A DNA stretch of 64,000 nucleotides from Hyaloperonospora brassicae (taxonomy: Eukaryota; Oomycota; Peronosporomycetes; Peronosporales; Peronosporaceae), in assembly GCA_947650285.1 (NCBI GenBank), contig CANTFL010000195.1:1-64000 (forward strand). Reading direction: 5' to 3'. The notes under the pieces are model-generated. The model searched no databases. It had not been told where the DNA came from and saw only the letters and a list, made by a program, of their open reading frames with translations. Of the stretch, positions 1 through 64,000 are shown one piece after another (the first letter of the stretch is position 1; each line of letters begins with the position of its first letter). The position numbers and the translations under genes were made by a program.

Positions 1-459
1 CCTGCACTGGCGGTGAGGATGGTCCGTACCGAGGATATCAGCAGTGAGTCAGAATCGGACACCAACGGATCCGATTCGAAAGATTGATTGAGATCGATCC
101 ATATGGCTGCCACTACGGATCGGCGAACACCATCTCGCAACGCTCCAGCGAATATGAGATCGGTCGATCCGAATACTCGTCGAAACTACCAAGATCGCAA
201 TATGCCATTAAGGCCGTGTAACCATTGCGGATCAACCAAGCATGGAGATCTCGGTTGTTGGAAGCCGCTCACGTGCCCGAAATGTGGGCGTAAAGGACGT
301 TCCACCGACAATTGCTTCTTCGTGTGTCGCGCCTGCGGTGAGATGCATGACCCGGGAAAGTGTCCCATGGAGGAGTTCTACAACATGATCCACCAGTGGT
401 ACGTACCGAACAAGCATGCAGGGATGATGCCAGAGAAGGCCAAGAAGATGTTAAACTAG
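1..459 (+). pseudogene. gag C-terminus with nucleocapsid zinc knuckles, unit A
   Basis: End of the Gag polyprotein, which packages element RNA. The first ~85 bases are the tail of the capsid frame, ending in a TGA at about 85-87; the same frame continues directly through 459. The downstream part holds a canonical CX2CX4HX4C knuckle (CNHC...H...C), a second one with Arg at the His position (CPKC...C) and a third of the form CX2CX3HX4C (CRAC...H...C). One nonsense codon therefore separates capsid from nucleocapsid. Confidence 0.75.
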
Positions 460-719
460 AACGCTCGCCAGGTTTGAATCACGTAGAGACGAGCGTTCTG
501 GGCTCTGCATAGTTGCATACGTGGAGAAAAAGAAGACAGATCGCGAGAGTAAGCAGAATGCCGATATGGAAACAAATATATCTCGTTCGAAGTCAAAACG
601 TGTCACTTATGTCTCCAGTCTGAAGAGGATCGACGAGTACTCGCGATCTGAACCAATATGGAGATCGAGCTTGCTTATGGTGAATCTCGCGGATACCGGA
701 AGCATTATTCGCCCGGGAA

Positions 720-1208
720 GTGGTTAAGAAGGCGAACGCTGTTGGCAAGATCAACAACGTGAAAGCAGCTCTGCTTTTTGATTCCGGTTCTGAAGTGTCG
801 ATTATTGATACCACCTTTGCTCGTAAGGTCGGTTGTCACATTGACCAAAGTCAACGACAAGAATGTATCGGGATCGGAGAAACTCCGTACATGACGACAG
901 GAATTACCAAGATCAAGGTAACACTTGCGGGATCACTGGAATATTATTGCAATGTATGGATAGGCGATCAAGCGGGACAAGATGCAATTTTAGGGACGGA
1001 CTTTATGGTACCTGCCGGGTTGCGGGTCGATCTGGCTGACGGTGCGTTGTGCCTACCAGAAGAAGTCTGTATTCACATTGCAGGACGTCGTCCCGCGTAC
1101 GGATCGAAGATACAGAATGTGACGGCGAATGACCAGCATATAGTGATCCTGGTCGGAGAGTCAAGAAAAGTAAAGATTGGGATCGGTGGGGCCAAGATGA
1201 AGTTGTGA
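720..1208 (+). pseudogene. Retropepsin-like aspartic protease, unit A
   Basis: Aspartic protease that would cleave the Gag-Pol polyprotein. The active-site strand reads LLFDSGSEVSIID (about residues 19-31) and the C-terminal strand reads ILGTDFMVPAG, as expected for a Ty3/Gypsy retropepsin that dimerises. The frame is isolated from gag and from RT by stops. Unit B has an equivalent ORF at 13625-14113 with F to C in the C-terminal motif. Confidence 0.8.
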
Positions 1209-1238
1209 GTCACAAGAGGACCAGATTGGGTACCTACG

Positions 1239-1765
1239 GTGATCTCGGGGTTGGGCAGAACAAAGTATCTGCAGATGACCAACATTGGCGATCGAGAGAT
1301 CATACTGCCCACCCACACTATATTAGGCGTGTGGATGGAAGGCGATATGATACCACGGACTCGAGGCTTTTTGTTGGCTGGATCGGGGAGGTACAAAGAG
1401 TGGCAAACTCTGGCGTATAAGGCTACGACGGATCGCGTGAAGGAACTTCCAGAGGACCAAATCGGACCGTTGGTAGATCGCCTAAATACTTCGTCCCTTA
1501 ACGTATCATGAAGCGACCCTCCGATCCGCTAAAAGATATACCTCGAGCGGTCTATATGGTAACGCGGCAGGCCGGGAACGAGAATTCGCAAAGAGCAGAT
1601 ACCGTGGTTACGGGGGAAGGAAGGATCAATGGAGTCGGATCGACCTCATTGGATGAAGTAAATCTATCGCCTATGAATAACGACCACGGGATCGGAACCC
1701 GATGTGCAATGAAAGGGGATCACGAGATCGAACAGGGAGGACAAAGCAATATACTGTCTTCATAA
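1239..1765 (+). pseudogene. Protease-RT linker, unit A
   Basis: Two short ORFs (1239-1511 and 1508-1765) cover the linker between protease and RT. The first reads as a compact beta-type segment (TNIGDREIILPTH), the second is hydrophilic. They overlap by four bases (ATGA at 1508-1511, a -1 step), so the original linker is frameshifted here. There is no catalytic motif, and the assignment rests on position. Confidence 0.5.
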
Positions 1766-1900
1766 TACATCGATCTTGTAGACAACAGATTAGAATTAAA
1801 TCAGCCCGAGGAGAAGAAAGAGTCGGAGGAGGAGAAATCGCCCAATATTGGCAAAACTAAGATTGCAGGAGCACCAGTCTATTATCACGAGAGTGGAGAT

Positions 1901-2995
1901 TTGTTTGCTGAAGATATCGAACAGCACCTGGCGGTGTTACCAGAGATGTCCACGGCTACGGAAGAAGTGGTAATTGATGACATTCAGATCGGCGATCCAA
2001 ATGTGCCTCTCACCACGGATCAACAGCGGCTCAGGTCGCTTATCTGGAAGAGCCGTCACCTTCTCATGGGTAAAGGTATTGCTCTACTGCCAGCAGCACG
2101 AGGGGCGATCTGTGATATTGATGTCGGTGGTGCCAAACCAGTAGGACAAAGAGTCCATCCGGTTGCACCTGAATATCGGGAGAAGTTGTCCGATCCCATC
2201 AAGGGAATGTTAGCGGCCAAGATCATTCAACCATTCACGTCGCCTTGGGCGTCTTCGATAGTGGTGATCATCAAGAAGAATGGAGTGGATATTCGTCTCT
2301 GTATTTATTATCGAAGAGTAAATTAGCTGACGAGCCTGATGGTTCATCCCATGCCGTTAATTGACGATCTACTGCAGGATTTGTATAAAGCCCTATGGTA
2401 CTGTTCGCTAGACATGGCTAGTGGATTCTGGGTCGTGGAAATGACCGAACGAGCAAAACTGACCTCAGCGTTTGTCACGCCGTTTGACCTGTTCGAGTGG
2501 CTTCGAATGTCTTTTGGGCTTAAGAACGCGCCCCAGATCTACCAACGTCTGGTTGACAATGCGCTGTATGGATATCTCAAGATCGGCCAGAGATCAGCTT
2601 CAGATGGCCCGATCGACGTGTTCAAAGATGGAGAACCTGGGACAGATCGACGGCCTTTTAAACTGGGACGCCGATCTTATATTGACGATATTCTCATACC
2701 GGCCACGTCATGGGAATCTTGGTACGCAAAAGTGGAACGACTGCTGGAAGCATGTGATAAGTGGAATCTGTCTATCAGTCTCACAAAGAGTTTTTGGGGG
2801 TGCCGTAAAGTCGATTATTTGGGACATCGAGTGTTGTTGGATGGTATGGAGGCTCAGCCCAAGAACTTGGAAAAGCAGGTCATCATCCCATTTCCTAGCA
2901 CGCTACGAGCTATGCAATCCTTCCTCGGGAGCCTTAATTATTACCGCCGTTTGATTGAGGATTTGCAGTATACGCCGCTGTGTTATATGAGCTAA
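1901..2995 (+). pseudogene. Reverse transcriptase, unit A
   Basis: RNA-dependent DNA polymerase domain in one frame broken by a TAG at 2324-2326. Visible motifs are SPWASSIVVIIKKNG (fingers), CSLDMASGFW with the first catalytic Asp, FGLKNAPQIYQ, and YIDDIL with the catalytic Asp pair, followed by the thumb (FLGSLNYYRR). The frame stops at 2995, before the RNase H. The same two stops occur in unit B. Confidence 0.9.
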
Positions 2996-3093
2996 GGGAA
3001 TCGGATTTCTTCGAGATCGGCCGATCTCAGCTCGCAGCAGGAGACGAATGGTCGAATGAAAACCGATGAAAGGAGGCTAAGGTTGCGACTACG

Positions 3094-3450
3094 ATGCTTA
3101 AGGCTAAGATAGCTACAGCTCCCATGCTCAAACATTTTGACCCGGATCGTCTTCTCGTAATCGTGGTTAATGCTAGTAAGTGGGCTGTCTCAGCGGTCCT
3201 GATACAGGAGTGTGATGGCGTGTATCATCCGGTGGCGTTTACTAGCCGCACGTTGAAGCCCAATATGATTAACTAAGGAACGGTGGAGAAGGAAGTGCTG
3301 GAGTTACTTCGTGTTTTGGATGTGTGCTACACTACACTAGCTTCACGAGAGATCACTGTGCTGACTCGACACTTCACGCTAGCGTGGTTGATGCAACCTC
3401 GAGGGCTCAACGGGAGATTAAAACGGTAGGCTGCTTTGCTGTCGAACTGA
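3094..3450 (+). pseudogene. First (degenerate) RNase H domain, unit A
   Basis: Ty3/Gypsy-type RNase H following the RT thumb. The strand that normally carries the first catalytic Asp reads VVNASKWAVSAVL (Lys where Asp is usual), and the later TDH-type motif reads VLTRHFTLAWL. At least two catalytic positions are therefore not acidic, and the domain is probably structural. A TAA at 3274-3276 and a TAG at 3430-3432 break it. Confidence 0.7.
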
Positions 3451-3600
3451 ACTATGGAGGTGAAGAGGTGCGAGAGAGAAGAGGAATAAATCCTGGGCAT
3501 GTTGGCAGCGAGTATCACCCTCAAGAGACGAAATAGAAGAGATGCTGATCGCGATCTCCCCGCGTAAAGACTGCCGACGCAAGATATCAACACCACCACC

Positions 3601-4010
3601 AACGGTGGAAGCAGATGGGGAGTTGCTGGTGGCCAGTTTTGATGGATCGGCGAGGATAAAAAGAAAGGACGGTCGTACAGTGCTGTGATATGGATGCTAC
3701 CTGAGTGGACGATCGTGGCGGCAGAATCCAGATACGTTCTCGACCTCACCGTGAACAAAGCAGAGTATAATGGCTTGCTATTATGCTTCAAATTACTTGC
3801 CGATCTGGACAGGAGGCGAGTAATTCTGTGTGGAGAATCTAATTTGGTGATCCGACAGATATGCGGCGAGATCGACTGAAAGACATGGGGCCTGCAACTC
3901 TTGAAACATAAAGCGTTAGAGAAATTTCGATCTTGGCCTAGTCACGCGTTTCTGCACATGAAGCGAGAATCGAACCAAAGTGCAGATCGACTAGCCAGCA
4001 CATCATTGCA
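3601..4010 (+). pseudogene. Second RNase H domain, unit A
   Basis: An additional type I RNase H between the degenerate domain and integrase. It has VASFDGSA (first Asp), PEWTIVAAES, NKAEYNGLLL (Glu), LCGESNLVIRQ (Glu where Asp is usual) and NQSADRLA (last Asp, inside the following ORF). A frameshift before 3685 and a TGA at 3877-3879 break it. Dual RNase H layouts are known from plant Tat elements and have been reported in oomycete Gypsy elements; that link is from family knowledge. Confidence 0.7.
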
Positions 4011-5829
4011 ATATGAAAAAGGAAGAACTGTTGTATATGAAGAAGATCTACAAGATCTGAGGACTCTGAACCGTCTCGATGAATTGTTGAAGCCCAAGCA
4101 GGATGGGCATCTTGCTCGAATAACTGCGGCCACGAGGTCAGCCGAGAGGATACGCCATCAGCTTGAAGTGATACAGGAGGAGACAGTAAAGAGGATTAGG
4201 ATTCGACGAACTGTACAAGCTCAAGATCAAGAGCGTTGGATCGTCCACCTCAAGAGCTATCTGAACGGCGATTTATCAAGCCTGGACGCTGGAGAAGTGA
4301 AGGTGTGCGCAAAACTAGCACCTGAGTACGAGATCGATGAGAACGGTTTGCTTTTCTTCTGCTCCATGGAGAAAAGAGAGTCAGAAGATCGCGATGGTTT
4401 GATGCGTCTAGTGATCCCAGAGACTTTGCAACAGGACTTTTTGCACCAATACCACGCAAGCCTGGAGAAGGGCCACCAAGGTATTGGCAGAACGTACCAG
4501 AAAATCAGATCGCGATCCCACTGGAAAGGGCTGTACCGGAGTGTGCAACGATATGTAGGCGAGTGTACCGATTGTGATACTGGAAAGGGATGTACGATGA
4601 TCCATGGGAGATCGCCTGGTGATTTACAAGCAGCCTACCCATTCCAGATCATCGCAATGGATCATATCCCGTCGTTGCCTAAGTCTTTCAAAGGGAACAC
4701 TGAGCTGCTCATTTGGGTAGATTTTTTCTCGGGGTATGTGATCGCAAAAGCTAGCTCGTCACGGACAGCACAGACGATTGCGGAGAATTACGAAGAATGC
4801 GCGTTCCGACGTTTTGGAGCTAGCGAGGCTATCAGGCACGATCGGGAACCGGGATTTATGTCCGATTTCTTCCGAGCCTTCAGCCAAATCGTAGGACATA
4901 AACAGCGTGCCACCATGGCCTACAGGCCACAAGCAAACGGAATGGCCAAACAAATGGTGCAAACACTGACGAGAGCGCTCAAGATGTATGTGGCTGATGC
5001 CAACCAACAGGATTGGGATGAGTATGCTGAACGGCTCACATTTGCGATCAACACCGCGCAAGATCGGATTCGGGGGGACACCCCATTCTATCTGATTCAT
5101 GGGTGGGACCCGCGATCAACATTGGAAGCTACGTTATCAGTAGGGAACACGGGAACACGAGATCGCGACCAAAAGAGGTGGAGATACAAGATCCAAAGGC
5201 AATACCAACGAGCTCGATCTGCAGTGAACGATCACTTACGAGTCGCGATCCAGGAGAGAGCAGATCGACACAATGAAGACCTGGAGCCATACAAAGTCGA
5301 AGCGGGTACACAAGTATGTCTATACCTGGATCGAGTCAAGGAAGGCTACGTGAAGAAGTTAGATCATATGTGGCATGGCCCATTTCGAGTTGCGGATATA
5401 TGTGGAGATCGCGCGGTGAAATTAGATATCGCAGGGACCCCATATCGACATTTTACGATTGTATATCTATCGAAGATGAAGAAGGTAAAGACGTTCCCTG
5501 AACGGCCGAAGCATCAGCTTACGATGGATGAAGTAGATCGCTTGAATTTTGATGAAGCTCTGCTACCAGAAGACAGTTGGGAGAGCGATCTTGAGGAAGG
5601 AGAATACGAAGTAGAAGAAATATTGGACGTGCGATCTGGTAGGAAAACCCGTTATGGGCGAGTACACCGACAGTTTCTGGTGAAGTGGAAGGGATATCCC
5701 GACCTGAGTTGGGTGGATGAGGCCGATCTGAATTGTGGAGCTATCTTGCAAGAGTTTGAGCGGAGCCGAGTGAGTCAAAACCGTGTCGAAGTGATGCAGT
5801 CTCACGAAGGCAAGTCGGACGAACATTAG
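3901..5829 (+). CDS. Integrase with C-terminal chromodomain, unit A
   Basis: 642-residue ORF, the largest intact pol piece. Residues 1-40 finish the second RNase H. The HHCC zinc domain lies near residues 183-230 (GHQGIGRTY ... CTDCDTG). The catalytic core has Asp near 254 (IIAMDHIPS) and Asp near 312 (IRHDREPG), but the third position reads NGMAKQM where NGxxER is usual, so the catalytic Glu appears to be Lys. A chromodomain spans about 567-625 (QFLVKWKGYPDLSW). Chromodomains steer integration towards marked chromatin. The enzyme is predicted inactive. Confidence 0.85.
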   Translation: MKHKALEKFRSWPSHAFLHMKRESNQSADRLASTSLQYEKGRTVVYEEDLQDLRTLNRLDELLKPKQDGHLARITAATRSAERIRHQLEVIQEETVKRIRIRRTVQAQDQERWIVHLKSYLNGDLSSLDAGEVKVCAKLAPEYEIDENGLLFFCSMEKRESEDRDGLMRLVIPETLQQDFLHQYHASLEKGHQGIGRTYQKIRSRSHWKGLYRSVQRYVGECTDCDTGKGCTMIHGRSPGDLQAAYPFQIIAMDHIPSLPKSFKGNTELLIWVDFFSGYVIAKASSSRTAQTIAENYEECAFRRFGASEAIRHDREPGFMSDFFRAFSQIVGHKQRATMAYRPQANGMAKQMVQTLTRALKMYVADANQQDWDEYAERLTFAINTAQDRIRGDTPFYLIHGWDPRSTLEATLSVGNTGTRDRDQKRWRYKIQRQYQRARSAVNDHLRVAIQERADRHNEDLEPYKVEAGTQVCLYLDRVKEGYVKKLDHMWHGPFRVADICGDRAVKLDIAGTPYRHFTIVYLSKMKKVKTFPERPKHQLTMDEVDRLNFDEALLPEDSWESDLEEGEYEVEEILDVRSGRKTRYGRVHRQFLVKWKGYPDLSWVDEADLNCGAILQEFERSRVSQNRVEVMQSHEGKSDEH

Positions 5830-5867
5830 TTCGAACAAGTATGCGGGGGGGTATCATGTGAGGAAGA

Positions 5868-5965
5868 TGGGGTTGAAAGATGTGCTAGACGGTAGCACAT
5901 GCTGATGGATGGAGCTAAAAGATGTTCTAGGAGATAGCACATGCTTCTGGATGGAAGTATGTGTG
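5868..5965 (+). repeat. Tandem ~41-bp hairpin repeats after pol, unit A
   Basis: Two imperfect ~41-bp units follow the pol stop. Each contains an inverted repeat, clearest in the first: TGTGCTA, loop GACGG, TAGCACA. Unit B has about three units at the same place (18740-18860). They lie between the convergent 3' ends of pol and the antisense gene. Confidence 0.6.
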
Positions 5966-6223
5966 TGAGTATGGAGACATTCAATTAAAAAACCTAACTG
6001 AATGATATGAATCTAGAGCGAATTGAAGTTGTGAAAGTTGCGAGAAATGAATTAACAAAGAAAACGATTGAAAGACGTACACAAATCTGAAAGACGATCG
6101 AGCTCGAACACCGATCTTAGACTAAGACGATGGACCAGGCTTGAACTTGTCTTGTAGACGAGGGATCTGCGATCCGGATTGATCCCAGTAAGCGCTACGG
6201 AATTGGTTGCGCCAAGGATCCTC

Positions 6224-8928
6224 TTAGTCGGCCATGTCCAACGTCTCTACCAGGTCGGCTGGGTCGGCAGTATGCCCCAATCCAGGATTCCAAACTCGCT
6301 TTTCATGTATGCGCGGGTAATGCAGAAAGAAGGGATCGAGCAAGATATCCAGATCGCAGAGGCCGATGATCATGCCGCGTAGTATCGTCTTCACAAAATT
6401 CTTCCAACGCGCTCCAAAACAAGATCGACGCTGTTTCCGCTGACGCCAAAACGTTAGCAGGAACCGATCAGATCGTCGTTGAGCCGGAGAGATGGGAAAC
6501 GCGTGCGTAGATTCCCACAGCGCATAGCGAGGACTGTACTCCAATTCCAAATAACGAGTGCCCATGTCCCGATACCACCCGGTTAGGGAAAACGATATCG
6601 GGTTCACGGGAATCACGATGTTGTCCCAGGTAGATCGAGCGTATAGGGCCGCAATGTGTCGCCGCGAGACTAGCCCAGACGCCCAAGTCCCCGTAGGTGG
6701 AGCCCGCCCGTGAGAGTGATGAGGAAATAAGAAATGTCAAAGCTTGGAATAGTGATGAAACAACAACTCGATCGACATCTCCCTCACGCAAACCATCGCG
6801 ATCCGCGAGACTGACCAAAAAGCGATCTCAGAAGCTACCCGGAGGAAAGGTGCCAAATAGTTGGGAATTCACCGATCCCGAGGTTGCCAATGTGGTGGGA
6901 GATCGTCAAAGTCGGCAGCCGCGAGGACTCGGTTAGCCACTGGGCGTACCGGAATGGTGATGCTGTTGTTGCTATCAGACAGACGGCTGGAAGGGAGCGC
7001 AGTAAATCCACGGAGCGAACTAGCGGAGCCGATCTCGATGGGTGCCTTTTCCAGCAACGACATATCCTCATCTCCAGAATCACCACCATCATCCTGAAGG
7101 TCGATCACGGGAGTAGTCGCAACCGAAGCAGTCGAATAGGAGAGATAGCGAGGCTCCGGCTCGTTCGATGAAGGCGGACGTGACGGCTCTTGGCCGGACA
7201 TAGTTGTCACGGACGGAACGAAAATTGTTGGAGTGGCCGCTGGGGAGTCCGGAGTTGTGGATCGATCGTCCGATTTCGGGTGGCGACGAGCGGCCGATCT
7301 AGATTGAGACATTACAGACCGAGTCAGATCATCCGAGCTATAGGCAGACCCGGTCGAATCTTCACTTCCCGGGCCAGCCCCAGAAGCTACAGACGGAGAC
7401 GGAGAAGAAGAATCGGAGGAAGGCGCGGGTTAAGCCGATCTTGGAAGTCTCTTGGATGGTGTTGTGGGGTTCAACGATAATAGGCGGGTGCCCGCTCGGG
7501 TAATGGAAGAAATAATGGACCGTGATACCGGTTGAACACGCTGGCGCTTGGCCGGCGGAGCGGGCGATCTCGGTCGGGTATTACGGACACGTGATCCCGT
7601 CCTCCGGATGGCAGAAGCAGGAGTCGATCCCACCGAAATAGCATCTTTGGGGGTCGGATGGGGGGTCACCGCAGACGACTGAGAGCCGAGTATAGCACTA
7701 TTCAGTGTATCAAGAAGCGCACGATGATCTGCCACGGCTCGATCCCGATCTTGCTACACCACTGCCAAGAGGTCGTCAACCGCAAGATGTTCTGCAAGCT
7801 GACGACGGAGGTTGACATTCTCGGCCTGCGTGTGCGCCAGTTGACATTCGAAAGGACCCAATCAATCCACTTGCTGTATGAGATCGCTGATGGAAGCTAA
7901 ACCCCTCTTCGATCTTCGCTAGGGATCGACCCAACTCTGTATTCAACTAGAAAACTGCCGCGCTGAGGAGGGACTTGGCGGAGGCCAACGGGTCACGCTG
8001 ATGTCGGCGGGTGTTCTATCCGCTTAAAGGGAGAGGACCTGTGCGTTCACGGTCCTCATCTGCTTTTCTAAGCGGGTCAGATCTTAATCGCTGGCGCGTA
8101 ACAATCGTTCAACCGAAGAATCGTCGCCGACTGATCGCGACGGGTCCGCAGCGCCAGCCGACATTCTTTCAAAGAATGAGAGGCGTCGACATACCGGCAT
8201 TGCATCAATTCGTAACGACGCTGAACGAAAGAGACAAATGGGGAGGCCGATCGGTACAGATAATCGAATTCTTCTTGCAGACGATCTACGCGCGCGACAG
8301 CCTCTCGGTGTGACTGCTGAAGCGCGTGGATAGGATCATATTGGCTGCGAAAAGTAGCCTCTTTAACTCATAAATACGAGATCGTCGCCAACGTAAGACG
8401 AACGGCGTCGGCGGAAACTCTCGGGACGTGCTCGTTGGTATCCACAATTGGAGTGGACCCACGACGAAGCCCACTAGTGGCCAGTGTGTCGGACCCATAT
8501 GCGTCAAGAGGAGCTGACGAGGGGAGAGGGGCGATCGACTCCAGCGGGCAGTATGGCAATCTTACGAGAATCGGTAAACATCCGACCGGATCGAGATGAC
8601 TGGGGAACCCAGGCCGATCTAGAACGGCGGGAATACGTTCCCCGTGATCGGGTGATCTGGGCAACGGAGGAGATCCGGTCGGACTGGGATGTCTTGGGGA
8701 CCTAGGCCGATTCGAAATTGTGGAAGCATGCCCCCCGTGATCTGGCAATCCGGACGGCCTATCTCGATCCGGAGACAGAACCACAGTGGCATTGTCCGAG
8801 TAAGTCGGCGGAGTGGGGAGACGCGTCGGGGAGGTCATGAGATGGACTTGAGTGCTTGAAACGAAGTTGATTACTGACCGGACTGAAGCCGATTGCTGCC
8901 CAAACAGACTTCTATACTGGGACGCCAA
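6224..8928 (-). pseudogene. Antisense additional ORF, unit A (broken)
   Basis: Remains of a long gene on the strand opposite pol, between pol and the 3' LTR. Pieces in N- to C-terminal order: 8368-8928 (Ser/Pro-rich start, MTSPTRLPTPP from 8838, ending VRLTLATISYL), a decayed coiled-coil part (about 7740-8360), 7430-7735 (DTLNSAILGS then Arg/Ser/Pro-rich), 6869-7312 (acidic DLQDDGGDSGDED), and 6224-6616 (Trp/Tyr-rich domain with RYALWES). Each piece matches unit B in order. The function is unknown. Confidence 0.6.
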
Positions 8929-8938
8929 TCTTATATTG

Positions 8939-9301
8939 AAGATATTGCGGTAAAGTCATTAACTAAATGATAGGACTTGGATTGGTGTCCTCCAAGTTTA
9001 GGTGTCAATTACTGGTGGAAAATGAGACCATGGGACCTGGCAATCTAATAAGAGATGGGAGGCGATCCCAACGGAGAAAGACGATCTGATTCAACTGTCG
9101 TCAGATTGATGGGTATAGAACGATCTGAGACGGGGCGCGGAAAGGGATGATTTCCACGCTATAATCTGGGACAAGGAATGATTTCAACGGTGCAATCGGA
9201 GACAAGGGACTGGATTGCACCAAACAACCGATCTGAAGCATAATTACTCTGAGAAAGGTGCATTGGGGACCAGGAGATGTGAGGTGACTCTGTGACAAAG
9301 G
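8939..9301. other. Non-coding 3' region of unit A
   Basis: Lies between the antisense gene start and the 3' LTR. No ORF or motif was recognised. It can be aligned by eye with 21733-22319 of unit B. Any promoter for the antisense gene would be expected here or in the LTR, but none was identified. Confidence 0.4.
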
Positions 9302-10197
9302 TGCCGAAATCCATCAGATCGGTCACACTCTTTACCGGTCTCCCGAAGGGAGTACTGATTTAGGGTAATTATGGCCCGATCTGGAAGTGTGGATGTTTGT
9401 GGGAGCCCGTGGGACCGTTGTGAGAACTATGGACGGTCCTATTGAGCAGATAAACTTTTGAAGATGGTATCGGAGTACGCTCAATGGACGGAAGAACCCA
9501 TATGACCGGATCGCACCGTATCGATCCTCAACAATCTCGAATTAAACATCAGATCGGCCATGTTCCCTGCTGACTATGGATATATCGGTGATGGAGCTGT
9601 TGAATCGTGATATACATGCTTGTGGATGGTTCATGAGTGATGTCTTAACGGTTCAGATTGAAAGAGCCAGTGGAAGCCGGTTGAATTGACGTCGCAAAAT
9701 GGATTTAGACACATTCCACATTTTGAGTACTATTTTGGACTTTTGGCACCAAAGTTGGGTATTTGGTACCGTATTTGGAATTTGTTCCCTTTTCGGTGCC
9801 TAGGTACGGTATCGGGAGTATTGGCGCTATCTTTGAGGTGCAGATCACGAAATTTCGACACGTGTTCAAGGGAGCGGTCAGGCTTAAAGGTGATATCGGT
9901 TTAGAGAGTGACCTACAGTTTGGAATAGGCTTAAATATAGGTTGGCTATTAATTTGGTCTGTTAATAAACAGACTTGGACTCTACTTCTTCTGCTCACGA
10001 CGCACGTTCCCCTCCCCTCTTCTCCGGGCAAGATTGATTTGGCTTCCCCGGCGGGTCAAGGCACGCGTGTCACAGGGACACAGAAGACCGATATCGGATT
10101 GTTGACCAAGATCGAGAAGAGCGATCTCGGGATATCTGGCCAGGATCGATCAAGTACTCAAACTCAACTCAACTGCTAGGGTAGCAGCCACACAACA
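9302..10197 (+). repeat. LTR shared by units A and B
   Basis: About 896 bp, aligned with 22320-23196. The left edge is placed after a purine-rich stretch where unit B reads GAAGAAGG followed by TGTAACATCC; the right edge is at AACA (10194-10197). Both edges are by eye, and an alternative left edge at TGTTCCCTGC (9561) cannot be excluded. One LTR separates two internal regions, the signature of an LTR-sharing tandem array. Confidence 0.6.
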
Positions 10198-10812
10198 AAG
10201 GAAAAGGAAAAGGATTTTGGATACAAGATCGCGAGACGGCTCAAGTGGTCAGAAGATCTGGACAAGGAGCTCAAGACAAGACCGAGCAAGACCGAGACGA
10301 TCTACCGGACAGATCGGCACGTGTCATTTTTGCGAAACCAAGAACCGATATGTCCATATTGCGCACTTCCGGCAAGATTGGCCGATCCCGAGACCAGATC
10401 GGACCGATCTCAAGGCCAGATCGACGCAAGACTATCATATGCTGAGTGAAGATTTCCGCACAGCAAAGACCCCGATCCCGAAGACAGATTGAGATCGGTG
10501 TGATTCAAAATCAAGATCGCGACATCTCCAAATAGAGATCTCCGCGACTCGAGATCAGGATCGCAGAACCCCGTTCGTGGTGTGAAGATTTCCGCACCGG
10601 AAGCGAACGCTCAACCCAACCTCTCGTCGAGATCGACATCTCCCAAGGCCATTACGAAGAGCTCAATCCAGCCCAGCCGACGGATACACAAGGTGAGCAC
10701 AAGGCTCTACAACAAGGCACGGATCGGAGTACCCCCTCCGTGAGTCGGCAAGTCTGGGCAAGTGGAAGATCGACCCTCACACAAGCGATTTTGGGAGATC
10801 GACTTCGCCACA
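10198..10812 (+). other. 5' leader of unit B
   Basis: Untranslated leader between the LTR and the gag ATG at 10813. A possible primer-binding site begins with TGG at 10218 (TGGATACAAG), but the tRNA was not identified. GATC occurs 16 times in 10201-10740. The same leader follows the next LTR (23197-23714). Confidence 0.55.
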
Positions 10813-11673
10813 ATGGTGCGCGTGCCCGGATCTTCTGAGGCCTCTAGATTTCACCGTGAGTCCACTGGCGAAGATGTCAAGATCAAGCAAGAACCTGGGA
10901 TTGAAGTGTCAGCGACAGAGGGATCGACGCAGACACGCAGAAGAACAAGATCCCCATTCCATCAGAGTTTTGGGAGGTGCTCTGATGGAATGAAAATGAA
11001 AGAGGAAGATCGAGAGATCGATCTGGAAGATAAGCCTCAGTTCCCTCCTAAGGTCTTTTCGGGGGCCACCGCAGATCGCTCTGCAAAGAGCAATCTGCTG
11101 GATGAAAATCCAAAGGCGAAAGCCAAACCTTACCTCCTCGTTGACATATCTCCTGACCTCAAGCCGAGGAACACTATCGCGAGATCGACCACATCTGAAC
11201 GACCCACGACGAGATCAATGGGATCGGACGTCAAAGATCGCCAGATCGGCAGAACCGTGCAATCGAAGATCGGAGTCGAAGAGGAATACGATGAAGCACC
11301 AGATAAGATCGCGATGCCGAAGACGGAATGTAAATCGATGAAGATCGCGTCCAGGGAGGAGGAGACGACGGGTGAGGCGAGGGAGCGTGCGAAATGGAAA
11401 TACTATAATGGCCATTTGAAGACGCTGCTCATGACGGATCCAGTGTTCAAGATATTACGGCCCAAGTTGATTGGTCATCTGGATAAGCAGATCTCGGTCC
11501 CACCTCCAGAGATTAACAAACTTGACGCGATTAACTTGATTTTGCAGATGTTGGACGACATGAATTTCTGCGCTAATGCTTTTGGAGGAGGTGAACTGCT
11601 GAGTTGCAGCTTGGAACAGTTGGAGGACGCAAGAAGCAAGTTCGTGGGGATCATGACACTTATGGTGAGCTAA
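10813..11673 (+). CDS. N-terminal gag ORF, unit B
   Basis: ATG at 10813 (MVRVPGSSEAS); the open frame extends upstream to a GTG at 10762. It encodes 286 residues, mostly hydrophilic and charged (repeated Lys/Glu/Arg), with a more ordered C-terminal third (KWKYYNGHLKTLL ... INLILQMLDDMNF). No known domain was recognised. It is called gag by position, directly after the leader and ahead of the capsid-like ORF. The A-unit equivalent lies outside the window. Confidence 0.5.
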   Translation: MVRVPGSSEASRFHRESTGEDVKIKQEPGIEVSATEGSTQTRRRTRSPFHQSFGRCSDGMKMKEEDREIDLEDKPQFPPKVFSGATADRSAKSNLLDENPKAKAKPYLLVDISPDLKPRNTIARSTTSERPTTRSMGSDVKDRQIGRTVQSKIGVEEEYDEAPDKIAMPKTECKSMKIASREEETTGEARERAKWKYYNGHLKTLLMTDPVFKILRPKLIGHLDKQISVPPPEINKLDAINLILQMLDDMNFCANAFGGGELLSCSLEQLEDARSKFVGIMTLMVS

Positions 11674-11914
11674 GCCACTAAGCCTAAAGACAAGATCGCT
11701 ATACACTCGGACTCACTCCGATAGCAACTCACAGGATCTCCCACTATGCCTCAGCTGACTCTGAGATCTAGTCAGACGAATCCATCAGAATTCGCTGGAT
11801 ATCTCTAGGACCGTCGGGAGGAACGTTCATACAGGACCGGATCGGCAAGGCCAAGATCTAAGCCTTTAGGAGCAAACCAATATCGACGTACAATCACGGC
11901 CAACCGGTGCACCT
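11674..11914. other. Degenerate gag spacer
   Basis: 240 bases between the first gag ORF and the capsid part. Stops occur in all frames, so it is probably decayed gag coding sequence. No motif was seen. Confidence 0.3.
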
Positions 11915-12904
11915 ATGAGGTTTGGAGATCAGGAAGATTATGATCTAAGTCGATATTTTAATATGGCGATGAAGAAACACGAAGCAGAACAACGATTAGC
12001 CCAACGAATGAATCGACAGCCGCGCCGTGATCCATATCGCCGTACTTTTGCTCAACCCTCGCAAGAGATTTATGACAAGCCGGATGTGGATATGGAATCG
12101 GTGGAATCCAACACTTACGATCAGATCCAGCAGGAGGTAGAATATGATCCGGACGATCTTTGGATGGCCGAACCAAGGCGACCTCAAGTTGCCGCGACCG
12201 GTGTGACTAACGATACCAAATCCGTCATTCAAAGGATCAGAACCTCAGCGATCCATGAGTTGAAAGAGTTCTCGGGAACGTATCGAGAAGTAGACAAAGC
12301 ACAGACCTAGATCGGCAAAGTTCAATCGGCGTTCTTCCGGGACCTAGCATCGAACGAAGAGAGATGTCTGGTTTTCGGCAATCTCCTGGTAGGCCCAGCC
12401 CGCTACTGGTACCGACAGCTGCGCAGATCAACGAAATCCAATTGGAAAGAATGATGAACAGCTTCCTCTTGGAATGTGCGGGACACGGGATGTCAGCGAG
12501 CCGGCAATATTACCACGCGAAGAAGCGGTCGGAAGCTAAACCCTCTACAGTACTTGCAACGGCTCAACGTGATGGGAATGCAGGCGAAGGTACTGGTGAA
12601 AAATGGAGCGCCAGGTGCACGCAAGGAACATGTCAACCATTTCATTGACACCTTGGACGATCCCGATCTCTCCGACCAGCTGCTACTACTGAATGTAGTA
12701 GATGCGGATGCCATGCAGGAGAAATTGCATGAATATCAGCAGGGTAGATCGCGTCAAGGGAAAGTGATGATGGGGTCGTCCAAGATCAGACAGAAGGGGA
12801 CGCCTGGTCCAGCACTTTCTAAGCCTGTACTTGCGGTGAGGATGGTCCGTACCGAGGATATCAGCAGTGAGTCAGAATCGGACACCTGGTCCAGCACTTT
12901 CTAA
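11915..12904 (+). pseudogene. gag capsid region, unit B (broken)
   Basis: Capsid-type Gag in at least three pieces. 11915-12310 ends IHELKEFSGTYREVDKAQT and a TAG; the same frame continues IGKVQSAFFRD ... GPARYWYRQL, the conserved retrotransposon gag core, to TGA TGA near 12450. 12476-12904 carries the rest (ASRQYYHAKKRSE in one frame, YLQRLNVMGMQAK and HFIDTLDDPDLSDQ in the other) and is thrown out of frame by an 82-bp tandem duplication. Confidence 0.75.
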
Positions 12905-12966
12905 GCCTGCACTGGCGGTGAGGATGGTCCGTACCGAGGATATCAGCAGTGAGTCAGAATCGGACA
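12803..12966 (+). repeat. 82-bp tandem duplication in gag, unit B
   Basis: Two near-identical 82-bp units, 12803-12884 and 12885-12966, each beginning CCTGGTCCAGC and ending CGGACA. As 82 is not a multiple of three, the second unit shifts the gag frame and creates the stop at 12904. The start of the window corresponds to the second unit; whether A also has two copies cannot be seen. Confidence 0.85.
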
Positions 12967-12992
12967 CCAACGGATCCGATTCGAAAGATTGA

Positions 12993-13364
12993 TTGAGATC
13001 GATCCATATGGCTGCCACTACGGATCGGCGAACACCATCTCGCAACGCTTCAGCGAATATGAGATCGGTCGATCCGAATACTCGTCGAAACTACCAAGAT
13101 CGCAATATGCCATTAAGGCCGTGTAACCATTGCGGATCAACTAAGCATGGAGATCTCGGTTGTTGGAAGCCGCTCACGTGCCAGAAATGTGGGCGTAAAG
13201 GACGTTCCACCGACAATTGCTTCTTCGTGTGTCGCGCCTGCGGTGAGATGCATGACCCGGGAAAGTGTCCCATGGAGGAGTTCTACAACATGATCCACCA
13301 GTGGTACGTACCGAACAAGCATGCAGGGATGCTGCCAGAGAAGGCCAAGAAGATGTTAAACTAG
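12993..13364 (+). pseudogene. gag nucleocapsid zinc knuckles, unit B
   Basis: Same product as 88-459: knuckles CNHC...H...C, CQKC...C (no His) and CRAC...H...C. Four base differences from unit A were noticed, including P to Q in the second knuckle. Opened by a TTG directly after an in-frame TGA, so it is a continuation of gag rather than an independent gene. Confidence 0.7.
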
Positions 13365-13624
13365 AACGCTCGCCAGGTTTGAATCACGTAGAGACGAGCG
13401 TTCTGGGCTCTGCATAGTTGCATACGTGGAGAAAAAGAAGACAGATCGCGAGAGTAAGCAGAATGCCGATATGGAAACAAATATATCTCGTTCGAAGTCA
13501 AAACGTGTCACTTCTGTCTCCAGTCTGAAGAGGATCGACGAGTACTCGCGATCTGAACCAATATGGAGATCGAGCTTGCTTATGGTGAATCTCGCGGATA
13601 CCGGAAGCATTATTCGCCCGGGAA

Positions 13625-14113
13625 GTGGTTAAGAAGGCGAACGCTGTTGGCAAGATCAACAACGTGAAAGCAGCTCTGCTTTTTGATTCCGGTTCTGAAG
13701 TGTCGATTATTGATACCACCTTTGCTCGTAAGGTCGGTTGTCACATTGACCAAAGTCAACGACAAGAATGTATCGGGATCGGAGAAACTCCGTACATGAC
13801 GACAGGAATTACCAAGATCAAGGTAACACTTGCGGGATCACTGGAATATTATTGCAATGTATGGATAGGCGATCAAGCGGGACAAGATGCAATTTTAGGG
13901 ACGGACTGTATGGTACCTGCCGGGTTGCGGGTCGATCTGGCTGACGGTGCGTTGTGCCTACCAGAAGAAGTCTGTATTCACATTGCAGGACGTCGTCCCG
14001 CGTACGGATCGAAGATACAGAATGTGACGGCGAATGACCAGCATATAGTGATCCTGGTCGGAGAGTCAAGAAAAGTAAAGATTGGGATCGGTGGGGCCAA
14101 GATGAAGTTGTGA
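13625..14113 (+). pseudogene. Retropepsin-like aspartic protease, unit B
   Basis: Matches 720-1208. Active site LLFDSGSEVSIID retained; the C-terminal motif reads ILGTDCMVPAG with Phe changed to Cys. Separated from gag and RT by stops. Confidence 0.8.
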
Positions 14114-14143
14114 GTCACAAGAGGACCAGATTGGGTACCTACG

Positions 14144-14670
14144 GTGATCTCGGGGTTGGGCAGAAGAAAGTATCTGCAGATGACCAACATTGGCGATCGA
14201 GAGATCATACTGCCCACCCACACTATATTAGGCGTGTGGATGGAAGGCGATATGATACCACGGACTCGAGGCTTTTTGTTGGCTGGATCGGGGAGGTACA
14301 AAGAGTGGCAAACTCTGGCGTATAAGGCTACGACGGATCGCGTGAAGGAACTTCCAGAGGACCAAATCGGACCGTTGGTAGATCGCCTAAATACTTCGTC
14401 CCTTAACGTATCATGAAGCGACCCTCCGATCCGCTAAAAGATATACCTCGAGCGGTCTATATGGTAACGCGGCAGGCCGGGAACGAGAATTCGCAAAGAG
14501 CAGATACCGTGGTTACGGGGGAAGGAAGGATCAATGGAGTCGGATCGACCTCATTGGATGAAGTAAATCTATCGCCTATGAATAACGACCACGGGATCGG
14601 AACCCGATGTGCAATGAAAGGGGATCACGAGATCGAACAGGGAGGACAAAGCAATATACTGTCTTCATAA
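14144..14670 (+). pseudogene. Protease-RT linker, unit B
   Basis: Two ORFs (14144-14416, 14413-14670) overlapping by ATGA, exactly as in unit A, so the frameshift predates the duplication or was copied between units. No catalytic motif. Confidence 0.5.
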
Positions 14671-14805
14671 TACATCGATCTTGTAGACAACAGATTAGAA
14701 TTAAATCAGCCCGAGGAGAAGAAAGAGTCGGAGGAGGAGAAATCGCCCAATATTGGCAAAACTAAGATTGCAGGAGCACCAGTCTATTATCACGAGAGTG
14801 GAGAT

Positions 14806-15900
14806 TTGTTTGCTGAAGATATCGAACAGCACCTGGCGGTGTTACCAGAGATGTCCACGGCTACGGAAGAAGTGGTAATTGATGACATTCAGATCGGCGA
14901 TCCAAATGTGCCTCTCACCACGGATCAACAGCGGCTCAGGTCGCTGATCTGGAAGAGCCGTCACCTTCGCATGGGTAAAGGTATTGCTCTACTGCCAGCA
15001 GCACGAGGGGCGATCTGTGATATTGATGTCGGTGGTGCCAAACCAGTAGGACAAAGAGTCCATCCGGTTGCACCTAAATATCGGGAGAAGTTGTCCGATC
15101 CCATCAAGGGAATGTTAGCGGCCAAGATCATTCAACCATTCACGTCGCCTTGGGCGTCTTCGATAGTGGTGATCATCAAGAAGAATGGAGTGGATATTCG
15201 TCTCTGTATTTATTATCGAAGAGTAAATTAGCTGACGAGCCTGATGGTTCATCCCATGCCGTTAATTGACGATCTACTGGAGGATTTGGATAAGGCTCTA
15301 TGGTACTGTTCGCTAGACATGGCTAGTGGATTCTGGGTCGTGGAAATGACCGAACGAGCAAAACTGACCTCAGCGTTTGTCACGCCGTTTGACCTGTTCG
15401 AGTGGCTTCGAATGTCTTTTGGGCTTAAGAACGCGCCCCAGATCTACCAACGTCTGGTTGACAATGCGCTGTATGGATATCTCAAGATCGGCCAGAGATC
15501 AGCTTCAGATGGCCCGATCGACGTGTTCAAAGATGGAGAACCTGGGACAGATCGACGGCCTTTTAAACTGGGACGCCGATCTTATATTGACGATATTCTC
15601 ATACCGGCCACGTCATGGGAATCTTGGTACGCAAAAGTGGAACGACTGCTGGAAGCATGTGATAAGTGGAATCTGTCTATCAGTCTCACAAAGAGTTTTT
15701 GGGGGTGCCGTAAAGTCGATTATTTGGGACATCGAGTGTTGTTGGATGGTATGGAGGCTCAGCCCAAGAACTTGGAAAAGCAGGTCATCATCCCATTTCC
15801 TAGCACGCTACGAGCTATGCAATCCTTCCTCGGGAGCCTTAATTATTACCGCCGTTTGATTGAGGATTTGCAGTATACGCCGCTGTGTTATATGAGCTAA
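14806..15900 (+). pseudogene. Reverse transcriptase, unit B
   Basis: Matches 1901-2995 with the same TAG (15229-15231) and the same end stop. CSLDMASGFW, FGLKNAPQIYQ and YIDDIL are present. Where unit A reads LQDLYKALWY this unit reads LEDLDKALWY, the more usual form, so A carries extra damage here. Confidence 0.9.
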
Positions 15901-15998
15901 GGGAATCGGATTTCTTCGAGATCGGCCGATCTCAGCTCGCAGCAGGAGACGAATGGTCGAATGAAAACCGATGAAAGGAGGCTAAGGTTGCGACTACG

Positions 15999-16355
15999 AT
16001 GCCTAAGGCTAAGATAGCTACAGCTCCCATGCTCAAACATTTTGACCCGGATCGTCTTCTCGTAATCGTGGTTAATGCTAGTAAGTGGGCTGTCTCAGCG
16101 GTCCTGATACAGGAGTGTGATGGCGTGTATCATCCGGTGACGTTTACTAGCCGCACGTTGAAGCCCAATATGATTAACTAAGGAACGGTGGAGAAGGAAG
16201 TGCTGGAGTTACTTCGTGTTTTGGATGTGTGCTACACTACACTAGCTTCACGAGAGATCACTGTGCTGACTCGACACTTCACGCTAGCGTGGTTGATGCA
16301 ACCTCGAGGGCTCAACGGGAGATTAAAACGGTAGGCTGCTTTGCTGTCAAACTGG
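15999..16355 (+). pseudogene. First (degenerate) RNase H domain, unit B
   Basis: As 3094-3450: VVNASKWAVSAVL and VLTRHFTLAWL, lacking acidic residues at the expected catalytic positions, with the same in-frame stop at 16179-16181. Confidence 0.7.
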
Positions 16356-16505
16356 ACTATGGAGGTGAAGAGGTGCGAGAGAGAAGAGGAAGAAATCCTG
16401 GGCATGTTGGCAGCGAGTATCACCCTCAAGAGACGAAATAGAAGAGATGCTGATCGCGATCTCCCCGCGTAAAGACTGCCGACGCAAGATATCAACACCA
16501 CCACC

Positions 16506-16915
16506 AACGGTGGAAGCAGATGGGGAGTTGCTGGTGGCCAGTTTTGATGGATCGGCGAGGATAAAAAGAAAGGACGGTCGTACAGTGCTGTGATATGGAT
16601 GCTACCTGAGTGGACGATCGTGGCGGCAGAATCCAGATACGTTCTCGACCTCACCGTGAACAAAGCAGAGTATAATGGCTTGCTATTATGCTTCAAATTA
16701 CTTGCCGATCTGGACAGGAGGCGAGTAATTCTGTGTGGAGAATCTAATTTGGTGATCCGACAGATATGCGGCGAGATCGACTGAAAGACATGGGGCCTGC
16801 AACTCTTGAAACATAAAGCGTTAGAGAAATTTCGATCTTGGCCTAGTCACGCGTTTCTGCACATGAAGCGAGAATCGAACCAAAGTGCAGATCGACTAGC
16901 CAGCACAGCATTGCA
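16506..16915 (+). pseudogene. Second RNase H domain, unit B
   Basis: As 3601-4010: VASFDGSA, NKAEYNGLLL, LCGESNLVIRQ, NQSADRLA, with the same frameshift and the same TGA (16782-16784). Confidence 0.7.
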
Positions 16916-18248
16916 ATATGAAAAAGGAAGAACTGTTGTATATGAAGAAGATCTACAAGATCTGAGGACTCTGAACCGTCTCGATGAATTGTTGAAGCCC
17001 AAGCAGGATGGGCATCTTGCTCGAATAACTGCGGCCACGAGGTCAGCCGAGAGGATACGCCATCAGCTTGAAGTGATACAGGAGGAGACAGTAAAGAGGA
17101 TTAGGATTCGACGAACTGTACAAGCTCAAGATCAAGAGCGTTGGATCGTCCACCTCAAGAGCTATCTGAACGGCGATTTATCAAGCCTGGACGCTGGAGA
17201 AGTGAAGGTGTGCGCAAAACTAGCACCTGAGTACGAGATCGATGAGAACGGTTTGCTTTTCTTCTGCTCCATGGAGAAAAGAGAGTCAGAAGATCGCGAT
17301 GGTTTGATGCGTCTAGTGATCCCAGAGACTTTGCAACAGGACTTTTTGCACCAATACCACGCAAGCCTGGAGAAGGGCCACCAAGGTATTGGCAGAACGT
17401 ACCAGAAAATCAGATCGCGATCCCACTGGAAAGGGCTGTACCGGAGTGTGCAACGATATGTAGGCGAGTGTACCGATTGTGATACTGGAAAGGGATGTAC
17501 GATGATCCATGGGAGATCGCCTGGTGATTTACAAGCAGCCTACCCATTCCAGATCATCGCAATGGATCATATCCCGTCGTTGCCTAAGTCTTTCAAAGGG
17601 AACACTGAGCTGCTCATTTGGGTAGATTTTTTCTCGGGGTATGTGATCGCAAAAGCTAGCTCGTCACGGACAGCACAGACGATTGCGGAGAATTACGAAG
17701 AATGCGCGTTCCGACGTTTTGGAGCTAGCGAGGCTATCAGGCACGATCGGGAACCGGGATTTATGTCCGATTTCTTCCGAGCCTTCAGCCAAATCGTAGG
17801 ACATAAACAGCGTGCCACCATGACATACAGACCACAAGCAAACGGAATGGCCAAACAAATGGTGCAAACACTGACGAGAGCGCTCAAGATGTATGTGGCT
17901 GATGCCAACCAACAGGATTGGGATGAGTATGCTGAACGGCTCACATTTGCGATCAACACCGCGCAAGATCGGATTCGGGGGGACACCCCATTCTATCTGA
18001 TTCATGGGTGGGACCCGCGATCAACATTGGAAGCTACGTTATCAGTAGGGAACACGGGAACACGAGATCGCGACCCAAAGAGGTGGAGATACAGAATACA
18101 AAGAAAATATGTGCGAGCCCGATCTGCAGTGAACGATCACTTGCAAGCTGCGATCCAGGAGAGAGCAGATCGACACAATGAAGACCTGGAGCCATACAAA
18201 GTCGAAGTGGGAACGCAAGTATGTCTATACCTGGATCGAGTCAAGTAA
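16806..18248 (+). CDS. Integrase, truncated by a stop, unit B
   Basis: 480-residue ORF equal to the first three quarters of the unit A integrase: end of second RNase H, HHCC zinc domain, Asp (IIAMDHIPS), Asp (IRHDREPG) and the same NGMAKQM with Lys at the usual Glu position. A TAA at 18246-18248 (GGA in unit A) cuts it before the chromodomain. A cluster of differences from A lies at about 18075-18215. Confidence 0.85.
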   Translation: MKHKALEKFRSWPSHAFLHMKRESNQSADRLASTALQYEKGRTVVYEEDLQDLRTLNRLDELLKPKQDGHLARITAATRSAERIRHQLEVIQEETVKRIRIRRTVQAQDQERWIVHLKSYLNGDLSSLDAGEVKVCAKLAPEYEIDENGLLFFCSMEKRESEDRDGLMRLVIPETLQQDFLHQYHASLEKGHQGIGRTYQKIRSRSHWKGLYRSVQRYVGECTDCDTGKGCTMIHGRSPGDLQAAYPFQIIAMDHIPSLPKSFKGNTELLIWVDFFSGYVIAKASSSRTAQTIAENYEECAFRRFGASEAIRHDREPGFMSDFFRAFSQIVGHKQRATMTYRPQANGMAKQMVQTLTRALKMYVADANQQDWDEYAERLTFAINTAQDRIRGDTPFYLIHGWDPRSTLEATLSVGNTGTRDRDPKRWRYRIQRKYVRARSAVNDHLQAAIQERADRHNEDLEPYKVEVGTQVCLYLDRVK

Positions 18249-18254
18249 GGCTAC

Positions 18255-18734
18255 GTGAAGAAGTTAGATCATATGTGGCATGGCCCATTTCGAGTTGCGG
18301 ATATATGTGGAGATCGCGCGGTGAAATTAGATATCGCAGGGACCCCATATCGACATTTTACGATTGTATATCTATCGAAGATGAAGAAGGTAAAGACGTT
18401 CCCTGAACGGCCGAAGCATCAGCTTACGATGGATGAAGTAGATCGCTTGAATTTTGATGAAGCTCTGCTACCAGAAGACAGTTGGGAGAGCGATCTTGAG
18501 GAGGGAGAATACGAAGTAGAAGAAATATTGGACGTGCGATCTGGTAGGAAAACCCGTTATGGGCGAGTACACCGACAGTTTCTGGTGAAGTGGAAGGGAT
18601 ATCCCGACCTGAGTTGGGTGGATGAGGCCGATCTGAATTGTGGAGCAATCTTGGAAGAGTTTGAGAGAAACCGGGTGAGTCGGAACTGTTTTGAAGTGAT
18701 GCAATCTCACGAAGACAAGTCGGACGAGTCTTAA
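18255..18734 (+). pseudogene. Integrase C-terminus and chromodomain, unit B
   Basis: Same frame as the preceding ORF after the TAA. It contains the integrase C-terminal fold (MWHGPFRVADIC, a GPF/Y-type motif) and a chromodomain with QFLVKWKGYPDLSW. The last 25 residues differ from unit A, where identity between units falls sharply. Confidence 0.8.
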
Positions 18735-18739
18735 CGGTA

Positions 18740-18860
18740 TGAGCAGATAGGCTAGGAGATAGCACACTCTGATGGATGGGTTTGCAAGGTGTACTAGGCA
18801 GTAGCATACGCTGATGGATGAAGTTGCAAGATGTGCTAGGAGTTAGTACATGCAAATGGG
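18740..18860 (+). repeat. Tandem ~41-bp hairpin repeats after pol, unit B
   Basis: About three imperfect ~41-bp units. Inverted arms persist with paired changes or single mismatches: GTGTACTA/TAGCATAC and TGTGCTA/TAGTACA. Located as in unit A, between convergent pol and antisense ORFs. Confidence 0.6.
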
Positions 18861-19113
18861 TTTATCTACGTGTGTGAGCATGGATGTAGTCAATTAAATT
18901 ACCTTACAGAATGAAATGGGTCGATGAAAGAATCGAGGTTGTGGAGGGTAAAAGGATATAATTACCAAAAAAGACGATGGAGAGACATACACAATTATGG
19001 AAAAACCATCTGGATCGAACATCGATCTGGGACTAAGATAATGAAGCAGGCTTGAACTTGTTCTGTAGACGAGGAATCTACGATCCCGGGTGTGCCTGAT
19101 ACGCGTTGCGGAA

Positions 19114-21732
19114 CTAATTACGCCATGGATCCTCGTGGTCTGCCATTTCCAACGACTTAAACATGTCGACTGGGTTGTCGGAATACCATAAGTCTGGATA
19201 CCAAACTCGTTCTTCATGAGGGCGCGGGTAATGGAGGAAGAAAGGATACAACAAGATATCAAGGTCGCAGTGACCAGCAATAATACCGCTGAGTATCAAT
19301 TTAAAAAATCTTATAACGCCCTCCGAAGCGAGATTGACGCTGTTTTTGTTGACGTCAAAACGCTTGAATGAACTGATCAGATCGTCGTTGAGCCAGAAAG
19401 GTCGGAAAAGAATGTATGGATTCTTACCAAGCTTGCTGGTGACTGTACTCAAGCTCCAGATAGCGAGTACCCATGTCCCAATACCATCAGGTCATGGAGA
19501 ACGATATGGGATTCACGGGAAGCTTGATATTATCTTAAGGCGCTGTAGCGTATAGAGCTTTATTATGTTATTGCGAGATCAGTTCAGGTGCTTAATTTCC
19601 GTGGGCGGAGTCCGTCTGTGAGAGTGGGAGGGGAACAGGAAACGACTGGGCTTGGAGTAGTGGTGGAACAGCAGCTCAATAGTCATAGTTCTCACGCAAA
19701 GCATCGCGATTCGCAAAACTGACCAAGGGGCGATCTCGGAAGTTTTCCGGTAGGAAGGTGCCAAATCATTGAGAATCCACAGATTCCGTGATTGCTAAAG
19801 TGGCGGAAGAAAACCAAAATTGATAGGAGAGAGGACTCTGTTAGCCACTTGGCGCACCGGAACGGTGATGCTGTTGTAGCTATCGGACGAATGGCGGGTT
19901 AAAAGTGCAGTAACTCCGTGGGGCGGGCTAACAGAGCAGATTTCATTGGGTGTTTCTCCCGGCAACGACACATCCACATATCCAGAATCATCACCATCAT
20001 CCTGAATGTCAATTACGAGAGCATCCGAGACCAAAGTAGACGATTAAGAGAGATAACAGGGCTCCGGATCGCTTGGTGGTGGCGGACGCGAAAGCAGTTG
20101 GTCAAGCGTGGTGGTCACAAACGAAAGGGAATCAGTCGGGGCAGCCTGGGAGGGGTCTGGAGATGCGGATCGGAAATCCGATCTAGGTTGACGACGAGCG
20201 GCCGATCTCGATTGGGACAACACGGACCGATTTAGATCATCCAAGCTAGAGCCAAATTCGGCCTATTCCCACTTTCCGATTCAGGCCCATAATCAGTAGA
20301 TGGAGGCGGAGAAGAAGAATCGGATGAAGGCGCTAATGTGATCGATATTGGAAGTTTCATGGAAGTTGTTGAGGGGTACAACGCCAGTGACCGGGAACCT
20401 GATCGGGTTGCGGGAAAACCACTAAACCGTGACCTTGGTTGAATACTCTGACGCTTAATAGGCAGAACAGACGATATCGATCTGGACGTACGAGCAGGCG
20501 ATCTCGACCCCTGGGAAACGGAAGCAGGGGCCAATCCGGCCGGAGTAGCACTCCTGGACGTCGGCCGAGCGGTTAACGCAGGCGACCGGGACCCGAGTAT
20601 GGCACTATTAAGTGTGTCGAAGAGAGTCCAGTGTTCTGATGCGGCCTGATCCTGATCCTGCTCCAACATTCTTAACCGTCCGTGTATTTCGCTATAGTCC
20701 TCAAGCTGACGACGGAGGTTAAGATTCTCTACCTGTGAATGTGTCAGCTGACCTTTCAAAGAAGTCAAATTATCCACTTGCTGTATGAAATCGCTAAGTG
20801 CAACCAGGCCTTCTTCGACTTCCGCTTGGGAACGACCCATCTCCCCTATCAATCTTGAAAATTCTGCTTTAAGAAGGGATTTGTCGGAGGTCAGCTGGAT
20901 ATGCTGCTGTTGGAGAATATCTTGATCGGCTTGGAGAGATTGGACCTGAGCCTCCAAAGTGTTTATCTGCTGCTCCAGATTGGCCCAATCTCGATTTTCG
21001 ACACGTACCAACTCTTGCAGATGATGTAACTGCGCCGATTGATCTTGAGTGGCCTTCAAAGAAAGCTTCCATTCGCCTAAAGAGTGTGCGGTGTTAACGT
21101 ATTGGCCTTGCTTCAAATCGTACCGACGCTGAACGTAGGAGACAAGGGGAGCGGCCGATCTATGCAAAGAGTCGATCTCTTCTTGCAATCGATCTCCCCG
21201 CGCAATAACCTCTCGGTCAGACTGCTGAAGCGCGTGAAATGTATCCTCTTGTCTGGAGAAGGTGGCCTCTCGATCCCAGAAATAGGAGATTGTAGCCAAC
21301 GTGGTTCGAACGTCGTCCACAGACACTCACGGGGAATCAACTGCGGTGTTAACGATCGAAGCGATTTCACTACGAGACTCTCGAGTAGGCAAAGTGTTTA
21401 ACCTAGACGCGTCGAGGCGATCTGGCGAGCCGTGAAACGAGCTTGGCTCAGGTGGTCGATCTGGCGATCCCGTGAGGATAGATTGCGATCCGGCCGGACC
21501 GATATGGCTTGGAGACTCAGATCAATCTGGAACTATGGGAGTATACCTCTGTGATCTGGATATTTGGGCGGCGGAACTCGATCCGGAAATGGAGACTCAG
21601 GTCGATCTAGAACTGTGGAAGTGTGCCCCCGTGATCTGGTGATCTGGGCGACGGGTCTCGATCCGAAGACAGAAGCACGGTGGACCCTTCCGAAGAGTTC
21701 GGCGAGGTGGGGAGACGCGTCGGAGAAGCCAT
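19114..21732 (-). pseudogene. Antisense additional ORF, unit B (nearly full extent)
   Basis: Starts at an ATG on the minus strand (21732) with MASPTRLPTSP, matching MTSPTRLPTPP of unit A; the N-terminal Ser/Pro part has stops. Then the 364-residue coiled-coil ORF (20232-21326), a linker with QSRSAARRQPRSD (20044-20244), an acidic piece DIQDDGDDSGYVD (19795-20034), and a C-terminal domain (19114-19452, FWLNDDLISSFKRF ... FLHYPRPHEERVW). Total about 870 codons if intact. No known enzyme motif. Orientation and place resemble the antisense ORFs of plant Tat-type elements. Confidence 0.65.
20232..21326 (-). CDS. Coiled-coil core of the antisense protein, unit B
   Basis: 364-residue open frame. 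Residues 1-15 are SVDDVRTTLATISYF, shared with unit A. Residues ~20-235 are heptad-rich helix (LQEEIDSLHRSA, LEQQINTLEAQVQSLQ, LRRQLEDYSEIHGRL), predicted coiled coil. Residues ~236-364 are Ser/Pro/Arg-rich and probably disordered, with DTLNSAILGSRSP at the border. A 1.1 kb open frame on the antisense strand, plus the same domains in unit A despite divergence, supports a real gene rather than a shadow. The function is unknown. Confidence 0.7.
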   Translation of the reverse strand: MSVDDVRTTLATISYFWDREATFSRQEDTFHALQQSDREVIARGDRLQEEIDSLHRSAAPLVSYVQRRYDLKQGQYVNTAHSLGEWKLSLKATQDQSAQLHHLQELVRVENRDWANLEQQINTLEAQVQSLQADQDILQQQHIQLTSDKSLLKAEFSRLIGEMGRSQAEVEEGLVALSDFIQQVDNLTSLKGQLTHSQVENLNLRRQLEDYSEIHGRLRMLEQDQDQAASEHWTLFDTLNSAILGSRSPALTARPTSRSATPAGLAPASVSQGSRSPARTSRSISSVLPIKRQSIQPRSRFSGFPATRSGSRSLALYPSTTSMKLPISITLAPSSDSSSPPPSTDYGPESESGNRPNLALAWMI

Positions 21733-22319
21733 GAGAAGGACTTGAGTGCTTGGACCGAAGTGATGATTGATTAAACTGAAGCTGATTGCTTCCTAAAAGA
21801 CTCCAGTACAGAGGGCGGTTGTGGAAAAGTCACTAATAAATTTTGGGACGCGGATCGGTGATCACTCAGTCAAGACGTCACTATCTGGCGAAAAACGACA
21901 CCTATTAATTTAGCGATCCAATAGGAGACGAACGATGATCCTCACGGAGATCAACGATTCGACCCAGCTCTCGCCAGAATGATGGAAATGGAACGTTTTT
22001 TAGACGAGGAGTAGAAAGGGATAATATCAACGGACCAATCTGGGACGAGTCGCATATATTTAAAATTTTCACGGTTTAATCTAGGACAAAGGAAGGGATG
22101 AAGTCAAGAAACCCACCAGAAGGTTGATTAAGAACAAGAAAGTGTGTGTCGAAGCAGGTAAAGACTGGGTCACGAATCTAAACCCTAAGCTCTCTTAATA
22201 TACGAACATTTGAGACATCATGTTGACAGATATCGGCATCGGTCGTGAACATTGTGGCAAAAGTACTCATGGAAAGGTACATCTGGGAACAGGTGGTGCT
22301 ATTAACTCTGTGAAGAAGG
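21733..22319. other. Non-coding 3' region of unit B
   Basis: Between the antisense start and the LTR. No ORF. It ends in the purine-rich GAAGAAGG at about 22312-22319, a possible polypurine tract for plus-strand DNA priming. Confidence 0.45.
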
Positions 22320-23196
22320 TGTAACATCCTGCAGATCGGCGACACTCTTTACCGGTCTCCCAAAGGGAGTACTGATAAAGGTTAATTATAGCCCGATCTG
22401 GAAGTGTTAATATTCACGGGAGTCCTTGTAGTTATTTTAAGACATGTGGAGGGTCTCGTAGACCAGATAGACACAGAAGGGTGGTTTTGGAGCACGTACA
22501 ACGGACAAAATAAAACCTAATGCTAAATTGCACCGTACCGATCCTCAAAAATCTCGAATCGGGCCAATAGATCGGTCATGTTCCCTGCTGACTATGGATA
22601 TATCGGTGATGGAGCTATTGTATGATGATGTACATGCTTGTTGGAGATCCATGAGTGATGTCTTACAGGTTCAGACCGAAAGAGCCAGTGGAAGCCGGTT
22701 GAATTAACGTCGCAAAATGGATTTAGACACATTCCACATTTTGAATACTATTCTAGACTTTTCGGTACCAAAGTTGGGTATTCGGTACCGTATTTGGTGT
22801 CTAGGTACGATATCGGGAGTATTGGCGCTATCTTTGGAGCACAGGTCACGAAATTTCGACACGTGTTCAAGGGGGCGGTCAAGCTTAAAGGTGATATCGG
22901 TTTAGAGAGTGACCTACAGTTTGGAATAGGCTTAAATATAGGTTGGCTTTTATTTTGGTCGGTTAATAAACAGACTTGAACTCTACTTCTTCTACTCACG
23001 ACGCACGTTCTCATCCCCTCTTCTCCGAGCAAGATTGATTTGTCTTACCCGTCGGGTCAAGGCACGCGTGTTGCTAGGACATTGAAGACAGATATTGGAT
23101 TGATGGCTAAGAGCAAGAAGAGCGTTACCGGAAGATCTTATCTGGATCGATCAAGCACTCACACTTTACTCAACTGCTAGGGTGTCAGCAACAACA
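22320..23196 (+). repeat. LTR shared by units B and C
   Basis: About 877 bp, TGTAACATCC to CAACA. Aligns with 9302-10197 at roughly 90% by eye; it lacks a ~20-base stretch of the left LTR (around 9778-9797). It is followed not by flanking DNA but by another 5' leader. Confidence 0.6.
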
Positions 23197-23714
23197 GAAA
23201 AGGACTGGACACAAGATCGCGAGACGGCTCAAGTGGTCAGAAGATCTGGACAAAACGTTCAAGACAAGACCGAGCAATATCGAAGCGTTTTACAAGGCAG
23301 ATCGGACCGATCCCAAAGCAAAACCAACGCAAGACTATCATTTGCTGAGTGAAGATTCCCGTACAGCGAAAATCCGATCCCGAGGACAAATCGAGATCAG
23401 TGTGATCCAAGTTTTAGATCGCGACATCGCCAAAAGTGACTGCCGCGACTCGAGATCAGGGTCGCAGAACCCTGTTCGTGGTATGAAGATTTTCGCACCG
23501 GAAGCAAACCCTCAACCCCAAACCCTCAGCGAGATCGACATCTCCCAAGGCCGTTACGAAGAGCTCAATCCAGCCCAACCGACGGGTACACAAGGTGAGC
23601 ACAAGGCTATACAACAAGGCACGTATCGGAGTACCCCCTCCGTGAGTCGGCAAGTCTGGGCAAGTGGAAGATCGACCCTCACACAAGCAATTTTGTGGGA
23701 TCGACTTCACCACA
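22320..23714 (+). mobile_element. Ty3/Gypsy unit C, truncated to LTR and leader
   Basis: After the LTR the sequence follows the unit B leader (TGGACACAAG at the primer-site position, ACAAGGTGAGCACAAGG, GTGAGTCGGCAAG) up to 23714. Homology then stops within a base or two of the gag ATG position and the sequence becomes the antisense region of element D. This is a third array unit cut by a breakpoint. Confidence 0.7.
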
Positions 23715-23886
23715 CTTTCGGTCCGGGAGTCACCTGTCAGCCCATCGACATGCTTCCCGGCCCCGCCAATTTCCGGTCAGTGAAGTTGCTTCGTCGTGTT
23801 TGCCTGATCGACGCGAAGCCGAGGTGGGTCTCCAACGGTAAAAGCCTGATAACCAAATTTCCTGTCGATTGATTCATCCAAGAGAA

Positions 23887-26710
23887 TGCCGCCGCCCTGT
23901 GCTCCTTGTTTGCAAGCGTCTTCACCTCCAACAAGTCGCATTGGCGATGTCATGTACGTCAACGTTGAGAGTTCTATCAACGTTGCTGATCTGCGTCGGA
24001 CGCTGAGACGCATGAACCACCTAGACTAGCCGCGTGAGGTGAATCTGGTGCATATTTTTTCCACACGTTTGGAATCGCCACGTCCGCTGCTCGATGCGTC
24101 TACGCGTCGATCCATCCGGCAGGCCACGTCACTCACCTACTTGGTCGCCTTCGCGTTTGGGGCTGAAGCTGTGCCTCTCGATTAAATAAGTCGGTAGCTT
24201 CATTGTGCGTCGCGCTTGCGCAGTCGGAGCGGAGTTGCACAGCACGTAGTCGAAGAATAGAAGCCGCGATCGCCGAGTCCGTGATTTTGCACGCCATTAA
24301 TTAAAGGCGACCCGGATGAAAGCTTCTACTTGACAATTAGATGCGTTGAAGATTACCGGGGTCATAAAATTACCGAAGAAGTCAATTGTCAATACCGATA
24401 CGGAAGCCGCTTGATTGTCCACTCAGCGCGCTGACCGAATTGATTCGCCGTAGCGGATTATCTCCATCTTGCAAGTGGCGATACAAGCGCAGGACAGCGA
24501 CATCTTTTGCCTTACTGGTCGACTCGCCGAGTCTCAAGCCCAGCAAGCAGCTATCGACGGATTCGCAAAGGCGTATTACCGCCTGTTGCGAGAAGCCACC
24601 ATGGCTATGTGTAATGGCGATGATCACGCCTTGCGTGATGTCGGGGACTCATTGACGACCATCGACGCGTGATAGTCGGATTGCGAAACAGTATTTGGCA
24701 TCATTGTGTTCCGTGGCCCCTTTTTCCTAGTCTCGCTACTGCGGCTGTGATCGGCATCGACGATCCGGGCTCGAATCCGCGTAAGATAAATTTATACTCT
24801 CGCTTGTGTCGCTTTCACGATCAGCGGTTTCCCGACGCCAACTCATTCGGCTCGAAGGCGGGTTACCAAGTATTATCACTTCGGATCGATTCGATTGGAT
24901 CATGAAGTGAGTTACCGAGTGGTATCTCGTCAAGCAAAGTTTGTTATGCGTTGATGTACTTTGTTCCTCCTGGAAGCTCGTTGGCACTCTCGTCATGGTC
25001 ACCATATTCTCACCCTCAAATTTCCTATTGCTGTTTTCAGCCGCTGCGTCTCTTTCGCGTGGCGAGCTGCTTACCGAGAGAAACTTGAGTGCACCGTCGG
25101 CTCCAGTCACAATAGTCTAGTCGTCTAACTCGCCGAGTCCGGCCTCTTCTTCTGGTCAGCCGTATTCGCCGACGCCTGAACCTTTGCTTTCCTCTTCATT
25201 GTCGTCGGTTGATCCATAGAATAAGCTTGGAAGCGGCGATAATGTTTTGCCTTTGCCTTCGCCTGTCATCTCCCACGCTCGACGATGTGACGGACTCTCA
25301 GGCTCGTCGAAGTACCAGGGACCGCCTCTTGCCTATCCCATTAAATTTCCCGGGTAGTCAGGCGGTCGTGCGGTTGCATGTATCTCGAAGTCGAGGTTGT
25401 GTTTGTCCTCCAACTGCGTTTATTGGATCTCGACGAGTCGTTCTTCCGGTGTCTGAATCGACGCCAGTGACTGCGTCTGCTTCCTTGCCCCAGACTACTG
25501 TCTCAACGGACTTCACATCATATTCTTCTACTACATGATTTGCTTCTACAGGCATGAACCCAGTGCCTTCGCCCCGTAGTTCGATCGCCGTGCGATCTAG
25601 CGCTTCTTGAGGTCAAGGTCGTGTTCAGCACCCACCTGTGTCAACTAGATCTCGACGCGTAGGTCCTTATGTTTCTGGATCGGTGTCGGTGGTCACGTTG
25701 GCCTCGCTGACGTCATTTCCTTGCCCCAGACTGTTGTTGTATCGGTTATTTCGCCTCCTCCAGCGTTGGCTTCCGTCCACGCGACCTCATCGCCGCCGAG
25801 CTCTTTCAATACTGCTGCGGATCCAGTAAAGCCGGCGAAGAAGAGCGAGTCGAGTCTTTTGTCCGCGTCTACACCCGCCAAACGTTCCCTAAAAACACTT
25901 TCATATGGACCTCGTAACAGAATGTCTAAATCTTTGCCTCGGACGGTGTCGACTCGTCGATCAAGCAAGTCTTCATCTGAGGCCAGTGAAGCGCTTGAGA
26001 TTGTTGTCGCATCTTACTTTTCGGCGTCTGTGGTGTCGGCACCGCATCTCTGTGTGCCCCTTGCAGTGCTCCGCACCCGCGCGGCGCAGGCAGTGGCACG
26101 CGATTCTCGTCAAACGCCAGCGATTCGGCAGAGTCTTTAATTTACATTTTACCATCTAGATTCATCCTAATGTTGGGCTCAAATTACTGCCGCTCGGTCA
26201 CCTCTCCGCATGGAAGATATCCATGACCAGCCTGTTGTCGCGGCTACTCCCGTATCAGTGGCTGCTCTCCGAGCAATATTTGACATGTGTAACCTGTATC
26301 ACCCTTGCCAGGTGACTCTAGGTTTATTTCCGGACTTGCCCATGTTTGTGCCTGCGGCTCGTATTCATGATGCCTGGGCTAGCCTCTCGTCTTCCAAACG
26401 GTATCTTTGGTCGAGTAGTATGCTGTATGCTGTCTGTGACGTCTGGGATCGATATTGAGGGTTAAAATAATGAGTTCGACTAAGATGAGACTATCGGTTT
26501 CCGGTCGAAGGTGTACGCCGCCTTGTGGGAAAGAAGCCATTGGCTCGTCGAGTCGAGCGTCTTGATGGGTATGCACCCTGATATCGATTCCACCCGGTCG
26601 ACTATTGACGTGGGCTGTCTTTTGCGCTCTGATCGGAATACTGCGCTGCTCGCAAGCGTCGTGGAGACCTCCTCTGGATGTCCGTTAAGTCCCTTGATCG
26701 TGTACTGAAC
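23887..26710 (+). pseudogene. Antisense additional ORF of element D
   Basis: Reads opposite to D pol and towards it, as in A/B. An ATG at 23887 opens a piece with NVADLRRTLRRMNHL, comparable to SVDDVRTTLATISYF of unit B. Helical pieces follow (24469-24672, LQVAIQAQDSD... in the same place as the coiled coil), a Ser/Pro-rich stretch (25721-26140), and C-terminal pieces (26210-26458; 26511 on, VYAALWER against RYALWES of unit A). Many stops. Homology is inferred from order and short motifs. Confidence 0.5.
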
Positions 26711-27450
26711 GAGGCAGTCTCTATGCGGATTTCTGACGGGCCGGCCCTGCTATCGATCCCGAGCTTAATTTCGAACCATCCGGGCCTCACTACCTGTTCG
26801 TAAGTCACGCAGGGTGCCTCTAAGTCCTGAATGGTTTGCCGAGCTCAATGCGTTGGATGCCTCCGAGCCATTGCGGGTCCGGTGGTTGACTTGGCCAGCG
26901 CAATATTCCTACAATAATTGCTTTAGGCCACAACATTCTGAATTTACCAGTATTCGTGCCGGTGTTTGTTTCTGAGAGCGATGTGGTGTCTCGTATTGTC
27001 GAGGACGTCGACTGAAACATATTTGTTCCTTCGGCTGTACGCCTCGCTGCGCCCATTCCTGAGAACTGCTGTGACGCACATATTTTCGCCTCCTAGGTCA
27101 CTCAGAGTCCTACTTCGCGACCCAAAGATTATGTGATGCTCGTCACTGACATCTAATTTTATTGGTTATGCTGCCGCGAGGGTGTCTCGACTAGACGAGC
27201 ATTCCCTCAACGAGTTTTTATAATCCATTCGAATAATTCAGTCTCTTTCTTTCATGTACCTTATTTGATATGGACGCATGGTTTCTCCCTCATCTCTGCC
27301 TGCTTATCATCACATAGGTAATGTTGTTAGTGATAGTGGTACGTGGAATAGTACTCATCTGCCATTCGCACCATCTTCAACAATTTCCCTCGCTTCTTCT
27401 ACCTTAGGGTTTCGTATAACAAACCTCCGCACAACATATTAGATAACGGC
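26711..27450. other. Decayed sequence between D antisense gene and D pol
   Basis: No ORF above background and no motif recognised. By position it corresponds to the post-pol spacer of A/B. Confidence 0.3.
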
Positions 27451-27454
27451 TCTC

Positions 27455-27540
27455 ATGTCGGTGTGTCATAGCCCTTCCACTTCACCAGAAAACGTCTCTG
27501 AGTCCTGCCGATTTTCTTCGAAATGGGTTAGCCTTCAACC
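27455..27540 (-). pseudogene. Chromodomain remnant of element D
   Basis: Too short to stand out as an ORF. The minus strand reads KKIGRTQRRF then LVKWKGYDTP before a TGA, matching the FLVKWKGYPD core of the A/B chromodomain. It marks the 3' end of D pol. Confidence 0.7.
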
Positions 27541-28016
27541 TCGATCGCTTTTTTTTCTTATATCCTGCTAGCTATATCCATATCTCAACTATCCGCTAGT
27601 AAAAGTACTTCGACAAAATCAAACTGGTCGGTCCCAGCGATTTCATTTACCAACCTACGTGTAGGTCGTTTACCATGATCCCTGAACTTCTTCAAGCGTG
27701 AGATATGTCCGACATAATATAATTTCAACCCGCTCCGGTATGGTATTTTTAACTCAAAAGCAAAGTCCTCTACTCGCCGCTTAATGAGAAACGGCTCATG
27801 TCATCGACGAGCTAGCTTCTACTACAGTCCAGGTTTACTTTCTCCATGAATAGCCATACTCGATTTACTTCGCCGAAATTTATTTTGGATGGCGCATCTC
27901 TTCAATCATCTCGTTGAATTGCTCCTTGAGTATGGTCTAATTGGTTTGTTTGTGAAAGATTCGTCGTTCCGCCGGGTTTAAAAAATTGGTGTCTTTTGCT
28001 CGTCAAGCATTCTCAC

Positions 28017-29440
28017 TCACTTAGTATCCTTCGCAAGCCTGAATGCGATATCACGTTGTCGGTTCGATTCGTGACGCGACATGACCGGGTCTGCTGAGTC
28101 TATCGCTTTCTGTGACCCGGTCGGCGTTCGCCGGATTGACTTGGTCATGGCTTTCAGTGTAAAGTGCACGTTCCCCTCATATACTAGGTAGAAGGGAGTC
28201 TTCTTTCCCGCAGATTCCCTGTAATTATTGATCACATGTACTAATCTCTCGGCTATTACGTCATAGTCTTCCTGAATAGGTTCTTCTATATACACGTGCA
28301 CTGCATGTATCATTTTCTTCACGCTGCGTTCTTGTTTTTCATTTGCTTGGGGTCTGTAGCTCAACGTAGCGCGCGATTTAGACCCCATTATATCGACGAA
28401 AGTTTGAAACACTTCACTCATGCATCCTGGGTCTCTATCATGAAGAATGAGGCTGGGGGTCCGAAACGACGGAAGATGTTTTCCGAATGCTTTCGCAGCC
28501 TCTAATGCCCCTGTTGCACTCATGGCCTTGGCACTCACAAATCCCGTGAAGTGATTTAAATTGGAGCAGCGCCGTATTCCCTCGTCAAGTTACCGGCAGA
28601 GGGATAAGAAAGTCCATTGACACCACCTGAAAAGTCCGGTCGGATATGACATTACCCGGCGAGTGGCCGGTAAAGTGAGGCGTGATCTTGCAGGTACTGC
28701 GATCTTCACATGCTTGAATGTATTTCGTCCCTGGACCGGCCTCAATGCCCGGTCCGGTGATAGTCGGACTTCACTCTATGAAACGTCGTTACGATCCCTT
28801 GATGTCCGCCTTTTACAGAGTCATGACAATTTAGCAGAATCACATCGATCAGAGTAGTTCGAACTACCAACCCGTAACTTTAGGACTTCGTTCAGAAACT
28901 ACCTCGACTCGCAACTCCGTCCTATATAGTAGGGTATACCATCCTCGCTCAGTACAAAATATCCTACGATTCTCCCCTCGTAGTTGACTTGTCTATAAGT
29001 CAGCTTGTCGAATTAGCCTCTAACGAATCTCGTGAGTGTAGCTTACTTCTCTACCTCATCTTGATCTTTCGAGATACTTTTCTGCGCTCGGCTTGTATGA
29101 CTAGCGGATCGATGTCTTCCATACTCGGTGGTTCTCGGCACCTAGGCGTTTATGTCGGGTGCTTTGTTACATGTCGAGTCTTGGATCGTCGAGCAGCCCT
29201 ATTAAATTTATCCCGCATGTCTGCTTCCTCGAACGACTCTGACGCTTGATCGTTCTTGTCCTGGTGATTTCTCGCCCGGCTTGGTGTGTCTAGATTTTGT
29301 TCGAAATTGATTGATCAGCAAATCGGACTCGTCGAGATCTACTTCGCGTAGTTGTGGTCATCTTTGGCGGTTCTTTCTTTTCTCTCGACGCGAAAGACTC
29401 AACGAGTAATCTAACATGTATGTGTTTAAGCTTCTGTAGC
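28017..29440 (-). pseudogene. Integrase of element D
   Basis: Pre-zinc segment (GRIVGYFVLSEDG) and HHCC start (SVKGGHQGIVTTF, near 28800) precede the core. First Asp in VVSMDFLIPLP (near 28620), second in LILHDRDPGCMSE, and KQERSVKKM with the catalytic Glu kept, unlike A/B. 28017-28538 is the longest open piece (about 173 residues). Stops break the rest. Confidence 0.75.
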
Positions 29441-30049
29441 TAGATAAATCCTCCTGGGTCTTCCACCACTTGCCCCGATTTTACTATCAACGCTCCGGTG
29501 GCCAGCGTTTCCGCGGCCGCGTTGTAGCACCGTATAACTTGCAAATACCAGAAAGAGTTGAACTGGGCGACTGATTTGTTGTGACGCGCTAACATCAATT
29601 GCAAAGAGTCTTTATTGCGAGTGATCACCCCATAATTTGCTGGATTGAGAGCCCAAGGTCACCCACAGTAATCAAGTCTGTCACTTTTTGTTCTGACGCT
29701 GATTGCGTTCCGTTATTCATTCCTGTGTACTCTGCAAGATTCACTGTCGTTGCCGGCACGTAAGCACTCGCAGCGATCATAATGGTCCATTCCGGCAATC
29801 TCCTCAGTAACCACAAGCAGCTTCCGAATTCCCCATGCTTCTCGTTCTTTGCGGATCCATCAAACGAAAGTACAAAACAACAAACGTCGGAGGCACTTGC
29901 GCGTAGAAAAGCTCCGGATTCTGTCAAACACTCACCGAATGTTTGGCGGCTGGGGCAATATGTCCTAACTACTCGTCGAGGCCGATTGTCGTCGTGACGG
30001 ACGCTTAAAAAAATTGGGCGAATTCCACAATGTGCTCGCTCACTCTCTT
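29441..30049 (-). pseudogene. Second RNase H of element D
   Basis: VLSFDGSAKNEK (Asp), LPEWTIMIAASAY, NLAEYTGM (Glu), TVGDLGLSIQQ (Asp) align with the second RNase H of A/B; D keeps Asp where A/B have Glu. The frame runs into the LTR of element E at 30050, which interrupts it. Confidence 0.7.
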
Positions 30050-30441
30050 TGTTACGGGGCACACCCTTGCGTGAACTTAACGCAAGGGTTTCGGTGCCCC
30101 GACAGACGTACACGAGGCAAACGAAGAAGCGTATATAAGGTAAAAGCAGAACTGTTATATTAATATAATTAAGTCTTTAACCACTGTCTCTCTGTTTGAC
30201 TTAAGTTAATTATGCTAATATAACTGAGTGTATGGTGACGTCTCGTCACCACTCATTGCGCGCGTCTTGCGGCGATTGGTGGGTTGATATCATCAAGATA
30301 TCAACCAATGAACAGACTCTTTGGTCGACCCATCAATATCACCACGATTGGTGATATTGTTAAAAGAATATACAACATAATATTCTTTATTGTCATTATC
30401 TCTCAAATGACAATTTCCATGTAACGGGCTGCCCCGTTACA
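30050..30441 (-). repeat. 3' LTR of element E
   Basis: On the + strand it begins TGTTACGGGG and ends CCCCGTTACA. It is a chain of inverted repeats: arms at 30063-30072/30080-30089, 30283-30291/30297-30305, 30334-30344/30349-30359 and 30420-30428/30433-30441. Confidence 0.95.
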
Positions 30442-30452
30442 TCACCCCCCTT
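30442..30452 (-). promoter_or_regulatory. Polypurine tract of element E
   Basis: The minus strand reads AAGGGGGGTGA immediately before the 3' LTR start TGTAACGGGG. This is the expected primer site for plus-strand DNA synthesis. Confidence 0.7.
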
Positions 30453-30571
30453 AACTGATAGTCACCGTGTGACTATCGAAAATATGGCGGTCTCCCGTTG
30501 GGCACCAGTGGGACAGGGAGCACTTGTTGGGTCCGTTCCATTTACTTTCCGCTTGACCTCGCATAGTTAAT

Positions 30572-31522
30572 ATGTCTATGCGAGGTGACTCAAGACCCGC
30601 ATATCCCGGTGCTGTGCCAGCCTCTGCGGCAGACGATTCGTCGTCTACTGCTCCTTATCCGCCTGCAGCAACAGGTGCTGCAGGTGCACGCGGTACCACA
30701 CCGCGTGCGCATGATGACCCCGACATTGAGGTCGTCTACTCTGGCGAGTCAGACGTGTATGACTCGGGCAATGGCCTAGAGGCGTCTCGATCACCGGCGA
30801 CGCCTCAGTATTCGCCAAGGCCACGGCCGAACGAACGGACTCGTGATTTGCATCACATTCTGTTCGGCAGTGATGATGATGATCAGGGTGGTGAGGAGTA
30901 TTACTACTTACCACCGCCGACTCGTGCCTCTTTGCACGAGCGTGATGACGATGGCGTGATCCGTCGTCAATCTGGGAGCCGTGGTACCGACAAAGGTACC
31001 ACTGTGAAGCATGATGAACTGAAGCCGTGTCGTTTGCCCGAACAAATCATCAATAGCTTGTCTCACGAGACAAGCCAACACCATCGAATACCCTTATTTG
31101 ATGCGACTGAGCTTCACGGCTTGAATTATAGCACGAAGAACTTTCGCGCTGTAGAACATTTTTACCTCGATGTATTTTTTAGACATCGATGGTACAACGG
31201 CAACCAAAAGCGTGACAAGGCCTTGCTTTTGGCTGCGTGGAACGCGTTCGTCCAAAACCTAAAGAATTTTGGACGAGAAGGGTGGCTTAAGAAACTTGAG
31301 GCGGTACGCCTAAAGTTTGAAAAGCGAACGCCAACCGGTACAAGGTATCGGTTGCACTGTTTGTCGAGTGAGGCAGACATTCCTTGCCTCACATGGAGAG
31401 ACCCTTGTGCGAGTTGTGTTGACAACTCGCAGCGTGCACATAGACGCGTGTATTCCCTAAGTTCGCCCTGGGGAAGGGCACACATCTCGGCTGAGATGCG
31501 GGACGCGATTGCAAACTTGTAA
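30572..31522 (+). CDS. N-terminal open part of the E antisense protein
   Basis: 316 residues. Residues 1-115 are low complexity and acidic (FGSDDDDQGGEEYYY near 98-112). Residues ~170-300 look globular (FRAVEHFYLDVFFRHRW, DKALLLAAWNAFVQNL, CLTWRDPCASC). The ATG lies in the loop of a perfect 10-bp inverted repeat (30557-30566/30576-30585). No family was recognised. It starts 130 bases inside the 3' LTR, so that LTR could supply an antisense promoter (inference). Confidence 0.65.
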   Translation: MSMRGDSRPAYPGAVPASAADDSSSTAPYPPAATGAAGARGTTPRAHDDPDIEVVYSGESDVYDSGNGLEASRSPATPQYSPRPRPNERTRDLHHILFGSDDDDQGGEEYYYLPPPTRASLHERDDDGVIRRQSGSRGTDKGTTVKHDELKPCRLPEQIINSLSHETSQHHRIPLFDATELHGLNYSTKNFRAVEHFYLDVFFRHRWYNGNQKRDKALLLAAWNAFVQNLKNFGREGWLKKLEAVRLKFEKRTPTGTRYRLHCLSSEADIPCLTWRDPCASCVDNSQRAHRRVYSLSSPWGRAHISAEMRDAIANL

Positions 31523-31550
31523 TCCGTCTACAAGCGCCTAGGGCCCGTGT

Positions 31551-31844
31551 TTACCGATGGGCCACAAGGTCAATTGGATGAGTCTCGTCATACTGGTGGA
31601 CGAGACCTTCGACATCCATCAACAGCTGAGCGCGGGGCTCCCAGCTGTTCCAAGAGGGTCGATTGTCCCGCCACTGGACGAGGTAGCTCGTCCTTGATCC
31701 TGAATCGTCACGGTGATTCAAGATACTCTCCACTAGATAGCGTTGACCACCGTAAGCATCCACCAAAGGATGTGGTGGAGGAGGAAAGACCTTCTCCAGA
31801 TGATTCGGCTCACCATCTCGACCCTTACGAGATGGATCGCGCAA
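31551..31844 (-). pseudogene. Chromodomain of element E
   Basis: 98 residues. The chromodomain pattern RYLVESILNHR ... YLVQWRDN ... SWNSWEP lies at about residues 35-70, followed by LVHQYDETHP. It is the natural C-terminus of E integrase and is in frame with 31899-32423 across a stop. The opposite strand carries the antisense ORF. Confidence 0.75.
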
Positions 31845-31898
31845 TCGATGAATTTCGCGATGACTTGAAGCACGAGCGCGACCGGCGCTACGCTTTGA

Positions 31899-32423
31899 CT
31901 AATACCGTGTGAAAGAACCGCAAAGATCGCGATGCTGATCGGGCGAGAGATCGCGCCGATTGTGCCACAGCGCAGCTTCAGGTCGAGCGGGATGTCCGCT
32001 CCCTTTACGGCGAGCTGGCGACAGCTCGCGGGGAGATACCTCGGTTGAGTTCCGAGGTATCATATCTGCGCGACCAGACGGATCGTCTGGTGCGCGAACG
32101 CAAGAACTTGATGGATGTTCTTGAACGTGGGGGCTATCTTCATCGGAAGAAGAAGGCTCGTACTGACAGTACGGCCTAAGCCTCCCCGCGTAAAACGTAG
32201 GATGCGTGCGCATCTTACGTGACAATTCGATCTTGTATGCATTGCCCTTGCTATGCAACAATTGAAATGGATCAATGTACTTCGACAGTAGTTTACTACT
32301 GCCGACACTAGTGAATGCATGTCCAGGTAAGTTTACCGTTGTCAGTAGTACTAGGTCGTTAACTTTGAATGAAAGAACATTTGCACCTCCATTCTTGTCT
32401 GCGTTCCGTTTCTGGTGGTTCAC
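31899..32423 (-). pseudogene. Integrase C-terminal domain of element E
   Basis: About 174 residues: VNDLVLLTTVNLPG, SKYIDPFQLLHSKG (GPF/Y-type, first residue changed) and HPTFYAGRLRPY, then a long charged linker to the chromodomain. The linker is antisense to the coiled coil of the additional ORF. Confidence 0.8.
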
Positions 32424-32508
32424 CGCATTTGCGATGGAGTCCTGAACGAAACGGACTACCGCCTCTCGAGTCAGCAGGAAGCTCTCCGCTTACTCTTTGT
32501 TTTGTCTT

Positions 32509-34191
32509 TCAGTGCGCTTCGTGCGCACTGCTAAGAGATTGTTTCTTCTTCAGCGAGGTTATCCTCTTCCTCGCTGGCATAATCGTTGACGATGCTGAAT
32601 ATACCAGCATCATACGAGTCACTAATAGCGTCGCCGGCATTATTGAGGTGATCTTCTTCATCGATGTCGACCTGATCGACATCGGCATCATACGTGACGA
32701 CGTTAGCGTCGACACGTGATGAGCAAGAGCCAGAACGGTTTCTGCTCGAGCGAGTCCCTCCCCCCTTATCCAAGAGTCACACTCTAAAAGGGCGGGAACA
32801 CGTGGATGGCGTAAACCATTCACGTAAAACGGTGTGTGCTGTGTGGAAGCATGCACCGAATTATTGATGGCAAATTCCACCATGGGTAGGAATTCGCTCC
32901 AGCTCGGAAACGAGTGGACATATCCTCGAAGGATCTCTTCGAGGACACGGTTCGCACGTTTCGTCTGACCATCTGTTTCCAGATGGTCAGAAGTAGACAT
33001 CATCAATCGTGTTCCCAGAGAACGGAACACGGTTTGCCTAAATGCTGCCGTGAACCGAGGGTCACGGTCGGATACGAGTTCACGGGGTAACACGTGGAGT
33101 CTAAAGACCGTGTCTAGAAAGACACGAGCACAACCTTGAGCCTTGACCGACTCAGGGACAGCAGCAAGATGGACCATCTTGCTGAATTGGTCAACAAACA
33201 CAAGAATGCCATTATTCTTGTGAGCGTCTTCGGGAAACCCGAAGACGAAGTACATTGAAACGGACTGCCAGCACTCTGTCGGAACAGGAAGAGGCTGCAA
33301 TGGCGCATGGGATGAAGGACTAGGCTTCACCCGTTGACGAACCTCGCAAGCACGTATGTACTTGCGGACAAAATGATACTGGCGTGGCCAGTAAAAGTCA
33401 CGACTTTCCGTGAGGTAAGTCTTTTCTCTACCACGATGGCCGCCTGTTGGGGCATCGTGACACTCATACATGATGCGTAAACGCAAATCATGATGAGTGG
33501 GTACGACGACACGAGGCGTGTCGTCGGCAACAGCTGTATAGTACAGCAATCCGTTGCGTGTACTATACCGATCCGATGAGGATCGGTACAAAGCCGGTAA
33601 ATCCCTCATGGATTTACCGGATGGATTCACCAGATTATCCATCAATCGCAGAAGATCCTTATCTTCCGCGTACGCCTTTCGTACGTCGTCAAGTAAACTT
33701 GACGACGGAACACTGGCTGTCAGTGTCGCAACATTGGGCTTATCCTCACTAATGAATTGTGCGTCCGGCTCTAAATCGGGCCGGCGCGAGAGCGCATCAG
33801 CGACGACATTGAGTCGTCCTGGTTTATACTCCACGGAGAAGTTATACTCCGCGAAGAAAGACAGCCACCTCGCCATTATTTGCGAGAGGTGTGGGCTGTT
33901 TACGGCCGTGCGTAATGACGCATGGTCCGTATAGACGATGAACGGTCTATCTCCCAAGAGATATACGCGAAACTTAGACAGTGCATATTTCATGGCAAGG
34001 AGTTCCTTGTCATGCACTGGCTTTTTGCGCTCAGCTGATTGCAGCTGACGCGACCGATAATAGATGACGCGCACCGCGCCATCTGCGTCGAACTGCATTA
34101 ACGCACAGCTGATTGCAAAATCGCTGGCGTCACAGACCACATGAAATGGTCTGTCCTGATCTGCAATCGCTAATATCGGCGGCTGCATCAA
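32509..34191 (-). CDS. RNase H and integrase of element E
   Basis: 560-residue ORF. RNase H has VVCDASDFAIS, VHDKELLAM, VYTDHASLRT and NVVADALSRR, all acidic positions kept. Integrase zinc domain: GGHRGREKTY then CEVRQRVK, where the last Cys is Arg. Core: VSMYFVFGFP has Tyr for the first catalytic Asp, VSDRDPRFTA keeps the second, and GQTKRANRV has Lys for the catalytic Glu. From ~residue 500 the frame has shifted out of an acidic linker. It should be inactive as integrase. Confidence 0.9.
   Translation of the reverse strand: MMQPPILAIADQDRPFHVVCDASDFAISCALMQFDADGAVRVIYYRSRQLQSAERKKPVHDKELLAMKYALSKFRVYLLGDRPFIVYTDHASLRTAVNSPHLSQIMARWLSFFAEYNFSVEYKPGRLNVVADALSRRPDLEPDAQFISEDKPNVATLTASVPSSSLLDDVRKAYAEDKDLLRLMDNLVNPSGKSMRDLPALYRSSSDRYSTRNGLLYYTAVADDTPRVVVPTHHDLRLRIMYECHDAPTGGHRGREKTYLTESRDFYWPRQYHFVRKYIRACEVRQRVKPSPSSHAPLQPLPVPTECWQSVSMYFVFGFPEDAHKNNGILVFVDQFSKMVHLAAVPESVKAQGCARVFLDTVFRLHVLPRELVSDRDPRFTAAFRQTVFRSLGTRLMMSTSDHLETDGQTKRANRVLEEILRGYVHSFPSWSEFLPMVEFAINNSVHASTQHTPFYVNGLRHPRVPALLECDSWIRGEGLARAETVLALAHHVSTLTSSRMMPMSIRSTSMKKITSIMPATLLVTRMMLVYSASSTIMPARKRITSLKKKQSLSSAHEAH
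32531..32773 (-). pseudogene. Acidic linker piece, element E
   Basis: 80 codons in another frame, overlapping the end of the RNase H-integrase ORF. Very acidic (VDIDEEDHLNN, YASEEEDNLAEEE). It probably represents the true linker sequence after a frameshift near 32770. Confidence 0.45.
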
Positions 34192-34263
34192 GCTTTGCTT
34201 GATACCTTCGAAGGAACGCTGGCACTCAGCGTTTCATGACCACTTGACATATTTCTTGAGCAA

Positions 34264-35163
34264 TCAAGAAAGATGAACAGTCATCTCGGCGTAGTTGCGC
34301 GAGTACTTGTGCAAGTACGCCGCTAGCCCAAGTAATTTCCTTAGTCCCTTGACATCGACTGGCACTGGCCAGTCGGTGATCGCCTTGATCTTTTCGGGAT
34401 CAGGGCGTAAGCCGTGTTTACCCACGATGCACCCAGGAAGTGGTGTTTCGCTAGCCGCGAATATACACTTCTTGAGGTTTGCGTACAACTTATGCTTTCG
34501 CATAAGTTGAAGAACCTGGCGAACGTGAGTTCTATGAACTTCAACGTCCGTCTTTCCGTCCATAGCCCGGATATGGACGAACACATCGTCGAAGTAACTC
34601 GGTGCGAAGTCTCGCACCGGTCTCAACAGATTTGTGACACATCTGTTGAATGTTGCAGGGGCATTGCTCAGCGCCTGTGGCATAACTAGCCACTCCCACA
34701 GCATCCCGCTGGGGGTACTCACTGCTGTGAACCGGATGTCCCGTTCACGCATGAGGATCTGATAGAATCCATCCATCAGATACATGGACGAAAAGATGGT
34801 ACTCTTTGACATACCATCTATGATTACGTCCTTTCTCGGTATCGGCGTCTGAGCCGGTACCGTTTCAGCATTCAATTTGTTGAATGCGTGTACTATCCGC
34901 CACCCTCATGTGGCTTTTCGCACACAGAAGGTCGGAGAGCTGTGAGGGGATGTTGATTCTCTCACATAGCCCGCTGCTAAGCGATCGGCAAAGAACTTGT
35001 CGATCGCTAGTACTTGTTCACGAGGCAGTGGCCACTGCTTCATGACACAGTACTTCGAGCCCGGTTTATGCTCGATCTCGTGTCGAGTGCATTTGTCTTT
35101 AGACAACTCGCATGGCACGGATTCAGGGAACACATCCTTGAATTCGATCAAATCCTTATACAA
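34264..35163 (-). pseudogene. Reverse transcriptase of element E
   Basis: One frame broken by a TGA at 34906-34908 (Gly position). Motifs: KYCVMKQWPLPREQ, SPHSSPTFCVRK, FSSMYLMDGFYQI (first Asp), MPQALSNAPATFN, SYFDDVFVH (catalytic pair) and LGLAAYLHKYSRNY (thumb). It ends at a TGA and is followed in the same frame, after another stop, by RNase H. Confidence 0.9.
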
Positions 35164-35172
35164 AGGATTTGC

Positions 35173-35370
35173 CTAAAGTGACTCCCAGGATTGGGACGTG
35201 TATCGCTCAATCCGAGTCTTCTCATCGAGGACACTTTCGTCCATCGATGAGCTGCTGAGAACCCGTTCGTTCTCAGCAAATACTGTTGCCGATCGAATAT
35301 CGTCCACATACTCATCCTCTGTGACGAGTATGCAGATCTGCTTGACGTCGCCAATACGCAGATCACGCAA
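35173..35370 (-). pseudogene. Protease-RT linker of element E
   Basis: 65 codons in the same frame as protease and RT, bounded by TAA (35398-35400) and TAG (35173-35175). Acidic and hydrophilic (VTEDEYVDDIRSA). No catalytic motif. Confidence 0.5.
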
Positions 35371-35397
35371 GAACCGATTCGGTTCTAGCGTTAGAAA

Positions 35398-36384
35398 TTA
35401 AGTTATCTCCGAAGTTAACTTCGGAGGCACAATCAGATCAAGCGTATAAGCGCCTACGCTTGATCCGTCATTAACCAAGACGTTCAACGTCTCGGTTTCT
35501 TCCTGGGAACTTGCTTCCACAGGTTGCTGAGGGCCTGATCCCTCAGCAAGTGACTCTTGAGGAATTCCTTCCTCAATTACGTGCAGACTTATTCCCTCGA
35601 CGTCTTCCGACTGTGGCTGTGCAACCAAAGTCAGGCACCGATCCTCTACGGTCGACTCTCCAGTCGACCTAGGATTTCCATGTTGCCCTTTGAAGGCAAC
35701 AGGTTTCTTACTTCTAAGATGCTGCCCGCTAGGCATGCATCCATGTCCCGGTCCACTCGACGTATTCGAGTGGTGGAACTTCGGCGCAGCCTGTACTCCT
35801 GTACAGCCGCCGGGAGCTTGCTCCACAGTGTAGTGATCAACTACACTGTGATCTTGTGCAGTCGTGCTAACGACCGTACCGCAAGTGAGGCCATCGCACT
35901 CACTCGCAGAACATCCACACGCTTGTGGACGCTCCAAGATGTTCATCAGATGGCCATCTGATGAACAAGTGACAGGCATCTTCACGGATCGATGCTGCCA
36001 GCTCACCCTTGGCTCGTACTTTCTGAGCCAAGGTAATCCCAGGATGACATCAAATTTGTAATCCAGATCCAATACGATGAAGTCATCATCGTACTGTTCG
36101 CCGTTCAACGTGTAGTCGATTCCTACTACACGTTTCTCAACGGTAATCGATGCGCCTGTTGCAAGGCGCACCGTCATTCTCGTGAAGGGAATGTCGCGCT
36201 CAACGAACTTGAGCCTACGACCCTCTAGTGACTGGCGTCGAACAAAGTTGTTCGACTCCCCACAGTCTACTAGGGCACGAAGCGACAAATCATTTGTCGC
36301 TTCCAGCTTCAAGGTGATGAGCGAAACGTCATCACCAGGTGCAGAGACACACAATGATTGTGTATCTGGAGCAACTTTCGTCAA
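35398..36384 (-). CDS. Retropepsin-like protease of element E
   Basis: 328-residue ORF. The active-site strand reads ALVDCGESNNFV (about residues 36-47), a DCG variant of the DSG motif. The C-terminal strand reads FDVILGLPWLRKYEP (about 109-123). The long hydrophilic tail contains two Cys-rich stretches. It shares its frame with RT and RNase H-integrase, so PR-RT-RH-IN was one frame now holding at least four stops. Confidence 0.85.
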   Translation of the reverse strand: MTKVAPDTQSLCVSAPGDDVSLITLKLEATNDLSLRALVDCGESNNFVRRQSLEGRRLKFVERDIPFTRMTVRLATGASITVEKRVVGIDYTLNGEQYDDDFIVLDLDYKFDVILGLPWLRKYEPRVSWQHRSVKMPVTCSSDGHLMNILERPQACGCSASECDGLTCGTVVSTTAQDHSVVDHYTVEQAPGGCTGVQAAPKFHHSNTSSGPGHGCMPSGQHLRSKKPVAFKGQHGNPRSTGESTVEDRCLTLVAQPQSEDVEGISLHVIEEGIPQESLAEGSGPQQPVEASSQEETETLNVLVNDGSSVGAYTLDLIVPPKLTSEIT

Positions 36385-36434
36385 GAGATTTGCAAATTCT
36401 TTTGAGGTTGCTGGATCAGTAGGGCGCTCCGCCC

Positions 36435-36938
36435 CTACTGACCCCGACCATTTTTTGATGGTCCGTCTCGCTGTTGCGGCTTCGCAACAGCGCTGGACCC
36501 ACGCCCATTGCCCTTTCTGGCAAATGGTCGTTCATTTCGCTCAGTACTGTTTGGTACTGGGCGTGGAGCACTACACTCGTATGCGTAGTACCCTAACTTC
36601 TGACAGCGATTGCACCTCTGCAATCGCTTGTTGTTTGAAGAGCGAGGTCTCTCGCTCTCAACATAGCAGAGGTCCATTGGTTCTGGACCTTCAATCTCTT
36701 GTCGTCTTGGTGGACGATAAGAGTTTGAGCTAGCATGAGCCTGTCTCATGCTAAAGGCTTCCTGTTCCGCGGCTGATATCGCATCTTCCAGCGTATTCAG
36801 CTCAAGGCGGAACAGGTGGCTCCTGACGGGCCCTTCTGCGAGCCCTTGCATGAACACCGTAATCAACGTGTGTTCATGTACTGGGTTGGCAGTTATACTA
36901 CTCGCGAGGAGTCGTATATGTTGAGCGTAAGCGTGCAC
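36435..36938 (-). pseudogene. gag C-terminal half with altered zinc knuckle, element E
   Basis: 167 codons: end of capsid (LITVFMQGLAEGPVR, LEDAISAAEQEAF), then a knuckle CNRCQKLGYYAYEC in which the His is Tyr (CAC to TAC would do it), then a basic tail. Thrown out of frame from the first half by an 11-bp duplication. Confidence 0.75.
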
Positions 36939-36961
36939 ATTACGCTTACCCTGCTTGAGTT

Positions 36962-37600
36962 TCAGAAGCTCTGAACGAGCTCTGAACGAGCCCTGAACTC
37001 AGCCCGTGGCGGCTCAAACGTTTGTCTTAGCCGGAATTTGAAGTCATCTAGCGACCTAAACACATTTGGGTCGCTACTCTCGAGCCCCAGGGACCAAGTT
37101 TTGGCACGCCCTGCCAAGTGGGTCTGAGCAAATGTGAGTTTCATTTTCTCATCTTCGACGCGACGATCCCTTAGGGCTCTGTCGAGTTCGACAAGCCACA
37201 GTAACAGGGAGTCTTCCGGAACTTCACTGTACTTGGAGATGTCAACTTTCATGACATCGGGACGACGCGCATGCGCCGTCCCGCCCACAGCAGGATGGAA
37301 TTGCTGCTGTCTCAACAGCTCTGTCTGTTGAGCACCGAATTCTCTCAACTGCTCGGCCTGTTGAGAGCCCTGCTGGTGAAGCAAGGCTACTTTCTCCCTT
37401 TCGGCGACAAGTTCATGTTGTATGAACTTGGCTATAGCGGCATGTTGTTGGTCTCTGTCTAGAGACTCCAACATGGCGCTAATGGCGAACTCGCCTACGG
37501 TAGAACTCATTCGTTCTACCGCACCCCATTCGATGTCACTCAAATGGGTAAACCCTTCACGCGTGGCGTGAAAGGTCTTTTCATCATCCAACATGTTCAC
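36962..37600 (-). CDS. gag N-terminal half, element E
   Basis: 212 codons starting MNMLDDEKTF. Residues ~60-105 are a Gln-rich helical segment (QHELVAEREKVALLHQQ, QQTELLRQQQ). The capsid core is at ~120-205 (LLLWLVELDRALRD, TFAQTHLAGRAKTW, DDFKFRLRQTF). Structural protein of the virus-like particle. The frame ends just after the 11-bp tandem duplication. Confidence 0.8.
   Translation of the reverse strand: MNMLDDEKTFHATREGFTHLSDIEWGAVERMSSTVGEFAISAMLESLDRDQQHAAIAKFIQHELVAEREKVALLHQQGSQQAEQLREFGAQQTELLRQQQFHPAVGGTAHARRPDVMKVDISKYSEVPEDSLLLWLVELDRALRDRRVEDEKMKLTFAQTHLAGRAKTWSLGLESSDPNVFRSLDDFKFRLRQTFEPPRAEFRARSELVQSF
36970..36991. repeat. 11-bp tandem duplication in E gag
   Basis: TCTGAACGAGC occurs twice, at 36970-36980 and 36981-36991. 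It shifts the gag frame and splits the capsid region. Confidence 0.85.
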
Positions 37601-37644
37601 GTTAAATGTTGTGGTCCTTGGAAGGACTACAAAGCGCTAACAGG

Positions 37645-38036
37645 TGTAACGGGGCACACCCTTGCGTGAACTTAACGCAAGGGTTTCGGTGCCCCGACAG
37701 ACGTACACGAGGCAAACGAGGAAGCGTATATAAGGTAAAAGCAGAACTGTTATATTAATATAATTAAGTCTTTAACCACTGTCTCTCTGTTTGACTTAAG
37801 TTAATTATGCTAATATAACTGAGTGTATGGTGACGTCTCGTCACCACTCATTGCGCGCGTCTTGCGGCGATTGGTGGGTTGATATCATCAAGATATCAAC
37901 CAATGAACAGACTCTTTGGTCGACCCATCAATATCACCACGATTGGTGATATTGTTAAAAGAATATACAACATAATATTCTTTATTGTCATTATCTCTCA
38001 AATGACAATTTCCATGTAACGGGCTGCCCCGTTACA
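37645..38036 (-). repeat. 5' LTR of element E
   Basis: Copy of 30050-30441, TGTAACGGGG to CCCCGTTACA. Differences noticed: the fourth base and GAGGAAGCG against GAAGAAGCG. Followed by the target duplication CTCTT. Confidence 0.95.
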
Positions 38037-38041
38037 CTCTT

Positions 38042-39386
38042 AGTATTCAAATAACACGGGGACAGTGATACAGCGAAGCTGACGGCCCTTCCGTATAATG
38101 CCGTGGACGTGAAGAACAATTCCATCGTAGAGAATAGAGTTTATATGTGGACGACTTTTCCAGCAAGGATATTATGCGTTAATATTTAGCAACTTAAGCA
38201 TGTAGGCGGGCTCTTTCAGCTGCCTCGCACTACCTCAGCGTACACCTTCTGCGCACAACGAGGAAGCGGGTTAACCCGGCTTCTCTCGCGTGTAGCGAGG
38301 GTTGCTGTGCTGGCTCCAATTAATAGGGGCCTCGCAGTGACTTCTTCTAAGCTAAGTGTCGCGCGGAGTGCTAACCACTTCCTGCGCACACTTACACGAT
38401 AGAAATTAAATGTAAGACTAATTTATAATTAATGTGTGAGAATATAGATCTAATCGACTATTGTCTAAAACACATTGATTGAACGCGTACCCCAGTGAGA
38501 CGCTGTCCCTACGTGGCGATCTTGTAAAGATCGCGGATGACGTCATAGCACGACGTCACACTGATATGTCTTTTGTATTCACACCAAGCACAATATCAGT
38601 GTGGATACACTTGTGTGTACCACATACACTTAAGTAAGTACGCCCTAGTTGTACCACTCAAGTGACAGGCCTAAGTGCGTCTGCGCACTTAGGATCCCGC
38701 TTTTGTAAACGTTGGACTAAAGTAACCCACACTTTTGTGACCGTATGACTAACTTGCGTGGGACGGGGTTGACCCCGTTGTAAAGCAGCGCTAGCACTTT
38801 GCGGTCCGCAGGGTGGTGGCTTTTTCGCTCTCTTTCAGACTCGACAATAAAATTGAATCGGGTGTGTCATTCCGTGATGCGTTTGCATCAACGTACTTCT
38901 AAACGTCTAGTCATTAGCAAAACCCATCACATGGACGTCGGCTGTGGAAACAGAGTGACTCAGGACTGGAGCCTTAATTATTTATTGTTGCAGCATAGCG
39001 AAGAATGCGCGCGCCGACCACGTATGATTCTAACAAGAAGTCTTCACGCTTGAGTACTTCCATGTACAAAACGATGATATGAATGAACCGACTGTAATAG
39101 TTAATCGCTCCGAGAAACACTTGCATTCCCTATTTGACGCTGGGAATCGCCACTCAGTGATTTTCACCAGTTTGGTCGGGTCGCCTACAATGCTCTATGC
39201 TGTCACTTTGTGCGATATAATTCTACTTTAGGCTGCACAATTTTTTTCTCTGTGAAGCTAATGCTAATTGAACAATCCGTTCAGCATAATAACAACCGTT
39301 CGAGCGCATCTAAACATTCCTCGAAGATTCAACGTTGAATCATATACCGACCACGAATGATCGACGATGAAACACTTGGACAGCTA
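38042..39386 (-). pseudogene. Element D remnant: end of RT and RNase H region
   Basis: D sequence between the E and H insertions. At 39365 the minus strand reads CFIVDHSW, probably a decayed form of the RT catalytic motif, and near 39110-39165 RFPASNREC, a start of the RT thumb. A strongly mutated stretch at 38042-38200 may be the first RNase H. An inverted-repeat-rich block (38230-38790) seems foreign to it. Confidence 0.45.
38230..38790. repeat. Inverted-repeat-rich block, possible solo LTR
   Basis: Perfect arms at 38559-38567/38593-38601 (CACTGATAT) and 38670-38679/38684-38693 (CCTAAGTGCG, 4-base loop), others around 38519-38537 and near 38763-38779 (ACGGGGT/ACCCCGT). The style, and the terminal ACGGGG/CCCCGT pair, resemble the LTR of element E. 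No matching partner or target duplication was found. Confidence 0.4.
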
Positions 39387-39732
39387 TATACTCAGGATAA
39401 AGACGTTTTCGCTCTCTAGTTTTACACACGCCGGAGTTCGTCGAAAGCAACAGTGACTATTCACTGTTGGTTGATGCAGCACTTGATTACTATAATGAAA
39501 AATGTGAACTGAGGAAGTTATAGGCGAATTGAAAACACTAATCAGTATCATGAAACCCTCCCCCTCTTCTCCCTTTGCACTGGTGTCTTCCGTTAAACAC
39601 TGGAGACGCGGGAGGTCCAAGTGGACTATCATGTAACCCTTGTGTCATCATACCATCTAACAAGTAAATTTGATGATACCAGGAACTGATGTTATTAGCG
39701 TAGATTTTGACAGCTGCGGTCCTTCTGTAACA
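39387..39732 (-). repeat. 3' LTR of element H
   Basis: 346 bp. Shares long exact stretches with 61589-61933, for example ACACACGCCGGAGTTCGTCG. The outer end reads TA where the other copy has TG. Confidence 0.8.
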
Positions 39733-39859
39733 ACCTTCCCCCTGGCGACGATGGATATTCTACAAAAGACTCACGTTTTACCTTGTGAAATTGGCATCTT
39801 AGTACTTTGTACGTAGGGCGAGAAAGATCCTTGGTCAATATGTCTGCGAGCTAGGATTT

Positions 39860-40250
39860 TGCTAGGGAACTACTTCACGTTCACAAAATTTTGGCAATCT
39901 CGTCTTAAATATAAGCGGTACCTTAGAGCGATGAGCTTTGCGGCTGTTGTCATAATTTTATTCTTCATGGTACTGATGGCGCTCTATTCGTCAATCATGA
40001 TGCTAGGCACGATTACGACATGTGATAGTTTCACGACAAACTGTCTGATCTATCCGCACTCCGACACACTCATTGTACCAGCAATAAAATTCGCTTCCAA
40101 GCTAGACATGGCTACAACCGCTTATTTATTTCGATCTCCATGTAATTGGTCGTCAGTTGATGGCAAGTATTGAACCGCCCGTAGATTTTCAGTCACTCGG
40201 TCATTAGCTCAATCAGCGTCAGACCATATTATAAAATCGAGTTAACCGAG
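39860..40250 (-). pseudogene. Copia RNase H of element H
   Basis: Not visible as a long ORF. The minus strand reads AMSSLEANFIAGT, the Glu motif of Copia RNase H. Stops on both sides. Confidence 0.5.
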
Positions 40251-40709
40251 TATCATAGATTCACTTGACTTCTAAAAGCGCAGCCCACGATCTGATGAAC
40301 CCTCAAGATATCGAAATATATTTTAATAATTTTTTAGTGGCACTATTGTAATATCTCAAGGTGCCTTGGTGCGTAGTTCACTGCAAAAGGTATGTATAGA
40401 GCGTTGAGTTTACGATCCAAAGGAGCGTAGCGAGGGCTTCTTGTACACGATCAATGTCGAAAATATTTGCGCTTTCGAGTTTGTATTAGTCGGTAAATGC
40501 ATCCATCGGCGTCTCAACAGTTCTCACGTTATCCAGATTGAACTTTTGCAGCGCGACGTTCGCCATGCTCTGTTGCGACAAGAAGAAGATTTTATCTGTA
40601 TCGCGCACCGTTATATCAAGAAACTTTCGCACTGGGCCCAGAATTTTTATGCTGAATTCTTATTCGATCTTTGTTGTAACGCTCTTTAAATCTTCATCAT
40701 CGTGAAACG

Positions 40710-41330
40710 CAAACAGTATATCATCCACGTAAATACCCATAGTTATTGCATGCCTATTCTTGTCGCTCTCATAGTAGATGAATGGGTCCAGCTTTGACCC
40801 CTTAAAATCGATAGAGGTTATCAAAACGTCGATCGTAGCGTTCTAGCAGCGTCCTGGATATTTGAGACCGTATAGTGGATATAGAAGTTTAAGCACATTG
40901 CTGTCTTCTACGTTAAGCTTCTGGGGCGCTATAATGTAGATGAGTTCGCGCAGCTGGCCCTTTACGTAGGTATCACAGACGCCTATGTGTGTCAATTTTT
41001 GGACCAAGCAAGCTCGCAAGAGCAAGATATAGCTGCACACTGCTCATATTTATAACTGGAGCAGACGTCTCGGAGAAATTCACACCATACTTTTCACTGA
41101 AGCCTCGTGAAACAAGTCTTTCCTTGAAGCGCTCCACGTCACCATCAGCGCCGAGTTCAGCTTTAATACCCACTTGCTGTCGAAAACGTTTATCTTCTTG
41201 CCCGGCTCGTTGACCACTTCCCAAGTACCATTTTCGACGAGTGCGTCGAGGTTTAGCTGCATGGCCTTTATCCAGTCTTCCCGTTCAGGTAGCTTCATGG
41301 CTTCGTTTACGGATTTTTGGCGTCTAAACT
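40710..41330 (-). pseudogene. Copia reverse transcriptase of element H
   Basis: Starts REDWIKAMQLNLDAL ... NGTWEVV, then a frameshifted FSEKYGVNFSETSAPV and LLYPLYGLKYPGR, and the catalytic MGIYVDDILFAF at 40720-40731. Several frameshifts. The left part (40254-40700) has no clear motif. Confidence 0.75.
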
Positions 41331-41799
41331 TTCGAAATGATCATCCCTGTAATATTAAAGTAGCGCGCGGGATTGACAATTGGCATCTCTAACGCCGCTA
41401 TACCAATGTTCTTTCGTATTGGGCACATAAATCAGCATCAGACGATGCGCCACTTAAATCATTTAAGATAATGCTGGTATCAATTTATTCTCAATAAATT
41501 TCGTCATGGTCTCCATAGGTACAAAGGCTGTCGACGCCGTTTAAAGACTTATTTAGAGCCACGATAGGAAGGTCTATGGGATGTATGTGCTGTAAGACTT
41601 ATACTTCTTAGTGCACTTAATATACTTTCTATGACCCTTGTTTATTTCGTCGTCACCGATAAAGACCCCGTAATTAACTTTTTTGTAGACCTATAGCCTT
41701 GTTTTTCAAGTGTACTGTGACCTTTTGGTCCCACTCAAGTACGCAGCCAAGGTTACGCTTGCATTTTGTTAGCACTTCAATGGGATATTTGTTTTCACC
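41331..41799. other. Decayed Copia spacer of element H
   Basis: Corresponds to the integrase C-terminal and linker part of H. No ORF or motif recognised. Confidence 0.3.
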
Positions 41800-42317
41800 G
41801 CTTGCGCGTGTAAGCAACCGGTTCCTCAATCATGACTGGTGCTTCCGTCCATAAAAATTGTGGCGAGTATGGAGCGTCGAACATCATTGCTCGCATACCG
41901 TCAATTATGATGCCGTGGGGTTTCTCAACCGTCCCTTATAAAACTGAATCATCAAACTTGATGAGTTGCTGTCAAAAGCCGCGCTCGTTGCACCATGAAT
42001 TCATCGCTTTAGTATAGAACTCGGTGTCAATCCGAATGACTTAAATTTTGACCTAGTATTGCCGTGTGAAACGTAGAATGAAAGCGGTCTGTCTGTCGAA
42101 CCATACGAATTTATTTTGTATTAAAAACACTCTACCGTATGTTGGCGCATCGTCGACTACGTGCAACGAATGCGAATTCTTAATGTACACTTGTGGATTG
42201 TATTTCGTCTTTATGTCAACTTCCAGAACTGCGCCTCTCTCATCCGTTGGTACCGATCGCAAAGTGTCAGTCAGTGCCTTGCGACTTCGTGCTTGTTTGA
42301 CTTAACAGCAGGTACCG
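41800..42317 (-). pseudogene. Copia integrase of element H (3' of F insertion)
   Basis: Reads KQARSRKAL next to the F insertion, then the core with VIRIDTEFYTKAMN and CNERGF, then IDGMRAMMFDAPYSPQ. The first-Asp motif is not recognisable. Stops and frameshifts throughout. It directly continues the domain at 54787-55060. Confidence 0.6.
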
Positions 42318-42794
42318 TGTAGCGGAGCTACACAGCTCCTTAAGCCAGAGGAAGACTTAGCTCTCTACAAGCAACTTTGGTTTTACGAACCTGACTCAGA
42401 AAGTCAACAAGCTCGAGAGCTTACGGTCCCTGTTCCAGGGGGACTAAACGATTTAAAAGAATCACAGCACATAGTGCTCAGGAGCAGCTACCTTCACAGG
42501 TATTGCTAGCTCCTACCGATCAAAGACGCCTCGAAAGGCACGTGTCTTTCAGTAATCAAAAAGGAAACTGATCTTTATTCTTTTTTTAACCTAAACGAAC
42601 ACCTTAGCATAACGTACTTAGTCTACCCGCTAATGCCTTGAATAAAACCTCTCAAAAGATCTCGTAATCAATGGTTAACAGACATCAGTATTCAACAATT
42701 AATACTGTGTTTTAATATCACTCTAAAGGGAGCCCCAACCTTGTGTGCACCACACCTATTGTCGACTACCAGCCGACGTGTAACCCCGTTACCC
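42318..42794 (-). repeat. 3' LTR of element F
   Basis: On the + strand starts TGTAGCGGAGCTACA, itself an inverted repeat, and ends near CCCCGTTACC. A run of C (poly-G on the element strand) follows as the probable polypurine tract (about 42793-42805). Confidence 0.8.
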
Positions 42795-42898
42795 CCCCCC
42801 ACCAGACTGACGTTATCTCAAAATGTCAATCGAAGTCTTTTCTCGAAGGGGACGGTGTGTGTGCGCTTCAACCTTACGGTTGGAAAAACACAAATACC

Positions 42899-44178
42899 AT
42901 GGCATCGCCATCCCATGAGACCTCGACATCGATGTGGAGGTGGATTATGGTAGCGATACCGATATCCATGGTGAAGAGAGGACAATGTCCGACTCACCAG
43001 TGCAGAAGGCAGCGCCTCATACTGCAATAAACCCATTTGCCGAGCGTGGCGGAGCCAACGCGCCATCGGCGCCGCATCAAACACTTGTCGTTGCGATGCC
43101 ATCATTGCTAATCCGCTCGATGAGCAATAAGAGTTGGCTATCCAACGAGAGGAGAGCGCTCAGCGCCGTATGCTGCTTACTGCAACCCTTGAGGGTCGTC
43201 GTTGCTATCTGTTCACACAACTCAATGTGGAAGAGCGTATAAGCCAAACGACAGGTCGTTCTCTGGCAACGTGGGCCATTGGCGCTGAGCCAAAATCTTT
43301 TGATGAGGTGGCGAGTCGACAGGCACTTTGTGAGAGGTACCTGCAACCTTACTTGACAACTCAAAGTCAATACAAGTTGCGACTTGACACGCAGGCACGG
43401 GGTGCACCGTTTCCACCGATGAAGGGTATACCCATCCTCCTATTCGCAGGCGAATCTCAGGAGGAAGAAGACAACGCTTTTGCTCGCTGGGTGCATCGGA
43501 AACGACACCTCAGCAGCGTGTTAGCTCTCAAGCAAATGCCGATGTGGCAGATGTTCGTCTAGAACGAAAGCTTCGGTATGATTACGCCAAGCTTAAGGCC
43601 AGAGGCCAGTTGCAAACTCGCAGACGCTATTCTCCGGCTGTGTCAATTGATGTGGGTGCTGCTCATGCAGTACCCAACTACCCACATGCCTCCGCCACTA
43701 TTGGTGAGAAGCGCTCTCGGTCGAGGGATGACCCCTGCCACGATATTCAAAAACATCAACGGCGTATGGGCAATTCTGCCGAAGGAGTATCTTATACTCC
43801 CACAAGTTTTCCGACTTCGGTTACCCTCGCCACTTCAACAGATGCTGGTACTGGCCCTGACGACGACGTCGTTTCAGAAGTCGCTCCACATGGAACTGGC
43901 GGTTCCCTTGCTCATCGAGCAGCGTCGGAGGTGGTCAGTATACCGAAGGAGGAGCATGAGAAGGTGCTTTTCGAGCTGAGTGGTCTCCGTGAGACATTGG
44001 GTAAGACCCAGAGTGCGTTTGACGCGATACGAGCCCGTGTCCAAGCGTTGGAGTTGGGCTAATCCCGGATGGAGGCTCAGCTCGACCTCATGATACGGAT
44101 TCAGCAACCGATGGCAAGGCCAACGTATGCGACGAAAGCGCCTCGAAGTTCACGTGGGACGGATCCCGATACGGCTTA
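42899..44178 (+). pseudogene. Antisense additional ORF of element F
   Basis: ATG at 42899 (MASPSHETS). Pieces in three frames: 42934-43130 (EVDYGSDTDIHGEE, acidic), 43134-43562 (AQRRMLLTATLEGRR ... SFDEVASRQALCERYL), 43544-44062 (Arg/Ser-rich, then coiled coil HEKVLFELSGLRETLG and FDAIRARVQAL). A TAA at 44060-44062 precedes a short in-frame tail ending at 44178. The end overlaps the F integrase C-terminus. Layout is like E: acidic, middle domain, C-terminal coiled coil. Confidence 0.6.
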
Positions 44179-44483
44179 AGCAAGCCAACGTAGAACACGG
44201 GGTGTGTGCGCAGTTTAGGCGGAAGGTTGAGCGTATACGCAAGTCCCTTCTTGGCGACGACCGTGAATGGTCCAATGAAGCGCGGGCGCAACTTTGTCAT
44301 GAAGACGGCGGACACTACATATGTCGGTAGGTTTTTAGCATTGAGTAGAACTTGGTCTCCGACCTCATAACTTTCAATACAACCTCTGCCTTTGGTATCA
44401 GCTTGATCCTTCTGTTTGTCTTGGCTATCAGCCAGTGCGTCACGCACATGTCGTAAGACATTCAATCGCGTTGCGAGAAACAC
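44088..44483 (-). pseudogene. Integrase C-terminal domain of element F
   Basis: 131 codons: YEVGDQVLLNAKNLP, RFIGPFTVVAKKG (intact GPF motif) and HPVFYVGLLKPY. No chromodomain was recognised after it. Confidence 0.8.
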
Positions 44484-44686
44484 GCTTACCTGTTTTTGAA
44501 CAGTAGCAGGGCTGATATCAGCAAGCCGATCGGCAACTCCTCCCCCACCAAGCCCTGAACCACGCAGTGGTAGCGTTAACGGAACGCCAGGGTGTGTGTG
44601 AGATCATTCACATACAACGGTGTATAGCCAGTGTAGGCATGCACGGCGTTATTCAACGCAAGCTCAACGAGAGGGAGCACCGAACT

Positions 44687-45046
44687 TCAACGATTAGACG
44701 TTTCAGCGCAAACACTGCGCAAGACGTCACCGGTGATGCTATTTACTCGCTCGGTTTGACCATCAGTCTGCGGATGATCCGCTGTGGACATGTCCAAACG
44801 TGTGCCGAGCACCTTGAAGATGGACTTCCAAAACTTCCCAGTGAAGCGAGGATCTCCATCAGAGACAATTGCCAACGGCAAAGCTTGTTGTCGAAACACG
44901 CGATCGATAATCAGCGTCGCTGTACCTTCACCATCAATGGTATCTGGCACCGCCGCTATATAAGCCATCTTGATCAAACGGTCAACAAAGACCACAATAC
45001 CCGTATTTCCATACGAATTTTTTGGTAATCCGAACAGGAAGTCCAT
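44687..45046 (-). pseudogene. Integrase catalytic core of element F
   Basis: 119 codons with the full D,D,E set: MDFLFGLPK (Asp), IVSDGDPRFTG (Asp), GQTERVNSI (Glu). The zinc domain lies upstream in 45047-45260 (TALSGHLGREKTY). Stops lie on both sides. Confidence 0.85.
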
Positions 45047-45179
45047 ACTGATGGATTCTATACCACTTGGGTACAGGCAAACTAGCCAGCAGTGCGGCCG
45101 TGTGACGTGAGGATTTCACCCGTTGACACGTTTCACACGTACGCACATATGTGCTCACTCATTTGTATAGTTTGGGCCA

Positions 45180-46064
45180 TCAATAGCATTGACTAACTGA
45201 GCCGTAGGTCTTCTCACGACCGAGATGACCACTCAACGCAGTATCATGTGCCTCATAGAGGATCCAATACTTCAACTCTTCATCATGAGGGACAACGATG
45301 CGAGGGGTATCCTCCACATCAGTGCTATAGCACAACAGACCTTGATCGATGGAATATCGATGTAACCTCGCACGTAATCGTGCCGACAATTCTATGTCCG
45401 AGTCCTTAAATGCCTTGCTCCCTAGAGCACGTAGAAGAGATACACAGTGTTCATCCTTGGCCAATGCCGTACGGATTAGTTCAGTGACCGACGACGACAG
45501 AATTGTTGAATGAGCGAGGTCATAGTCAGGCCTGCGTGACAACGCATCATCCAAAGCATTCTGATTGCCCAGCTTATACTTCACCTCGAAGTTGTACGCG
45601 GCAAAGAAGGAAAGCCTACGAGCCATTCTTTGAGAGAGGTGAGGCAACTGGGTCGCAGTGCGTAAAGACGCATGATCTGTATAGATCACAAACGGCTTGG
45701 AGCCAAGAAGATGAACTCTGAATTTGACGAGAGCATGCTTCATTGCAAGTAGCTCTTTTTCATAAACAGGATCGTTCTTTTCTGCAGCCTTCAGCTGCCG
45801 GGACTCAAACTCAATGACACGTTTACTTCCATCAGAATCTGTCTGTAACAGGGCGCTGCCTATGGCATTGTCAGATGCGTCACAGAATACACTAAAAGAT
45901 CGATAAGGATCCGGCAAAGCTAAGATTGGCGCATGAAGGAGACCCTTCTTTACTGCTTGAAAAACATCATGCTCGGTTCTGGTCCAGCACCATTCCACAT
46001 CCTTTTTAAGGAGATTGGTCAATGGCCGAGCCATGTCTGCATCATTCGCACTGTACTTGTGCAA
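45180..46064 (-). pseudogene. RNase H and start of integrase, element F
   Basis: 294 codons: RT thumb end (MHKYSANDADMARPL), RNase H with SVFCDASDNAIG, VYEKELLAM, IYTDHASLRT and NALDDALSRR, then the pre-zinc region (GLLCYSTDVEDTPRIVVP). Catalytic acids are kept. Confidence 0.85.
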
Positions 46065-46100
46065 GTAATTGACAAGGCCAAGCCACTTACGTAAGTCTTT

Positions 46101-46880
46101 TTAATTCTTTGGAAACGGCCCATCAACTATGGCTTTAACCTTAGCGGGATCCGCTCTAAGGCCTCGCTTACCAATAAAGCACCCTAGAAAGGAAATATCT
46201 TCTGCACCAAAGATGACCTTAGACGCTTTGGCGTACAACTTATTCGTGCGCATGCACTCGAGCACCGCTCGTAAATGGTCACTGTGATTGTCCACACCTG
46301 ACCGACCGTTCATAGCACGACTATGGACAAAGGTGTCATCAAAGTACGTCTGTGCATAACCTCTATGAAGTCCGAACAATTATGCCACAAGGCGAATAAA
46401 CGTAGACGGGGCATTTGATGACCCTAGTGTCATAACGAGCCACTCCCAGAGCATACCGCTTGGAGTGCTGACCGCTGTCAGCGAAATATTGCTCTCTCGA
46501 ATGAGCAGCTGGTAATAACCATCGACTAAGTCGAGCGCACTGTACATTGTACATCCCACCATGTTGTTCTAAAGAACAACTTTCCTACGTAATGGTGCCT
46601 GAGCCATAATGGTGGCCGCATTATGATTATTGTAAGCATTAAAAATGTGCCACTTCCCAGTAGGCTTTTTGACACAGAAGGTCGGTGTGGAATGGGAAGA
46701 TATGCTTTCACGTACCCTTCCTGCCGCGTGCTTTGCACGAAAGAAGTCGTCAATGACGTCACACTGTTTCTTCGGTAAAGGCCACTGTCGTGTTACGCAG
46801 TATTTAGTTCCAGGAACCAAGTCAATTTCATGACGGACACCTCTATCGGGAGGTAAGACGGACGGTGGGTTGTGACACAC
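46101..46880 (-). pseudogene. Reverse transcriptase of element F
   Basis: Three pieces: 46569-46880 (KYCVTRQWPLPKKQ, STPTFCVKKPTGKW), 46380-46562 (ALDLVDGYYQLL with first Asp, TLGSSNAPSTF) and 46101-46379 (TYFDDTFVHSR with the catalytic pair, FLGCFIGKRGLRADP). Stops separate them. Confidence 0.85.
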
Positions 46881-46889
46881 TCCGCTATA

Positions 46890-47307
46890 GAAACTCCTTT
46901 ACCGAAGGATAAAATGGATAAAATGGATCAAGAGGATCATTGAGGATCGCTGATCCACTATGCGCACTAAGTGTCGCCTTTGTGTCCTCAAGGACGGCCT
47001 CGTCTAACAACGAGGATTAGTTAAACTTAAAGTCGGGACGGATGACCACTAAGTCGGATAGCTCCTTGGCCTTTAAGTCTAGTCTGAATACGCCATCAGA
47101 CATCTCGTCTGCTTCAAAAAAGGGGGTTCAAGGATGAAATAGGATCAAGAATAACCCGGCCATTAACAAGACCGGTCACTCCGCTGACAAGTGTATATAA
47201 CTTATTTATACTCTTATCGCTATGTTGCTTCCTGCACGATCAGATTTTCTTGGGTTGAAGACACATCACGCCTCTTAAAGGCCGGGATAATGGAGCCTCC
47301 GTTGTTG
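46890..47307 (-). pseudogene. Protease-RT linker of element F (left of G1)
   Basis: The minus strand reads TGLVNGRVILDPISSL and LLDEAVLEDTKATLSA with stops. It connects across G1 to 52187-52504. Confidence 0.5.
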
Positions 47308-47312
47308 CTATG

Positions 47313-47745
47313 TTTAAAAAGCGAAGGTTATTCGAGTGTTCTTGATCAGATGTATATGGCTTTCCCCCAGGATTGTTAAATGAAACGTGAGATGTTTTCT
47401 TTAGAGCTTTGCGATTCGAAACCAATGGCTGTCAGAAGTCGATGGCTCTCAGCCACCGATGCTACCTGACCTTTCTCCTACTTTACTTTTAGGCCTACCA
47501 TCGAGTAATTACTTCTTGTCAGATATCTGTCGTATAAGCTCCGCTTATCCAGAATGGTACCTGTCACAGACTTGCCGAAATCGATGCTCAAACCCGCAGT
47601 GACCATCGTGGTAACTTTCTTGGCAGACGACTGAGCCATATCGCTGTCTTCGTTATGGTAAAAATCCCTAATATAATAAATATGCATCCACTCTAAATAT
47701 ACAATATATACGTTACACACATTGCCGCAACATCACTTGCTAACA
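47313..47745 (-). repeat. 3' LTR of element G1
   Basis: 433 bp, ends TTGCTAACA on the + strand. The outer end reads TTTAAAAAGCG, so the usual TG/CA border is blurred with the target duplication. Confidence 0.8.
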
Positions 47746-47778
47746 ATCTCCCTTGATGTGTGCGCGAAGTGTGCATGC

Positions 47779-48600
47779 CTACACCGACAAGTTTAAACTC
47801 GCGAGAAACTTGCTGTACTTGTTCTTTGAAATTGCCTTCGTAAATTCGTCTGCAATCGTCTCTTTGGTCGGCTTGTATCCCAGTGCAATGACCTCGTCTA
47901 GCACCTTTTCGCGTAAGAAGCGGAACTTGATATCGATGTGTTCAGTCCTCGCGTGATACACAGGGTTCTTTGCTAACGCTAGAAATCCTTGATTGTCTTG
48001 AAAGATTATGGTTGCCGCTTGATCTGGTGTATTCCAGGTCCTTAAAAAGAAACCATAGCCAGATAACTTCCTTAGTTGCGCTGCAAAAAAAAACTCATAT
48101 ACTTTGATTCTGTGCTTGATGTTGCCACTGTTGGTTGTTGCTTGGAATTCTAAGAATCTACATCGCTGTTGAAAGGGTAGACATCGCCTATTGTAGAGCG
48201 CCGAGTGTCTACATCACCTGCCCATTTCGCATCGGCATTCCAATAAGCGCTCCCTTTGTGTTGCCGCAAAACATAATGCTGATGTCTTGGGTCGTTTTTA
48301 GGTACTTGAGAATCCTCTTTGCGGCAGCTTAATGCGACTTCCCGTATCTCTCACAAAATTTGGCAACTCCGCCAACTTCATGCGCGATATCCGGTCGCGT
48401 GCATGTTGCAATGTATATCAGTGCACCGACCAGCTCACGGTAGGGAAACTTTGGCACAAACACCTCACCGTCGGGTATCTTGACCAGCTTCGAACTGCTG
48501 TCCGCAGACGTGTGAACATCCTTGTAGTTATGAGCTCCAAACTTCTCCGCAAGTCCTCGAATGTACGCCTAAGGCTTCATTAAAATAGCCTTCTTATTGC
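47779..48600 (-). pseudogene. RT C-terminus and RNase H of element G1
   Basis: 47779-47961 is the RNase H end (YHARTEHIDIKFRFLREKV, EEMV-type region TKETIADEFTKAI). 48330-48600 carries the RT connection (ALIYIATCTRPDIAH-like, with stops). Corresponds to 55945-56700 of G2. Confidence 0.65.
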
Positions 48601-48601
48601 G

Positions 48602-49063
48602 CTAGCGACAGATATCGATAGTAAGGCAGTACTTATGGTCACCAAGCTCTTTAATGATGAAGTCCCTCTTCCGACCGATCTTGATGTCTACAATGTTCGC
48701 CTTCGTCTTGCAAAACATCATCACGTCGTCCACGTAGATGAAGATGATGCTGTATTCCATACTCGATACTCGAATAAAGACGCACGGATCTGCAGCGGTT
48801 TTTTTAAAACCTTGGGCCTCGAGATGCTCGTTAAGCTTTATATCCCACTGTTGCTCCGCTTGCTTGGTTTTGTACAATGCCTTATGTAGCAGGCACTTCT
48901 TCGACGAGTTGTTTTCGTCTTCAAATCCATCGGGTTGATCCATGTAGATCCCTTCTTCGACTTCACTATACAGAAAAGCAGTATCCACATCCGTATTTTC
49001 CGCTTCCAAGTCTTCACCAGCCGCTATCACCAGCACTGTATTAATCGATTCCTTCCGTGCCAC
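48602..49063 (-). pseudogene. Reverse transcriptase core of element G1
   Basis: 153 codons: NTDVDTAFLYSEVEE (first Asp), GIYMDQPDGFED, ALYKTKQAEQQW and IIFIYVDDVMMFC with the catalytic YVDD. It lacks its N-terminal part, found at 49130-49411. Confidence 0.85.
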
Positions 49064-49129
49064 AGAGGCAAATACTTCGGTGCAGTCGACGCCTGGCCGC
49101 TAAGTAAAGCCTTTGGCAACCAAGCGCGC

Positions 49130-49411
49130 CTATAAATTGACAATCTCGTCACTTGGATTGCGCTTGGTCTTGTAAACCCATTTACAGCCGACTGCCTTCT
49201 TGCCTGGTGTCATATCAACGAGTTTCCATATTTTGTGTTCTTGAAGCGACTTTATTTCGCTCTTCATAGCGCGCATCCATTCGTTCTTGTACCTGCTTGT
49301 CATGACTTCATCGTAGGTAGCCGCTTGCTCTCTATCTTCTTCAGCAGCGAAGCAGTGATAAGATTCGTAATCTCCCTCATAGTCGTCCAGATTTAAGTGA
49401 CCACGAGGCAT
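49130..49411 (-). pseudogene. RT N-terminal part of element G1
   Basis: 93 codons: KNEWMRAMKSEIKSLQ ... IWKLVDMTPGKKAVGC, then KWVYKTKRNPSDE. A stop separates it from the RT core. Confidence 0.75.
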
Positions 49412-49537
49412 GTTCGTGATCTCTTTTTCGTATCGCGTAACTCCTCACTTCTTTCGAATCGGCCGCACCATTTATTTCTCTTCACCATCTGGTCCAGGAG
49501 TGCTTGAGGCTCGAGTTGGAATAGCGACGCTCGTTTG

Positions 49538-50384
49538 TTATTGTCCATCTAGGTCTGGCGCCTGATGCGCTCGCATAGGTGCTGTATGAATCACAACTAC
49601 ATTTGAAGGAGCCCCCATCTCCACTTCATCAACACCTGGAGTCACTGTGCCTTCGTCTACATCAATCTCAAAAATCTGGTGAGCTCGATTATTCGGCGTC
49701 TTCATTTTTGGATGCTTTAAAAACGTCACGCTTCTCGAAATGACGATTGACTCATCGTTCGCATTTAGAAGTCGGTGTGCCTTGTGATTATTTTCGTAGC
49801 CCAGGAAGTAACACTCAACTCTAGTGTCATCTAGCTTCTGACGCTTCTCTCTCAAGATATGTGCATAACACGGATCACCAAACACATGCATGTTATTTAT
49901 TTGCGGCTTCTTCTTGAAAACCATCTCGAATGGGCTTGAAATCTTCGTTAGAAAAATTCGGCAAAATATTTCGAATATCTACGAATGTCATCATTCCTTC
50001 GCACCAGTATGTCTTGTCGATACTGCAGTCTTTTAGCATACAGCGCGTCATCTCCACGAGATTTTGGTTCATTCTCTCTGTCATTCCATTCTGCTCGGGA
50101 TTGTATGGCACCATATATTCTAGTTTGATACATTTTGACTTGCAGAAGCGGTCCATGCCAGCGTTACGATACTCTCCCCCATTGTCGCTCCTTTGCACCT
50201 TGATCGTCGTTCCAGACGACATCTTGATATATTGAACATATCGTTCAAAGGCCAATAGCACATCACTCTTCTTGCGTAGCGGGTAGATCGTGACAAACCG
50301 ATATTTCATCGTGATAAATGTCACGATGTGAGTAAAACCTGATTTCGATGCAGGTGTAATCGGCCTAAAAACGTCCGAGCACAC
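49538..50384 (-). pseudogene. Integrase of element G1
   Basis: Core 49893-50384: MCSDVFRPI (Asp), VQRSDNGGEYRN (Asp), QNGMTERMNQNLVE (Glu), all kept. 49538-49924 continues with the C-terminal part (MHVFGDPCYAHI, VECYFLGYENNHKAHRL, then a spacer to RT). A frameshift separates the two. Confidence 0.85.
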
Positions 50385-50980
50385 TACTTCGTCGAAACAC
50401 GCATCTCCTTCTCTTCGTAGTCTTCATCGCTTGCCTTAAACGTCTTTCGCATTTGTATAGCTGTCGCGCACACATCGCACTCAGCATCAGACTTCATCTT
50501 CACACCAGACAGTCTCCCGTCCTTCACCGGTACGCTCACCACGCCATAGGACGCGTGACCGATTCTTAGATGCCACGGCTCAATGTCCACCTCGGCAACA
50601 TGACATTCTTCTTCAGTCTTCACATTGAGATCGAGCAAGGAATCTATCTTTGTCCCTGTATCATCTAGCTTTCCATTGCGCTTGGTAACACACTCATTTT
50701 GTGTGAGATCCACATTCATCTTGCGTGACGCTGCAGCTGTAAGCGAAAACAAATTCTTGGTCAAATCTTGAACGTGTAGCGTGTCTTCAAGACAAACATC
50801 AATCCATCCTCGTCCAGTACAAACACGCAGCTTGACCACTCCGGTTTCCAGAACCTTAAGCTTCGCGCTGCTCTTTGCCCTTGATATGCTACGCGGATGC
50901 TGAACCTCATTTTAGTCCTCGAACGCAATACGGTCTTTACACATATGTGCTATAGCCCCGCTGTCCATAACCCATTTTTC
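50384..50980 (-). pseudogene. Protease and pre-integrase zinc domain of element G1
   Basis: MDSGAIAHMC (active-site Asp) at about 50946-50975, then 50384-50839 with LTKNLFSLTAAA, WHLRIGHASYG and CDVCATAIQMRK (HHCC). Stops lie between them. Confidence 0.75.
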
Positions 50981-51059
50981 GCTTGATGACACTTCACTGG
51001 CGGTGAATGCAACGTTTGATTGATTGTGACTAATGTACTTTGATCCACGGATTGAGCGG

Positions 51060-51748
51060 CAGTCTCTTGCATAGTGACCAGTTTTGCCACAATTAAAGCA
51101 TGCCCCTACCGGTGTCTTCGACCGCAGAAATTGCTGTTTCTTATACCAATGTTTGCCGCCCTCCTTGCTCGTGTATAGGGCTGTTGAATCTTCGATCCAA
51201 GACTACTCACCCTGACGAACTTCTTCAGCAACCTGCTTGCTGACCAGGTCACTGAATTTGAAACTGGTCACTGCCATGCAAAATGCCTGCACCAAATTCT
51301 CGTAGCTTGGCAGACTACGCAGCATTACCGCGCAGGTGTCTTCTTCACTTGGCCCGCAGCTTGCACTCTTCTCCTCCAGCACGAGCTCTTCAAGCTTCGT
51401 GACATGAGCGCTTATGCTTCAGGCGGTATACTTGAAGGAAGCAAACTTCTCCTTCAGCCAGAGGCGGTTCGCCATGCCTTGAGTATAGTGGAAACTCGCC
51501 AGCTTGACCCACGCAGCCCTTGACGTCTCCGGTCCGATCACGCGTAGTAGCTGCGAGTCCGCCAGGTTTAAGACGATCGCTGCGTGCGCTTGCTGTTTCT
51601 TCGAAGATGACACCGCTTCTTCGCCGGAGACTGCGCGCCATAATCATTTTGACACTAATAACATCTGCATGTTTAAACTTCACAGCCCGTAGTTGGAGCC
51701 ATCGAACGGCTCGAATTATAACCGAAGTCGCTGGTTGGTCTCATAACC
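51060..51748 (-). pseudogene. gag of element G1
   Basis: Copia Gag: 51419-51683 (AAWVKLASFHYTQG, ANRLWLKEKFASFK), then a decayed middle, and a CCHC knuckle CFNCGKTGHYARDC near 51066-51107. A primer-binding site, GGTTATGAG on the minus strand, adjoins the LTR at about 51740-51748. Confidence 0.75.
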
Positions 51749-52181
51749 TTTTGAGAGCGAAGATTTTCCAAGCGTTCTTGATCAGATGTATATGGCTTTC
51801 CCCCAGGATTGTTAAATGAAACGTGAGATGTTTTCTTTAGAGCTTTGCGATTCGAAACCAATGGCTGTCAGAAGTCGATGGCTCTCAGCCACCGATGCTA
51901 CCTGACCTTTCTCCTACTTGACTTTTAGGCCTACCATCGAGTAATTACTTCTTGTCAGATATCTGTCGTATAAGCTCCGCTTATCCAGAATGGTACCTGT
52001 CACAGACTTGCCGAAATCGATGCTCAAACCCGCAGTGACCATCGTGGTAACTTTCTTGGCAGACGACTGAGCCATATCGCTGTCTTCGTTATGGTAAAAA
52101 TCCCTAATATAATAAATATGCATCCACTCTAAATATACAATATATACGTTACACACATTGCCGCACCATCACTTGCTAACA
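51749..52181 (-). repeat. 5' LTR of element G1
   Basis: 433 bp, partner of 47313-47745; most differences are in the first ~25 bases. Directly followed by CTATG. Confidence 0.85.
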
Positions 52182-52186
52182 CTATG

Positions 52187-53053
52187 TATCATAGCACGCT
52201 CTCTACAAGAGCTCATGTCTTAAACGACATCTGGTGAACTATTACGTGACTCAAACACTTCACCCAGTGAAGATACATGTACCACTTCACGTACATCATC
52301 CGAGCCTAGCCCTGCATTCTCTGGCTTCTCGCCATCGATGTCATTACCGACATTCAGTGAGGTGCCACCTCGGCCGCCCTCAGTCGGTGGAATTTCACGT
52401 GCCACCCCACTCACATCAGAGGAATTACATTCTTGATGTTTCGGCCCTAGGCCAACCATGCCTGCAGCATGCAGTGACTCATTATCGCAACGAATATCAC
52501 TCAACGGAGTACAATCCTATTCGCATACGGTGAAAGAGCTGCGCTCAATATTGATGTCATTGACATTGGAGTTAATTAACTCTGACGTACCAATTTCTAG
52601 ATCATTGACATCTTCCGTCAATGGCTCGCGCCAATAGCGCTTATGTTGCCTAGCGACGTTGGGTTCATGACTCTCCAAAGCTTCGCTAGGAACATTGCGC
52701 GTGGCGCCTAAGGTATTAGGCCTCCAATCAACCCATGGCTCATGGCGTTCAAGCCAAGCCATACCTAGGATAAGATCATATCTTGAATCCAGATCGAGGA
52801 CAAGACAGCGTTCAATGCTGTCAAAGTCCAAAAACTTCACACCTAAGTTCAACGGAACCTTAGGCACCGTGACGCGACTACCATTCGCTAAACGAACGGT
52901 GATCGAGTCACCTTCATGCGCTTTAAGCGCTTCAGCATATCGCTGAATTTGCTCAAGGGAACGACGTCGATCATAATTGCATGGTGATCCGGATTTGACT
53001 TGGATTGACCGATGCTTCTCACAGCCTTTAACTTCCGCCTCGGCTTCTAACAA
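52187..53053 (-). pseudogene. Protease of element F and following linker
   Basis: 52517-53053: the segment at the active-site position reads VKSGSPCNY, with Lys where the catalytic Asp is expected, followed by RRRSLEQIQ and the C-terminal strand YDLILGMAWLERHEP. 52220-52504 is a linker ending at the G1 insertion. Probably dead. Confidence 0.7.
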
Positions 53054-53175
53054 GCCAGGAATTTATCCACGCTCTGTGCTGGTGGGCACAGAGCTCGGTG
53101 GGGCTAAGGCCTGTTTCACTCTACCTCGTAGAGAAGCAACATAACTCAGTTCTACCCCAGTAGGGCACCCCGCAC

Positions 53176-54209
53176 CTACTGGGTGTCGACGTTTCCCCGT
53201 TCCATACCAGGTTTCTGGTTGTGGATGGGGTTTCGACCCATAGGAGTCGGTTGTTTCTTACGCAAAGGACAAGTTGGCCCCAATTGTTTAGTGCTTCCGC
53301 ACATATAACAGCGTCTCACTTCCTGTCGTTGCTCGGCAACATGAAGCTCCGCTTCACCTTCATCTTCAGCATGGCTGAGATCCATCGGTTCTGGCTTACA
53401 GTAAGCCGAAGTGCTCGCAGAGGTTGCCCCCGCAAAGCTTGGGTTGTACTCATTCCAACCAAGTCTGACCTACTTGAATTTTTGCTCAGCATTTTGAGCG
53501 ATACTAACATCTTCCTTAAAAGTAGAGGGATGGACCCTTAACACCTCGGTCCTGGCAACGCCATTACGAAGACCTTCCATGAAGACAGTCACACAGACTG
53601 TCTCAGGGAGAGGGTCAGACTCCATAGCATCCATCAGATTTATCAGCTCTTGAACATAGTCCATTAACTCATTCTTTCCCTGACGGGTAGACAAGAAGCG
53701 TGAAGGCACGCGATAAGCCTGGTTAGGCGGCGAGAAAGCTCGCAAAACGTCTAACCTTAGCGAATATCATGTAAGAAACGCCAAGTCGACCGACGTGCCA
53801 CATGCCAGAGCCCAATTTCTAGCTCTTCCATCGAGCTTGGAGATAGCCAGCGAGACCCGCTGGTACTTTAGTGAGATAAAATCAGAGATAATGGCTATCT
53901 CAATCTCACGGATCCAGAGGGTCCATTTCCCCCTCCTTCCCGGAGTGATGTTTAACGTCAAGTCGAAGGGGACGAGGCTTAGCCTCTTCATCTGGCATCG
54001 CCACGTCTCGTGTCGGCATATCCTACGCTACCTGGTTTTGAACCTGCCCTACAAGAGCCGTTTCGTACTGCATGAAGGTCTCGTGCATTGAGCACATCGG
54101 GACCTTGTGCAGCTAGACACTCCACATACTCTGGTCCTACGGCCGCGGCCAGCTTACCAAGCGCGATCATTTGGGTCTCAAAGAGGGGAGTGAATTTCTC
54201 CTTTCTCAC
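53176..54209 (-). pseudogene. gag of element F
   Basis: Pieces: 53988-54209 (N-terminus, FETQMIALGKLAAA), 53767-53991 (capsid, ISKLDGRARNWAL), 53470-53745 (FLSTRQGKNELMDYVQEL, VTVFMEGLRNG) and 53176-53385 with CYMCGSTKQLGPTC, a knuckle with Gln in place of His. Frameshifts separate the pieces. Confidence 0.75.
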
Positions 54210-54261
54210 AGAAGATTAGTCGAAACGACTAAGGCTTAGATTGACTACGCGTTTTACCAAG

Positions 54262-54786
54262 TGTAGCGGAGCTACACAGCTCCATAAGTCAGACGAAGCC
54301 TTAACGCTCTACGAGAAACTTTGGTTCTACGAATTCGACTCAAGAGTCAACAGCTCCGAGAGCTAAGGTTTGGTTCGAAGAATCCGACTCAAATAGTCAA
54401 CAAGCTCAGAGAGCTTACGGTTCTTGTTCCAGGGGGACTAAACGATTTAAAAGAATCACAGCACATAGTGCTCAGGAGCAGCTACCTTCACAGGTATTGC
54501 TAGCTCCTACCGAACAAAGACGCCTCGAAAGGCACGTGTGTTTCAGTAATCAAAAAGGAAACTGATCTTTATTCTTTTTTTAACCTAAACGAACACCTTG
54601 GCATAACGTACTTAGTCTACCCGCTAATGTCCTGAATAAAACCTCTCAAAAGATCTCGTAATCAATGGTTAACAGACATCAGTCTTCAACAATTAATACT
54701 GTGTTTTAATATCACTCTAAAGGGAGCCCCAACCTTGTGTGCACCACACCTATTGTCGACTACCAGTCGACGTGTAACCCGTGACA
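54262..54786 (-). repeat. 5' LTR of element F
   Basis: 525 bp. Longer than the 3' LTR because a ~49-bp segment around 54311-54420 (TTTGGTTC ... GAGAGCT) is tandemly duplicated. Confidence 0.8.
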
Positions 54787-55060
54787 CACCGCATGTTTTT
54801 AAGCTCTTGTCAGATATGTGCACTCCAGCTGCCAGCCCATAATTCTTCATAAAAGTAACCATAAGTGTAACGTCATCATAGTTGACGTGCCCAAAACGTA
54901 CATGCGAATTAGTCACGGTGTCTTTCGGCTTTGCTGCTACACACGCTATTGCATTCTTCTCAGCATTCCTGTCAAGGTAACACAGCTCATCATACCATGT
55001 TAAGGATCCGAAAGTTTGCTGTATGTCATCTTCTGTCAATTTCCATAGCTATGAGCCTTG
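54787..55060 (-). pseudogene. Pre-integrase zinc domain of element H
   Basis: About 85 codons: DDIQQTFGSLTWYDE, then NSHVRFGHVNYDD (zinc His residues) and KSLKTCG up to the F insertion. Across F, the codons beside the left LTR supply the next Cys, completing CX2C. This shows F landed inside the zinc motif. Confidence 0.75.
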
Positions 55061-55428
55061 CTTCGTAAAATTAGTATGGATACCTACATCCGTGAGTTGT
55101 GTGGTGGAATGTAGGTTCTTGATCAGTTTTGTGTGACGTGTACGTCCTTGAGACCAATCTTGATAGATGTACCGCCGACATAAATTTTATCACGGCATGA
55201 CCCCAAGTGACAGACTTTATGGCGCGGCGTCCGCAACAGTGACATTAATATCGCACGTATGCTCATCGAGGAGGTCAGTGACGCTGCCGCAGATATAGTC
55301 GCTAGGACCAGAGTCCAGCAGGCAATCTCGATATGCTTGGGTGCTGGTGCTTACTGCCCAGCATGCTGCGTATATGGTCTCGTCGCCTTCCAAACGTTCA
55401 TTTGTCTGCTCCGCACTGAACGGGTTTG
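55061..55428 (-). pseudogene. Protease of element H
   Basis: The minus strand reads CLLDSGPSDYICGS at about 55288-55330, a DSG active site; preceding residues run into G2. Several stops follow before the zinc domain. Confidence 0.65.
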
Positions 55429-55957
55429 TGCTAAACTCTAACTAGGTTATGGAGCTTTTGCGAAGAAGAAGACGGCTTACGGCCAGGGATGAAAACCGAA
55501 AAGCGAGTTGTATTTATGTTGTCCTTATCTCCAAAAACGAATAGCTGGTAGAAGCCGGTGACTCTCAGCCACCTATTTCGTGCCCTGTCTCCACCGAGTT
55601 TTGTTTTACCTATCACTGGGTAATTAAGTCTCGTAATATACCAATGGTAAAAGCTCTGCTGTGTCATATGCAGAATGAAAACGATTGCGTGGTTGTGGGG
55701 GACGTAACTGCGGGTAGGTAGCTGTTCTGGTGAACCCCAAACTTCAGGTCGTGAGTACCAGTCACAATTAACTTTGACACGGCGGGGCTCGATCCCGCCC
55801 TCACCCGATCGGAATTCCTCTTCCTAAACGACTGAGCCTATCTATTGCTCCGTCGTTTCGCTAACATTCCTCAAGATATTCCTGCCAAGAAACAATGCAA
55901 CTAAGCTAATATGCAATATACATCCTGCACATGTTGCCGCAACATCACTCACTAACA
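55429..55957 (-). repeat. 3' LTR of element G2
   Basis: 529 bp; outer end TGCTAAAC, inner end CACTAACA on the + strand. Internally long exact matches to 59958-60486. Confidence 0.85.
55781..55840 (-). repeat. tRNA-like (SINE-head) segment in G2 3' LTR
   Basis: The minus strand reads GGCTCAGTCGTTTAGG (like a Pol III A box / D arm) and, about 30 bases on, GGCGGGATCGAGCCCCGCC, a T-arm-like stem with loop ATCGAGC (B box). Acceptor pairing was not established. Likely a tRNA-derived SINE fixed in the LTR. Confidence 0.45.
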
Positions 55958-56451
55958 CTCTCCCTTGATGTGCGTGCGATGTGTGCGCCCCACACCGCCA
56001 TGCCCAGACCCGTGATGAAAATGGTGTGCTTGTCTCTTGGAATTGCCTCGGTGAATCTATCCGCGACCATCTCTTCTGTCGGCTTGAACTCGAGCGCGAT
56101 CACTGCACTTGTAACCTTTTCACGCAGAAAGTGAATCTTGATGTCGATGTGTTTCGTGCGCGAGTGATACACGGGATTCTAGGCCAGAGCGATGCATTCT
56201 TGATTTTATTGGAAAATTGTTGTCGCTATCTTGCCATAGTAGTTCAGGTCCTTGAGCAGACCTCGAAGCCAAATTGCTCCCTGCGTCGCCCTGTACAGAC
56301 TCATGTACTCTGCTTCAGTAATTGAAGTGGCGACCGTTGGTTGACGCTTCAAATTCCACGATATCGCGCTCCCGTTTAGGAAGAAAACGTATCCTGTTGT
56401 CGAGCGCCGCGTATCGAGGTCGCCATCCCAGTTAGCATCCGCGAATCCCAT
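55945..56451 (-). pseudogene. RNase H of element G2
   Basis: 56206-56451: GFADANWDGDLDTRRS (Asp), ATSITEAEYMSLY (Glu), AIWLRGLLKDL. 55945-56172: RTKHIDIKIHFLREKV and VADRFTEAIPRDKH. A stop lies between them. Confidence 0.85.
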
Positions 56452-56493
56452 CAGCTCTCCCTTGTTGACGCCGCTGGACAGAATGCTTAAATC

Positions 56494-57329
56494 TTAAGTT
56501 GTCTCGAGATAATTAAGAATGCGCTTCGCCGCTGTCCAGTGCGACGTGTCGTAGCGCTCGCAAAACTTTGCAACTTCGCCAACTGCATGAGCGATATCCG
56601 GTCGCGTGCATGTCGAGATGTACATCAACGCGCCTATCAGCTCAAGGTATGAGTACTTCGGAACAAACGCTTCCTCTTGACGCATCTTTACCAGCTTCGA
56701 GTTGCTGTCTGTTGGAGTGTGCACGTCCTTGCAGTTCCCAACGCCGAACTTCTCCGATAGTCGCTTGATGTACGCCTTCTGATTCATCTTTATCGTTCCA
56801 TCTTCGCGCTCGCGATGAATCTCGATCCCGAGGCAGTACTTGAGATCTCTAAGATCTTTGATGCTAAATTCTTTCTTGAACGAGCTCTTTATACTTGCGA
56901 TGTGCTCCTTCGTCTTGCAGAATATCAATAAGTCGTCCACGTAGATCACGATGTTGCGGTACTCCTCTCTTGACACCCAAATGAATACAATGGGTCCGCT
57001 GCACTGCTCTTGAACCCTTGATCATCCAAATGCTGACTCAACTTGTTGTTCCACTGCCGCGCTGCTTGCTTCGTCCCGTATAGCGCCTTCTGCAGCAAAC
57101 ACTTCTTTGTTGAGTTACTTATATCTTCAAAGCCGTCAGGTTGGTCCATGTAGATCTCTTCTTCCACTTCACCGTAGAGAAACGCCGTATCAAAATCGAT
57201 GTTCTCTGCCTCCAGGTCTTCAGCCGCAGCGATCGCCAAAACTTTGTTGATTGGTTTTGTTGCGCGTACTGGTGCAAATGTCTCATTGTAGTCGATTCCA
57301 GGACGCTGCGTGAACCCCTTAGCGACCAA
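56494..57329 (-). pseudogene. Reverse transcriptase of element G2
   Basis: 56946-57329: AKGFTQRPGIDYNETF, IDFDTAFLYGEVEE (first Asp), ALYGTKQAARQW. 56494-56976: IVIYVDDLLIFC (catalytic pair), LKYCLGIEI, YSYLELIGALMYIST. A frameshift near 56970 separates them. More N-terminal RT sequence lies at 57330-57600 with a stop. Confidence 0.9.
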
Positions 57330-57819
57330 GCGCGCCTTGCACTTTATGATCTCTCCACTTGGATCGCGCTTGATCTTGAAGATTTACTTGCAGCCGACAG
57401 CCTTTTTGCCCGGTGGCATGTCTACTAGCTTTCATGTGCTGTGTTCTTCAAGATACTTCATCTCGCTCTTCATTGCCTGCAGCCACTGGTCCTTGTAATT
57501 GCTCTTCATCACTTATTCCTAGCTGGACGCTTGATCTCCATATTCTTCAGCCGAAAATCGGTAGAAAATGTCGAATTCAGTTTCATAGTCGTCGAGGTTG
57601 AAATGGCCGCGACGATGGGGTTGGTCACTCTTGTTCGTAGCGGGCCACGCCGCGCTTCTTCCGAATCAATCGCATTATTTACTCTTCTTCTCCATCTCGT
57701 TCAGGTGTGCTGGATGCGTGAGTCAGAATGTAATCGCTCGGTCGATTACCCATTTCACTGTCAGAGCCATTCTTTGTTTGAAGTGGTGGCGTACGAAACG
57801 CTTCGTCGGTCACCAATGC

Positions 57820-59173
57820 TTACATGTCTTCATCGGGTGTCGGCGTCTCCGTGTTGTCCTCGTCTTCAATGACATCGAAGACACGCGTCTCTCTGTATTT
57901 CGAAACTTTCGAAACGAAGTGTTTAACAAACGTGACACTTCTTGATATCACGATCGATCCGTCGTCTGCTTTCAGAAGCCGATACGCTTTCCGGTCCTTC
58001 GCGTATTCGAGAAAGAAACATCGCACGCCTGTGTCGTCCAGCTTCTTCCTCATCTCCCTGCCACGTGCGCATAGGATAGCACACCAAACACGCGCATGTG
58101 ATCGATGCGTGGAACCTTCTTAAACACCATTTCGAACGGGCTTGAGCTCTTGTTCGACGCATATGGTAGAATCTTTTGGATTCAGCCGCTGTCATGAGTG
58201 CCTCGCACCAGTACGACTTGCCGAGTCTGCTGTCCTTGAGCATGTAGCGCTTCACCTCCACCAGCGTGCGGTTCATGCGCTCCGCCATCCCGTTCTGCTT
58301 CGGCTCGAAAGGAACCATGAACTCTCGCTTGATGAACATTGCCTTACAAGAAGTGTTCATCGTCGCGTTCCGGTACTCGCCGCCGCTGTCGCTTCGCAGC
58401 ACCTTGATCGTTGTCCTAGACGCGGTCTTGATCTCTCGGTAGAACCGCTTGAACGCATTTACAACGTCGCTCTTCTTTCGCAACCGATAACCCGTCACGT
58501 ATCGGCTCTTCATCAAGATGAAAGTCACGATGTAACTGAGTCCGGACGTAGACGCTGGCGGGATAGGTCCCAGAACGTCGGAGCACACCACCACGTCTGG
58601 GCGCGAACTCTCCCCAGTTTCAGCTTCTTTTTCACTAGTCTTGAATGACTTGCGCACTTGCTTTGACGTTGCGCATATGTCACACGCAAGATTCGACTTC
58701 ATCTCCGCGCCCTTGATCCTTCCTTCCTTGACTATAGTATTCAGTGTCCTATACGACGCGTGGCCCAGTCTTCTATGCCATAGCTCAGTCTCGTCTTCGG
58801 CTACGTGGCACTCCGTACTATAATCAACGTTGAGGTACAATAGGAAGCCCTGCTTCCTTCCTGTTGCGACCGGTGTGCCGCTACGCTTCACCACGCACTT
58901 GTTGCGCGTAAACGCCTCCGTCATACCGCGCGTTGCCGCAGCCGTAAGTGAAAACAGGTTCTTGGACAAATGTTGAATGCGAACTGTCTTCTCAAGGCGA
59001 GCGTCGATCCACGCATGCCCTGTCCAAACGCGCAGCTTCACCGTCCCATGTCCGATGACATTTAACTTCACGTTGCTCTTGGCGTTTGATATGCTTCGTG
59101 CATTGTGCACTTCTTCATGCTCTTCGAACGCATCTCGATCATTGCACATGTGCGCAGACGCGCCACTGTCCAT
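57820..59173 (-). CDS. Protease-integrase of element G2
   Basis: 57923-59173 is a 416-residue ORF: MDSGASAHMC (protease active site, residue 2), NLFSLTAAATRG, WHRRLGHASY and CDICATSKQVRK (HHCC), VVCSDVLGPI (Asp), LRSDSGGEYRN (Asp), QNGMAERMNRTLVE (Glu), KSYWCEALMTA. The last ~80 residues are out of frame; the true C-terminus lies at 57820-58053 (RCFFLEYAKDRKAYRL). The catalytic set looks complete. Confidence 0.9.
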
Positions 59174-59264
59174 GACATCGCTGTCACTCGCGATACCTTC
59201 GCTAGCGTTAAACGCGACGTTCGACTGGTCATGCTGTTGCCCCCTTGGTCCTCGACCGGAGCGA

Positions 59265-59957
59265 CAGTCTCTGGCATAGTGTTCGACCTTGCCACAGTCG
59301 TAGCAGGTTCCCGATGGTCATTTCGCGCGCCGTCCTTGCTGCTTCTTTGGGTACTGCTTATTCTTCTTCTTGCCTGTGTAGAGAGCCGTTGCTTCTTCTA
59401 CCCGCGCTGCCTCCTTCTGGCGCACTTCTTTGGCGATCAACTTGCTCACGAGGTCACTGAGGTTGAAGCTTGTGACGGACATGCGGAATGCCTGAACCAA
59501 GCTCTCGAAGCTTGAAGGCAGACTCCGCAACAGTACCGCGCACACCTCCTCCTTTATTGGACCGCAGTTCGCGCGCTTCAACTTCATGACGAGGTACTCC
59601 AGCTCCATGACGTGAGCGCTAATGCTTGATGCTGCATACTTAAACGATGCGAGCTTCTCCTTCAGCCAAAGTCGATTCGCCATGTCTTGGCTGTGATGAA
59701 ACTGCGCCAACCCTTTCTACGCGTGTCTTGTAGACGGCGAGTCGATGAAATGCATCAACTGCGAGTCGCTCAGGTATAGCACGATCGCAGCGTGGGCTTG
59801 CTGTTCCTTGGCCTCACTTGTTGTCTCGTCGCCCTCGATCGCGCCCCACAACCCCTTCGACATCAGGTACATCTTCATCTTGTTGCTCCACGAGACATTG
59901 TTCGAGCCGTCGAAAGGCTTGACCTAGAATTCGTAGTCAATGCTTGGGCTCATAACC
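59265..59957 (-). pseudogene. gag of element G2
   Basis: 59318-59710: QFHHSQDMANRLWL, ISAHVMELEYLVMKL, LLRSLPSSFESLVQ, lysine-rich tail. Knuckle CYDCGKVEHYARDC near 59268-59309 in another frame. The N-terminal part (59711-59950) is broken. A primer-binding site, GGTTATGAGCCC on the minus strand, adjoins the LTR at 59957. Confidence 0.8.
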
Positions 59958-60486
59958 TGTTAGATTTAACTAGGCTATGGAGCTATCACTATAAAAAAGA
60001 CGGCTTACGGCCGGGGATGAAAATGGAAAAGTGAGTTGTATTTATGTTGTCCTTATCTCCAAAAACGAATAGCTGGTAGAAGCCGGTGACTCTCAGCCAC
60101 CTATTTCGTGCCCTGTCTCCACCGAGTTTTGTTTTACCTATCACTGGGTAATTAAGTCTCGTAATATACCAATGGTAAAAGCTCTGCTGTGTCATATGCA
60201 GAATGAAAACGATTGCGTGGTTGTGGGGGACGTAACTGCGGGTAGGTAGCTGTTCTGGTGAACCCCAAACTCCAGGTCGTGAGTGTCAGTCACAATTACC
60301 TTGCACACGGCGGTACTCGATCCCGCCCTCACCCGATCGGAATTCCTCTTCCTAAACGACTGAGCCATTCTGTTGCTCCGTCGATATCGCTAACATTCCA
60401 CAATATAACTCTGCCAAAGAACAATACAACTAAGCTAATATGCAATATACATCCTGCACATGTGGCCGCAACATCACTAACTAACA
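59958..60486 (-). repeat. 5' LTR of element G2
   Basis: 529 bp, TGTTAG...CTAACA. Same tRNA-like segment as the 3' LTR. Confidence 0.9.
60308..60366 (-). repeat. tRNA-like (SINE-head) segment in G2 5' LTR
   Basis: Copy of 55781-55840. The A-box-like part is unchanged; the T-arm has GAGTACC for GAGCCCC, weakening the stem. Confidence 0.45.
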
Positions 60487-60499
60487 GTTCACAGCGCCT

Positions 60500-61588
60500 A
60501 TTCTCTTTTTCTCAAGGATCTGTTTCTTCAAGGGGAAGGATGAGACGATGGTCTCTTCATCTTCGCAAAAATAGCATACAATTTTAGCCCTCATTTAAAT
60601 TCCTCCTTTACTGTGAGCTTATTTATTCTCGTGAATCGACTTCCGTTGCTTCCATTCGTGCTTTCGATTCTCACAATTAGCCTGGTCATGCTGATTTACG
60701 TGTCTTCTAATTTGTAGACGCATCGTTTGCCGTTACCCGTGATAGATGTCGAGTATCGTACAGCCTTGTTGAGCTTGACTCCAAAGGCACAGCTACCTTG
60801 ATCAATCTTTGTCAGCAAGGTTCTCCCATCTGCTGGGAAAGAGATCAGCAGAAGTTCACCAGTACAATCTTGCTTGCATCCCCATTCATGCGACTCGCCA
60901 CAGGTCGCATGTATTCAATGTGAGATGTCCATGGAAGTGATGTTCTCTTTGGAGCTTCCATCAGCTTGATCAGCTGAAATTGACTCAGCTTGCATCCGAA
61001 TTGCGCCCTCATCGACTCGCACACCATGTCGTAGTTGAAAACAAGGCCATTGTCAGCGAGGTACTTGAAGTGGGCAAATGATACGCCACGAAAGCACATG
61101 GCCATTGCACCAAGTCGATGCTCATCACCCCATCTGACCAAGTCAAATGTCTGTAGCGTGGTGATCTGCACGTCGAGCTGGTGCTTGAATGAGTCCCAAT
61201 ACACACCTAGACCTGAGTGCTGCTCCTTTTGGTCAAACTCGATTACCTTGAAGTTCTTAAGTCAAGGGTCCCTGACTGGAAGATGAGCTGCATATAAGAC
61301 AGCTGAAGACGCGATATGCATCGACACATCCGATCCAACTCGGCGAGAGTGCGCGGCTTGCGCTCTTCGTTCGCGAACTTCTTGTTGTAGAGCAGCAATG
61401 AGGTGCATGACTTACGTTTCGTCATATAGTGTCGTAGGATTGCGCGCAGTGGGCGGTGGGTGTGGAGGCGTCGGTCCACCGTATTCGGAGGTGTGCGAAA
61501 TGGGTCAATTTCCGCAAACTCCGCTGAGAAATTCCAAGTAATTGACAAGGCCGAATCGTCTCCTTGATTACAACTAGGGATCACAAAC
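60500..61588 (-). pseudogene. gag region of element H
   Basis: 60845-61204 (119 codons: WDSFKHQLDVQITTL, YDMVCESMRAQFG, KLMEAPKRTSLPW) looks like a Copia Gag core. 61243-61584 is a second piece without recognised motifs (LHTHRPLRAILRHY). 60500-60840 is decayed. Placed between the H 5' LTR and the G2 insertion. Confidence 0.5.
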
Positions 61589-61933
61589 TGTTCTCAGGAT
61601 AACGACGTGTCCGCTCTTTAGATTTACACACGCCGGAGTTCGTCGAGCACAACAGTGACTATTCACTGTTGGTTGATGCAGTACTAGATTACCATAATGT
61701 AAAATGTGAACTGAGGAATTTATAGGCCAATTGAAAACACTAATCAACAACATGAAACACTCCCCCTCTTCTCCCTTCGCACTGGTGTCTTCCGTCAAAC
61801 GCTGGCGACGCGGGAGGCCCAAGTAGACTATCATGTAATACTCGTTTCATCTACCATTTATCAAGTAAATTTGATGATACCAGGAACTTATGTCATTAAC
61901 GTACCTTTTGCCAGCTGCGGTCCTTCTGCAACA
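61589..61933 (-). repeat. 5' LTR of element H
   Basis: 345 bp, TGTTCTCAGG to GCAACA. Partner of 39387-39732. Confidence 0.8.
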
Positions 61934-62647
61934 AATTGTCGATTGGTCGGGTTAGCCCGTGACAAACATGTTGCTCGCCGGGTCATTGATTAAGCGCTGC
62001 AACGGATCAGACTCGTCGAATGCTCGGTAGTCAGCTTCCAGCCTTGTTAACGCCGAACCACCACTTATAAACTCATTAAGCTCTGTGGTGTCGGTTGCAA
62101 ATTTACGCGTATTTTCATCTTTGGCAACTTAAACTTTAGTGTCAAAGTCTTGCCACCCATCTTTCGGCAGATCCTATCTACACAATGCGTTGCCGACGAG
62201 TTGTTGGTAGATCATGGGAGCATTCTTAAGTCCAAACTGCATACGCAACCACTCGAAATGCCCTAGGGTAAATACAAACGCTGACACGTGACGCGCTCGT
62301 TCCGTCATCATTACTGCCTAAAACCCGCTGGCCATGTCGAGTGAGTAAAACCATTGGTAGCTTTTGAGCTCGTTCAACAGATCGTTGAATAGGGGTATTG
62401 CGTATTGTATGATGGACGCGACAGCGTTGACGACCTTATAATCGATGCATACCAGGATGTCAAAGCCATTCTTCTTTGGGACGATCACTATGGGCGATGA
62501 CCATGAAATCCTGGAAAACGAAATTAGTCTTGCCTTAACAAAACCTTTCAGCAGCTCATACAGATTCGATAGACGGCGTGGTGGAACCTGTCTGGTCCGT
62601 TGCTTAATGGGATCATGACATTGGACGTCGATATCACACACTACCAT
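61934..62647 (-). pseudogene. Reverse transcriptase of element D (5' of H insertion)
   Basis: 62318-62647: VKARLISFSRISWSS, PIVIVPKKNGFDI, FYSLDMASGF, then a TAG where Trp is expected. It continues FEWLRMQFGLKNAP, NALCR and SNMFVTG up to H at 61934. Same type as the A/B RT. The catalytic YxDD region lies across H near 39365. Confidence 0.8.
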
Positions 62648-63801
62648 ATATGCTGGAGGTGGTAGAGCGTTACCACTGGAGATTATGATTCCATGATGCG
62701 TGTTTCTGCAATACTCTAATCAACTCTGCTCGTTGGGTGTTCGTGTGGTAAGTGCATATCACATTGTCCCCGGTGTAATCCAGCTTGTTTGTTGATAACT
62801 TGGTGAGATCCGGAAAGACCGCGAGATCTTGGGCTTATGATGCCAGGCTGGTGTCGCTCTCGATATGCTTTAAATCTGGTGTATTGATTGGAGACGTTGT
62901 CGATCGATCATGCGTACCGGTCAAATCGACTGCCTTTAACGCACAAAGGAATTGGAGATCGAGGTCGTCAAGCTGCAACCCGTTCCTGCCTGTCGTCGTA
63001 TCACCTCCGTCTCGCGATTTGTCAAGTCGATCGGCGGGAACTTCCCCGATACCAACTTTACCGTCTTTCGCGCCCGACTCGTCGAGTTAGCCTGAAAAGC
63101 ATACGTTAGTATCATCACTACCACCTCTCGTGCATGTTTCTAAGCAAAATTTGACAACAGAAGCAGTGATAATCGAGATTCGTCCGGTGGTCGTTGCGTC
63201 GTCCGGTAACGCGTTGTTCTTCGTATCGTGTTCACACCCCACCTCGGTCTAGGTTATTTCATCTTCGTTGCACTCTATGGGCATGTCGACCCCTCCGTCA
63301 GCCGCATTTGTCCTGTCATTGCAAACGCGATCGTCACGTCGTGACATTCCTGTAGGTCGTGTGTAATATCGCCACTCTACCGCAGGCGGTTGTTGACTCA
63401 ACCATTCCGCAAACTGTTGTTGTTCTTTCTTGGACAACCGTCCGTCCAACGTGTTTTATACGCTAAAACCTGACAGTCGTGATAATTCGTCGCATTAATT
63501 CTGACATAATTGTCGTCACGCAATAACACTTTGTGTGGTAGCCATAGCAAGACTGGGTAGTGCGCTTAAGACGAAGAACTTCGCGTCAAGATGTTCGTCA
63601 GCCGTACCCTCGTTGCCGTCACTTTCCTATTGTACACCACAGTCGGCAGGAGTGTTGGTAGTGGATCCATAGCATATAAGTTAATTGGCTAGGCTGTTTC
63701 CGTTGCAACCGGAACTCCTCATACAACCGGCTTTCGACATCCAATGAGATAGCCGGGCTTCCGGCGATCTCATCTCCGTATGTGGTGACGTCGACTTCTC
63801 T
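62648..63801 (-). pseudogene. Protease-RT linker region of element D
   Basis: Over 1.1 kb without a long ORF. Short pieces (62936-63124, 63249-63449 with EWLSQQPPAVEWRYY) fit a decayed linker like 1239-1765 of unit A. No catalytic motif. Confidence 0.4.
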
Positions 63802-64000
63802 TTACGGCCTCAATAGAGGCATGGCAATTTCGTCTGTAAGTTTGGCCGTCGCGTTCAACAAGTCTAGTCGGGTACCTGCTGGTAGCATGAAATCCGTCCC
63901 GAGGATGAGATCCACACCCGCATGATGGAGCATAGTCCACACTTCCAATTCATATATCACTTTACACCCTAGAGCGATCTTCACTGTGGTTTGTGAAGTG
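63802..64000 (-). pseudogene. Protease C-terminus of element D
   Basis: KIALGCKVIYELEVW ... LILGTDFMLPAGTRLDL, matching ILGTDFMVPAGLRVDL of unit A. The active-site part lies beyond the window. Confidence 0.75.

What the first reader, a model, noticed from the sequence alone, without database searches (positions are those of the whole stretch)
30050..38036. Element E is packed end to end with perfect short inverted repeats
Coding and non-coding parts alike are a chain of small stem-loops. Perfect arms of 9-11 bp inside the element: 30557-30566/30576-30585, 31056-31064/31067-31075, 31409-31417/31422-31430, 32036-32044/32052-32060, 33536-33544/33560-33568, 33566-33574/33580-33588, 33594-33604/33610-33620, 33684-33693/33698-33707, 34486-34495/34500-34509, 34623-34631/34641-34649, 34868-34875/34880-34887 (8 bp), 35253-35262/35269-35278, 36416-36424/36433-36441, 36469-36478/36483-36492, 36605-36613/36620-36628, 36731-36739/36745-36753, plus many of 7-8 bp. 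Random expectation for arms of 9 bp or more with loops up to ~15 in 8 kb is about 0.4 (8000 x 13 / 4^9). The related element F does not look like this. Possible causes: selection for RNA or DNA structure (packaging, small-RNA evasion or production) or a mutational process that perfects quasi-palindromes by template switching.
Basis: partly seen in the sequence, partly recalled or inferred. Interest (0 to 1): 0.92.

Follow-up and report, generated by a model that had tools for sequence, protein, structure and literature searches.

The report
Retrotransposon tiled with tiny hairpins
A family of jumping genes in what appears to be a downy mildew carries a small perfect hairpin about every 70 bases from end to end, genes included, and sister families carry hairpins of a different size, a pattern kept while the elements are active and lost once they are dead.

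Summary
Element E (one LTR plus interior) has 78 perfect inverted repeats with arms >=8 bp against 1.85 in shuffles; all 16 listed pairs are perfect. E is a decayed Ty3/Gypsy element, sense on the minus strand, in a genome that one protein name assigns to Hyaloperonospora brassicae. Younger copies carry more: L030, with identical LTRs, has 110; its pol has 58 against 1.85 in codon-preserving shuffles. Stem number falls with private divergence (rho -0.94). Singletons are spread nearly evenly, but variants shared by >=3 copies are depleted in arms (0.030 per site; loops 0.091). Folding excess is 48.7%, equal on both strands; G.U is tolerated no better than A.C. Sister families have other hairpin sizes at mostly different places: X 6-10 bp, Y 5-6 bp. 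The chromodomain Gypsy and Copia elements tested lack the excess. My reading: transposing lineages are selected for short local self-folding of both polarities, with a family-specific gauge. Biased self-templated mutation is not excluded, and the function is inferred, not shown.

The parts
30050..38036 (-). Element E: Ty3/Gypsy LTR retrotransposon, gag-pol sense on the minus strand, tiled with perfect short hairpins
   Evidence: LTR pair, Pfam domains, 78 stems with arms >=8 in one LTR plus interior against 1.85 in shuffles
37645..38036 (-). 5' LTR (element sense); its stems duplicate those of the other LTR
   Evidence: 99.49% identical to 30050-30441 over 392 bp; stems listed
30050..30441 (-). 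3' LTR (element sense); stems with arms >=9 start at 30063, 30282, 30334, 30363, 30389 and 30419 (the last ends one base beyond the LTR)
30442..30455 (-). Polypurine-like tract next to the 3' LTR, consistent with the orientation given by the domains
   Evidence: read from the sequence (a run of C on the + strand); assignment by recall of LTR-element anatomy, not a tool result
36962..37600 (-). Open piece of gag
   Evidence: Retrotrans_gag, E 4.7e-5, 24.0 bits against a cut-off of 24.1; Ty3_capsid weak
36435..36938 (-). Open piece downstream in gag sense, no Pfam family
35398..36384 (-). Aspartyl protease piece
   Evidence: RVP_2, E 1.1e-7
34264..34875 (-). Reverse transcriptase piece
   Evidence: RVT_1, E 2.9e-18
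32509..34191 (-). RNase H and integrase piece
   Evidence: RT_RNaseH E 9.8e-30, Integrase_H2C2 E 1.9e-16, rve below its cut-off
31899..32423 (-). Tf2-1-like SH3 domain at the end of pol
   Evidence: PF24626, E 1.4e-8
30572..32178 (+). Antisense ORF: 316 codons open in this copy (to 31522), interrupted further on; its relatives in the 92 places listed have open frames of 407-588 aa, some with stops inside the match
   Evidence: no Pfam family; relatives. The end at 32178 was read from the sequence
30556..30586 (.). Hairpin, arms 11, loop 9
31056..31075 (.). Hairpin, arms 9, loop 2
31408..31431 (.). Hairpin, arms 10, loop 4, inside the antisense ORF
32035..32061 (.). Hairpin, arms 10, loop 7
32964..32991 (.).
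33504..33707 (.). Cluster of five hairpins with arms 9-11
34486..34509 (.). Hairpin, arms 10, loop 4
34623..34649 (.). Hairpin, arms 9, loop 9
34868..34887 (.). Hairpin, arms 8, loop 4
35253..35278 (.). Hairpin, arms 10, loop 6
35407..35549 (.).
35824..35967 (.). Two hairpins: arms 11, and a 28-bp perfect palindrome with arms 14 and no loop, the longest of the element
36107..36303 (.).
36416..36492 (.). Two hairpins with arms 9 and 10
36605..36753 (.). Two hairpins with arms 10 and 9

Best explanation
E belongs to a Ty3/Gypsy family whose transposing copies carry a short perfect hairpin about every 69 nt over LTRs, gag, pol, the gap after pol and an antisense ORF. SHOWN: the excess; its local range; its equality on both strands in E; different hairpin sizes in sister families (E arms mainly 7-12, mean span of stems >=8 24 nt; X 6-10 bp; Y 5-6 bp, span 12-16); mostly different positions in different families; depletion of shared variants in arms and near-even singletons, so near-neutral decay after insertion. 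INFERRED: the hairpins are held by weak selection on each, acting in the transposition cycle rather than at the chromosomal site, on single strands of both polarities (genomic RNA and its minus-strand cDNA, or sense and antisense transcripts), because G.U, which pairs in RNA, is tolerated no better than A.C. INFERRED WITH LESS SUPPORT: what reads them is encoded by the element (Gag nucleocapsid or RT/RNase H), because families in one host use different gauges; the hairpins would compact the nucleic acid and keep it from annealing to complementary strands, with many redundant weak sites.
For: Excess over dinucleotide and codon-preserving shuffles. Stacked 5-bp pairing 5-8 times background at inner separations under 20, 1.5 at 20-30, 1.25 at 30-45, about 1 beyond; spans of stems >=8 24.2 +/- 3.1 nt. 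Density 13.5-16.9 per kb in LTR, gag, pol and antisense ORF, 8.8-10.1 in the two gaps. Shared (>=3 copies) variants at sites where L030 has the commonest base: arm 60/1989, loop 55/605 (p 5e-9), other 274/4730 (p 7.5e-7); singletons 0.384/0.421/0.409 (arm against other p 0.053); by depth 0.057 at stem ends, 0.030 next, 0.016-0.021 further in. Same in family Y: 0.059/0.120/0.100, singletons 0.173/0.170/0.176. Stems against private divergence rho -0.94 over 21 copies. One-sided changes, GT:AC in E 164:184 in one copy, 35:39 in two, 22:21 in >=3; in Y 46:48, 9:11, 21:19. Folding excess of L030 48.7% sense, 48.5% antisense. Family sizes. Longer arms are less GC-rich (rho -0.26, p 0.005).
Against: Two-sided pair-keeping changes exceed column permutation only modestly: E 96 cells against mean 71.7 (max 83 of 300), positions 33 against 22.9 (max 33, equalled); Y 31 cells against 14.0 (max 22), positions 13 against 10.4 (max 15, not exceeded). 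The gauge of E is not a single peak: its pol also has 121 five-bp arms (76 expected), 32 six-bp (20.5) and a smaller excess at spans 14-17; some may be broken longer stems, which I did not test. Folding excess in Y is higher on the antisense strand (L042 15.9 and 19.4%, L036 12.5 and 17.0%, 10 windows each). Loops of L030 are richer in purine on the gag-pol strand (0.569 against 0.515, p 0.006), a hint of sense-RNA relevance, absent in the antisense-ORF part. Amino-acid identity to Y L042 is lower in E arms than elsewhere (0.455 against 0.554), so hairpins cost protein or sit where it is free; not so in X1 and X2. The codon-phase bias is clear in pol (8 of 58 in the 3rd-3rd class, p 0.001) but not in gag (4/16) or the antisense ORF (6/24) alone. 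At third positions of pol and of the antisense ORF singletons too are lower in arms than elsewhere (p 0.006 each). RT errors might be fewer in paired template, which would mimic selection. No expression, small-RNA, packaging or probing data of this element were seen. X and Y were read almost only in pol; sizes rest on one X1, one X2 and two Y copies.
Confidence: 0.42

Rival explanations
1. Mutational self-templating: during reverse transcription the nascent strand folds back, copies its own arm or has mismatches corrected, so quasi-palindromes become perfect without any function. Hairpin size would be a property of each family's RT.
For: Explains strand equality in E, perfect pairing, family-specific size, similar density in coding and non-coding parts, and restriction to active lineages. 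A repeat-conversion process was proposed for coding palindromes of Nematomorpha mitochondria (PMC6649704, passages seen).
Against: Unbiased arm-to-arm conversion should leave arms as variable as loops, mostly by two-sided changes; arms are depleted threefold and core states in >=3 copies are 23 one-sided to 4 two-sided in E, 9 to 1 in Y. Derived changes lie on both arms as by chance (7 of 20 one-sided, 7.3 expected). One marginal loop inversion. In the non-coding parts of L030 no arm exceeds 12 bp.
Confidence: 0.25
2. Genome-scale ordered RNA structure of the sense RNA alone (packaging signals or shielding from RNA silencing), as described for RNA viruses.
For: Loops of 4-5 nt commonest; longer arms less GC-rich; purine-richer loops on the sense strand of L030; structure all over the genome at poorly conserved positions, as reported for GORS (PMC7642675, passages seen). 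In P. infestans LTR retrotransposons hold abundant 25/26-nt small RNAs (PMC3804510, passages seen).
Against: G.U is no better tolerated than A.C in E or Y; fold excess equal on the antisense strand in E and higher there in Y; different sizes in one host are hard to explain by one host sensor.
Confidence: 0.15
3. Non-B DNA (cruciform) of the integrated double-stranded element, affecting chromatin, transcription or a centromere-like state.
For: Strand equality is natural for double-stranded DNA; short dyads have been linked to centromeres in some species (PMC9070824, passages seen).
Against: Y arms of 5-6 bp seem too short to extrude (recalled, not tested). Copies were found on many contigs; centromere position was not tested.
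Confidence: 0.12
4. Chance, composition or assembly artefact.
For: None found.
Against: Shuffle controls; 38-118 stems with arms >=8 in each of the 23 fetched stretches with E copies; decay with private divergence; three kinds of family with different sizes.
Confidence: 0.01

Closest known systems
[quoted passage not shown] passages seen)
   Same: Structure through coding and non-coding parts, many consecutive stem-loops, positions poorly conserved between relatives.
   Different: E is an LTR retrotransposon; mean folding excess 48.7% against genome means of 7.5-10.7% for HCV, about 15% for SARS-CoV-2 and 23.4% for the virus called highest recorded there (single regions peak above 50% there); shuffling and window steps differ somewhat. 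Perfect pairing, no G.U preference, a hairpin size of its own per family.
Coding palindromes of Nematomorpha mitochondrial genes (PMC6649704; abstract and passages seen)
   Same: Many perfect inverted repeats inside functional genes, gained and lost between species.
   Different: There 110 repeats of >=15 bp, mean 43, up to 142, mean distance 37 bp, long ones nearly all perfect; here arms of 5-12 bp with tight loops, imperfect ones present, a size per family, and in a mobile element.
RNA genomes of yeast Ty1 and Ty3 and of HIV-1 (PMC11381356; abstract and one section read)
   Same: LTR retroelement RNA with local structure; Ty3 is of the same superfamily.
   Different: They are described as A-rich mosaics with stable structure in up to 30% (Ty) or about 40% (HIV-1) of the RNA; L030 has near-even base composition and hairpins throughout.
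Short dyad symmetries of some centromeres (PMC9070824; passages seen)
   Same: Dense inverted repeats under about 10 bp.
   Different: Those are chromosomal sequences; here changes private to one copy fall nearly evenly on arms, and only shared variants avoid them.
Sister Ty3/Gypsy families X1, X2 and Y of the same genome (L032-L051 without L047)
   Same: Related pol (IN 52-57% and RT 63-67% identical to E), also an excess of local hairpins.
   Different: Other hairpin sizes, mostly other places (2-3 shared centres of 58, 14 and 20 between E, X1 and X2), fewer long stems.

Membership tests
Ty3/Gypsy LTR retrotransposon | Paired LTRs around gag, protease, RT, RNase H, integrase in that order | tested here: met
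   LTR pair; domain order on the minus strand (gag and rve just or clearly below their cut-offs). Primer site not checked.
Autonomous intact element (this copy) | Uninterrupted gag and pol | tested here: not met
   The copy in the window is split into pieces; L030 has open gag, pol (1339 codons) and antisense ORF.
GORS | Folding energy well below sequence-order-shuffled controls across the genome | tested here: met
   Mean 48.7%, lowest 26.4%, in 21 windows of L030
GORS | Described in single-stranded RNA virus genomes | tested here: not met
   LTR retrotransposon
GORS | Structures form in the genomic RNA in the cell | not testable with these tools
   Needs chemical probing
RNA-only structural selection | G.U tolerated better than A.C on the sense strand | tested here: not met
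   22:21 at >=3 copies in E, 21:19 in Y
Coding palindromes (Nematomorpha type) | Long arms (>=15 bp), long ones nearly always perfect | tested here: not met
   Longest arm 14; imperfect stems present: 18 in L030 with one inner mismatch and >=4 pairs on either side
Known structured RNA family | Match to Rfam at gathering score | tested here: not met
   0 matches in 30000-38100
Template-switch palindrome | Changes of a stem on one arm, loop inversions | tested here: not met
   7 of 20 one-armed against 7.3 expected; one marginal inversion

The most novel reading that the evidence does not exclude
Each family of a clade of oomycete Ty3/Gypsy elements writes its own hairpin gauge over its whole genome (about 24 nt in E, 12-16 nt in Y, between in X), read in both polarities by its own Gag or RT, so that the sequence carries a distributed, position-free size code telling cognate from foreign nucleic acid, besides the proteins it encodes. 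That would be a kind of genome-wide cis signal that I found described for no mobile element.
Probability: 0.25. Interest if true: 0.95.

Novelty: new variant of a known kind. Interest (0 to 1): 0.87.

Why it matters
It shows that protein-coding sequence can bear a hairpin about every 70 bases, with a mean folding excess above the genome means given for RNA viruses in the one paper consulted, and that related elements in one genome have different hairpin sizes. If selected, it reveals an unknown requirement of the retrotransposon life cycle that could be read from sequence alone; if mutational, it reveals an RT that rewrites its own genome into palindromes. Either way it gives a test bed: several families, many young copies, one host.

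Tried and rejected
Sense-strand RNA structure as sole cause: G.U against A.C gave no preference in E, L030 or Y. Template switching: loop inversion, one-arm clustering; private stems in the part of the output shown are often one or two changes from the commoner states. Regular spacing: CV 0.66 against 0.65 for random blocks. Shared loop motif: none seen in E. The first covariation count (130 cells over both LTRs) looked strong but shrank against permutation. My first family survey counted only arms >=8 and made Y look plain; folding energies and shorter helices corrected that. Relatives in other collections: viral contigs with the E integrase protein, none; genome contigs with alignment A1, none. 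DNA of relatives in Peronospora and Phytophthora could not be reached with the tools I had, so the property is tested in one genome only. LTR divergence as a clock failed: no correlation with private divergence (rho -0.02), perhaps from cross-filling of the two LTRs in my alignment; E reads 1.04% there and 0.51%. Papers: ten searches; among the rows listed (8 to 20 each, none) no title or abstract start describes a hairpin-tiled LTR retrotransposon. Of six papers I saw passages, outlines or one section, of none the whole text.
Full report
WHAT WAS CHECKED. All 16 arm pairs in the finding are perfect at the stated places. Counting maximal perfect inverted repeats with loops 0-20, one LTR plus interior of E (7595 bases) has 78 with arms >=8 and 45 with arms >=9; 20 dinucleotide shuffles average 1.85 and 0.55. 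Six other stretches of the window have 0-6 with arms >=8. Windows of 300 nt fold with mean z -6.76 on both strands in E and about -0.4 outside.

WHAT E IS. LTRs 30050-30441 and 37645-38036 are 99.49% identical. Pfam finds gag (just under the cut-off), aspartyl protease, RT, RNase H, integrase (rve itself below the cut-off) and a Tf2-1-like SH3 domain in order on the minus strand, so the element reads leftwards. An antisense ORF lies on the plus strand at its 3' end. This copy is broken into pieces. The genome is a 100.6-Mb assembly in 898 contigs. A protein 77% identical to the antisense ORF is named Hyaloperonospora brassicae by its source, on a contig of 542547 bases, the length of contig C795 here; the host name rests on that. 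In the capped listings 40 places match the first kilobase over nearly its whole length, window included; 78 match the integrase protein and 92 a relative of the antisense ORF; these are lower bounds. Named relatives of the integrase among the 120 listed of 2156 come from Peronospora, Phytophthora and Globisporangium.

YOUNGER COPIES HAVE MORE. I fetched 20 copies chosen from the 40 and three more from the 78. The 20 carry 38-110 stems with arms >=8 in 8.2-8.3 kb, three of them truncated or interrupted; the three extra ones 115-118 in 8.4 kb. One of these, L030, has LTRs identical over 390 bp and open gag, pol and antisense ORF. Over one LTR plus interior L030 has 110 and E 77 stems by the same columns; across the 21 nearly complete copies stems fall with private divergence, rho -0.94. 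In L030, 26.6% of bases lie in perfect arms. With arms >=10 and spacer <=8, arm plus spacer cover 119.5 bp per kb in L030 and 82.8 in E (arms alone 99.6 and 68.9); a survey of 118,019 genomes gives a eukaryote mean of 1.91 and a maximum of 180.33 IR bp per kb for whole genomes (PMC13155455, passages seen). I do not know whether that survey counts spacers, and one element is not a genome.

ANATOMY OF THE HAIRPINS. In L030 stems with arms >=8 run to 12 bp (one of 14), loops mostly 2-8, span 24.2 +/- 3.1 nt; arm and loop lengths trade off (rho -0.35). Stacked 5-bp pairing is 5-8 times background at inner separations below 20, 1.5 times at 20-30 and 1.25 at 30-45. Density is similar in LTR, gag, pol and antisense ORF, somewhat lower in the gaps; spacing is random. 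No loop motif was seen. Mean predicted hairpin energy is -13.2 sense and -13.1 antisense; longer arms are less GC-rich.

COMPATIBILITY WITH CODING. 40 codon-preserving shuffles of L030 pol give a mean of 1.85 and a maximum of 4 stems against 58. In pol the phase in which third positions pair with each other is rare (8 of 58, p 0.001), as expected if third positions supply the pairing; gag (4/16) and antisense ORF (6/24) alone do not show it. Amino-acid identity of E-type L030 to the Y copy L042 is lower in arms (0.455) than elsewhere (0.554); X1 and X2 show no such cost.

MAINTENANCE. Relative to L030, at sites where L030 has the commonest base, singletons are nearly alike in arms, loops and elsewhere (0.384, 0.421, 0.409 per site; arm against other p 0.053), but variants shared by three or more copies are 0.030, 0.091 and 0.058 (arm against loop p 5e-9, arm against other p 7.5e-7). 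At pol third positions alone: 0.070, 0.227, 0.128; there, and at antisense-ORF third positions, singletons are also lower in arms than elsewhere (p 0.006 each). At pol first and second positions, and in non-coding parts against the remainder, the difference is in the same direction but not significant alone. Shared variants are commoner at stem ends (0.057) than two or more pairs in (0.016-0.021); singletons are nearly flat. So copies decay about neutrally after insertion and the transposing lineage keeps arms. One-sided shared changes hold fewer mismatches other than G.T and A.C (25 of 68) than single ones (388 of 736). Pairs changed on both sides exceed permutation modestly (E 96 cells against 71.7, max 83; positions 33 against 22.9, max 33). 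Related copies are not independent, so these p values are guides.

STRAND. Interior mismatches of near-perfect stems in gag+pol of L030 are 24 A.C and 23 G.T of 68. Shared one-sided changes are equal too. Mean folding excess is 48.7% sense and 48.5% antisense (21 windows of 350 nt, 8 shuffles each); the genome means in PMC7642675 are about 15% for SARS-CoV-2, 7.5-10.7% for HCV and 23.4% for the highest virus recorded there, with single regions above 50%. Signals that differ by strand: a purine excess in L030 loops on the sense strand (p 0.006) and a higher antisense fold excess in Y (19.4 against 15.9%, 17.0 against 12.5%).

SISTER FAMILIES. Twenty pieces of 3.7 kb around integrase hits (20 chosen of 150 listed) fall into E-type (1), X2 (2), X1 (4) and Y (13). 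With arms >=8: 44 in the E-type piece, 20 and 20 in X2, 10-14 in X1, 0-2 in Y. Y seemed plain, but its fold excess was 12-19%, above that of X1 (6.8%). Against codon-preserving shuffles Y L042 has 113 five-bp arms (63.8 expected), 42 six-bp (17.2), 5 seven-bp (4.0), none of 8-10 and one of 11, with excess at spans 12-16; Y L036 is alike. X1 is in excess at 7-9 bp, X2 at 6-11, E pol at 5-12 with the strongest ratios from 7 up; E also has a smaller excess at spans 14-17, so its size is less sharp than that of Y. Family Y repeats the shared-variant pattern over 13 aligned sequences plus L042 (arm 0.059, loop 0.120, other 0.100; singletons 0.173, 0.170, 0.176). Stem centres of E, X1 and X2 coincide in only 2-3 cases per pair of families. 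The tree of the integrase part puts E, X and Y in separate groups, each with elements of other oomycetes; the root is for drawing only. The chromodomain Gypsy copy at 1-9175 and the Copia element F show no marked excess at short separation (0.97-1.22). Bases at stem ends differ between families: closing left base is G in 10 of 107 Y stems (0.25 expected, p 5e-5), outer left base is G in 20 of 27 X2 stems (0.35 expected, p 5e-5) (exploratory, 40 tests).

MECHANISM. Four facts narrow it: no G.U preference; kept only in transposing lineages; different size per family in one host; mostly no preferred place. I read this as weak selection on each of about a hundred hairpins for local self-folding of single strands of both polarities in the transposition cycle, with the size set by element-encoded protein. 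Which protein, and whether the gain is compaction, packaging, protection from annealing or something at reverse transcription, is open. The strongest rival is an RT that templates hairpins on itself. In its unbiased form it predicts arms as variable as loops and mostly two-sided changes, neither of which is seen; biased forms, or RT errors that avoid paired template, remain possible.

LIMITS.

Noticed in passing
30572-32178 (+): Antisense ORF of the E family, open for about 490-540 codons in many of the 92 listed places, no Pfam family; a 43%-identical relative in H. arabidopsidis is named a core-binding-domain protein by its source.
   Followed up: partly
30050-30441 and 37645-38036: LTRs differ at only about 0.5% although the interior has 2.1% private changes and broken frames: mobilised in trans, or LTR conversion.
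   Followed up: partly
1-10812 and 12906-23714: Two copies (88% identical over the first 9.2 kb) of a chromodomain Gypsy element; the first was tested and has no marked hairpin excess. The second holds a 364-aa minus-strand ORF (20232-21326) downstream of its pol, with only weak Pfam hits below cut-off.
   Followed up: no
47320-52181: Element F is Copia-type (gag_pre-integrs and Pol_BBD hits) with 98.4% identical ends, not a relative of E.
   Followed up: partly
38040-47300 (minus strand, RNase H at 45183-46064): Decayed family Y element, 83-89% identical to the Y pieces.
   Followed up: partly
L052:463-1857 (-): A family X2 element has a 465-codon open antisense frame overlapping the end of pol; a search with the antisense ORF of E found no similarity there.
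   Followed up: no
L033, L042: Family-specific base preferences at stem ends.
   Followed up: partly
PMC13155455: The record density of perfect inverted repeats in that survey belongs to a virus (Kummerowia striata partitivirus); worth comparing with this element.
   Followed up: no
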